Part shown: piece after piece, positions 1 through 37,989 of the stretch
How positions within the stretch are numbered: the stretch's first letter is position 1
Layout of the letters: each line of letters opens with the position of its first letter
Source: an uncultured bacterium
GTDB lineage: Bacteria > Zixibacteria > MSB-5A5 > CAIYYT01
Length of the DNA stretch: 37,989 nucleotides
NCBI GenBank assembly: GCA_903930455.1
Contig: CAIYYT010000186.1
Coordinates: 1-37,989 of the forward strand
Direction of reading: 5' to 3'
Notes under the pieces: model-generated
The model's database searches: none
The model's input: only the letters and a program-made list of their open reading frames with translations
What the model was told of the DNA's origin: nothing
Made by a program: the position numbers and the translations under genes

Positions 1-348
1 CTTCCCATAAGAAACCTCGTGGTAGTAGTCGGCGACTGAACCGTAGGGCAAGACATTATGGGAAAACAACAACGTATCGAATGTCTCGCGTGAATAAGTA
101 TGGGGGCGGTCGTCCCAGTCGACCAGAATCGCCAGTAGCTTAAGCGTGTCCCCGGTGTAGCGGAAACCGTCCATCGCTGCTTTCTCTTGTTGTGTAAGCT
201 GCAGCGGGGGGATTTTGCCAAACTGTCGCGTCATGACGTCGCTTGGGACGTCGAGGATGATACTTTTGGACAAATCGACGGCATAGCTTGATACCGCAGT
301 AAATAAGGCGACGACGACCATCGCCCAGACCTTAGCAGACCTCTTCAT
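1..348 (-). CDS. Secreted M6-family metalloprotease-like protein, N-terminal part (truncated by window edge)
   Basis: The first 116 codons of a minus-strand gene are present; the rest lies beyond the left edge. The ATG at 348 is preceded by AGGAG about nine bases upstream. Residues 1-23 form a signal peptide (two basic residues, then a hydrophobic stretch ending S-S-Y-A-V), so the protein is exported. Further on, T-L-K-L-L-A-I-L-V-D-W-D-D-R-P resembles the first strand of M6 (immune-inhibitor-A type) peptidases, and G-S-V-A-D-Y-Y-H-E-V-S-Y-G-K matches their conserved 'DYY.E.SYG' segment. The zinc-binding HExxH would be outside the window, so catalysis cannot be confirmed. M6-like domains with dockerin tails are common among secreted proteins of this kind of genome, but no tail is visible here. 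Confidence 0.72.
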   Translation of the reverse strand, partial: MKRSAKVWAMVVVALFTAVSSYAVDLSKSIILDVPSDVMTRQFGKIPPLQLTQQEKAAMDGFRYTGDTLKLLAILVDWDDRPHTYSRETFDTLLFSHNVLPYGSVADYYHEVSYGK

Positions 349-714
349 GGAGCATCTCTCCTATTGCCCTTGCCAGCAACCACTTTGAAAGAAATTATGA
401 TCTCTTTGGCTCGTATTGGTGCGAGTACGACACTGATAATATACATGGAATAAGCGAATTTGGCAAGCGGAATAGAGCGAAATGGCCGCCGCGATCGGCG
501 TGATTACCAGCCTATCGGCGAAAACGATCTGGTGTCGAGGACGTCCAGACGAAACTCCGCGTTATGAAGTCCGTAATTTTTCGGCCGATAATATGGAAGA
601 TAGACTCGCGACGCGGAAGACGTACCTGACCAGAGCGTCAGAACGTCTTACTCGGCGGCTAACATACGCACGATGCTCTTTGAATCACTAACCCCAACTT
701 CGGGAGATTTTGGA
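349..714. other. Intergenic region between divergent genes
   Basis: About 366 bases separate the divergent peptidase and HDOD genes. I see no convincing gene. An A+T-rich stretch around 430-450 (TAATATAC) could hold a promoter in either direction, but no good -35 partner stands out. An imperfect hairpin occupies 619-647 (GACGT..CTGAC, six-base loop, GTCAG.ACGTC) shortly upstream of the HDOD gene. Its role is unknown. Confidence 0.4.
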
Positions 715-1938
715 ATGTCAACAGCAAGAATCATATTCGTCGGGCTGCAGGATATTGCGGACGATGTCAATCTCAGTTTCGGCGCGGACAGAAGCAAGTG
801 GTCGGTTGGTTTCGCTGCCACAGGGGGAGAAGCCCTGAGTCAGTTGAGATCGGCGGAGTGCGACGTCGTGGTGACGGAGCTGCAGCTTCCCGACACAACC
901 GCGATCGATTTGCTTCGTCAGGTGCAGGAGGAGTTTCCCAGGACGGCACGACTTGTGCTGTCAGCTACCGGCGACCCTCAGGGCATGATGCGATCACTCG
1001 CTGTGGCCCATCAGATCCTGAGCAAATCCTGCAAGCCGGAAACGCTCGAAAAGCAGGTGGCCAATTCGTTGGCGATGCGAATTCTCTTAAACGATGACAA
1101 TCTGCATGCGCGAATCGCCAGGATAGACAAGCTGCCGGTGCTGCCAAGTATATACAGCCAGTTGGTGGAGGAAATGCAGTCGGAGACCGCGTCCATACAA
1201 AAGATTGCGGAGTTGATTCGGCGGGATGTTGCCATCACCGCCCGGGTTCTCCAGATGATCAACTCGGCTCACTTTGGTGTGTCGCGTCATGTTGACAATG
1301 CGTTGCAGGCCGTTAATCTGTTGGGTCTTGATATCGTCAAGAGCCTGGTGTTGACGGCCGGCGTGTTCAGTCAGTTTAAGGAGTCGGGGCTGGCGGGGTT
1401 TTTGCTCGACGAGATTTATGGTCATAGCCTAACCGTCGGAACCAGCGCGCAGTACTTTGCCAACGCATTCGGTTTGGGTCGTCAACAGGCAGAAGCAGCC
1501 CTCACGGCGGGCACACTTCACGACATCGGCAAGCTGATTCTGGTAACGAATTTCGAGAAAGAAGCCAAGGAGATTGTCAAGTCGGTAAAGGAAGAGAACC
1601 TACCCCTACACACAGTGGAGCGCCAAATGCTCGGCGTCAGCCACTGCGAGATCGGGGCCCATTTGTTGTCGCTGTGGGGACTGTCGGATCAGGTCCTGGA
1701 GGCAGTCGCTTTCCACGACACTCCGGAGACTTCGGCAAACCCGACTCTCAATGTTCTGGCCGCGGTGCATCTTGCGAATGCGTTTGACCATGACGAACAC
1801 ATCCCAAATCGGGAGCCAAGGTTCACGACAGCCAACGTTGACTACCTAAACCAGGTCGGGCTGGGGAGCCAATTGACGCAGTTGCGCGCGCTTTCGCAAA
1901 CAAAAGAGGCAATGCAAACGGATGGAGCCTCTGTGTAG
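715..1938 (+). CDS. Response regulator-like protein with degenerate receiver and HDOD domain
   Basis: A 407-residue cytoplasmic protein. ATG 715 is preferred over an in-frame ATG at 673 because GGGAG lies eight bases before it and the receiver fold starts at once (S-T-A-R-I-I-F-V-G). Residues 4-120 are receiver-like, but the usual phosphoacceptor Asp is Glu55 (V-V-T-E-L-Q-L-P) and the N-terminal acidic pair is replaced by G-L; Lys106 remains. Phosphorylation is therefore unlikely. From about residue 130 comes an HDOD domain (L-P-V-L-P-S-I-Y.., A-V-N-L-L-G-L.., L-H-D-I-G-K-L). HDOD proteins are HD-GYP relatives, usually without phosphodiesterase activity, that act in signalling, motility or stress control. 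It stands alone, with no kinase next to it, so its partner is unknown. Confidence 0.85.
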   Translation: MSTARIIFVGLQDIADDVNLSFGADRSKWSVGFAATGGEALSQLRSAECDVVVTELQLPDTTAIDLLRQVQEEFPRTARLVLSATGDPQGMMRSLAVAHQILSKSCKPETLEKQVANSLAMRILLNDDNLHARIARIDKLPVLPSIYSQLVEEMQSETASIQKIAELIRRDVAITARVLQMINSAHFGVSRHVDNALQAVNLLGLDIVKSLVLTAGVFSQFKESGLAGFLLDEIYGHSLTVGTSAQYFANAFGLGRQQAEAALTAGTLHDIGKLILVTNFEKEAKEIVKSVKEENLPLHTVERQMLGVSHCEIGAHLLSLWGLSDQVLEAVAFHDTPETSANPTLNVLAAVHLANAFDHDEHIPNREPRFTTANVDYLNQVGLGSQLTQLRALSQTKEAMQTDGASV

Positions 1939-1951
1939 GAGGCGGTTGTGC

Positions 1952-2039
1952 TAGCCTGAAGGAGGCTAAACTCCCTGAGGGGCACAAATGATCCGGTTGG
2001 CAGGAGTATCTAGTAGCGGGCAACTACATGGAGTTGCCC
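1952..2039. terminator. Convergent-gene hairpins between HDOD gene and clpB
   Basis: Two stem-loops lie between the convergent genes: TAGCCT/AGGCTA (1952-1968, five-base loop) and a perfect 8-bp stem GGGCAACT/AGTTGCCC (2018-2039, six-base loop). The second ends one base before the clpB stop codon. Neither has a strong T-run, so bidirectional termination is plausible but not certain. Confidence 0.45.
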
Positions 2040-2040
2040 C

Positions 2041-4602
2041 CTATTTCGTGAAGGCGATCTTACCTCCTTTGAAATCAATCAGAATGTTATCACCCTCAAT
2101 AATCTTGTGTTCGATGATTTGCAGAGACAATTCATCAAGAATCTCGCTCTGGATCAGGCGCTTTAGCGATCGGGCGCCGAAGACTTCATCGTAACCGGCG
2201 CGGGCGAGGTGCTCTGCGGCGGCTGGACTGATACGGATATTGATGCCGCGTTTCTCCAGGCGCTCGGCGACAAGGTGCATCTGCAACTCAACGATCTTGG
2301 CAATTTCGTCCGGGGTCAGGCGCTGGAAGATGATGATGTCATCAACGCGGTTCAAAAACTCCGGCCGGAAGGTCTGACGCAGGATTTCATTGACCGCCTT
2401 CTCCTGCTGGACACGATCACGGGCATGAAGGGCGATTTGCTGCGAGCCAAGATTGGAGGTCATGATAACTACAGTATTCCGGAAATCGACGGTGCGCCCC
2501 TTGTTGTCGGTCAGGCGTCCTTCATCAAGCAGTTGCAGTAGGACGTTGAAAACCTCCGGATGCGCTTTCTCGATTTCATCAAAGAGAATGACCGTGTAGG
2601 GATGCCGACGCACGGCTTCCGTAAGTTGTCCGCCTTCTTCATAGCCGACATATCCGGGAGGCGAACCGATCAGACGTGATACGGAGTGCTTTTCCATGTA
2701 TTCACTCATGTCGATGCGAGTCAGCATGCGTTCGTCATTGAACAGGAACTGCGCCAGAGCTTTGGCCAGCTCGGTCTTGCCAACACCAGTAGGGCCAAGA
2801 AAGATAAACGAGCCGATGGGGCGGTTTTCCTCCTGAATGCCGGCGCGATTGCGACGGACGGCGTTGGCAATGGCATGAATGGCCTCCTTCTGGCCAACTA
2901 CCCGCTTGGCCAATTCCTCCTCCAAGTGGGCGAGTTTGACGGATTCGTCCAGGAGCATGCGTGTTACCGGGATTCCGGTCCAACGGGAGACAACCTGCGC
3001 GATGTCCTCTTCATCAACTTCCTCCTTCAGGATCTTCCGATCCTTCTGCAAGCTGGCCATGTCGGCCTTAGCGGCTTTGATCTGCTTGTCCAACTCCGGC
3101 AATTTGCCGTACGTGATCTCGGCAACGCGTTGCAGATTGCCCTGCCGCTCGGCTTGGACCGCTTCCTCTTTAAGCTTATCAACCTGCGCGGAGAGTTGTT
3201 TGATGACGTCAATGTGCTTGCGTTCGTTCTGCCAATGCAGTTCCAATCCGGCGTTTTCCTCTCTAATCTCGGCCAACTCCTTCTCCAGTTCGGCAAGGCG
3301 CTGACGCGAAACATCGTCCTTTTCCCTTTTCAGAGCTTCGCGCTCGATCTCCAACTGCCGGATACGCCGATGCAAGTGGTCGATCTCCGTTGGCTTGCTA
3401 TCGATTTCGATGCGCAACATGGATGCGGCTTCATCCATCAGATCGATTGCCTTGTCAGGCAGGAAGCGGTCGGCAATGTAGCGCGACGACAGTTCGACGG
3501 CAGCAACGATAGCGCTGTCGCGAATGCGCACGCCGTGATGGACTTCATATTTTTCCTTGATGCCGCGCAGGATCGAGATGGTATCCTTAATTGAAGGTTC
3601 CTCGACCATTACCGGCTGAAAGCGGCGTTCGAGGGCGGCATCTTTCTCGACATACTTACGGTATTCTCGCAGTGTGGTAGCACCGATGGTACGGAGTCTT
3701 CCTCGCGCCAGAGCCGGTTTGAGCAGGTTGCCCGCATCCATAGCCCCCTCGGCGGCGCCGGCGCCGACAATGGTATGCAGTTCATCGATAAAGAGGATGA
3801 TAGTTCCATCCGACTCCTCGACCTCGCGCAACAAAGCTTTGAGACGATCCTCAAATTCGCCGCGATATTTGGTCCCGGCGATCATCTGACCCAAATCGAG
3901 AGCCAACAGCCGTTTGTTTTTGATTGTCTCCGGCACATCGCCATCCACAATTTTCTTGGCAAGTCCTTCGGCAATCGCCGTTTTGCCGGTACCGGGTTCG
4001 CCAACAAGCACCGGGTTATTCTTCGTGCGCCGTGACAGGATTTGCATAATGCGTCGAATCTCATCATCGCGCCCAATCACCGGGTCGATCTCGCCGCGCC
4101 GCGCCATGGCCGTCAGATCGTGAGTATACTTCTCCAGAGTTTGATACTTCCCTTCGGGATCAGCATCAGTCACGCGTTGATGCCCTCGGATTGCAAGCAA
4201 CGCTTTGAGTACTTCATCGCGACTGATCGAGACGATCTTCTTGACCTCGCTCTGATCGATTAGGGCAAGGAAAAGGTGTTCGGTCGAAACGAACTCGTCT
4301 CGCAGTTTGCCGGCTTCGCTCTCAGCCTGATCAAATACTTTCTGCAGTTCCGGAGTGACATAAGGCTGCGTAGCGCCGGAGACCCGGGGTTGCTTGGTCA
4401 ATTCGGCCTTCGCCTTGTCGGCAGTGGCGGACAAATCGATCTCCAAGTGCCGCAGCAAAGTCGGAATCAGCCCTTCCTTTTGTTCGATTAGCACCAAGAG
4501 CAAATGCATCGGCGAGAGCGCCTGATGACCCAGTTGCCCGGCGAGTTGCATCGTGCCCTGTACAGCCTCTGCGGCCTTCGTGGTATAGTTACTGAAGTTC
4601 AT
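2041..4602 (-). CDS. clpB: ATP-dependent disaggregase ClpB
   Basis: At 853 residues this is close to the family norm (about 857). ClpB is a hexameric AAA+ chaperone that, with DnaK, pulls polypeptides out of aggregates after heat stress. The N-terminal Clp repeat domain spans about residues 1-145. AAA-1 has Walker A GEPGTGKT at 201-208 and an I-I-L-F-I-D-E-L-H Walker B. The coiled-coil middle domain, rich in Glu, Lys and Arg, covers about 400-530 and distinguishes ClpB from ClpA. AAA-2 has Walker A GPTGVGKT at 603-610, with the pore motif G-Y-V-G-Y-E-E-G-G after it. The start is supported by GGAGGTGA seven bases before the ATG. It is transcribed alone from a promoter at 4665-4693. No obvious CIRCE element was seen. 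Confidence 0.97.
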
Positions 4603-4664
4603 GGCAATGTCACCTCCGCGTTTCTATAATCATAATTCGTCCGTGGCGATTCGTCCATATATTA

Positions 4665-4693
4665 AGTATACGACCCCAATTGGTCGATCACAA
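4665..4693 (-). promoter_or_regulatory. clpB promoter (sigma70-like)
   Basis: On the minus strand TTGTGA (4688-4693), a 17-base spacer and TATACT (4665-4670) form a good vegetative promoter about 65 bases upstream of clpB. The spacer contains CGACC-AATTGG-GGTCG, an inverted repeat that could be an operator. Downstream, the leader contains two direct copies of GGACGAAT. It does not resemble the E. coli sigma32 consensus. Confidence 0.6.
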
Positions 4694-4782
4694 GAACCCA
4701 CTGTTGATTGGATTCCAGTTGCTCGCCCGTCGGCGCTGGTAAGCGATCCTTGTAAGCATTGGAAATGCCGAAGAGAATAGTG

Positions 4783-4811
4783 CTGCCAAGAGGGGTGGCG
4801 ATGTGTATAAT
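4783..4811 (+). promoter_or_regulatory. Promoter of the cohesin-like gene, possibly giving a leaderless mRNA
   Basis: CTGCCA (4783-4788), a 17-base spacer and a perfect TATAAT (4806-4811) end eight bases before the ATG at 4820. Initiation about seven bases after the -10 box would leave a leader of 0-2 bases. No Shine-Dalgarno sequence exists between them. Confidence 0.5.
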
Positions 4812-4819
4812 GGCCGGGT

Positions 4820-5539
4820 ATGCTGACCAACAAGATTGAAACCCTGCTCTCGTGTTTTGCCACGGCGTTGCTGCTGTCGGCGACACTTATTGCTGAAGGC
4901 GCCGATCAACTTGCGATCAAACAGAACCAGACCCTTCCCCACAGCACCGTGGCAATCAGATGTGATTCCGCCGCTAGAGCGGGGAGTGAGTTTGTTGTGG
5001 GTTTGGTCTTCAGCGACACGACGATGCCGGTGGCCGGGTTTAATCTGAATATCGAATATGATCGCGGCGCATTGGTGTTTGATTCGGCGACTCTCGGTTC
5101 TCTCACGGCCGGAGAATGGGAGTATTTCAGTTCACGGTCAGGATTGATCGACCAGTCTGATTCAGGCAGTGCTGCCGGATTCATCCGACTAGTGGCGCTG
5201 GCCGATCAGCCAGACGCGGAGAACAAAACACCGAAGCCGCGCTCGTTAGTGGGACCGGGGGAGTTGGTGCGGATCTATTTCTACGTAAGTGAGCGAAAGG
5301 AATATCAAGGTCGTTCGACATTTCTGCGCTTCATCTGGACGAAGTGCGACGACAACTCGTTTTCGGGCAAGGGAGGCATCAAGCTCTACGTCTCGCGCGA
5401 CGTTTGCGATGCCACCGGCAAACGACTGACCAACGGTGTCGACAAGTACGCCGGTGCAGCAAACAACTGTTTTTCCTCAAGAAACAACGCCCCGGTTAGA
5501 GTGCTCGATTTTCACAGCGCGGCGACCGTGATCAGGTAA
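4820..5539 (+). CDS. Secreted cohesin-like domain protein
   Basis: A 239-residue protein with an N-terminal signal peptide (hydrophobic core L-L-S-C-F-A-T-A-L-L-L-S-A-T-L-I-A, cleavage near residues 26-28). The remainder looks like one cohesin-type beta-sandwich: V-A-G-F-N-L-N-I-E-Y-D-x-G-A-L-V-F early and P-G-E-L-V-R-I-Y-F-Y-V-S late match the cohesin pattern 'GF.f.l.YD...L' and 'G.L..i.F.V'. Similar domains recur in large secreted proteins of Zixibacteria-like genomes, usually within much longer chains; here it stands alone without a dockerin. Four cysteines in the C-terminal half may form disulfides. Cohesins bind dockerins, and three dockerin proteins are encoded in this window, but a direct partnership is only inferred. 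The neighbouring clpB is divergent. Confidence 0.65.
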   Translation: MLTNKIETLLSCFATALLLSATLIAEGADQLAIKQNQTLPHSTVAIRCDSAARAGSEFVVGLVFSDTTMPVAGFNLNIEYDRGALVFDSATLGSLTAGEWEYFSSRSGLIDQSDSGSAAGFIRLVALADQPDAENKTPKPRSLVGPGELVRIYFYVSERKEYQGRSTFLRFIWTKCDDNSFSGKGGIKLYVSRDVCDATGKRLTNGVDKYAGAANNCFSSRNNAPVRVLDFHSAATVIR

Positions 5540-5680
5540 GATGTCGCGAGTCGCGGCAGGAGTGGACGACGGCTGCGCACTGGACGCAGTGAGTCAACGA
5601 TTTTGAGATCACTTGTCACGCTCGCAATCAGGATAAGCTACGTTCGTAACAACCCCATTCTTGACATCAACTTTGTCCCG

Positions 5681-5714
5681 CAAAAAGAAACGGGCGGGTG
5701 ATTAACCCGCCCGC
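5681..5714 (-). terminator. Rho-independent terminator of prs-rplY
   Basis: A perfect 9-bp GC-rich stem (CGGGCGGGT, loop GATTA, ACCCGCCCG at 5691-5713) is followed on the minus strand by TTTCTTTTTG. It lies about 50 bases after rplY. The 140 bases between it and the cohesin-like gene hold no gene that I can see. Confidence 0.9.
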
Positions 5715-5764
5715 AGAATACTGTAAACGTAGGAAGCGGAATTGGAGTCCCGTGGTCGGGGGGA

Positions 5765-6457
5765 TTACTTCTTCTTTCCCTTCTCCGGCTCTTCTTCCTT
5801 TTCCTTCTTTTTCTCCGTGATCACTTCAGGTTCAGCCGCGGCTTCACCCTCTACAACAGCGCCCTCAACGGCTTCAGCAGCAGCCGGAGCAGCTTCCTTG
5901 ATCACCGTCGGCGGCTGCACTGTCACAACCGTGCGCGCCTTGTCAGTGAGGATCTCCAGCTTGCCAAGTTGAAGATCGGTCACATGGATCGCTTCATTAA
6001 TTTTGAGCGCCGTGACGTCAACAGTAATGTGACTCGGGATGTCCATCGGCAGGCAGCTAACTTCCAGTTCGCGGCTGACGACTTCCAGTACGCCACCACC
6101 CTTGACGCCTTCAGCGGTGCCGACAATGTGCACCGGCACCATGACGGTGACCTTCTTGGTCAGGTCAATGCGAAGGAAATCGATATGAACGATTTTTGAG
6201 GTGACCGGGTGATGCTGTACTTCTTTCACCAGCACTTTTTCCGGGTCGGCCTTACCGACAGCCAGATCGACCAGCACGTTTTCACCCCCACCTGCGTGCA
6301 GCAGTCGGGTGAGATCACGCCCATTCACATTGAGCATTTGTGGCTTTTTTTCCATGCCGTAGAGAACGGCCGGCAACATGCCAGACATGCGCAATTTGCG
6401 GGTGACGCTTTTCCCGGAACCGGTTCTTTCTTCCGCTTCCAGCAATGTCTCTTTCAT
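5765..6457 (-). CDS. rplY: 50S ribosomal protein L25 (Ctc family)
   Basis: A 230-residue L25 of the long Ctc/TL5 type. It binds 5S rRNA in the central protuberance of the 50S subunit. The N-terminal RNA-binding barrel (about 1-95) starts with R-T-G-S-G-K-S-V-T-R-K-L-R and contains the conserved G-x-L-P-A-V-L-Y-G loop. The second domain (about 96-185) carries V-P-V-H-I-V-G-T-A-E-G-V-K-x-G-G and D-I-P-S-H-I-T-V-D-V. The last 45 residues are an alanine- and glutamate-rich tail ending in a run of mixed Lys and Glu, probably disordered. AGGAG seven bases upstream supports the start. It lies 20 bases after prs in a two-gene operon, an arrangement common in bacteria, and is followed by an intrinsic terminator. 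Confidence 0.95.
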   Translation of the reverse strand: MKETLLEAEERTGSGKSVTRKLRMSGMLPAVLYGMEKKPQMLNVNGRDLTRLLHAGGGENVLVDLAVGKADPEKVLVKEVQHHPVTSKIVHIDFLRIDLTKKVTVMVPVHIVGTAEGVKGGGVLEVVSRELEVSCLPMDIPSHITVDVTALKINEAIHVTDLQLGKLEILTDKARTVVTVQPPTVIKEAAPAAAEAVEGAVVEGEAAAEPEVITEKKKEKEEEPEKGKKK

Positions 6458-6477
6458 CGCTTCTCCTTTATCACAAA

Positions 6478-7413
6478 CTAATCAAATAACTTCGAAACCG
6501 ACTCCTCGTGCCAGATGCGCCGAATCGCTTCGCCGAAAACATCGGCCGTCGATAATACGGTGAATTTGGATGGGAGGTGTAAACTGCCACGCTCAATTGT
6601 ATCGGTGATGATCATTTCGGAAATATGCGAATTCTGAATCCGCTCGATGGCAGGTCCGGAAAGGACGCCGTGCGTTACACAGACGTAGATATCCAGAGCG
6701 CCGTGTTTTTTGAGCGCGTCAGCACCCAAGACGATCGTACCGGCGGTGTCGACGATATCGTCACGTATGATCACGTTCTTGCCCTCGACATCACCGATGA
6801 TATTCATGACTTCCGCTTCGTTCACCGATTCCCGGCGCTTGTCAACGATCGCTAGTGGGCATTTGAGCTCTTTGGCAAACGCACGCGCCATCTTGATGGA
6901 GCCGACGTCAGCCGAGACAGCCACGAGATTAGAAAGGTGCTTGTCGCGGAAGTAGTCGTGGAAGGTCTTGCCCGCATAAAGATGGTCATGAGGGATATCG
7001 AAATAGCCCTGCAATTGAGCGGCATGAAGATCCATAGTGATAATACGATCGGCGCCGGCGACAGTGATCAGATTAGCCACCAGTTTGGCGGTAATCGGCA
7101 CGCGCGGTTGATCTTTGCGATCCTGGCGGGCGTAACCATAATAGGGCATGACGGCAGTGATTCGTTTGGCGGAAGCGCGTCGCGCCGCGTCGATCATGAT
7201 CAGCAACTCGAACAGATTCTCGGCAGGCGGGTTGGTCGGTTGGATAATGAACAAATCCGAACCCCGGATATTCTGGTTGATCTGGACTTTCACTTCTCCA
7301 TCCGCAAACCGTCTGACTTCACAGTCAGTCAACGGCACCCCACAATACTGCGAAATCCTTTGTGCCAGCGGCAAATTGCTGGTCCCTGATATGATCTTTA
7401 GCGCATTCTGCAT
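6478..7413 (-). CDS. prs: Ribose-phosphate pyrophosphokinase (PRPP synthetase)
   Basis: Transfers pyrophosphate from ATP to ribose 5-phosphate, giving PRPP for purine, pyrimidine, NAD, His and Trp synthesis. The 311-residue length is typical of class I enzymes. Visible motifs are the flexible loop P-Y-Y-G-Y-A-R-Q-D-R-K (about residue 96), the D-L-H-A-A-Q-L-Q-G-Y-F-D metal and ATP region, and the PRPP loop D-D-I-V-D-T-A-G-T. The loop is preceded by I-R where many homologues have V-D. Two ATG codons are adjacent: the second (7413) sits five bases after AGGGAG and is preferred over 7416. It is the first gene of the prs-rplY operon. Confidence 0.95.
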   Translation of the reverse strand: MQNALKIISGTSNLPLAQRISQYCGVPLTDCEVRRFADGEVKVQINQNIRGSDLFIIQPTNPPAENLFELLIMIDAARRASAKRITAVMPYYGYARQDRKDQPRVPITAKLVANLITVAGADRIITMDLHAAQLQGYFDIPHDHLYAGKTFHDYFRDKHLSNLVAVSADVGSIKMARAFAKELKCPLAIVDKRRESVNEAEVMNIIGDVEGKNVIIRDDIVDTAGTIVLGADALKKHGALDIYVCVTHGVLSGPAIERIQNSHISEMIITDTIERGSLHLPSKFTVLSTADVFGEAIRRIWHEESVSKLFD

Positions 7414-7440
7414 CATAACTCCCTCGAACAGAAACCTTGT

Positions 7441-7468
7441 ATTATAACCCCTTTGCCGGAAAGATCAA
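7441..7468 (-). promoter_or_regulatory. prs promoter (sigma70-like)
   Basis: On the minus strand TTGATC (7463-7468), a 16-base spacer and a perfect TATAAT (7441-7446) lie about 28 bases before the prs start. The remaining bases up to 7659 show no other gene or clear terminator for pit. Confidence 0.75.
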
Positions 7469-7659
7469 GGTGAAAATGGTCGGAAAGTGTAATGGTTTGT
7501 CATTATGGCCCCTGTCGATTTTCTCACTAACGCATTGCCTTTCAGTGAATTGACGGGATTGTGACAAGCGCGGCGATCATAATGAGATGGCATGCGCATA
7601 TGTCGTCAGCCAGATCCGAAGCAGCGCTTGTCCGCAGAGAGCTTCCGTCAAGGGGGAGA

Positions 7660-8658
7660 CTATAGGATGGTTTTCAGGAGAAGATAGCTCAAAACACCGT
7701 AGATGGCCGCCCCGGGAAACGTAAGTAACCAGCCTGCCATAATGTTGCCGATGACTTTCCAACGAAGATTGCCAACACGATGCGCGACGGCAGTACCGGC
7801 AATCGAACCGGTGGCAACTTGCGTGGTCGAGGTCGGCGCCCCAAGCAGCGCGGCGGTGATAATCACAGCGCCTGCTGCACACTCGGCCGCACAACCGTCA
7901 ATCGGTTCGTGCAGGCGCGTCATTTTTGATCCCATAGTCTTGATGATGCGCCAACCACCAACGGAAGTTCCAAGCCCCATCGTGAAAGCCGAAGCCACTC
8001 GAACCCACAAAGGAATCTCAAAACTCTGAATTACGCCGGCCGATAACAGCGCCACGGTGATAATGCCCATGGCGTTTTGTGTGTCGTTCATGCCGTGTGA
8101 CAGAGCCACAAAAGCCGCTGAAGCAACCTGCAGCTTCTTGAAAACGACTGCAGTTTTACGGTAGGCAAACGGTTTGGCGAGCCAACTGAACAAGGTGATC
8201 AGCAACATTGCGATAATCAGCCCGGAAAAAGGAGAGAAAACCATCGAGATCATAATCTTGCGGAGACCCGGTTCCACGAGAACGGAAAAGTTGTAGTGAG
8301 TCGCAAAAAGAGCTACACCAATCAACCCACCCACAAGCGCATGCGTTGATGAAGATGGCAGTCCTAGAAACCAAGTTGTATATCCCCAGAGAACGGCTCC
8401 GATCACTGCGGCCAGGAGCATCGGCAACGTGACAAAATTGCTGTCGACCACGCCTTTGCCGATCGTGTAGGCGACGGCAGTGTGGAGCAAGCCGCCAACG
8501 AAGTTCAGAGTTCGAGCCATGATGATCGCCTTGCGGGGGGACATGGCGCGTGTTGCTATCGTCGTGGCAATTGCGTTGGCAGCATCATGGAAGCCGTTGA
8601 CGAAATCATACATCAACGAAGCAGCGATGATGAGAATCAGAAGAAGCTGATCAGACAT
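7660..8658 (-). CDS. pit: PiT-family low-affinity inorganic phosphate transporter
   Basis: A 332-residue inner-membrane protein that carries metal-phosphate with protons or sodium. Both halves carry the inverted PHO4 signatures: G-F-H-D-A-A-N-A-I-A near residue 22 and H-G-M-N-D-T-Q-N-A-M-G near 188. About ten hydrophobic segments are visible. The length matches short bacterial PiT proteins rather than the roughly 500-residue E. coli PitA. Its start overlaps the end of the upstream DUF47 gene by 8 bases, so the two are translationally coupled. This DUF47-Pit pairing is widespread, and the DUF47 protein is thought to regulate or assist the transporter. The cluster lies directly downstream of pst-phoU, so a low-affinity system is placed beside a high-affinity one. 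Confidence 0.93.
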   Translation of the reverse strand: MSDQLLLILIIAASLMYDFVNGFHDAANAIATTIATRAMSPRKAIIMARTLNFVGGLLHTAVAYTIGKGVVDSNFVTLPMLLAAVIGAVLWGYTTWFLGLPSSSTHALVGGLIGVALFATHYNFSVLVEPGLRKIMISMVFSPFSGLIIAMLLITLFSWLAKPFAYRKTAVVFKKLQVASAAFVALSHGMNDTQNAMGIITVALLSAGVIQSFEIPLWVRVASAFTMGLGTSVGGWRIIKTMGSKMTRLHEPIDGCAAECAAGAVIITAALLGAPTSTTQVATGSIAGTAVAHRVGNLRWKVIGNIMAGWLLTFPGAAIYGVLSYLLLKTIL

Positions 8659-9406
8659 TCTCGGCTACCAACCGTCTCAGAGTACCGGTCAGTTCGGTGC
8701 AGGCGTCAATTGAGCGCTCGAGTTCTTCATAGACCTGCCGCAGAATAAAGAACACAGCGACGTGACGGGTGTACTCGACATTGGCGTGGATAATGGGAAG
8801 CAGTTCGGCAACGCTACTGGACCCGGTGACGTCTTGGATGCGCTCTTCCAGACTGATGCGGTCGTGGCGGATTTCCTGAAAACGGCGTCGCAAACCTCCG
8901 TGATAAATCTCGTCAGCTTGTGTCTCCAGCCGATCGACGGCGCGGAAATATGGTTCAATGCGGCGATCGTGCGGCAACGACTTGACCGCCTTGGCGATCT
9001 CTTCGCAGGCATGATGAATGATCGGCGCCATTTCCCGCATCTCTTTGTCGCTGGTGGGAAAGTCATAGACCACATAGCGGTTGGCGGCATGGTTGACGTG
9101 CTTCATGATGCGGAAGGCATCGTCGTTAAACTGGCTGATTTCGGAACGGTCAAAGGGGGGCTGCTGGGATCGGTTGAGCAGGTCCTCAATCGATTCGTTA
9201 ATGCGATTGCAGCGGGTCAGACAGGTTTCGATCTTTCTACTGATGACCGGGCGCTCACTGACGGGAGCATCAAATAGCTCGACCAACATGAAACTTGCGT
9301 CCACCAGATTATCCACGGTTTCGTCAAAGAGCTTGTAGAACTCCTTATCGCGGGGCGGAAGGAGCCGAATATTCTTCACTTTTTTGAGAAAATCTAACAC
9401 ACCCAT
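8651..9406 (-). CDS. DUF47 family PhoU-like accessory protein of Pit
   Basis: A 251-residue, largely helical soluble protein of the DUF47 (PhoU_div, TIGR00153-like) family. Features are an N-terminal L-P-P-R-D-K-E-F-Y-K-L-F-D-E segment, repeated acidic helices with E/D-x-x-x-D spacing as in PhoU metal sites, and H-x-x-N-x-A-A-N in the centre. Family members are encoded next to Pit transporters and probably control phosphate or polyphosphate handling. The gene overlaps pit by 8 bases. The ribosome binding site is weak (AAGGCAG), and translation starts about 130 bases downstream of the promoter at 9544-9571. Confidence 0.88.
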   Translation of the reverse strand: MGVLDFLKKVKNIRLLPPRDKEFYKLFDETVDNLVDASFMLVELFDAPVSERPVISRKIETCLTRCNRINESIEDLLNRSQQPPFDRSEISQFNDDAFRIMKHVNHAANRYVVYDFPTSDKEMREMAPIIHHACEEIAKAVKSLPHDRRIEPYFRAVDRLETQADEIYHGGLRRRFQEIRHDRISLEERIQDVTGSSSVAELLPIIHANVEYTRHVAVFFILRQVYEELERSIDACTELTGTLRRLVAENV

Positions 9407-9543
9407 AATTCTGCCTTTACGTCGTGCGACGACCGAATATGTTGGGGTTGTCTATGTCGTGAGTCTATGCTATCGAGATAAATCACTCTGCCGTCATCCT
9501 TGTCGAGTAGAGAGAAAACTGACTCAACCAGTTTGGTCGGGCA

Positions 9544-9571
9544 AAGATAGCGAAATTGGTTTGCGGGTCAA
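9544..9571 (-). promoter_or_regulatory. Promoter of the DUF47-pit operon
   Basis: On the minus strand TTGACC (9566-9571), a 16-base spacer and TATCTT (9544-9549) lie upstream of the DUF47 gene. The phoB-type repeat motif is absent, so pit may be expressed independently of PhoB. Confidence 0.55.
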
Positions 9572-9683
9572 CTGAAATTGAGATGGGATGCCAGACAAGG
9601 AGTTGTCCCTTTTTCACATGCCGCAGAGTGGGATTTCACGCGCCGTCGGGAATCCCTTTTCAACGTAATTCATGCAGTCCGGT

Positions 9684-9709
9684 GCTGTCAGGATGGGAAT
9701 CCTGACTGC
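9684..9709. repeat. Palindromic intergenic repeat, G-T-C-A-G-G-A type
   Basis: A perfect 8-bp stem GTCAGGAT/ATCCTGAC with loop GGGA (9687-9706), extended by GC/GC after one mismatch. Its arms match the palindrome at 37718-37743. It lies between phoU and the DUF47-pit promoter and could act as a hairpin after phoU, although no T-run follows. The rest of 9572-9818 contains a possible weak stem (GGGATT..AATCCC, about 9632-9658) and no gene that I can support. Confidence 0.6.
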
Positions 9710-9818
9710 GCAAGGAAGGATTATCGGCTCTCTGCGTCTCTTGGAGCGGGAGTCCGAGAGTCGGCTTACCAGATTTTCAACCGTCTTTCAATCAGGGGCG
9801 CACGGCAAGCCTGGGCTG

Positions 9819-10481
9819 TCAATACGATTTGGAGCCATGACGGATAATTTCGCCGTCGACCATGTAAATCACGTCTTCGGCGATGTTGGTCGTGTGGTCG
9901 GCGATGCGTTCGAGGTTGCGTGAGACTGCGAGCATCTGAATCAGTGTGTCCATCTTGTCGGGATTCCGGCGGATATGTTGCTGCACTCGTTCATACATGC
10001 TGCGGTTGATGGCGTCAACTTCGTCGTCCGCCGCCAACACCGTATGCGCCAGCTTGGAGTCGAGATTAACAAGTGAATCGAGTGCCGTGTGTAACATCGC
10101 TTGCACTTTCTGCGACATCTCCGGGAAATCGTAAGGGCTTTCCACGCGTTCCTGTTTGGCGATGGAGGCAGCTCGCTCGGCAATGTTGGCGGAAAGATCA
10201 CCGATGCGCTCCAGATCATTGTTGATCTTGAGAACCGCGATGATAAAGCGGAGATCAATTGCGACCGGTTGGTGCAGCGCCAGCACCTTGAGACAATCTT
10301 CTTCCACCTCTACTTCCATGTTATCGATTTCGATGTCGGTTTCAACTACCCGCCGCGCCAGTTTGTCGTCGCGCTCTCCAAGCGCTTTGACAGCCAGCCG
10401 CAAATCTTCCTCGACCAAGGCGCCGAGCGCAAGAATCTTACGCTTGAGCCGGTCAATCTCTCGCTGTAAATGCTGAGCCAT
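9819..10481 (-). CDS. phoU: Phosphate signalling protein PhoU
   Basis: A 220-residue all-helical protein built of two PhoU repeats (about residues 10-100 and 110-210). It carries the metal-binding acidic motifs D-I-E-I-D-N-M-E-V-E-V-E-E and D-D-E-V-D-A-I-N-R-S-M and the conserved R-I-G-D-L-S-A-N-I-A-E and R-I-A-D-H-T-T-N-I-A-E segments. PhoU links the Pst transporter to PhoR, restraining the Pho response when phosphate is plentiful, and affects persistence and polyphosphate. Its ATG follows AGAGGA and lies 24 bases after pstB. It is the last gene of the pst operon. Confidence 0.95.
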   Translation of the reverse strand: MAQHLQREIDRLKRKILALGALVEEDLRLAVKALGERDDKLARRVVETDIEIDNMEVEVEEDCLKVLALHQPVAIDLRFIIAVLKINNDLERIGDLSANIAERAASIAKQERVESPYDFPEMSQKVQAMLHTALDSLVNLDSKLAHTVLAADDEVDAINRSMYERVQQHIRRNPDKMDTLIQMLAVSRNLERIADHTTNIAEDVIYMVDGEIIRHGSKSY

Positions 10482-10505
10482 TCTTTTGTCCTCTATTTCC
10501 TCAGA

Positions 10506-11330
10506 TCATCCGAAGCGGCCGGTGACATAGTCTTCGGTCTGCTTTTTATCCGGTTTGGTGAATATCTTCGGCGTTTCGCCAAACTCCACCATATAGCCTT
10601 CATAAAAAAAGGCCGTATAGTCAGAAATACGCGCCGCCTGCTGCATGTTGTGAGTCACAATCACGATTGTGTATTGGCGTTTGAGTTCGGCGATCAAATC
10701 TTCAATCTTGGCGGTAGATATCGGATCGAGGGCGGAGGCGGGCTCATCCATCAGCAACACTTCGGGGCGAACTGCCAGTGCCCGCGCAATACAAAGCCGC
10801 TGTTGCTGGCCGCCGGAGAGCATGTAGGCGCTGTTATTAAGCTTGTCTTTCACCTCGTCCCACAAGAATGCTCTCTTGAGCGTGTCCTCAACCGCTTCGC
10901 CGATGATCTGTTTGTCTTTGATACCGTTGACTCGCAGGCCATACGCGACATTGTCGAAGATCGATTTCGGGAAAGGATTCGATTTCTGGAAGACCATACC
11001 GACGCGCGTTCTCACGGTCGATACATCCCTGATTTCCCGATAGATATCAACGCCATCGAGTTTGACAGTCCCTTCCCTGCGCGTGCCGGGGATCGTTTCG
11101 TTCATGCGATTCAGCGCCCGCAGGAAGGTCGACTTACCGCAACCGGATGGCCCGATAAACGCGGTCACGCGGTTCTCCTCGATGTTCAGAGACACCTGGT
11201 GCAGCGCCTGAGATTGTCCGTAGAAGAAGTTGAGATCATGTATCTCGATTTTCACTCTGCCGGCTTGTCGCGGGGGATGCACGCGCGACGCGGCTTCAAG
11301 TTTATTGGCTTCTAATTCAGCATCAAACAC
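10506..11330 (-). CDS. pstB: Phosphate ABC transporter ATP-binding protein PstB
   Basis: A 274-residue ATPase that powers high-affinity phosphate uptake at the cytoplasmic face of PstA and PstC. Walker A is GPSGCGKST at 60-68, the ABC signature LSGGQ at 172-176, Walker B LLMDEP at 193-198, and the H-loop V-T-H-N-M-Q-Q-A follows. The stretch R-A-L-N-R-M-N-E after Walker A and the closing Y-V-T-G-R-F-G are typical of PstB. The first 25 residues precede the core and are slightly longer than usual. Its start overlaps pstA by 8 bases. Confidence 0.97.
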
Positions 11331-12273
11331 TTATTCGCCTCGACCGTATCTTCGATCTAATCAGGATTGCTACGAAGTTCAAGAGAAACGTCAACACCAG
11401 CAGCACCAAGACGGTTCCATAGAGAATTGGTTTAGTCTTCTCGATATCCGGTGACTGCGTGGACATCACATATACGTGATAGCCAAGTTCCATAAACTGA
11501 TCATTAAGCGCCTTGGGAAGATAAGGCAAATAGTAGGCCGCACCAGTAAACATAATCGGCGCGACTTCACCGGCGCCTCGGCTAATTGCCAGAATCGCTC
11601 CGGTGAAAATTCCGGGTAGCGCCTGTGGAATGATTATGCGGATGATGGTTTGCAGTTTGGTGGCGCCTAGGGCATAACTTGCGTCTTTTAGCTCGCGCGG
11701 AATGGCGCGCAAGGCTTCCTCTGTGGAGACAATTACTACCGGTAGGGTCAGCAGCGCAAGCGTCAAGGCCGCCCAGATAATCGCCGGTTGTCCCCAGACC
11801 GGTTTCTCCGCACCCAGAAGAGTGGTATCAATGCCGTGGCCGATAAATCCGATGAAGAATCCGAGTCCGAATAGCCCGAACACAATTGAAGGTACACCGG
11901 CCAGATTGTTGATCGCGGTGCGAATTATTCGGGTGGTGCGCGAAGTGGGACTGGTGTATTCGTGAAGATAAACTGCCGTCAGTACGCCTACCGGTACACC
12001 GGTAAGTACCATCAGCAGCACTAGAAAGACAGTGCCGAAGATCGCTGGGAAAATGCCACCGGCTTCCATTCCGTGCTCCGGGGGTTTGCTCAAAAATTCC
12101 CAGCTGATAGTGCCCAATCCGCCGTGTAGGACATTTAACAGGATCACCGCCAGCATCGCAATGATGATGATGACCGCAGAAAGAGTTAGGCCGCGGGGGA
12201 TCAGACCGCTGCTTTTGGGTTTGAATTCGAGTGCTGGACCCGTCGATGCTGCGATGGCCGTGTGATTTGTCAT
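11323..12273 (-). CDS. pstA: Phosphate ABC transporter permease PstA
   Basis: A 316-residue inner-membrane permease with about six hydrophobic segments, starting near residue 28. The cytoplasmic EAA-type coupling loop (about residues 195-225) reads [21 protein letters not shown]. The conserved [15 protein letters not shown] segment identifies the Pst permeases. ATGA overlap with the end of pstC and 8-base overlap with pstB indicate tight translational coupling. Confidence 0.96.
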
Positions 12274-13229
12274 GATAGCTTGCCCTGAAATCTGATTTTG
12301 AGACGCTGAAGCACAATTTCGCCTCCGAGATTCACGAGAAACGTGAACAGGAAGAGCACCGTCCCAATAAAGAAAAGTACGTTGTAGTGGGCACTGCCGA
12401 AGACAACCTCCGCCAATTCAGCCGCAATTGTCGCCGAGAGTGTGCGCGCCGAATCAACAAAACTGGCTGAGACAATCGCCGCGTTGCCGGATGCCATGAG
12501 GACAATCATCGTCTCACCGATTGCTCTGCCGAATCCAAGTACGATACCGGCGGCAATACCGGGAAGCGCCGCGGGGAGAACCATCGTAAATGAGACCTGC
12601 CAAGGGTTCGCGCCCAAGGCGCGGGCCGCATCACGAAGGGAAGTCGGCACCGAATTCATGGCGTCCTCGGCGACGGTGAAGATGATCGGAATAATTGCCA
12701 GACCGAGCGCAATGCCTGCGTTGAGTATGTTAAGGCGATAGGTCAGACCAAGTGCATTTTGCAGGAACGTGGCCAACACGATCAAGGCGAAGAATCCGAG
12801 CACGACCGACGGAATGCCGGCCAGTAGTTCAATCACAGGTTTGATAATTTCCCGCATCCGCTTGGAGGCAAACTCAGCCGAATAGATCGCCGCCCCGATA
12901 GCCAATGGCGCTGCAAAAAGCATGGCAATGATTGCCGCCTTGATCGTTCCTAAAAACAGTGGCCAGAGCGAATACTTTGGATGATCGGAATTGGGTTGCC
13001 AACTCCACTTCGCCGGTTTATCGGGTTGAAACTGCTGCTTGAAAGTCATCTTGTTAAGGCTGGCTTCTTTTTGAACCTCGCTGCTTGTGAAGATCGGTGT
13101 CGCTTCTTTGAAAATAAAAACGAAAATCAGCAGAATAGCGATCAGCGCGGCAAAGGCGTTCACCGCGATAAATTTCTCCCCTAGGAATTCGCGCCAGCGC
13201 GATTTGGGTTTGAACTGGTAAGGTGTCAT
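12270..13229 (-). CDS. pstC: Phosphate ABC transporter permease PstC
   Basis: A 319-residue permease that pairs with PstA to form the phosphate channel. It has a short cytoplasmic N-terminus, a first membrane segment at about residues 22-43, a roughly 50-residue periplasmic loop with Trp and Pro, and then five more hydrophobic segments. The coupling loop is D-A-M-N-S-V-P-T-S-L-R-D-A-A-R-A-L-G-A, and the preceding E-L-L-A-G-I-P-S-V-V-L-G-F-F-A motif is the PstC equivalent of that in PstA. It starts 10 bases after pstS and overlaps pstA by 4 bases. Confidence 0.95.
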   Translation of the reverse strand: MTPYQFKPKSRWREFLGEKFIAVNAFAALIAILLIFVFIFKEATPIFTSSEVQKEASLNKMTFKQQFQPDKPAKWSWQPNSDHPKYSLWPLFLGTIKAAIIAMLFAAPLAIGAAIYSAEFASKRMREIIKPVIELLAGIPSVVLGFFALIVLATFLQNALGLTYRLNILNAGIALGLAIIPIIFTVAEDAMNSVPTSLRDAARALGANPWQVSFTMVLPAALPGIAAGIVLGFGRAIGETMIVLMASGNAAIVSASFVDSARTLSATIAAELAEVVFGSAHYNVLFFIGTVLFLFTFLVNLGGEIVLQRLKIRFQGKLS

Positions 13230-13239
13230 GCGGCTCTTC

Positions 13240-14064
13240 TCACTTTGCGCTCACCGGTACAAAGCCCGATTCGACGACGACCTTCTCCCCTTCCGACGAA
13301 AGAACCCAGTCGAGAAACTCCTTCGTTTCTCCTGTCGGTTCGCCATTCAGGAAGAAGTACAACTCGCGCGATATCGGATACGATCTATCGGAAACGGTTG
13401 CGGCGCTTGGCAACACTGCCTGCGCCGAATCGTTGACTCTGATGCCTGCGTACTTGATGGTGGTCGCCCAGGCAATACCGCCATAGCCAATTCCGTTGAC
13501 ATCGTGTGCCACGGCATGCACAACCGACGCCGTGCCCGGCAATGGTTCGCAACGTTCGGCAAAGTCTTCACCGCCGAGTATTTGCTGCTGGAAGTAGGTA
13601 TAAGTCCCGGAGTTGTTTTCGCGACCATAGAGGATGATTGGTTGGTCGGGTCCGCCGAGGTCTTTCCAATTGGTGAGGTTATCGGTATAGATCTCCCGAA
13701 GCTGTGCAAGCGTTAGATCAACAACCAGATTGCTTTTGTGGAGATAGATTGCGATGCCATCTAGCGCAACCACCAACTGATGTACTTTTACGCCTTTGGT
13801 TGTTGCGATACGAATCTCAACATCGGTCAGTGGACGAGACGATGCACAAACTCTTGTCGACCCGTTGATCAACGCCGCAATTCCTGATGATGATCCCCCG
13901 CCGGAAACCTGAATCACCGTCTGCTTGTGGCCTTTCATGTATTCCTCTGCCAAGCGCTGGCAGAGACGCACCATGGTGTCCGAACCCTTGACAGTGATTT
14001 GCCCGGCCATCACCCCTAGTGGCAAGAACAGCAGAAATGAGATTAGCGATAATAGTCTTAGCAT
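13240..14064 (-). CDS. pstS: Periplasmic phosphate-binding protein PstS
   Basis: A 274-residue exported protein. The signal peptide (residues 1-20) ends G-V-M-A before G-Q-I-T-V-K-G-S-D-T-M. The phosphate-binding loops are visible: K-G-S-D-T-M near the mature N-terminus and G-G-G-S-S-S-G-I-A-A-L, and later R-E-N-N-S-G-T-Y-T-Y-F. It captures periplasmic phosphate for PstCA. No lipobox cysteine is seen, so it should be soluble in the periplasm. The start is preceded by a distant GGATGGTGA. It heads the pst genes, 98 bases after phoR, with a candidate PHO box upstream. Confidence 0.93.
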   Translation of the reverse strand: MLRLLSLISFLLFLPLGVMAGQITVKGSDTMVRLCQRLAEEYMKGHKQTVIQVSGGGSSSGIAALINGSTRVCASSRPLTDVEIRIATTKGVKVHQLVVALDGIAIYLHKSNLVVDLTLAQLREIYTDNLTNWKDLGGPDQPIILYGRENNSGTYTYFQQQILGGEDFAERCEPLPGTASVVHAVAHDVNGIGYGGIAWATTIKYAGIRVNDSAQAVLPSAATVSDRSYPISRELYFFLNGEPTGETKEFLDWVLSSEGEKVVVESGFVPVSAK

Positions 14065-14105
14065 GAGTTGTCCGTCACCATCCTAACTCAGTAACGACCA
14101 AAGGT

Positions 14106-14144
14106 GTTAGGATTTCGTTAGGGAACTGTGAAATGTCCATTAGC
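14106..14144 (-). promoter_or_regulatory. Candidate PHO box upstream of pstS
   Basis: Read on the minus strand, CCTAAC repeats exactly 11 bp apart (plus-strand GTTAGG at 14106-14111 and 14117-14122), with a near copy (plus ATTAGC, 14139-14144) exactly 22 bp further upstream. Direct repeats on an 11-bp period are how OmpR/PhoB-type regulators bind as tandem dimers. The same half-site and phasing occur before phoB. PhoB binding is inferred. Confidence 0.6.
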
Positions 14145-14165
14145 TTTAACCCTGACGAAATCCTA
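14108..14165. repeat. Inverted repeat between phoR and pstS
   Basis: Arms at 14108-14123 and 14150-14165 match at 15 of 16 positions as an inverted repeat, with a 26-base loop. One arm includes the phoR stop codon, and the other includes most of the pstS PHO box. It may be two facing regulator sites or an RNA hairpin that attenuates read-through from phoR into pstS. Confidence 0.6.
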
Positions 14166-15548
14166 TCTCAACGGAAGACTAATAGTAAAGGTACTCCCCT
14201 CGCCCATACGGCTATCGACCGATATCGTGCCGCCGTGTGCCAAAACAATGTGTTTGGCGATTGCCAGCCCCAACCCGGTTCCTCCCTCCGCGCGACTGCG
14301 GGCTTTGTCGACACGGTAAAACCGTTCAAACAAGCGCGGCAGATGCTCCGGGGCAATGCCGATACCGTGGTCACGCACGGTGATGGAAATGGCGTTGCTA
14401 TCTTGGATAGCGGCAATCTCAATGGCGCTTCCGGAATCGTTATACTTGGCGGCATTATCAATAAGATTCACAACAGCTTGTTCAAGTAATGGCGGATTGA
14501 TGCGGGCAATAAGATCAGCAGGACATGACAAGGAAACGTGAATGTTTTTTGCCGTAATCTGGGTTTCGCAGACACTGACGGCAGCCGTCAGTAGTCCCTT
14601 GAGCGCGGCTTGCTCAAGTAAAATCTCCCCTCGCTCAACACCTTGCTCGATGCGCGAAAGCTTCAGGAGATCTTCGATGATGGCGTTAAGACGGTTGGCT
14701 TGCTTAGCGGCAATCTTCAGAAAGCGTTCGGCGTCGTCGGGATCGCGAAATGCGCCGTCGAGCAGAGTCTCAATGTAACCCTTGATCGAAGTGATCGGTG
14801 TTTTCAACTCATGTGAGACATTAGCCACAAAATCGCGTCGTACCTGCTCAAGCTTGTGCAAACGGGTAATGTCATTCAGAACGATGAGCGCACCGATGGT
14901 GTTGCGCGACGCATTCCGCAGCATTGTGCCGGTTACTTGTAGATAGCGATCTTCGGTTCCGCTCAGAGTAATGTCGCCTTCAACAGTCGTACCGAGATTG
15001 AGAGTTTTCGTCACCAATCGATGCAGGTCACTGTTGCGAATGGTCTCCTGCAGAGTGCGTCCGATGACGTTGGCATTTTCGAGGCCGAGCAACCGGACAG
15101 CCGCCTGATTGATACTGATCAGTTTTTCGTCGGCATCGACGACAAGGACGCCCTCTATCATGCTTGATACAATCGTGTCATGCTCTTGCCGTCGCTGTGC
15201 AAGTTCGGCTGCACGTTCTTGAAGTTGTCGTGCTACATCATTAACAGTCACCGCCAGCGAGGCGATGCTGTCATCGGAGGTCGCCTTCGCGCGTCCGCTA
15301 TCGTCAATCTGCGTGATTCGCTCAACACCCGCCCTGATCTGCATCAATGATGTCGCCAGTCTCCGGGTAAATAGATAGGTGGCAACAACTGCTACAACTG
15401 CCAGAATCACGACGATGACGATAAAACTCGTGGACAAAACCTGTGATGAAAGGACCGTGATGGAAAGTACTGTCAAGAAGAGCAAGACCACCGGCAGCAG
15501 CAAAGGAAAATATATACGCCAGATGCTACGGGTGTGATTCACTCTCAC
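14163..15548 (-). CDS. phoR: Phosphate-regulon sensor histidine kinase PhoR
   Basis: A 461-residue membrane kinase. Two hydrophobic segments (about 12-32 and 36-58) are joined by almost no periplasmic loop, as in PhoR, which senses phosphate through the Pst-PhoU complex rather than directly. A HAMP-like linker (about 60-115), a PAS domain (about 125-230), HisKA with phosphoacceptor His246 in S-H-E-L-K-T-P, and a HATPase domain follow (N-box D-N-A-A-K-Y, G1 D-H-G-I-G-I, G2 G-T-G-L-G-L). Translation starts at GTG 15548, overlapping the phoB stop as GTGA. It probably phosphorylates the adjacent PhoB when phosphate is scarce. Confidence 0.92.
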   Translation of the reverse strand: MRVNHTRSIWRIYFPLLLPVVLLFLTVLSITVLSSQVLSTSFIVIVVILAVVAVVATYLFTRRLATSLMQIRAGVERITQIDDSGRAKATSDDSIASLAVTVNDVARQLQERAAELAQRRQEHDTIVSSMIEGVLVVDADEKLISINQAAVRLLGLENANVIGRTLQETIRNSDLHRLVTKTLNLGTTVEGDITLSGTEDRYLQVTGTMLRNASRNTIGALIVLNDITRLHKLEQVRRDFVANVSHELKTPITSIKGYIETLLDGAFRDPDDAERFLKIAAKQANRLNAIIEDLLKLSRIEQGVERGEILLEQAALKGLLTAAVSVCETQITAKNIHVSLSCPADLIARINPPLLEQAVVNLIDNAAKYNDSGSAIEIAAIQDSNAISITVRDHGIGIAPEHLPRLFERFYRVDKARSRAEGGTGLGLAIAKHIVLAHGGTISVDSRMGEGSTFTISLPLR

Positions 15549-16231
15549 TCCGAAAGTTTGTAGCCGACACCGCGGACGGTTTCGACATACTTGCCGGCAT
15601 CACCAAGTTTGCGTCGCAAACCAACAATTTGCACATCGACGGCGCGGTCGGTGACGATGGTTTCCTCGCCTCGGATTTCGTTGACTATCTGATAGCGACT
15701 AAATACCCAGCCGGGATGCCTCACCAACAGATGCAGGATCAGAAATTCAGTCAGAGTAAGATCGACAACTTCTCCTGCCACTGTGACTTCGTGCCGACCC
15801 GGATCGATGACAATATCATGCACCCGGACGGTGGCTGTCTCTTTGACATTAGCCTTTGCTTTGCGCCGTAGGACCGTCCGCACGCGAGCAATCAGCACTT
15901 TGGGAGTAAAGGGTTTGGCGAGGTAGTCATCGGCGCCGATTTCCAGACCGGTGATGATGTCACTGTCTTCGCTCTTGGCAGTCAACATGATCACGGGGAT
16001 GTGCTGTGTTTTCGAATCGTTTTTGAGGATTTTGCAAACTTCCAGACCGTCAATGCCGGGGAGCATCAGATCGAGGACGATCAAATCGGGGAGACTGCTA
16101 CGGGCGGTTTTGAGACCGACTTCCCCGGTAGCAGCGCCGCTGACGCGATAACCTTCTTTGGCAAGGTTGTACTTCACTAGTTCAAGAATGTCTTCTTCAT
16201 CCTCGACGACTAAGATGCTTTCTTTTGGCAT
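15545..16231 (-). CDS. phoB: Phosphate-regulon response regulator PhoB
   Basis: A 229-residue OmpR/PhoB-family regulator. The ATG at 16231 starts the canonical receiver (P-K-E-S-I-L-V-V-E-D-E-E-D); an upstream in-frame extension would cover the promoter and is not credible. The acidic pocket E10/D11, phosphoacceptor Asp54, Thr84 and Lys106 are all present. The C-terminal winged helix (about 130-227) includes L-T-L-T-E-F-L-I-L, D-R-A-V-D-V-Q-I-V-G-L-R-R-K-L and V-R-G-V-G-Y-K-L. Phosphorylated PhoB should activate pstS and its own operon through the phased half-sites at 14106-14144 and 16316-16354. It overlaps phoR by four bases. Confidence 0.93.
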   Translation of the reverse strand: MPKESILVVEDEEDILELVKYNLAKEGYRVSGAATGEVGLKTARSSLPDLIVLDLMLPGIDGLEVCKILKNDSKTQHIPVIMLTAKSEDSDIITGLEIGADDYLAKPFTPKVLIARVRTVLRRKAKANVKETATVRVHDIVIDPGRHEVTVAGEVVDLTLTEFLILHLLVRHPGWVFSRYQIVNEIRGEETIVTDRAVDVQIVGLRRKLGDAGKYVETVRGVGYKLSE

Positions 16232-16266
16232 ACTGATCTCTTTGCGCTCCCACGAAACAGGTTCAC

Positions 16267-16294
16267 AATATAGTAGTTGTACGACACAATCCAA
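16267..16294 (-). promoter_or_regulatory. phoB promoter (sigma70-like)
   Basis: On the minus strand TTGGAT (16289-16294), a 16-base spacer and TATATT (16267-16272) lie about 35 bases before the phoB start and just downstream of the phased CCTAA half-sites, an arrangement suitable for activation from upstream. Confidence 0.55.
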
Positions 16295-16315
16295 GCGGAA
16301 CCATAACTGTGGCCG

Positions 16316-16354
16316 ATTAGGTTCTCGTGATTTGTGTGTTAGGGAATCATTAGG
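16316..16354 (-). promoter_or_regulatory. Candidate PHO box upstream of phoB
   Basis: On the minus strand three half-sites CCTAAT, CCTAAC and CCTAAT (plus-strand copies at 16349-16354, 16338-16343 and 16316-16321) are separated by exactly 11 and 22 bp. They match the motif and phase before pstS. This suggests autoregulation of phoBR by PhoB. Confidence 0.6.
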
Positions 16355-16378
16355 ATGGAGCTCTCGATTTGAAAATCG

Positions 16379-17434
16379 TTAACAGATACGCGGCAGCTGT
16401 TCACCGGAAAGCATGTCAACGATTCGCGTAGAGCCGATGGTGCTGGTCATCAGGACAAGACCGGCATCTTCTACAGTTGTGTTGCCGATTATCGACGACG
16501 CTCGACAAACAGATTCCTTCTCGAGAATTGCCAGCGCCCGTTCGGCGTCTTTCTCCGGCACGAAAGCAACGAAGCGACCTTCGTTTGCTACGTAGAGGGG
16601 GTCAAGTCCCAGCAGTTCACAGGCGCTTCGTACCGGATCGCAGACGGCGATTGCTGTTTCAATGATGTGTATGCCTAATTTCACCTGTTGGGCGACCTCA
16701 TTTAGCGCGCTGGCTAGACCACCACGGGTCAGATCGCGCAAGCAGTGAATGTCAATACCACCTGCCAACAGTGCTTGCACGGCCGTGTGTAGCGGCGCGC
16801 AATCGCTCTCAATCGTGGTTTCAAATTGGAGTCCGGCGCGTTGCGCCATGATGGCGATGCCATGTCTGCCAATATCACCGGAGAGAATAATCGCATCCCC
16901 GGGTCGAACGCTGCCGGGGGCAACATCCAGACTGTGTTCCACGACACCGATACCGGCGGTATTGATAAATATGCCATCGCCTTTGCCCCGGTCGACGACT
17001 TTCGTATCTCCGGTGATAATTTGCACGCCAGCTTCGGCTGCAGTGTTCTTGATCGAGGCCATCACGCGTGAGAGGGTCTTAACCGGCAGACCCTCTTCAA
17101 GGATCAACCCGAGACTCAGATAGAGCGGTCGCGCGCCCGCCATTGCGAGATCATTAACCGTGCCGTTGACTGCCAAGGTGCCGATATCGCCACCGGCAAA
17201 AAAGAGCGGACTGACAACATAGGAGTCGGTTGTAAACGCCAGTTTCTGATTGCCGACTACAAAGACGCTGGCATCATGCCGTGGTTGAAGATGCACATTA
17301 TCCAACGCCGGCAGTACCACGCTCTCCAGAAGCTGGTGCATCAGTTTGCCGCCACCACCATGAGCGAGCAGAATCTGTTCGTAGTTTGCAAGGGGTGTCG
17401 GGCAGGATAAGGCGAAGTTTTTGTCGTCGGTCAT
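16379..17434 (-). CDS. hypE: Hydrogenase maturation protein HypE
   Basis: A 351-residue PurM-like ATPase. HypE dehydrates a carbamoyl group on its C-terminal cysteine to thiocyanate, which becomes the cyanide ligand of the [NiFe] iron. The required end, P-R-I-C, is intact. The N-terminal segment has [12 protein letters not shown], and [14 protein letters not shown] is the usual PurM-type nucleotide motif; D-L-T-R-G-G-L-A follows. It lies 12 bases after hypD and is the last gene of the hydrogenase cluster. Only a weak A+T hairpin (about 16364-16377) follows it before the phoB control region. Confidence 0.95.
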
Positions 17435-17446
17435 GTTGTGTTCTTT

Positions 17447-18556
17447 CTATCCCGCCCGCCTACCGGAAGCAGTAGTTCCACGATAGCGATAATAAGCGGT
17501 GCAAGCCCCCTCGGATGATACCATTGTTGCTCCGAGTGGATGCTCCGGTGTACAACGGGTGCCAAATGCCGGGCAATCATGAGGCTTCTTGATGCCCTGA
17601 AGAATCAACCCGCTGATACATTCCGGCGACTCTTCGATTTTGCGATCAGCCAGACCAAATCGCAGTTCGGCATCATACTGACGATACTCCCCACGTAACG
17701 CCAAACCGCTCTTCTTGATCTCGCCGATGCCCCGCCATTTGCGATCGACAACTTCGAACACGTCGGAGAGCAATTTCTGCGCGGGGATGTTGCCTTCACG
17801 GGTGACCACGCGGCTGTATGGATTTTCAACCTCGTAACGTCCCTGCTCAAGCTGCGTTACACACATCAGAATTCCTTGCAGAATGTCCAACGGCTCAAAG
17901 CCGGTGACGACAATTGGTGTTTTGTACTTCGCAGCAATCGGTTCATATTCATGATAGCCCATAACCGTGCAGACATGCCCCGCTGCCAGAAATCCCTGCA
18001 CCTGATTGTGCGGTGAACCGAGGATCGCCTCCATTGCGGGAGGAACCAGCACATGTGATACGAGTAGTGAGAAGTTGCGGATGCCCAGACGGTGTGCTTG
18101 ATAAGCGGCCATGCCATTTGCGGGTGCAGTTGTTTCAAAACCGACGGCGAAGAAGACAACCTGTTTGTCGGGATTCTCGGTCGCCAGCTTCAGCGCATCC
18201 AGTGGCGAGTAGACAATGCGCACATCACCACCGGCTGCTTTGACGGCAAGCAGGTCGTGATGTAAACCGGGAACACGCAACATGTCGCCGAATGAACAGA
18301 AGATAACGTTCGGGTTGGATGCTATCTCGATAGCCTTTTCGATCAATTCCAAAGCCGTCACGCAGACGGGACAGCCGGGGCCATGTACCAACGTGATTTC
18401 AGAAGGCAATAGTTCATCAATGCCGAACCGGACGATAGCGTGAGTCTGCCCACCGCAGATTTCCATAATCGTCCATGGTCGGGTTACGACAGCCTTGATA
18501 CACTCTGCCAGTTCGTGGGCCGCCTTGGCATCGCGGTACTCATCGACAAACTTCAA
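17447..18556 (-). CDS. hypD: Hydrogenase maturation protein HypD
   Basis: A 369-residue iron-sulfur protein that, with HypC, forms the scaffold where Fe(CN)2CO is assembled. The diagnostic C-G-G-Q-T-H is at 34-39, the redox cysteines in P-G-C-P-V-C at 62 and 65, and the C-terminal [4Fe-4S] region carries the motifs [11 protein letters not shown] and [12 protein letters not shown]. Its ATG overlaps the hypC stop (ATGA), so expression is coupled to its physical partner HypC. Confidence 0.96.
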
Positions 18557-18807
18557 TTGGCTTCTCCGAGCTCACTGCCAAGCTCTTCCATCTCGCGCAG
18601 ATATTCGAATACTTTTTGCGCTTCTTCTTCATCGATGATGTTCAGTGCAAAGCCGACGTGGATAATGACATAGTCACCGAGTTTGACCTCGGGAACGTAG
18701 CAGAGGTTGACCTCTTTGATAACGCCGCCAAAATCCACTTTGCCCATGCGGAAGACCGGATCATCCCCCGCGATGCTGATAACTTTACCGGGTATGGCCA
18801 AACACAT
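18553..18807 (-). CDS. hypC: Hydrogenase maturation chaperone HypC
   Basis: An 84-residue HypC/HupF protein. The essential N-terminal cysteine is present (M-C-L-A-I-P-G-K-V). It transfers the iron-cyanide-CO moiety from HypD to the hydrogenase large subunit. The middle G-x-[11 protein letters not shown] and [11 protein letters not shown] segments are family-typical, and [10 protein letters not shown] closes the fold. It starts five bases after hypF and overlaps hypD by four. Confidence 0.95.
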
Positions 18808-18812
18808 AGCTC

Positions 18813-21122
18813 TTACTTTCCTATCCTGGCGCGGGCAGCCGCGACAACTTGACCGAGAGCAATACCGCCGTCATTAGGAGGTACGCGCTGATGCCAATAC
18901 GGATGATAACCCTCGACGCGCAGGCGCGTTATGGTACGCTCGGTGAGGTATTTGTTTTGAAAACAGCCGCCGCTCAACGCGACTTTCGGTTGCTCCATCC
19001 GCTTGGCCACGGCGACTATCATCTCGACGAGCGTATTATGAAACCGTGCCGCGACTGTTGATGTTGGTACACCGCGATCTCTATCAGCCAGCAACAATGC
19101 GATCGTCGGTTGCCAGTCGAGGACTAATATAGAGTCATTCTCGCCAATTTCAAAGGGATATGCTTCCACGGTCTCGGTGCCACCTATCGCAAACTCAAGC
19201 GCCATCGCCGCTTCACCTTCATAGGTCGCCTTGTGACACAAGTCGAGCAGCGAGGCGACAGCATCAAAAAACCGTCCAGCGCTGGAGGTTGGAATCGTGT
19301 TGACTTTGTTGACTAGCATGCCACGCAGGACCGTCAGTTCATTTGCGGTGAACATGTCGCCGGCGAGCGATTGCATATCAAAACACTTCTCGCCATACAT
19401 CTGATACAGCAACCCCAACGCGCTCCGTCGAGGTTCCCGAACGGCGGCATCACCACCGGCAAGGGGAAACTGCCGCAGATAACCGACGCGCTTAAATGAG
19501 GTTTCGTCAACGAGCAGAAATTCTCCCCCCCAGATTGTGCCATCGACGCCCAGACCGGTACCATCCCACGATATCCCGAGCACCGGCGGCGCAACTTCAT
19601 TCTCCGCCATACAACTGAGTATGTGTGCGTAATGGTGCTGTACTGCCACAACCGGCGTCTTGAACTCTCGCGCCCTCTTGGTCGAAAGATAATCCGGGTG
19701 CAGATCGCAGCCGACGACCTCCGGAACAATTTCGTAGAGCCGCGTCAGGTCGTCTAGTACGTTCTCAAACGCGCGGTAAGCTTCCGCCGTTTCGAGATCG
19801 CCGATGTGCTGGCTGATAAAAACATCACAGCCGACTGAGACCGCGACACTGTTCTTAAGATGCGCACCGACGGCGACCGTTTGCGGCAGCGACTGGGCAA
19901 GGGTCACCGGCAATGGCGCATAGCCACGTGCCCGGCGAGTCACCTGCTCGCGTCCGGCCACGACACGTACGATGGAATCGTCAACGTGTCGTTTGATCGG
20001 ACGATCATGCACGAGAAACAGGTCGGCAATCCCATGCAACCGTCGCAGCGCTTCTTGCTCGTCGATGCAGATCGGCTCTTCGGCGAGATTGGCGCTGGTG
20101 GCCACGATTGGAAAGCCGAGCTCGCGCATCAGCAAGTGGTGCAGCGGCGTGTAAGGCAACATAACTCCCAAATAGGGATTGCCGGGGGCGACCGCCGTGG
20201 CGATCTGGGATACGTCTTGCCGTCTGCGCAACAGCACAATCGGCGATTCGATGGAAGTCAGTGAACGTTGTTCAGTATCATCGGCAAAACAATCATCAAG
20301 AACTTGCTGAAGAGTCGGATACATTAGTGCCAGCGGTTTGTTGGTGCGACGTTTCCGCTTTCGCAAAGTGGCAACCGCTTGCTCACTGCGAGCGTCGACG
20401 ATCAGATGAAAACCACCGAGTCCTTTGACAGCGACAACCATGCCGGCTTTGATCGCCTCCGCAGTTGCAAGTAAAGCATCATGCCTGCGGGCGAGAATGC
20501 TGCCGCTTTCATCCCATAACTCAAGCTGTGGGCCGCATTCAGGACAGGCGTTCGGCTGAGCATGGAAACGCCGATCGCGCGGGTTTTCATACTCATCTCG
20601 ACAGCGGGGGCACATCGCGAACTTCTTCATGGTCGTGTTGACACGATCGTACGGCAGCGATTCAATGATTGTGTATCGCGGTCCGCAGTTGGTGCAGTTG
20701 GTGAACGGGTAGAGATAACGCCGGTTGGTGGAATCGAAAATGTCTTGCAGGCACTCGGGACAGGTGGCGATATCGGGCAGGACATACGCCGTTTTGCTGC
20801 CGCCGTCGGAGCTTGTGCGGATCTTAAACGATTCCTGGCCAAGCGGGTCGAGGTGAGAGACTTCGCAACTCTGAATGAAGGCACGCGGTGGCAACTCTCG
20901 CGGCAGTCGCGCGAGAAACTGATCTAGTGCTTGCTGTGCTTGCTCGATGTCGATGACAACGCCCTGTGCGGTGTTGGTAACATAACCTCGGAGTTTCAAC
21001 TCGCCGGCGAGGCGGTAGATGTACGGGCGGAAGCCAACTCCCTGCACGGCGCCGCGAATCACCAGTCGTAACCGGTGCGTTCCATCCTGATGGTCGTGCT
21101 GCGGAGTCGAAGAATTCTTCAT
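18813..21122 (-). CDS. hypF: Carbamoyltransferase HypF
   Basis: About 769 residues from ATG 21122; an in-frame TTG at 21155 would add 11 residues but would lie across the -10 box. HypF makes the carbamoyl donor for HypE from carbamoyl phosphate and ATP. In order: an acylphosphatase domain (R-G-A-V-Q-G-V-G-F-R-P near residue 24), a zinc region with repeated C-x2-C pairs (C-P-E-C, C-T-N-C-G-P-R-Y, C-P-R-C, C-P-E-C-G-P), a YrdC-like ATP site, and a Kae1-like domain with V-Q-H-H-Y-A-H-I-L. No Shine-Dalgarno precedes the ATG, while TATAAT ends six bases before it. It follows the endopeptidase gene by 42 bases, so it may be read both from the operon and on its own. Confidence 0.94.
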   Translation of the reverse strand: MKNSSTPQHDHQDGTHRLRLVIRGAVQGVGFRPYIYRLAGELKLRGYVTNTAQGVVIDIEQAQQALDQFLARLPRELPPRAFIQSCEVSHLDPLGQESFKIRTSSDGGSKTAYVLPDIATCPECLQDIFDSTNRRYLYPFTNCTNCGPRYTIIESLPYDRVNTTMKKFAMCPRCRDEYENPRDRRFHAQPNACPECGPQLELWDESGSILARRHDALLATAEAIKAGMVVAVKGLGGFHLIVDARSEQAVATLRKRKRRTNKPLALMYPTLQQVLDDCFADDTEQRSLTSIESPIVLLRRRQDVSQIATAVAPGNPYLGVMLPYTPLHHLLMRELGFPIVATSANLAEEPICIDEQEALRRLHGIADLFLVHDRPIKRHVDDSIVRVVAGREQVTRRARGYAPLPVTLAQSLPQTVAVGAHLKNSVAVSVGCDVFISQHIGDLETAEAYRAFENVLDDLTRLYEIVPEVVGCDLHPDYLSTKRAREFKTPVVAVQHHYAHILSCMAENEVAPPVLGISWDGTGLGVDGTIWGGEFLLVDETSFKRVGYLRQFPLAGGDAAVREPRRSALGLLYQMYGEKCFDMQSLAGDMFTANELTVLRGMLVNKVNTIPTSSAGRFFDAVASLLDLCHKATYEGEAAMALEFAIGGTETVEAYPFEIGENDSILVLDWQPTIALLLADRDRGVPTSTVAARFHNTLVEMIVAVAKRMEQPKVALSGGCFQNKYLTERTITRLRVEGYHPYWHQRVPPNDGGIALGQVVAAARARIGK

Positions 21123-21128
21123 GCCAAG

Positions 21129-21155
21129 ATTATACGGCGTCTGCCGTCGAAGCAA
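21129..21155 (-). promoter_or_regulatory. Internal promoter before hypF, possibly leaderless
   Basis: A perfect TATAAT on the minus strand (21129-21134) ends six bases before the hypF ATG. The best -35 candidate is weak (TTGCTT, 21150-21155, 15-base spacer). Initiation seven bases after the -10 box would fall on the A of the ATG. Confidence 0.4.
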
Positions 21156-21164
21156 GCAGACGAC

Positions 21165-21671
21165 TTAGCTGCAGTGTGACGATCCCATTTGTTTCAGATC
21201 GTTTGTTATCCGCTCGACCACCGTGTCAACGGAGACCTGTACTGCTTCTGTCAGGCCGATACCGGCGGAGAAATCGGTCCCCTCAATACCGTAAACCAAA
21301 AGCCGCGTCGGCAGCTTGCCTAGCGCCCGCCCCAGTTCCACCGCTTCGGCGACACTGAAAGCGTGGGTGGAGTAATTAAAGAAAGCACTGGGAATCGGTG
21401 AATTGCCGGCGTCAAAAAAATGCACGGCGCCCGGTGAGGACTCTGATTGTGCGGCATCGATGATAATGACAAGATCAGCTTCGTGGAAATGCTCCAGCAG
21501 TGAGGCCCCTTCGCCGGAATGCAGCAGAACTCGGACTTGCGGCAGATTGAGCTTGTCAATCCGCCGCGCCACTTCGGGACCAGCGCCATCATCGCGCCGA
21601 TATTCATTGCCGACGCCGATAATCAGCGCCAGACTTCGCTTGTTGACATCACTTTCCCCACCCTCCGGCAC
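21165..21671 (-). CDS. [NiFe]-hydrogenase large-subunit maturation endopeptidase
   Basis: A 168-residue HybD/HycI/HoxW-type protease that removes the C-terminal tail of the large subunit after nickel insertion. The N-terminal fold signature I-I-G-V-G-N-E-Y-R-R-D-D-G is clear. The nickel-sensing residues correspond to Glu23, Asp72 (V-I-I-I-D-A-A) and His103 (S-T-H-A-F-S). It starts with GTG at 21671, eight bases after GGGAG within the end of the large-subunit gene. Its position directly after the large subunit identifies its substrate. Confidence 0.9.
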   Translation of the reverse strand: MPEGGESDVNKRSLALIIGVGNEYRRDDGAGPEVARRIDKLNLPQVRVLLHSGEGASLLEHFHEADLVIIIDAAQSESSPGAVHFFDAGNSPIPSAFFNYSTHAFSVAEAVELGRALGKLPTRLLVYGIEGTDFSAGIGLTEAVQVSVDTVVERITNDLKQMGSSHCS

Positions 21672-21676
21672 AAAAC

Positions 21677-22969
21677 TTACTCCCGCTCGATATGGAGCTT
21701 CAGGAAGTGAGTTGCGCAGGATATGCAGGGGTCATAGTTGCGAACCGCCTGCTCGCATTGCCAGGTCAGTTTTTCGTCGGACAGCTTGAGATGCTGCGGT
21801 ACGAATTCGGCGAGATCGGCTTCGATCGTCTTCTGGTTCTGGGACGTTGGCGGTACAATCTTGGCGTCCAAGATGATACCTTTGTCATCCAAGCGGTACC
21901 GATGATAGCAAATTCCGCGCGGAGCTTCCGAGCAACCGCAGCCAACTGCGGCACGTGGATTGGCCTCCACGTAAGGCTTGTCCGGTCTTTCGTATTCTTT
22001 GATTATCCGTAGCGCCTCTTCACAGGCCCAAACCGTTTCCACACTGCGAACAATGATGCTCTTGAACGGATTGTTGCACGTTTTGCCCAATCCGGCTTCC
22101 TTCGCACATTTCTGAGCCAGCGGCGTCAAGCGATCATAGTTGAGACTATAGCGCGCCAGCGGTCCGACAAAATAGGCGCCGCGAGCCTTAAGAACGGAAT
22201 GCAGCGCGTGTGAGTGCTTGGCATGCTCTTCGGCAAAGTGCTGCTCGTAGTCTTTGATTTCAATATCCAGTCCCTTGTTCGAAACCAAGTGACCTTCAAA
22301 AAGCGGATACTCGCTCGGATGCCGCAACGCGACAAACTCGTAATCGCGCTCGAAATCGGGGAATTTCAACGTGGCGACAAACTTGACCGTCTCGACCGCT
22401 GCGTCCCGCGCCCATTTCAGCTCTTCCGTAATCGCCTTAAACTTCGCTTTGTCGGGAGTTTTGTAGAATCCGCCGACGCGAACATTAATCGGATGAATTT
22501 CGCGACCACCGACAATGGTCATCAGGTCATTGCCGACTTTTTTCAGACGCAGGCCACGCTGAACGGCATCGGGATAATCCTTGGCCAACTGGATCGCGTC
22601 CTCGTAGCCCAGGAAATCGGGAGCGTGCAGCATGTAAACGTGCAGCGCGTGACTCTCGATCCACTCGCCGCAGTAGATCAGACGGCGCAGCGCGCGAAGC
22701 TGGCCATCGACCTTCATACCGAACGCCTGCTCCATGGCGGTGACGGCGCTCATCTGGTAGGCAATCGGGCAAATACCGCAAATTCGGGCGCTGATATCGG
22801 GGGCTTCTTTGTATTCGCGGCCACGCAGGAAAGCCTCGAAGAAGCGAGGAGGTTCGAAGATCTTGAATTTGACGTCTTCAACCTTGTTGTCTTTTATCTT
22901 CACGTAAAGCGATCCCTCGCCCTCGACGCGGGCCAGGTAATCGACTTTAATCAATCTATTGCCTTTCAT
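21677..22969 (-). CDS. Group 3b-type [NiFe]-hydrogenase large (alpha) subunit
   Basis: About 430 residues. It holds the NiFe active site that interconverts H2 with protons and electrons. The nickel ligands are visible: R-I-C-G-I-C near residues 62-67 and D-P-C-I-S-C-A-T-H near the end. Nine residues follow that histidine, a cleavable tail for the adjacent endopeptidase. The gene set (beta, gamma, delta, alpha) and the sequence style match the cytoplasmic NADP-linked sulfhydrogenases of group 3b; there is no Tat signal. The ATG at 22969 follows GAGGGTGA and overlaps the end of the delta gene by 14 bases; an in-frame GTG nine bases earlier is less likely. Confidence 0.93.
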
Positions 22970-23738
22970 GCGCGTCACCCTCTTTCCTGAATGTGTCCGA
23001 ACAGGCGTTGAAGCTGCGATAGGCGCGTATCAATTGTTCGTCTGTGACGCCGGATTTATGGAATTGCTCACTTAGCGAAATGGTGTTGGCGGTCTCTTTC
23101 GGACCGAAGCAACCATAGCAACCGCGGTCAAACGACGGACAAATTGCGCCGCAACCGGCATGCGTCACCGGCCCCATACAGGGGGTTCCCTGCGCAACCA
23201 TGACACAGGGAGTTCCTTTCAGCTTGCATTCCACGCAGACACCGTAAGCCGGTGTATTCGGTTTGCGACCGTTGAGGAAGGCGCTGAGCACTTCCACTAG
23301 CTGCATTTTGTTGATAGGACAGCCGCGCAGTTCGAAATCGACGAAGACGTGGTAGCCGATTGGTGTCGACTTGTGCAGCGTCTCAATGTATTGCGGGGAA
23401 GCATAAACATAGTTGATGAAATCCGTGACGTTGGCGAAATTGCGCAACGCCTGGATGCCGCCGGCCGTAGCGCAGGCGCCGATAGTGATTAGATACTTCG
23501 ACATCTTGCGCACCTTCTGGATGCGCTCGGCGTCATGGGAGGTCGTAATCGAACCTTCCACGAGCGACAGGTCGTAGGGACCCTTGGACAATGCGCGAGT
23601 CGCTTCCGGGAAGTTGGCGATTTCGACAGCGCCGGCAACCGCCAGCAATTCATCTTCGCAGTCGAGCAGGCTTAGCTGGCAACCGTCACAGGAAGCGAAT
23701 TTCCATACTGCAAGTTTCGGTTTAGCATTCGTAGGCAT
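22956..23738 (-). CDS. [NiFe]-hydrogenase small (delta) subunit
   Basis: About 260 residues carrying the iron-sulfur chain from the active site. The proximal-cluster motif is F-A-S-C-D-G-C-Q-L near residue 17, with G-A-C-A-T-A-G-G and R-G-C-P-I-N completing it. The C-terminal cysteine-rich region ([27 protein letters not shown]) should hold two further [4Fe-4S] clusters. There is no Tat leader, so it is cytoplasmic. The ATG at 23738 follows GGGAG and comes one base after the gamma stop codon; an upstream in-frame TTG is rejected. Confidence 0.93.
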
Positions 23739-23739
23739 T

Positions 23740-24612
23740 TCAGATCTCCCGCCGTGCAAGAAGTTCGATAACCTGATCGTAAGTATAGACCGGGCCGTCT
23801 TTGCAAATGAAGGTCGGGCCGTACTGGCAATGTCCGCACAGGCCGATTCCGCATTTCATATTGCGTTCCATCGAGACGTAGATGCGGTCAAGAGTCATTT
23901 CTTTCTTGATCAAGTCCATGGCCACGAAACGCATCATGATTTCCGGCCCGCAGATCATGGCGACGGTATTATCAGGATCGAGGACAAGTTTCTTGAGCAG
24001 AGTTGTTACCACGCCGACGTTGCCGTGCCACTCAGAGGAAGCACGATCAACGGTCACATGGACTTCCATATCGAAACGGGCGCGCCATTTCTCCAACTCC
24101 GCGCGGTAGAGCATATCCTCCGGCGTGCGTGTGCCATAAAGCAAAAACACTTTGCCATACTTGCGACGCTCAGCCAGTACCTGATATATGACCGGACGTA
24201 GCGGCGCCAGACCGATACCGCCGGCGATAATCAGGACGTCGTTGCCCTTGGCGGCCTCAACCGGCCAGCAACTTCCGAACGGTCCGCGCACTCCGATTGT
24301 GTCCCCAACTTTCAGCTTCGCCATTGCTTTGGTAGCCGTACCGACCGCGCGAATTGTGTGAATCAGCGGATTCGGCGAGGTTGGATCGCCGCTGATTGAT
24401 ATCGCGGCCTCTCCCACACCGAATTTGTATAGCATGTTGAATTGCCCGGCTCCGAAACGATGTTCTCCCGTACCACTCGCAGGCTTGAGCTCCAGCGTAT
24501 AAGTGTCAAGAGTCTCCTTGCGATATTTTTCCACCCGAAAGATTTCCGGCACCATCGGGCTAAGAACAGCCCTTCGGCCGGGCGCCGCTTTTGAATCAAA
24601 CACGTGTTCCAT
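23740..24612 (-). CDS. Hydrogenase gamma subunit, FAD/NAD(P)-binding ferredoxin reductase type
   Basis: About 290 residues. This is the diaphorase part that exchanges electrons with NAD(P)H. It resembles the gamma subunit of Pyrococcus sulfhydrogenase and dihydroorotate dehydrogenase electron-transfer subunits. An FAD-binding barrel comes first (F-G-A-G-Q-F-N, then H-T-I-R-A-V-G), then a nucleotide domain with [13 protein letters not shown], and a C-terminal [2Fe-2S] site C-G-I-G-L-C-G-H-C with a fourth Cys in F-I-C-K-D-G-P. The start is uncertain: ATG 24612 overlaps the upstream gene by 17 bases and has no close ribosome site, and an upstream TTG at 24657 is also open. Confidence 0.9.
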
Positions 24613-25057
24613 AGATGTCCAACAGTTGTATCCTTGTAGCTGAGAGCCGCTCGGCAATGATTCTGACGAACCGCTTCAGCATTTCGTATCCCAAGTTATG
24701 ATCTTCTTCTAATTTGGCGCGCATGCATTTACCGTCAAAACGGATGGCGCGAGTCAGATCGACTGCGCGAGCATCGAAGTGTGAACGATAGGGGGGCAGC
24801 AACCATGACCAACCCGTTACATCGCCGTCCTCCAACGTCTCTACGGTAATCGCACCGTGCGTCGGGCTAAACAGTTCCAGCGCTACTTTGCCCTGACGAA
24901 TGATGAAAAACTCAGAGGCTTCCTGTCCCTCGCGAGAAATGAAGTCGCCAGCCTCAAACTTGACGTTTGAAGCGCAACCCACGAGCAGCTTAAGCAGTTC
25001 CGGCGGCATGCCCTTGAAGAACGGGTGCTCGGCCAGAATCGGTTCCAATGTCTCCAT
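24596..25057 (-). CDS. HoxI-like cyclic nucleotide-binding-fold protein of the hydrogenase cluster
   Basis: A 153-residue protein consisting of a single Crp/cNMP-binding domain ([33 protein letters not shown]) followed by a C-terminal helix. There is no helix-turn-helix domain, so it is not a transcription factor by itself. Where cAMP-binding proteins have the R-x-S/T-A-x-V phosphate cassette, this sequence has [11 protein letters not shown], suggesting altered ligand use. Homologous folds occur in NAD-reducing hydrogenase complexes (HoxI of Cupriavidus), where the protein is a complex subunit linked to NADPH. Its place between beta and gamma suggests a similar role. AAGGAG precedes the ATG. 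Confidence 0.82.
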
Positions 25058-25068
25058 CCTAATGCTCC

Positions 25069-26226
25069 TTATATTGCCTTGGTCGCTTTGTCGCTTTTAT
25101 CGCCTGCCCGAATAGCGCGCGCCTCTTCGGTAATGTCAATACCGACAGGGCACCAGGTTATGCATCTACCACATCCCACACACCCCGAAGTACCGAATTG
25201 ATCCTGCCAGGCGGCAAGTTTGTGAGTCATCCACTGGCGATAGCGCGATTTCGGTGAATTGCGAATACTACCACCGTGAATGTATGAAAAATCGAGGGTA
25301 AAGCAAGAGTCCCAGTGCCGTTTGCGCTCGGCATTCTGACCGGTGAGATCAGTCGTATCGAGAACGGTCATACAGAAACAGGTCGGACACACCATCGTGC
25401 AATTGGTGCAGGTCAGACAGCGGCCTGCAATATCCTCCCAGCGCGCGCACTCAACGTTGCGATAGAGCAACTCGTAGATTCCGGTTGTGTCGAGTTGCCG
25501 CCCCATTTTCTTGGCCGCTTTTTCCATCAAGTCTTTGGCGGCCTGTTGCTCTTCTGCCGTTACTTGCTGTTTGGTTAACTCCGCGAGCACCTCCGCGCCC
25601 TGCTTGCTACCCGACTCGGCGACGAAGTAATGACGTTTGCCGTCGATCACTTCCGTGAGCGCCAAGTCAAAACCGGAGGTAGCTTTGGGGCCGGTCTTCA
25701 TCGAAACACAAAAGCAGGTACCCCCCGTGGTGACGCAGTTCACGGCTACGATAAATGCGTTTTCGCGCCGCGCTTTATAGACCGGGTCTGTGTACTCGCC
25801 TTGCAAAAAAATCTTGTCCTGAATCGCGATCGCATGCAACTCGCAGGAGCGCACGCCAATCAACGCATACTTGGGCGCTTGGGCGGCTTGGGGAGCCACT
25901 ATCACTTCGCCCTTCTGCAAATTGGCTTTCCACAGGCTGAGCACCGGTGGATAGAGAAACTTCTTCCACGAGTGCGGCCCGACCACATAACCGAAGTATG
26001 CCGCATCTTTACGACGTGCCAATCGGTAATAGCCGGCTTCCTGTTCATCGGTCCAGCCGACCGGAAGATCGGCCGTGGAATTTAGTTCATCATAGGTAAT
26101 CGCGCCGTCGCGAATCGTCGGCCCAACGAGCTGGTAGCCCCGTTTCTGCAAGACAGTGAACAGCGTTTGTAGCTGCTCTTGTTTGAAGGTCACTTGTTGC
26201 TCAATCTCCACAACCGGTTCCAACAT
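25069..26226 (-). CDS. Hydrogenase beta subunit, two [4Fe-4S] clusters (sulfhydrogenase / AsrA type)
   Basis: About 385 residues, related to the beta subunit of group 3b hydrogenases and to anaerobic sulfite reductase subunit A. Two ferredoxin-like cysteine sets lie in the C-terminal third: [16 protein letters not shown] (about residues 265-287) and [14 protein letters not shown] (about 345-360). It passes electrons between the delta and gamma subunits. It is the first gene of the cluster; the ATG at 26226 follows AGGAAAGAG, while a longer reading frame from TTG 26286 lacks a ribosome site. An upstream promoter is proposed at 26425-26488. The next gene starts 11 bases after its stop. Confidence 0.9.
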
Positions 26227-26424
26227 ATAAACTCTTTCCTCAAGTAATGAAGACCCTGCGGCGTTCACTGGTTGATGTCTTGTCAACTGGACCGTGCATA
26301 CTCTTCTTTCAAGATCGGCATCGACTACGAGAAATCACAGATATTATTCATCGTCTATCCTGATATTAGGACGCTGTCCTGCAGAAATCCATCCACCTGC
26401 CAGACGGCCTCCGAGATCGCCATG

Positions 26425-26488
26425 AAGATACGTTGGGGCTGCGGGATTGTCACGGGGAAAAAGCGAAAGATTGTGAAAAAAGTCGCAA
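26425..26488 (-). promoter_or_regulatory. Candidate Crp/Fnr-activated promoter of the hydrogenase operon
   Basis: On the minus strand GTGACA (26448-26453), a 17-base spacer and TATCTT (26425-26430) form a fair promoter. Upstream lies TTGCGA-N6-TCACAA (plus-strand TTGTGA-N6-TCGCAA, 26471-26488), a Crp/Fnr-type palindrome with one mismatch. If transcription starts seven bases after the -10 box, the palindrome is centred near -61.5, the usual class I position. The leader would be about 190 bases. The remaining gap (26489-26683) shows no gene that I can support. Confidence 0.4.
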
Positions 26489-26683
26489 ACAGTAAAGACA
26501 ACCAATTCTGTTTCATATTAATGCGTCGTGGCACTGCCCTCAGAAAAGGCCTATTTGCGACGTTCAACTTCGGAAGGAATATTGTCATCGGTAGAAGACC
26601 TGCTAATCTGTCGCTCCAAGCGCAATTGGCAAGAGCTCGGCAGATCATAGTGTGAGATCAAGTCTAGTGACGCTATCATGATA

Positions 26684-28186
26684 CTACGGTTGCACACCCT
26701 GGTGGCATTCGTAGCAGCCGGTTTCCTGCCAGGCATTGTCGATGTCAACCGGGTGCTTGAATTCAAGCCCTGTGCCGGAAGAATCGCGCTCGACCGAATT
26801 GTCGGCGCCTTGCATCATGATCGTGTGACAGGCTTTGCAGTCATGACTGATTTTGACGCCCGCCGCAGTCTGATGATTCCCGTCGTGGCAGCGCATGCAA
26901 CCTCTGTCGTTGAAGTGTCCAATGTTATTTGGATAGGCCGACCAGCGAGCTTTCATGTGCGGGAAGATGTTCTGCGCAAATGCCTGCTGAGCCCCCGCAA
27001 TCGCCCCCGCGATCTTGTCGGGCGGAGTCGTCTGTTCGCCGGATTGATAATGACTCGTGATAGCTTGGGCAATGCCGGCGGAGGCGGAGTCTTTCGTGCC
27101 ATATTCCAGCGTAAGTGCCTCGACCGCTACTTTCTTGATAGATGGCAGCGACGGGTCAATCATACCGCCTTCAATAACACGATCGACAGCGTAGTCGGGT
27201 GAATGGTAAACATGGCTGGGTCGGTTGTGGCAATCAATACAATCCATTTTCCTGACCTCGCTGGAAGCGATCATCTTTTCATCGAGCGGTTGCGCGCTAT
27301 CTTGATAGACTGTCTGCTTGCCGGTCTTCTTGTCGGTCACTCGCACCCAAGGGATATCCTGGCGTCGTTCATCACGGGAGATGTATTCAATTTTGATGTC
27401 CTTGTTGATGTGCCAGTGAATGCCGGCTCGCTGCCCCAGCCCTGGCTCGCCGGTATCGGTCTTGAGTAGAATCATCGCCGACCAGCGAGTGTTGGCATCA
27501 TCGTACATGTAATGGGTAAATTTGCGCAGCCCAGTGCCGTAGGTTTTCTCCGGCCAGTGGCACTGTTCGCAGGTTTCGCGCGCGGGACGGAGATTGTGAA
27601 TCGGTGTGGGAATAGGGCGCGGATACTTGTTAAACAGCGCAGCGTAGACCTGATAAGATCCCGACAGCTTCGATTTGGCATACCAGCCTGCGCCATAACC
27701 GACATGGCACTCCGTGCAGGCCACTCGTGCGTGCGGCGATTGCAAGTAGGCCGTGTGCTCCGGTTCCATAATCTTGTGGCAAGTCGTGCCGCAGAAAGTG
27801 ACCGATTCGGTGAAATGATAAGCTTGATAGCTGCCGACCGCGCTTAAGGTCACGAAGAGGACAGTACCCAGCACGAAGACGATTGTGGCGTTACGGTGAT
27901 GGCTGTTATTGAGATCGATATGGGGCCATTTGCGGTCGGAGACACTTTCGCCTCGCTGCCAGCGACGCCACTGACGGTACATTCCGAGTGGGATCAATAG
28001 CAATCCCAGCACCAGCAGGGCCGGCAAGACCATATATAGGAAAATGCCGAAATAGGCGTTGGTCTGTTCCATGCTGACGTTGATGACCAGCATGATCAGG
28101 CCGATCAGTCCCATAACCACAGCAAGGACTACACCGGCTATGCTGATAGAATTATAGGCTAAGCGCGGGAATTTAGGTTGCTCCAT
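26684..28186 (-). CDS. Membrane-anchored heptaheme cytochrome c (NapC/NirT-like)
   Basis: A 500-residue protein. Three hydrophobic segments (about 14-36, 45-69, 101-120) anchor it, and a large, presumably periplasmic, part follows. Heme sites are C132-x3-C-H137 (a CX3CH site followed by K-I-M-E-P-E), then CXXCH sites starting at Cys157, Cys206, Cys316, Cys430, Cys450 and Cys491, giving seven hemes. The N-terminal hemes resemble NapC/NrfH-type quinol dehydrogenases, with a CX3CH first site. It likely passes electrons from quinols to a periplasmic partner, but none is encoded next to it. It lies upstream of the hydrogenase operon on the same strand, with a 457-base gap. GAGAG precedes the ATG. 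Confidence 0.88.
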   Translation of the reverse strand: MEQPKFPRLAYNSISIAGVVLAVVMGLIGLIMLVINVSMEQTNAYFGIFLYMVLPALLVLGLLLIPLGMYRQWRRWQRGESVSDRKWPHIDLNNSHHRNATIVFVLGTVLFVTLSAVGSYQAYHFTESVTFCGTTCHKIMEPEHTAYLQSPHARVACTECHVGYGAGWYAKSKLSGSYQVYAALFNKYPRPIPTPIHNLRPARETCEQCHWPEKTYGTGLRKFTHYMYDDANTRWSAMILLKTDTGEPGLGQRAGIHWHINKDIKIEYISRDERRQDIPWVRVTDKKTGKQTVYQDSAQPLDEKMIASSEVRKMDCIDCHNRPSHVYHSPDYAVDRVIEGGMIDPSLPSIKKVAVEALTLEYGTKDSASAGIAQAITSHYQSGEQTTPPDKIAGAIAGAQQAFAQNIFPHMKARWSAYPNNIGHFNDRGCMRCHDGNHQTAAGVKISHDCKACHTIMMQGADNSVERDSSGTGLEFKHPVDIDNAWQETGCYECHQGVQP

Positions 28187-28343
28187 GGCTTCTCTCGCAT
28201 CTGGATTTGTCGTTATCGTTTTCGAGTCTCATCCGTCGGGCAGAGGATACTACTCGCGCCGACCAAAATCAAGAGAGATTTGACCGCTTCAGCCCACATC
28301 GCATCCCGGTTGTCTACCGCACCGGTTATCGGCGAGAAATCCC

Positions 28344-28372
28344 TTGCCAACGCCGACAAGACATACTATGTT
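28344..28372 (+). promoter_or_regulatory. Possible promoter of the dockerin protein gene
   Basis: TTGCCA (28344-28349), a 17-base spacer and TATGTT (28367-28372) lie about 50 bases before the ATG at 28423. The rest of the 236-base gap (28187-28422) shows no gene. Confidence 0.4.
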
Positions 28373-28422
28373 GGTCGGTGTGTTGACGTCTCAAATACCC
28401 GGTCTGCTTTTTGGAGGATATC

Positions 28423-29397
28423 ATGACAAAAGTACGACTGTTGCTGGTCGTCTTAGCATTGCTGCTGCCTGCCGCAACGCCGTCGCTTTCTGCGGCCGCG
28501 ATTATTGCCGATCATACTACGGTCGCCAAGTTCAATCAGATTCCGGTCAGTTACTTCAATCAAATACGCGCCGATTACAACTTCTTCTATGGACATACAT
28601 CGCATGGCAGCCAAATCATGACCGGGCTGGGCATGTTGGAAACGGAAAACGCCACGCAATACGCGCTACCGACCGTCAGTGAATACGGCAGCGACCTTAG
28701 TAGCTACGGTGACACCAATTGGGTGCCGGTGACGCGGGACTATCTTGACGCTCATCCGGAGTGCAATTTTGTCATGTGGTCTTGGTGCGGAGGTGTCTCC
28801 ATCAATTCCCAAGAAGGCATTGATGCTTATCTCAACGCCATGAATCAGCTTGAAGTTGCGTATCCCAATGTCAAGTTCCTCTATATGACGGGGCACCTTG
28901 ACGGTGGTGGCGTCGACGGCAATCTCTATGTGCGCAACAATCAGATTCGCGGCTGGTGCGCGGCCCATGGCAAGATACTCTTCGATTTTGCCGACATAGA
29001 GAGCTACAGCCCCGACAACACCTACTATCCCGACGGCAGTGATGCCTGCGAATGGTGTTACACATGGTGCGCCAGCAATTCTTGTCCCGACTGTGGTGGC
29101 TGCGCACATTCGCACTGCTTCAATTGCTATCAGAAGGGCAAAGCCTGGTGGTGGATGCTCGCGCATGTAGCCGGCTGGAATCCCGAACCGGCGACATGTG
29201 GTGACGCCAACTCAGATGGAGGGGTTGATATTAGTGATGTTGTTTACCTGATCGCTTATATTTTCTCTGGCGGTCCGGCGCCCGACCCCCTTGAGTATGG
29301 CGATGTCAACTGCGACAGCACAGTTGATATCTCCGATGTCGTCTATCTGATTGGCTATATCTTTAGTGGTGGCTTGGCACCGTGTGCCGAGTGTTAA
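28423..29397 (+). CDS. Secreted protein with eight-cysteine cluster and dockerin-like tail
   Basis: A 324-residue exported protein of a family I do not recognise. The ATG at 28423 follows GGAGG at ideal spacing. Signal peptide: residues 1-25. The central domain (26-250) contains F-F-Y-G-H-T-S-H-G-S-Q (54-64) and M-T-G-H-L-D-G-G-G (155-163), with D-F-A-D-I-E at 188-193; these could belong to an SGNH-like hydrolase, but this is weak. Residues 209-235 hold Cys209, 212, 216, 221, 224, 227, 232 and 235, most in C-x2-C pairs, and resemble a metal or cluster site. Two dockerin-like calcium repeats follow (259-283 and 293-316). The tail may bind a cohesin such as the one encoded at 4820-5539. Confidence 0.75.
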   Translation: MTKVRLLLVVLALLLPAATPSLSAAAIIADHTTVAKFNQIPVSYFNQIRADYNFFYGHTSHGSQIMTGLGMLETENATQYALPTVSEYGSDLSSYGDTNWVPVTRDYLDAHPECNFVMWSWCGGVSINSQEGIDAYLNAMNQLEVAYPNVKFLYMTGHLDGGGVDGNLYVRNNQIRGWCAAHGKILFDFADIESYSPDNTYYPDGSDACEWCYTWCASNSCPDCGGCAHSHCFNCYQKGKAWWWMLAHVAGWNPEPATCGDANSDGGVDISDVVYLIAYIFSGGPAPDPLEYGDVNCDSTVDISDVVYLIGYIFSGGLAPCAEC

Positions 29398-29429
29398 TCA
29401 CGGCATGATCCCGGCTCGTTATGCCGTGA
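29398..29429. terminator. Bidirectional hairpin between convergent dockerin and MFS genes
   Basis: A perfect 9-bp inverted repeat TCACGGCAT/ATGCCGTGA (29398-29406 and 29421-29429) with a 14-base loop begins right after the dockerin stop codon and includes the last codons of the MFS gene. The T-run is weak (CTCTTT on the plus strand). Confidence 0.55.
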
Positions 29430-30627
29430 CCTCTTTGCCGCGCAAGGCGAACCAGATCGTGCCGATCAGGCCGAATCCAAACGCCGTCAGCAGATTGGTC
29501 GCGGGACTGATCAGCCAGAGAGCCGCGCCACCAAATGCCGCCAATGAGACAATGGTGTCACGAATCAGATAGTACAACCCGAACATCCCCGCTTCCCGAC
29601 CGACCGGCGCCAGATCCATAATCAACGCCTTGCGGGTTGGTTCGCCGAATTCCTTGAGACCGCGGAGCATGAAAGCTAAAACCAGCGGCCAGAAGGATTG
29701 GCAGAGCATCAGCGCGAGCGGAAACAGCGTGAAGTTCACGAACGTGATTACGATGAACGGTTTCTTTTGCGTCTTGTCGGCAAAGTAGGCGACCGGGATG
29801 TAGATGAGCACTGCCGTGGCCATTTCCACCGTCGTCAAAATACCAAACTGGAAGGCGTGAACGGGTGAAGCAATCATCTTCATGCACCAGATCACGACAA
29901 ACGCATACGGTATCTGCTCGCAAAACCGAATCAACACATCCGCCACCAGCAAGTTGCGTAGCGCCGGACTCATTAGTTTGAATAGCTTGAGCGGGTTGCG
30001 CTCCGCTGTTTTCGCGCTTGCCGCCGTGGCCGATTGATCATCTTTGATCATAATTTGCTGCATAACCGCCGCAATTACTGCCATTCCCAGCGCCGCCACG
30101 AACGCCAGCCGCACGCCGGTGCGCTCCCCCCAAGTGTCAATGAACAGGCCGCCGACCAATGGTCCTATTGACATGGGAATGCGACGGATCAGAGAATGCA
30201 TGGTAACGCCCATAGTCCGCTTGGTCTTGGGGAGTGCTCGTGCGACGAGTCCCATAGTGGCTGGAAGGGAGATTGCTGACCAAGTGAGAAAGAAGAAGGC
30301 GCCCGCCATCACCGCCCAGATTGACGGAATCAAGATGACAATGACGTATCCGGTCATCGCCAGCAGGTTGAATACTAACAGCGCCCGTTTAGTGCCGAGC
30401 CGGTCAGCAAGATAACCCCCCGGAAAAGAGTAGAACGCTCCCAACAGATTCTGCAGGCCGTTGAGCAAGCCGATCGCCAGCGCACCGCCGCCAAGAGCCA
30501 TTAGGTAGATGGGGAGAAACCGTTCCGCCATCCGCTCCCCCATCCCTACCAGAATCACCATGCCGAGCAGGGCGACAATGCTCTGTTTTAGTCCGAAGAA
30601 TTCGGCGAAGCGACGAAAGGAAGTCAT
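29419..30627 (-). CDS. MFS transporter, substrate unknown
   Basis: A 402-residue major facilitator protein with about 12 hydrophobic segments. The loop 2-3 signature is visible as G-G-Y-L-A-D-R-L-G-T-K-R-A (about residues 73-86), and the equivalent in the second half is Y-F-A-D-K-T-Q-K-K-P. A roughly 30-residue soluble linker rich in Ala, Ser and Lys separates the halves near residues 195-225. Family members export drugs or metabolites; the sequence does not indicate the substrate. The ATG at 30627 has no obvious ribosome binding site. It stands alone: the dockerin gene is convergent, and rpmG upstream has its own terminator. Confidence 0.85.
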   Translation of the reverse strand: MTSFRRFAEFFGLKQSIVALLGMVILVGMGERMAERFLPIYLMALGGGALAIGLLNGLQNLLGAFYSFPGGYLADRLGTKRALLVFNLLAMTGYVIVILIPSIWAVMAGAFFFLTWSAISLPATMGLVARALPKTKRTMGVTMHSLIRRIPMSIGPLVGGLFIDTWGERTGVRLAFVAALGMAVIAAVMQQIMIKDDQSATAASAKTAERNPLKLFKLMSPALRNLLVADVLIRFCEQIPYAFVVIWCMKMIASPVHAFQFGILTTVEMATAVLIYIPVAYFADKTQKKPFIVITFVNFTLFPLALMLCQSFWPLVLAFMLRGLKEFGEPTRKALIMDLAPVGREAGMFGLYYLIRDTIVSLAAFGGAALWLISPATNLLTAFGFGLIGTIWFALRGKEVTA

Positions 30628-30753
30628 CAGAAATCAAGCACTTTGTTGCTGTTAGGCTGTCCGCCGCTGTTCCACGCAGGCGGCAGTCAATATTGGCGCC
30701 AACGTACAGGATTGGTCGTTCCTCTACAAGTGGATATTGGTGCGCAAGAGCGG

Positions 30754-30784
30754 AAAAAAAACAAGGGCACGCGGTGGCGTGCCC
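30754..30784 (-). terminator. Rho-independent terminator of rpmG
   Basis: On the minus strand a perfect 8-bp stem GGGCACGC/GCGTGCCC with a four-base loop (30765-30784) is followed by TTGTTTTTTTT. It lies about 50 bases after rpmG. A second, imperfect palindrome (CTG.CCGCC..GGCGG.CAG, about 30657-30686) lies between this and the MFS gene; its role is unknown. Confidence 0.95.
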
Positions 30785-30835
30785 TGGCGATAATTCTGTG
30801 CGAGCGAGTCATGCGACCAATGCTCGTCGAATCGG

Positions 30836-31021
30836 CTAGCGAATCTCTTTGTGAATCGTGTGCCGACGCAGATGGGGATTGTATTTTTTTAGTTCCATCC
30901 GGTCGGGAGTATTGCGCTTATTCTTGGTGGTGGTGTACCTTGACGCCGTTTTGCCCTCTTTGGCCGCTTCGGTGCACTCTATCGTAATCGTGCCGCGCGC
31001 ATCGGTTTTTTTCTTTGCCAC
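30836..31021 (-). CDS. rpmG: 50S ribosomal protein L33
   Basis: A 61-residue basic protein with the L33 signature [23 protein letters not shown]. It sits near the E site of the large subunit. Only one cysteine (I-E-C-T-E) remains where zinc-binding forms have four, so this is a C-minus, zinc-independent type. Translation starts at GTG 31021, seven bases after GAGGAG. secE, nusG and tRNA-Trp, its frequent downstream neighbours, are not present: the gene is monocistronic between a promoter at 31091-31118 and a strong terminator. Confidence 0.95.
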
Positions 31022-31090
31022 AGTCTATCTCCTCAAATCAACAAATCTGCAAACTGATCCCAGAAGTCAAGCGCTTCGAACAAGACATTT

Positions 31091-31118
31091 AATATACGCT
31101 CTCTCCTGCCGTAAGCAA
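31091..31118 (-). promoter_or_regulatory. rpmG promoter (sigma70-like)
   Basis: On the minus strand TTGCTT (31113-31118), a 16-base spacer and TATATT (31091-31096) are about 70 bases upstream of the GTG start. A second TTGACT nearer the gene lacks a good -10 partner. Confidence 0.6.
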
Positions 31119-31174
31119 GCTCTTTTCTTGCCAAGGATAGCCGATAGCCGATATTGCGCCGATTTATCTACTCT

Positions 31175-31258
31175 AGCGCGAAGGGGCGCTTTTCGAGGAA
31201 TTCCCTGAAATGCGCCCGCAAGGCTCGCTGATCGGTAGCCGAAGGACGCCGGGCTACC
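31175..31258. repeat. Pair of short palindromes in the intergenic region upstream of rpmG
   Basis: AGCGC/GCGCT (31175-31190), followed on the plus strand by TTTT, and GGTAGCC/GGCTACC (31234-31258, 11-base loop), which overlaps the stop codon of the next gene. They may be terminators or decayed mobile palindromes. No gene is seen between rpmG and the stop at 31254. Confidence 0.4.
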
Positions 31259-32156
31259 AAACGCGCGGAACCAGTTCAGTGTTCTTTAGAACCCTTTTGG
31301 TCTTGACCTGCTTGTCCGATCGAGTAAGACTAATATCCAATCGCTCACTCATCTTGGCGTACACAATGCTCCCCGCCTTCAGCGACACCTGGAACTCACC
31401 AGTAGTCTGCGACGTTCCGATCCACTTGAACGAAGTTGTATCTGTGGAATATATCTCCACACGATAAGGCGAGGTGGCGCTAATAACCGAGACATTGGCG
31501 CACGGCGTTCCGCGATAGGTAGTCAATCCCGTCAATGTCAGCTTGAACGGCTTTTGCTCCACCTGTGATTCGTTGATTACCTTTTTAATGGAGTAACAGA
31601 TTGGTTTTGGCCAAACAATGGTGGCAGTATCACCGACCTTGCTCAGACGACTGCCGACGGAGTAATGTAACTGCTCCATGATCTTGGCAGGCAAGAAATC
31701 ATCGATAAACTCCCACGCTTCTTCATAGGGGAATCCCGTGGTCAGAGGAATCCCGAAATCATAGCAGTTGCCTGTCACCGGAATCTTCGGACGGAACTGT
31801 GAACGAAAATTCAGCCCCATCAGCGAATCGATGATCGAGCGGCTTTCATAGCCAGACTCGTCTATCGCCTGAAGGCTCCCGACTGAGACGGAGTCGACGG
31901 TGATATTATAGATCAGGCCGCTGTCGGGATTGTTCGCGAGACATAGCTGCGTGTAGTCAATACGGTTTTTCTTGATGGACGTGGGCTTGCCATCATTATC
32001 TAGGAGAAGCATTTCCACTTTTATACTGTAAGCTTGAGCATCTCCGCGTTGGCATCTTGGCGCCAGATTTAGAGTTTCCTTAGGCACCTGCGGAAGGACT
32101 GATTGCGCCCAAAGGGACGCGCTTGAGACCAGAAGGACCAGAAACAACTTGCGCAT
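31254..32156 (-). CDS. Secreted protein of unknown function
   Basis: A 300-residue protein I do not recognise. A signal peptide (residues 1-17, M-R-K-L-F-L-V-L-L-V-S-S-A-S-L-W-A) precedes a mature chain rich in beta-type sequence with few charged clusters, and no membrane segments. Four cysteines are spread through the mature part and may form disulfides. The pattern of a repeated Y-S/T-I-K-V / Y-N-I-T-V-D-S-V type strand followed by a C-terminal strand-rich region suggests a periplasmic or surface beta-sandwich. AAGGAG seven bases before the ATG supports the start. It follows mutM by 16 bases on the same strand and may be co-transcribed with it, with no evident functional link. Confidence 0.7.
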   Translation of the reverse strand: MRKLFLVLLVSSASLWAQSVLPQVPKETLNLAPRCQRGDAQAYSIKVEMLLLDNDGKPTSIKKNRIDYTQLCLANNPDSGLIYNITVDSVSVGSLQAIDESGYESRSIIDSLMGLNFRSQFRPKIPVTGNCYDFGIPLTTGFPYEEAWEFIDDFLPAKIMEQLHYSVGSRLSKVGDTATIVWPKPICYSIKKVINESQVEQKPFKLTLTGLTTYRGTPCANVSVISATSPYRVEIYSTDTTSFKWIGTSQTTGEFQVSLKAGSIVYAKMSERLDISLTRSDKQVKTKRVLKNTELVPRVW

Positions 32157-32172
32157 TACAACTCCTTATCGC

Positions 32173-32991
32173 TTACGAACGACAGTCGTCCTTTTGACAG
32201 GTGGGACAAAAATGCGTTCCCCGACCGCCGACTTTGATTTTCACTATGATGTCACTGCACTTGCCACACCGACTTCCATTTTGGTTATACACTTTTAGAT
32301 ATCGGGCGAAGCGCCCGGTTTCTCCATTTACGCCCGAATAGCTGTCGAATGTTGTCCCGAGATTCTTAATCGCCAACGCCATGATCTGTCGGATAGCCCT
32401 CGCCAGTGCACGGATTTCCTTGGCTGACAGCGATGACGACGCCCTTAGAGGATGAATATAACTGCGGTAGAGTGACTCATCGACATAGATGTTGCCCAAA
32501 CCGGCAATGACATACTGATCAAGCAACAGGGATTTGACATGTCGCTTGCTCTTGCAAACCAGCGCCTGTAACTGCGACGCCGTAATCGCAGGAGCCTCTG
32601 CGCCCAGTCGATTTAGCGTTTCCTGTTGGCCATCGCGCACGAATTGGATAACGCCAAATTTGCGTACATCACGGAACACGAGCCGCCTGCTTCGAGCCCG
32701 GAATACGATCTCCAGATGGTCATGCTTGTCGCGCCGTCTCTGATCTTCGCCGACTAGAATTCGCCCGCTCATGCGCAGATGGATCATCAGCCGTCTGCCC
32801 GATTTGAGAAAAGCAATAATGTACTTACCGCGCCGCTCAAACGACTTGAAGGTATCACCGGTCAACTGACGCAGTTGGGGTTCACGTTTGAGCAAGTGAG
32901 GAGAAACATGGGGCAATCGCTGCACGGTCAGCCCCTTGACCATAGAATTCAGCCCACGAACAATCGTCTCGACCTCCGGCAATTCCGGCAT
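32173..32991 (-). CDS. mutM: Formamidopyrimidine-DNA glycosylase (Fpg/MutM)
   Basis: A 272-residue base-excision repair enzyme that removes 8-oxoguanine and FapyG and cuts the strand by beta,delta-elimination. The N-terminus M-P-E-L-P-E-V-E-T provides the catalytic Pro and Glu. The helix-two-turn-helix segment has G-L-G-N-I-Y-V-D-E-S-L. The zinc finger at the end is C-G-K-C .. C-P-T-C, with G-R-G-T-H-F in its loop. The ATG follows one base after the stop codon of the upstream methyltransferase gene (TGAAATG), so the two are coupled, with GGAG inside the upstream gene as ribosome site. Confidence 0.96.
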   Translation of the reverse strand: MPELPEVETIVRGLNSMVKGLTVQRLPHVSPHLLKREPQLRQLTGDTFKSFERRGKYIIAFLKSGRRLMIHLRMSGRILVGEDQRRRDKHDHLEIVFRARSRRLVFRDVRKFGVIQFVRDGQQETLNRLGAEAPAITASQLQALVCKSKRHVKSLLLDQYVIAGLGNIYVDESLYRSYIHPLRASSSLSAKEIRALARAIRQIMALAIKNLGTTFDSYSGVNGETGRFARYLKVYNQNGSRCGKCSDIIVKIKVGGRGTHFCPTCQKDDCRS

Positions 32992-32992
32992 T

Positions 32993-33763
32993 TCAGACTT
33001 TCTCCATGATCAAGATCATGTTTTCCGACTTGGTTCTGATATATGGCGCTAGCCCGGCATCACCAAAAGCATGTGTCACCTTGAAGTCATGGCTCGCGGC
33101 GGCGGCGATTTCCGAGCGCAGCCAGAACTTCAATCGCGTTTCCAGCGTATTGTGCGAGCTGATTTTCCCTTGCTCGATGATGTAGATCGGCATCAGAAAA
33201 CTCCAGCACTCGTCTTGCCGGGTATAGAACGGCGTAAACAGCACGCGATTGTCGGCCAGTTTCGGCGGCAGGAAATGCACCTGCTTGGTTTTCAGCATCT
33301 CCGGATTAACGGTCTGGATCACGAACCGCCCATGTGGTGACAACAATCGGCTGACATTCCTAATCAGCATTTTGAGATCGGCGCCGGAAAGGATATGCGG
33401 TAGGGTGTTTCCAAGAAGCAATACGAGATCGAACATCCCGTTGCTCTGCGCCGGCAGTCGTAGCATGTCACCTTTGAGAAAGTGTATTCCCTTCCTACGA
33501 GCGTGTTTTGCCTTTGCCATTTTGATCATCCGCGCTGATCTATCAATGCCTACATAGACTGCGCCGCGCTTGATAATCTCCCGGGCATGACCGCCATCAC
33601 CGCAGCCGAGATCACAGACGGTAGAGACTTCGGAATCGGCAAGAAGCAGATCAAAGAGTGCCGTCTCTTTGGGCAATCGTTTGTCCCAATCGACTTTAAG
33701 GTGATAGAGCGGTGCGAGTTGCTCGTAGAAGTTGTCGCTATGTCTGCCGTGCGTTGTCACCAT
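32993..33763 (-). CDS. Class I SAM-dependent methyltransferase
   Basis: A 256-residue cytoplasmic enzyme with the Rossmann-type SAM site V-C-D-L-G-C-G-D-G-G (about 49-58), the acidic V-G-I-D-R-S motif II region, and D-L-V-L-L-L-G-N-T-L-P as the post-II strand. Similar to methyltransferases acting on small molecules; the substrate cannot be told from sequence. AGGAG lies just before the ATG; a GTG directly after it would have better spacing and would shorten the protein by one residue. It is coupled to mutM downstream and divergent from pcrA. Confidence 0.85.
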   Translation of the reverse strand: MVTTHGRHSDNFYEQLAPLYHLKVDWDKRLPKETALFDLLLADSEVSTVCDLGCGDGGHAREIIKRGAVYVGIDRSARMIKMAKAKHARRKGIHFLKGDMLRLPAQSNGMFDLVLLLGNTLPHILSGADLKMLIRNVSRLLSPHGRFVIQTVNPEMLKTKQVHFLPPKLADNRVLFTPFYTRQDECWSFLMPIYIIEQGKISSHNTLETRLKFWLRSEIAAAASHDFKVTHAFGDAGLAPYIRTKSENMILIMEKV

Positions 33764-33794
33764 ACTCCTGGAGTATTGCCAGCCGAAGTTTCCC

Positions 33795-33822
33795 TTGAAA
33801 ACCGGGCGTCGCCCAGTATATT
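33795..33822 (+). promoter_or_regulatory. pcrA promoter, possibly leaderless
   Basis: TTGAAA (33795-33800), a 16-base spacer and TATATT (33817-33822) form a strong-looking promoter that ends nine bases before the ATG at 33832. No Shine-Dalgarno fits in that space. The spacer contains GGGCG.CGCCC, a small hairpin or operator. Confidence 0.6.
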
Positions 33823-33831
33823 GGGCGGCCT

Positions 33832-36003
33832 ATGACTGGTCAAGACAAAATCCTCGCGGGGCTGAACCCTCCACAATTGGAAGCGGTCACGTTTGGAGAT
33901 GGTCCCCTGCTGGTGCTGGCGGGCGCCGGCAGCGGTAAGACCCGCGTGCTCACCAGCCGTGTTGCGCACCTGATCGCCACGGGGCGCGCCGCACCGGAAC
34001 AGGTGTTGGCGGTGACTTTCACCAACAAGGCCGCCGGCGAGATGAAAGCGCGTATCGAGCGCCTGACCGATATGAACAAGTCCCGCATGCAGGTATCAAC
34101 CTTTCATTCCTTTGCCGCTTTGTTGCTGCGTTTCTACGGCGAACGCCTTGGACTACCCAATGGCTATACGATATACGACCAGGACGACGCTTTGAGCGCT
34201 ATCAAGAGCTGTCTGACCGAACTGAAGATTGACAGCAAGAAACTCACGGCGGCTTCCGTGCTCGATCGAATCAGCGACGCCAAGACGGAGATGGTCGGCG
34301 TGGACGCATTTGCCGCCACCGCTTACAGCCCAGATTATAAGAAGGTTGCGCAGGTCTACGAGTTGTACGAGCGTAAACTCAAGGCCGCCGGGGCGCTTGA
34401 TTTTGATGATCTGCTTGTAGACGCGGTGAAACTGTTGCAGAAGGATGTCGAAATCAGAACGCGGCTACAACAGAAGTATCGTTACCTGTTGATCGACGAA
34501 TACCAGGACACCAACAAGCCGCAATATTTGATGGCCAAGATTTTGTCGGAGGCAAATCACAATATCTTTGCCGTCGGTGATGAGGATCAATCGATTTATG
34601 GCTGGCGCGGCGCCAATATTCAAAACATTCTTAACTTCGAACACGACTTTCCGAACTGCAAAATCATTCGTCTGGAGCAAAACTACCGTTCCACCCAGAC
34701 CATTCTCAAGGCGGCCTCGACGGTTGTCAGCAACAACCGCATGCGAAAAGGCAAAACTCTGTTCTCGGTCGGCGAAAAGGGGGAACCGCTGGTCCTGATG
34801 ATTACCGAAAACGACGACGACGAAGCCGAGCGGCTGGCGGCGCGCATCGAAGATCAGATTCGCGCTAACGTTCCACGCAGCGAGATCGCCTTGCTGTATC
34901 GCACCAATGCGCAATCCCGGGCGCTGGAGGAATCACTCAAACGTCGGTTTATTCCTTACAAAATCGTTGGCGGTATTCGCTTCTATCAGCGCAAAGAAAT
35001 CAAGGATATGCTCGCCTATCTCAAGCTGATCGAGAATCCCAAGGACGATGTCAGCTTTCGGCGGGTTATCAACTATCCCAAGCGCGGCATCGGCGATGCA
35101 ACTCTGTCACAGCTTGAAGCCAAAGCCAACGAACTTGGCTGTTCGTTGCTTGAATTGATTTCGCGATCGGGACAGCTTGATTTCTTAACGGCAGGGGCGG
35201 GGGCTAAACTTGCCAAGTTCGCGAAGTTGCTGGACTATCTGACCAAGATGGCGGCCACGCTACCGCTCGGTCAGTTGATGCAACTCGTGGCCGACAAGAC
35301 CGGCATCACGGCCGATCTCAAAGCGCTCGACCCGACGGAGAGCGAGATGCGGCTGGAAAATGTGGAGGAGCTGATTGCTTCCGGAGTCGAATATGCGTTG
35401 GAGAATGTTGAAGCCGGCGTTGCCACTTTCTTGCAGGATATTTCGCTTTACACGGATCTCGACAGCTACGATCGTCAGAGTGACGCTGTGACGTTGATGA
35501 CACTGCACGGAGCCAAGGGTCTGGAATTCGAGTCGGTTTTTATCACCGGTCTGGAGGATGGTTTGTTTCCGATTTCGCGCAGTCTTGATGACACCGCCAA
35601 GCTTGAGGAAGAGCGCCGCCTGTTCTACGTCGGCATGACGCGCGCCAAATCGCGACTGACCTTGTCATACGCGTTGCACCGCGCACGTTTCGGAAATAAG
35701 CAGACGTTGCGTTCGCGGTTTCTTGATGAAGTTCCCGATGAAGTTCTCGATACCGTACGTTACACTCTCGTCGACGCACGCGGTAACGTCAACTCGTCGT
35801 TTGTGCTTCCAGAATATCACGATGACGACGATCCGTACGCATTTCTTCGGATCGGTACCGCTGTCTATCATCCCCGCTGGGGGGAGGGCGCCGTGACGAA
35901 TCGAAACGGTTCCGGCGACAATACCGAAGTCGAGGTTCGTTTTCATTTCGCGGGCACCAAAAAGCTGGTCGCTCGCTACGCGAAACTCCGTCCACTGCGT
36001 TAA
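33832..36003 (+). CDS. pcrA: ATP-dependent 3'-5' DNA helicase, PcrA/UvrD family
   Basis: A 723-residue superfamily 1A helicase that acts in nucleotide-excision and mismatch repair and in clearing RecA filaments and conflicts. Motif I is GAGSGKT at residues 31-37. Motif II L-L-I-D-E-Y-Q-D-T, motif III G-D-E-D-Q-S-I-Y-G-W-R-G-A, motif IV R-L-E-Q-N-Y-R-S-T, motif V T-L-H-G-A-K-G-L-E-F and motif VI R-R-L-F-Y-V-G-M-T-R-A-K follow in order. The C-terminal 50 residues (Y-H-P-R-W-G-E-G-A-V-T) form the Tudor-like element that in PcrA binds RNA polymerase. It is transcribed alone, divergent from the methyltransferase-mutM pair. Confidence 0.95.
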   Translation: MTGQDKILAGLNPPQLEAVTFGDGPLLVLAGAGSGKTRVLTSRVAHLIATGRAAPEQVLAVTFTNKAAGEMKARIERLTDMNKSRMQVSTFHSFAALLLRFYGERLGLPNGYTIYDQDDALSAIKSCLTELKIDSKKLTAASVLDRISDAKTEMVGVDAFAATAYSPDYKKVAQVYELYERKLKAAGALDFDDLLVDAVKLLQKDVEIRTRLQQKYRYLLIDEYQDTNKPQYLMAKILSEANHNIFAVGDEDQSIYGWRGANIQNILNFEHDFPNCKIIRLEQNYRSTQTILKAASTVVSNNRMRKGKTLFSVGEKGEPLVLMITENDDDEAERLAARIEDQIRANVPRSEIALLYRTNAQSRALEESLKRRFIPYKIVGGIRFYQRKEIKDMLAYLKLIENPKDDVSFRRVINYPKRGIGDATLSQLEAKANELGCSLLELISRSGQLDFLTAGAGAKLAKFAKLLDYLTKMAATLPLGQLMQLVADKTGITADLKALDPTESEMRLENVEELIASGVEYALENVEAGVATFLQDISLYTDLDSYDRQSDAVTLMTLHGAKGLEFESVFITGLEDGLFPISRSLDDTAKLEEERRLFYVGMTRAKSRLTLSYALHRARFGNKQTLRSRFLDEVPDEVLDTVRYTLVDARGNVNSSFVLPEYHDDDDPYAFLRIGTAVYHPRWGEGAVTNRNGSGDNTEVEVRFHFAGTKKLVARYAKLRPLR

Positions 36004-36028
36004 GAGAATTTCCAGCAGAGCTTTCGTT

Positions 36029-37666
36029 TCACTTACACGACGCGCATGGCGAAGCGCCGTGCGTGAACATGTAGCTAATCAGGTAAACAGCGTCTGCTAT
36101 CGATGGCCCGCCATCGCAATCGACGTCGCCATTGTGACCGTCAAGCAGCGGACCGCCCTGGGCAAAGATGAATTGAATCAGATGTACTAAATCTGCGATG
36201 TCTATGCCACCGGAACCATCGTAATCGCCGCACAATGATGGATCATCGTCATAGTCAAGACGCGCAACAAATCCGTCCGACCAACCGCCTGCATATTGAT
36301 ACAACCACGGATTCTGTAGCGGGAAATCGGAAGAGCCGGTTTTGCCGGCCACGATGATCACGCCGTTGGCGGCTGCTACGGCCAGTGCCTTGTCATCGCC
36401 CACGCCACCATAAAGAGTGCTGAACTCGCTGCTGTCGCCGTCGGAGGAGATGATGCTAACAAAGACTTCACGCAATCCTGCCGACTCACTTTGCAAAGAC
36501 ATCATCGTGGGGAAATCGCTTGCCAAAGTCCAGCCGACGACTATGATCTTGCCATTTTTGTCAGCGACAACTGCGCTCGCTTCGTCATCGCCCGAAACAC
36601 CGCCGAGATATGTGCTAAATTGCACGGATCCGGTCGTCATGTCGAACGCCGTCACAAAACCGTCGGACAAACTTGGGCACGACCGACAAAAGCCTTGCAG
36701 CGGCAGGTGCAACGGATAATCTGTCGAGTAGGTCTTGCCGACAATAATCACCTTGCCGTCGGAAGCAAGCGCCATTCCCCGAGGGACATCATCCTGTACG
36801 CCACCCCAATAGGTCGATCCGATCAGCGGTATGCCGGATGGGTCGATTTTTGCGACGAACAGGTCAAAACCACCCATAAGCGTATCCTGCAAGGGTTGGA
36901 CAACCGGCAAGTCGGGCGAATTTGTCGTGCCGGAGATATAGATCGCGCCCTCGGGATCGATAACAATGCCGACGGCATTATCAGCGCCACTGCCGCCGAA
37001 GTAGGTCGAATAGCTTAGTGCTTTGCTGGTTGCGTTGATCTTGCAGACAAAGGCATCCGTCGCCGCTCCGGCCAGGGTATCAATCAGCGCACTAACCGTC
37101 GGGAAGTCGCTCGAACTGGTGCTGCCAACGATTCCGACGCTGCCGTAGTTGTCAACCACGAGGTCACTGGCTCTGTCGTTTCCGTTGCCACCGAGATAGG
37201 ATGAAAACAACAACGAGTCGCCGGCGCTGCTTAGGCAGACGATGAGCGCGTCCTCATAGCCGGAGTTCTGCGCCTTAAGCGGCATAACCATGCGCAAATC
37301 CGTTGATGTTGTTCCGCCGCAGACCCAGATACGTCCGGCGCTGTCGACGGCAATGCCGGTTGCCTGATCATTGCCGTTGCCGCCGAAATAGGTGCAAAAT
37401 TCCAACGTGTCACCGGTGGGGCAAAACTTGGCGATGAAAATGTCATCTTCCGCCGCGCGGGCGTCTTGAAGCGCATGCACGATCGGGAAATTGTCCGAAG
37501 TGGTCTGACCGGTAACATAAATGTGTCCCTCCCGATCGATGGCGACATCGGTGATGTTATCGGCCGCACTGCCACCGAGGAAGGTGGAGAATCGGACGGT
37601 CGGCGCGGCGAGAGCGGTGGAAGTGAGGACAAGCAAAAGCGCCGTTATGAGGTGTAACGTAAGCAT
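36029..37666 (-). CDS. Secreted SBBP-repeat beta-propeller protein with dockerin-like tail
   Basis: 545 residues from ATG 37666. A longer reading frame to 37768 would translate the intergenic repeats and is rejected; the chosen start begins with a clear signal peptide (M-L-T-L-H-L-I-T-A-L-L-L-V-L, ending T-A-L-A-A). Seven SBBP (PF06739-type) repeats of about 60-65 residues fill about residues 22-460, each with F-S-T-Y-L-G-G-x-x-x-D near its start and V-G-x-T-x-S-x-D-F-P later, suggesting a beta-propeller. Two dockerin-like calcium repeats end the protein (C-G-D-Y-D-G-S-G-G-I-D-I-A-D and G-D-V-D-C-D-G-G). No ribosome site is visible, since the REP-like palindrome lies directly before the ATG. 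Its function is probably surface-associated binding. Confidence 0.85.
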   Translation of the reverse strand: MLTLHLITALLLVLTSTALAAPTVRFSTFLGGSAADNITDVAIDREGHIYVTGQTTSDNFPIVHALQDARAAEDDIFIAKFCPTGDTLEFCTYFGGNGNDQATGIAVDSAGRIWVCGGTTSTDLRMVMPLKAQNSGYEDALIVCLSSAGDSLLFSSYLGGNGNDRASDLVVDNYGSVGIVGSTSSSDFPTVSALIDTLAGAATDAFVCKINATSKALSYSTYFGGSGADNAVGIVIDPEGAIYISGTTNSPDLPVVQPLQDTLMGGFDLFVAKIDPSGIPLIGSTYWGGVQDDVPRGMALASDGKVIIVGKTYSTDYPLHLPLQGFCRSCPSLSDGFVTAFDMTTGSVQFSTYLGGVSGDDEASAVVADKNGKIIVVGWTLASDFPTMMSLQSESAGLREVFVSIISSDGDSSEFSTLYGGVGDDKALAVAAANGVIIVAGKTGSSDFPLQNPWLYQYAGGWSDGFVARLDYDDDPSLCGDYDGSGGIDIADLVHLIQFIFAQGGPLLDGHNGDVDCDGGPSIADAVYLISYMFTHGASPCASCK

Positions 37667-37671
37667 TGGAA

Positions 37672-37695
37672 GGTCGCGACTAAAGTCGCTCCTAC
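37672..37695 (-). repeat. REP-like palindrome with GTAG head
   Basis: On the minus strand the unit begins GTAG, followed by GAGCGACT, a TT loop and AGTCGC, then GACC. GTAG- or GGAG-headed palindromes of this form are the known REP elements moved by RAYT (TnpA-REP) proteins in other bacteria. It ends six bases before the SBBP gene start. No RAYT gene is in the window. Confidence 0.7.
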
Positions 37696-37717
37696 GATCT
37701 TCGCCATTAATGGTAGC

Positions 37718-37743
37718 GCCGTCAGGAATCCTTTCCTGACGGC
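37718..37743. repeat. Palindromic intergenic repeat, G-T-C-A-G-G-A type
   Basis: A perfect 11-bp stem GCCGTCAGGAA/TTCCTGACGGC with a four-base loop. It shares its G-T-C-A-G-G-A arms with the palindrome at 9684-9709. It lies just downstream of the dockerin gene cut by the right edge and could be its terminator, although no T-run follows. Confidence 0.75.
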
Positions 37744-37752
37744 ATCGTTCGG

Positions 37753-37989
37753 CTAGAATGCGCTGCATGGGGCAGGGCCATGACTGAAGATATAATTGAT
37801 CAGATAAACCGCGTCCGCAATATCTATACTCCCATCACAGTTGGGGTCACCTGTCATTAGAGGTTGTGGCGCGCCACCACCCATGAAGATGTAATTGATC
37901 AGGAATACGACATCTGCCACAGTCACTGCCGCATCATTATCACAATCACCCAAGGTCACTGTCCGGAATGTAAACACCTGCGGCGACCA
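37753..37989 (-). CDS. C-terminal dockerin-like end of a secreted protein (truncated by window edge)
   Basis: The last 78 codons of a minus-strand gene that continues past the right edge. Two dockerin-like repeats are seen (G-D-C-D-N-D-A-A-V-T-V-A-D-V-V-F-L-I-N-Y-I-F and G-D-P-N-C-D-G-S-I-D-I-A-D-A-V-Y-L-I-N-Y-I-F), ending H-G-P-A-P-C-S-A-F. The part before them is too short to name. It is in tandem with the SBBP gene, 86 bases upstream of it. Confidence 0.8.
   Translation of the reverse strand, partial: WSPQVFTFRTVTLGDCDNDAAVTVADVVFLINYIFMGGGAPQPLMTGDPNCDGSIDIADAVYLINYIFSHGPAPCSAF

Follow-up and report, generated by a model that had tools for sequence, protein, structure and literature searches.

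The window analysed here, a stretch of 37,989 nucleotides, is the entire contig C186 of a 3.77-Mb genome assembled in 266 contigs. The open reading frame P0001 (4820..5539, plus strand) encodes a protein of 239 amino acids. It starts with a signal-peptide-like N-terminus (residues 1 to ~28), judged Sec-like by eye, and continues with what an alignment of 37 sequences (A2) and its residue tallies delineate as a bare full-length cohesin domain (residues 43-239, 4946..5536). In this alignment, the domain extends further than the Pfam match and fills P0001 to its last residues. Its landmarks are a WEYF motif (100-103), a CDDN motif (176-179), and C217. Two cysteines, C176 and C217, show no variation across A2 and may form a disulfide bond. 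Downstream of the Sec-like start, we found neither an anchor motif nor a type IX sorting tail. Since it has no sorting tail, P0001 may stay in the periplasm if the cell has an outer membrane. The gene is flanked, as context, by a divergent ClpB-like AAA+ gene (2041..4602, minus strand) and a converging gene for an L25-like ribosomal protein (5765..6457, minus strand), both named from sequence, with a terminator-like site (5690-5714) between P0001 and the latter. Promoter-like hexamers are located within 4783-4820 and end at 4811, nine bases 5' of the ATG; no obvious ribosome-binding site precedes the start codon in this stretch.

A first-pass annotation had described P0001 as a secreted single cohesin-like domain, and this description is borne out, mainly by the family to which the protein belongs. 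The Pfam Cohesin model (PF00963) matched residues 46-103 with an E-value of 0.0017 and 19 bits, short of its cut-off of 24.1 bits. An NCBIfam scan of P0001 gave no match, and PDB searches with P0001 alone or with a profile of the three orthologs matched no cohesin. Because P0001 by itself stays below threshold, its identity rests on the family profile. The P0001 sequence matched 92 of 117 related genomes at E <= 1e-3 and the A2 profile was present in 106 of them, which makes this a class-wide family; Pfam Cohesin recognized 17 of the 37 A2 members at E <= 0.01. Searched against the PDB, the A2 profile retrieved 28 distinct sequences at E <= 1, the best being Scaffoldin C (5lxv, 2.8e-4). By name, 26 of them are chains of scaffoldin, cellulosome-anchoring, cohesin or NagJ proteins; the remaining two, named "Endoglucanase", come from the cohesin-dockerin entries 5nrm and 5nrk. 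An hhalign comparison of A2 with the 1ohz cohesin gave a probability of 84 (E 7e-6). P0001 itself keeps all five invariant and 11 of the 12 nearly invariant A2 columns. This profile evidence identifies P0001 as one complete, divergent cohesin domain. An AlphaFold2 model of P0001, built from only two sequences, reached a pLDDT of 38.5 and contained seven strands and no helix; the top Foldseek match of this model was the cohesin 5lxv_A, at a non-significant E-value of 0.054. The poor quality of the model probably reflects the small number of sequences, and the cohesin fold of P0001 is predicted from the family profile. Searches for relatives found one locus in a collection of genome contigs and none in the viral contigs searched.

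The window also encodes three dockerin-tailed proteins, as the annotation had stated. A C-terminal type I dockerin doublet (29197..29397, plus strand; Pfam, 34.2 bits) ends a 328-aa protein (28411-29397). Another C-terminal doublet (36032..36230, minus strand) belongs to an SBBP beta-propeller protein (36029-37768; SBBP match, 2.1e-31) and scored 18.6 bits with Dockerin_1, below the cut-off of 22.9. The third (37753..37989, minus strand; Pfam, 38.2 bits) is the C-terminus of a protein truncated where the contig stops. All three tails show two calcium-loop/helix units and a dockerin fold, that at 36032-36230 being under the Pfam cut-off. AlphaFold2 modelled the 29197-29397 tail with a pLDDT of 82.4, and the best Foldseek matches of this model were dockerins (4dh2_B, TM 0.82, E 1.2e-3). 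Genome-wide, 95 dockerin matches over the cut-off were found in 92 ORFs, in agreement with the many dockerins previously claimed. At this density about one dockerin is expected per 38-kb window, so the three present are a mild excess at most and do not form a meaningful cluster. A special link between P0001 and the dockerins of its own window was therefore rejected.

The tails of this genome resemble each other closely. In a set of 40 tails with two recognizable units, identity between the units amounts to 82% over the 13-residue core, and I, S/A, I, and A/N/S occupy the positions usually regarded as recognition sites. Because the units are so alike, the dockerin tails of the genome may form a single recognition class. 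A cysteine is the penultimate residue in 26 of 46 tails, often in the context APC..CK, and may form a disulfide clasp. Both samples, the 46 and the 40 tails, are regular-expression finds in the retrieved stretches and thus a subset of the 92 ORFs. Pfam cargo was determined for 38 dockerin-tailed ORFs: SBBP propellers (10), DUF7948 (7), TSP_3 (7), beta-helices (3), FG-GAP (2), and one peptidase each of the families C10, C1, and M1. No glycoside hydrolase was found among the 25 of 27 Pfam families listed for these 38 of the 92 ORFs. Within the same scope, dockerin-borne cellulases on a multi-cohesin scaffoldin, as in a cellulosome, were not found either. The proposed cargo of proteases and propellers is supported. 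A search for GH48 gave zero matches, as did its control, so this search is uninformative.

The domain count also yielded 17 distinct cohesin ORFs in the genome, including weak matches down to a Pfam E-value of 0.12. Eight of them end in a type IX sorting domain and eight carry a dockerin or dockerin-like stretch, with an overlap of three. Neither feature was found in P0001, the contig-cut C126, C54, and C13, the last two of which have lipoprotein-like starts by eye. In the 182-aa protein of C54 (L065:2226-2771), a lipobox-like start precedes one cohesin of 25.9 bits; this is a second stand-alone cohesin, apparently anchored in the membrane. Type IX tails are present in eight of 17 cohesin ORFs versus two of 88 dockerin ORFs without cohesin (Fisher p 3e-6). 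The genome contains 56 such tails over the cut-off and a homologue of the translocon protein SprA (SprA_N, E 3.1e-35). In these two respects, tailed cohesins and SprA, the genome resembles the type IX-anchored cohesin-dockerin system of Ca. Stygibacter; P0001 itself has no tail. These sequence features support surface anchoring of some cohesins by type IX tails. The proposed assembly on the cell surface is accordingly plausible for the genome; it does not extend to P0001, which carries no surface anchor. The absence of a scaffoldin can be stated just for the window, since other parts of the genome encode cohesin proteins that carry sorting tails.

P0001 differs from most of the family members examined here in what follows the cohesin domain. 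We inspected 50 family matches, a selection made up of the best P0001 matches, its own paralogs, and hand-picked short ORFs. Eight loci that duplicate others (L047-L052, L054, L055) were excluded from the set, as were matches with a domain E-value above 1e-20 or ending before profile position 150. A dockerin-like doublet follows the cohesin in 39 of the 50 by pattern and in two more (L057 and L060), missed by the regular expressions, by eye. In 25 of the 39 pattern-matched cases, the two units start exactly 14 and 53 residues past the domain. In four other matches, a further cohesin comes next; one match is interrupted where its contig stops, and the last four terminate. Of these four, L076 proceeds in the next frame, which leaves P0001 and its two orthologs. 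L076 (G069) is an interrupted cohesin ORF, with the remainder of the domain and the doublet in that next frame. At G037:C11:15601-15777, a cohesin match was located inside an open frame with a reported length of 24,197 aa.

The two orthologs (L018/L054, 45% identical to P0001, and L019/L071, 43-44%; about 43-48% overall) share the end point of P0001. In a tree rooted at its midpoint only, the three bare sequences form one group (support, 100/100) whose stem measures 1.76 changes per column, and the tips within the group are shorter (0.37-0.72). P0001 is thus a member of the family truncated at the cohesin boundary, in one group of three sequences from two genera. The fused members carry a Cys-rich loop in A2 that the bare group does not have. 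The G002 ortholog, like P0001, has ClpB nearby, and in G002 a TMEM260-like gene lies between the two. This gene, for a TMEM260-like O-mannosyltransferase with TPR repeats (L054:7785-9791, L055:650-2668), is divergent to the bare cohesin in two of the three genomes, G002 and G004, and does not adjoin P0001 in the window. G001 and G003 match ClpB at only 45-56%, and the locus may be unassembled there. Absence of P0001 from these two genomes is therefore uninformative, and a true loss was not concluded.

Several observations bear on the question whether P0001 could bind dockerin tails. When cohesins detected by either model were compared with dockerins across 117 genomes, 108 had both, five had neither, four had dockerins alone, and none had a cohesin alone (Fisher p 8e-7, with kinship ignored; the five genomes with neither fall in two families). 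At E <= 1e-3, the four genomes with dockerins (18-42 each) and no cohesin by either model are G042, G052, G081, and G098. At E <= 1, G098 (one contig, 42 scored dockerins) and G042 still gave no cohesin, and G081 and G052 showed only sub-threshold cohesin matches. The correlation between the numbers of the two domains is weak (rho 0.28, and 0.15 when the comparison is limited to genomes with cohesins), with dockerins counted as first-look candidates, the best 50 per genome at most. The A2 profile and the dockerin profile separately point to the same three complexes: 5lxv_A, 3ul4_A, and 4dh2_A rank 1, 2, and 5 for A2, and 4dh2_B, 5lxv_B, and 3ul4_B occupy ranks 1-3 for the dockerin profile. These type I complexes, 4DH2 (OlpC-Doc435), 3UL4 (OlpA-Doc918), and 5LXV (ScaC) from Clostridium thermocellum and Ruminococcus flavefaciens, are the nearest solved structures by sequence for both partners. 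The Zixibacteria cohesin differs from them in its longer C-terminal half, where cysteines are conserved, and in the same-chain doublet of the fused members. Co-occurrence, the apparent single class of tails, and the shared complexes speak for binding; the dockerin-only genomes, the weak correlation, and the residue changes of the bare group given below speak against it. A cohesin-dockerin system in this genome is plausible from these sequence data.

The best explanation for P0001 itself, offered tentatively and with somewhat less than even confidence, is a single-domain cohesin exported by Sec that serves as a soluble, unanchored acceptor and receives dockerins in trans. It would have arisen inside the Zixibacteria cohesin family, in which a same-chain doublet normally follows the cohesin, and its lineage would have lost, or never had, this calcium-loop doublet; it carries no anchor. 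Without a cover in cis on its binding face, P0001 could act in trans, as a cap, adaptor or carrier for the near-identical tails of ~90 secreted proteins, either in the periplasm or after release, alongside the cohesin proteins brought to the surface by the type IX system. The residues of that face could also be read differently, namely that P0001 keeps the cohesin fold and has lost binding, having been re-purposed for another ligand such as a surface for adhesion, a glycan or a protein partner. We consider this rather unlikely, but it has several observations on its side. At the aligned equivalents of the dockerin-facing strands, the bare group has N, H or L where the fused family has L (position 77) and QPDA, QQDA or NQDA where it has TNNG (130-133), and D175 is replaced by K in all three sequences. 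The long stem followed by short tips, the loss of the Cys-rich loop, and the O-mannosyltransferase gene diverging from the ortholog in two of three genomes would also fit a new function. On the other hand, the bare group itself conserves part of the altered positions (DA at 132-133 in three of three), and in 4dh2 a dockerin-binding cohesin has an FNL..YD strand, so such a strand is compatible with binding. A change from Asp to Asn at the position of 1ohz D39 was rejected as proof of lost binding: the cohesins of 4dh2 and 1g1k also carry Asn there, and this residue alone therefore does not exclude binding.

The tails themselves might need no cohesin at all and serve as self-sufficient, calcium-stabilized anchoring or sorting tails, to which P0001 would be unrelated. 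Dockerins kept in genomes without a confident cohesin would fit this explanation, as would the penultimate cysteine of the 26 tails and the weak matches of the NCBIfam model for a "GC-type dockerin domain-anchored protein" (NF041540) to the P0002 tail (19.6 bits, E 0.0009) and the C95 protein (21 bits, E 0.00033), both below the cut-off of 29. But all five dockerin-less genomes also have no cohesin, a cohesin alone occurs in none, and the tails fold and align as ordinary dockerins, and we regard this explanation as unlikely. It is very improbable that P0001 is what the decay of some larger cohesin-dockerin protein has left behind: it does equal a family cohesin cut at its end, but the same truncation occurs in two other genomes at 43-48% identity and in a single group, and the invariant and nearly invariant columns are kept almost completely. 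A relic or pseudogene is thus disfavoured by the two orthologs and the one group they form with P0001. Returning to the free acceptor in trans, a more specific version would have the cohesin normally locked in cis by its own doublet, with P0001 as the unlocked form available to ~90 tails, for example by capping the tails in the periplasm and holding them apart until they arrive at the surface cohesins. We regard this version as improbable.

Cohesins and dockerins outside cellulosomes were reportedly described in a study from 2009. Our search of a literature library found no paper joining Zixibacteria and dockerin and none with the phrases for GC-type dockerins. Peptidase-bearing non-cellulosomal cohesin-dockerin systems have already been proposed for the planctosome and Ca. 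Stygibacter. The former, a hypothetical structure of the freshwater Planctomycetes Nemodlikiaceae (PMC6461901), resembles the Zixibacteria case in having cohesin-dockerin modules but no evidence for the degradation of cellulose, and also in its peptidase cargo and an adaptor with both cohesin and dockerin. Anchoring by a lamin-tail domain is proposed for the planctosome, whereas the Zixibacteria genome has ~90 dockerin ORFs, cohesin ORFs with type IX tails, and a bare cohesin without an anchor. Ca. Stygibacter (Cloacimonadota) is described as having a cellulosome-like complex with a type IX-anchored scaffoldin and dockerin-bearing peptidases and glycoside hydrolases (PMC8542988). Both organisms have peptidases that end in dockerins, as well as a cohesin protein whose C-terminal domain is for attachment to the surface. 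In contrast, Ca. Stygibacter has a scaffoldin of 3,755 aa with tandem cohesins and CBMs and a cargo of glycoside hydrolases, the latter absent from the families listed for the 38 Zixibacteria ORFs. In syntrophic sulfate reducers, cohesin/dockerin proteins are listed as adhesins (PMC10553843). As described, all three systems were inferred from sequence or expression.

The Zixibacteria case goes beyond these systems in scale, in its cis cohesin-dockerin unit, and in the bare cohesin. If P0001 indeed accepts dockerins in trans, an uncultured phylum would possess a very large cohesin-dockerin network that serves peptidases and propellers on a type IX surface and includes free as well as cis-fused cohesins, and the role of non-cellulosomal cohesins and dockerins would become testable by means of one small soluble protein. 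Should binding fail, a dockerin annotation alone would not imply cohesin partners.

Follow-up and report, generated by a model that had tools for sequence, protein, structure and literature searches.

The OmpR/PhoB family is very large, and good descriptions of PHO boxes, to our knowledge, come from only a few phyla. In E. coli, the box is a direct repeat with an 11-bp period, CTGTCAT-N4-CTGTCAT. It lies about 10 bp before the -10 element (PMC1906773), and in the E. coli complex Arg201 of PhoB makes a specific guanine contact (PMC3973317). The box of SphR, the cyanobacterial PhoB, is comprised of tandem CTTAACCT repeats with 3-bp linkers. The PhoP box of Streptomyces coelicolor consists of 11-nt direct repeat units of GTTCACC (PMC4415409).

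A tandem array, which is very probably a PHO box and the operator for the PhoB encoded by the next gene, precedes phoB in a DNA stretch of 37,989 nucleotides (the window) from an uncultured bacterium. The phoB gene is on the minus strand, with its ATG at 16231. On the plus strand, ATTAGG (16316-16321), GTTAGG (16338-16343) and ATTAGG (16349-16354) begin 22 and 11 bp apart, just as the original prediction had placed them; in the direction of the gene they read CCTAAT, CCTAAC and CCTAAT. These three half-sites belong to a larger array than had been claimed. The site, CCTAATgattcCCTAACacacaAATCACgagaaCCTAAT in gene direction, has four 11-bp slots, CCTAAT-CCTAAC-(AATCAC)-CCTAAT, the third of which is degenerate and fills the gap, and it is located about 85 bp 5' of phoB. 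The prediction concerned the phoB site alone, which is real, and missed the array of the pst operon. The sole other exact copy of the perfect pair in the window (14106-14122) lies before pstS, in a site that reads GCTAATggacaTTTCACagttcCCTAACgaaatCCTAAC in gene direction and is 41 bp 5' of the start codon. The PhoB-PhoR pair is encoded next to the arrays, and the pst genes and phoU are linked to it (Table 1). TIGR02154 is the best-scoring model for PhoB, at a score below the curated cut-off of 296 bits. Both arrays are retained in a genome of the same genus (G001) despite changed flanking sequence, and the degenerate third slot of the phoB array keeps ATCAC there.

Table 1. Genes, array slots and promoter-like elements of the pho/pst locus (window coordinates; slots are given in gene direction)
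Feature	Position	Strand	Evidence or state in G001
phoB, PhoB-type response regulator, recognition helix VTDRAVDVQIVGLRRKL	15545..16231	-	TIGR02154 1.7e-71, 240 bits
phoR/pnpS sensor histidine kinase	14163..15548	-	NF046044 PnpS 406 bits, above cut-off
pstS, phosphate-binding protein	13240..14064	-	TIGR02136 223 bits, above cut-off
pstC, phosphate ABC permease	12270..13229	-	operon position; matched at 71-80% in the pst loci of most relatives
pstA, phosphate ABC permease	11323..12273	-	operon position; matches in relatives' pst loci
pstB, phosphate ABC ATPase	10506..11330	-	TIGR00972 404 bits, above cut-off
phoU	9819..10481	-	TIGR02135 212 bits, above cut-off
DUF47/TIGR00153-like protein and PiT-type phosphate permease	7660..9406	-	weak TIGR00153 and partial PitA matches, both below cut-off
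phoB array slot 1, CCTAAT	16349..16354	-	CCTAAC in G001
phoB array slot 2, CCTAAC	16338..16343	-	TCTAAC in G001
phoB array slot 3, AATCAC, degenerate	16327..16332	-	11-bp register; three-slot search, <=2 mismatches
phoB array slot 4, CCTAAT	16316..16321	-	decayed to TCTGAT in G001
-10 element of PhoB-dependent phoB promoter, TATGGT (probable)	16300..16305	-	16 nt after slot 4 start
TTGGAT-N16-TATATT promoter-like sequence	16267..16294	-	TTGGAT 16294-16289, TATATT 16272-16267
pstS array slot 1, GCTAAT	14139..14144	-	
pstS array slot 2, TTTCAC, degenerate	14128..14133	-	
pstS array slot 3, CCTAAC	14117..14122	-	CCTAGC in G001
pstS array slot 4, CCTAAC	14106..14111	-	CCTAAC also in G001
Weak promoter-like GTTACT at the phylum offset from pstS slot 4 (putative)	14090..14095	-	GTTACTGAGTTAGGATGG retained in G001

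The search of the window for phased half-sites found no good array in front of the DUF47-PiT gene pair. The phoB array starts about 25 bp 3' of hypE. Directly 5' of phoB and on the same strand (16379-26286), the translations suggest hypE-hypD-hypC-hypF, a protease and a NiFe-hydrogenase cluster with large and small, diaphorase-like and iron-sulfur subunits. Proteins with dockerin-like C-terminal repeats (CGDxNxDGxVDISDVVYLIxYIFSGG), which recur in the genome, are encoded at 28411-29397 and 36029-37768; C-termini of this type suggest Zixibacteria or a group close to it.

The whole genome (3.77 Mb) contains three exact pairs. Two belong to phoB and pstS, and the third is on a prophage-like contig, between terminase-like and portal-like genes. 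A looser search for three slots with at most two mismatches returned 15 matches, four of which are the phoB and pstS arrays, and added the array TCTAACgaagaACTAACattcaTCACATtcaccGCTAAC, located on another contig (C54) 92 bp 5' of a phosphate-selective porin O/P gene (Porin_O_P, PF07396, E = 2e-10). The reversed-pattern control of this search gave 46 matches against the 15, so that the search by itself is not significant by number and its weight is in the genes hit. Two-slot matches on contigs C25, C48, C49, C68 and C235, whose surroundings are phage, tRNA-like or unrelated sequence, were set aside, and a match on C4, 388 bp 5' of an unknown protein, was not counted. Two of these contigs, C49 and C68, carry nearly unchanged copies of TCTAACACCTGTCTAACAGAACAGGCCGTAAC, one of them beside a tRNA-like 3' end, and C235 has a similar sequence; an integrated element may have its attachment sites here. 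Porin_5 was searched for in this genome and is absent from it.

The phylum set consists of 133 genomes, 72 of which have a close PhoB. In the 188 bp before phoB at 56 PhoR-linked loci, the window's own being left out, 58 sense BCTAAY half-sites are present (16.4 +/- 4.0 in shuffles). Fifteen sense pairs are spaced at 11 bp (shuffle mean 0.03, maximum 1) and six at 22 bp; the antisense and reversed words form no 11-bp pairs in these regions. In some relatives the triplet is perfect, as in CCTAACcgattCCTAACacgatCCTAAT. A phylum-wide three-slot search by sequence only gave 26 matches compared with about 11 for the reversed control, and CCTAACN4TCCTAACA gave 19 compared with 3. Most of the phylum-wide matches are less than 300 bp 5' of a gene and in the correct orientation. 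The genes concerned are pstS, phoB, Porin_5 (PF16930), a second porin type, TonB/CarboxypepD_reg receptors, an Na/Pi cotransporter (PF02690), a DUF1648 protein and one protein that matched no Pfam family. In many relatives the best array belongs to a porin gene between phoR and pstS. The original prediction had advised searching the genome and its relatives for the motif. Such pairs, with the same orientation and 11-bp period and a constant distance to a promoter-like element, precede phoB, pstS, porins and the Na/Pi cotransporter, which strongly supports the PHO-box reading. In the genome itself and in the phylum, the arrays stand before phosphate-regulon genes and rarely elsewhere; their period, orientation, spacing, conservation and target genes are direct observations. 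Three genomes, all from one genus, have CTAAY arrays before the DUF1648 protein, and two genomes have them before the Pfam-less protein; both proteins are candidate new members of the phosphate regulon.

Alignment of 57 promoters on the last two slots revealed four phased slots and a separate GTTTnAT element. GTTnnAT, with at least 4 of 5 letters matched, is present at one fixed offset from the last half-site in 31 of 60 promoters, compared with at most 4 promoters at any other offset and at most 9 in shuffles. Most of the signal comes from promoters after phoR (28/45), and 3 of 15 promoters before phoB contribute to it. This -10-like hexamer begins 16 nt downstream of the first base of the last half-site, a geometry near that of E. 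coli, and in the porin promoter on C54 GTTCTAT occupies this position. TATGGT (16305-16300) is the likely -10 element of phoB because the fixed phylum-wide offset points to it; G001 has TATGCT in its place. The TTGGAT-N16-TATATT sequence, originally predicted to be the phoB promoter, is indeed present and is kept as TTGGCT-N16-TATATT in G001. Its TATATT begins 49 nt downstream of the first base of slot 4, the last half-site. Since GTTnnAT at its fixed distance marks the spacing of PhoB-activated promoters, TTGGAT-N16-TATATT probably lies outside the PhoB-dependent promoter, and it is possibly a PhoB-independent basal promoter.

The PhoB recognition helix is strikingly conserved in the phylum and reads VTDRSVDVQIVGLRKKL in most genomes. 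When it is aligned with the helix of E. coli PhoB, which we take to be VEDRTVDVHIRRLRKAL, H198, R200 and R201 are replaced by Q, V and G in the PhoB of the window, and half-sites free of guanine would fit the loss of Arg201. Among the genomes with Gly or Ser at position 201, 34 of 44 have strict BCTAAY pairs in the promoters covered; the other 10 have no strict pair in the regions covered, partly as regions are missing. In none of the 12 genomes with Asn at this position do the promoters covered contain a strict BCTAAY pair. Nine of the ten Asn genomes with the region covered have CTTAAC-type pairs after phoR, and the tenth has CTTAAC-N5-CCTAAC. The association of helix type with box type (Fisher p 1e-6) is not independent evidence because the Asn type is one clade and represents one change on the tree. 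A simple rule by which the base follows from residue 201 does not hold throughout, as HIAGLR genomes have Gly and yet CTTAAC boxes, and so does the second PhoB (HFVGLR) of another relative. The correspondence of Gly with CCTAAC, and of Asn in the sister clade with CTTAAC, is suggestive of a specificity switch, a lead from one phylogenetic event and no proof. A possible, though somewhat doubtful, reading is that PhoB changed its DNA word within the phylum: CCTAAC would be the word of proteins with Gly or Ser at 201, CTTAAC that of proteins with Asn (and of some with His198), and the regulon would have moved along, making this a natural switch by one or two helix residues. The paired change in helix and half-site lends itself to a concrete test of which residues determine specificity in the OmpR/PhoB family. 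Two genomes each have two PhoB paralogues that differ in the helix, one with QIVGLR and one with QxANLR. CCTAACACTTTCTTAAC precedes the QIVGLR gene, and the QxANLR paralogue has no such box. Two dialects of phosphate regulator possibly operate in one cell.

RTTAGG is a common hexamer, and its phasing could be a selection effect of scanning 38 kb. Single half-sites are indeed unenriched in the window (16, compared with 16.5 expected), and by our own estimate, which assumes equal base frequencies, about two exact pairs are expected genome-wide. Chance is nevertheless almost wholly implausible. RTTAGG-N5-RTTAGG occurs exactly twice in the window, before phoB and pstS, compared with 0.0025 per window in shuffles, none of which (n=400) reached two, and all same-strand half-site spacings of up to 60 bp are 11, 11, 22 or 33. 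Two of the three pairs in the genome precede these very genes, and the relatives show the same phasing; pair counts, helix-type counts and shuffles all contradict chance.

The array could also be the operator of another OmpR/PhoB-family regulator, for instance a WalR- or MtrA-like one, that controls the pho operon by chance. Direct repeats of about 11 bp with AT-rich half-sites are common in the family, the genome encodes a second OmpR-type match (40% identity), and the kinase, which scores best as PnpS, has a good WalK score as well. What makes this explanation very improbable is that the arrays track phoB, pst, porin and Na/Pi genes across the phylum and that clades with different recognition helices in PhoB itself have different half-sites. 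For the pstS copy, the alternative is that it is the arm of an RNA hairpin, a terminator of phoR or an attenuator, rather than an operator. In the stretch from the phoR stop to the pstS box, 16-nt arms (14108-14123 and 14150-14165) are 94% complementary around a 26-nt loop, and the 141-nt region folds with -41 kcal/mol (z -3.45). This inverted repeat is formed partly from the pstS box itself. In G001, however, the upstream arm is gone and the box stays (CCTAGCGAAATCCTAAC), and other relatives have the box without the arm. The hairpin reading, highly improbable, was rejected because the arm is not conserved within the genus.

Some points count against the PHO-box reading: the third phoB slot and the second pstS slot are poor, the -10 elements of both promoters are weak, 10 of the 44 Gly/Ser genomes show no strict pair in the regions covered, and the DUF47-PiT pair has no good array. 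According to the proposed mechanism, phosphorylated PhoB would bind in a head-to-tail row, each subunit on an 11-bp slot of its own, to the consensus half-site CCTAAC (variants B-C-T-A-A-Y), filling four slots at phoB and another four at pstS. The last slot would be at the -35 position, 16 nt before the -10-like hexamer, so that PhoB would replace the -35 element and recruit sigma and RNA polymerase as at E. coli PhoB promoters. Upon phosphate starvation, phoBR would be positively autoregulated, and pstSCAB-phoU and the outer-membrane phosphate porins would be induced. PhoB binding, activation and phosphate dependence are predicted here from sequence. The sequence of the box, its period, spacing and targets would make the phosphate regulon readable straight from metagenome-assembled genomes of a largely uncultured phylum.

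The switch is of a known kind, in a dialect of one CCTAAC per 11 bp that is found across an uncultured phylum. What marks the site as a PHO box is its period and orientation, the genes that it precedes, the cognate regulator and the geometry of the promoter; the half-site is its own. The original prediction had spoken of a box of a new lineage, and the search of open-access literature gave no account of CCTAAC as the half-site of a PHO box. As in PHO boxes generally, there are at least two repeats in the same orientation with an 11-bp period, and the box occupies the -35 region at a distance of about 10 bp from the -10 element, a feature that is weak at phoB and pstS in the window. The half-sites found, CCTAAC and CCTAAT, differ from the CTGTCAT of E. 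coli, as had been predicted, and CCTAAC is without guanine. They likewise differ from the main unit of the S. coelicolor PhoP box, although the degenerate TTTCAC and AATCAC resemble GTTCACC and the 11-nt direct repeat units are shared (PMC4415409). The arrays are like the E. coli box in their 11-bp direct repeats, their position at about -35, the box in the promoter of phoBR itself (E. coli phoBR is autoregulated) and the pst and porin targets. They are like the cyanobacterial box in having 11-bp direct repeats before pst, at least three slots and a TAAC core. In most cyanobacteria examined sphR is without a box (PMC1906773), whereas phoB here bears its own. The half-site of the window's clade is CCTAAC rather than CTTAACCT, and cyanobacterial CTTAAC differs from it by one base, the second, which is C here and T there; exactly this CTTAAC is used, mainly, by the sister clade within the phylum.
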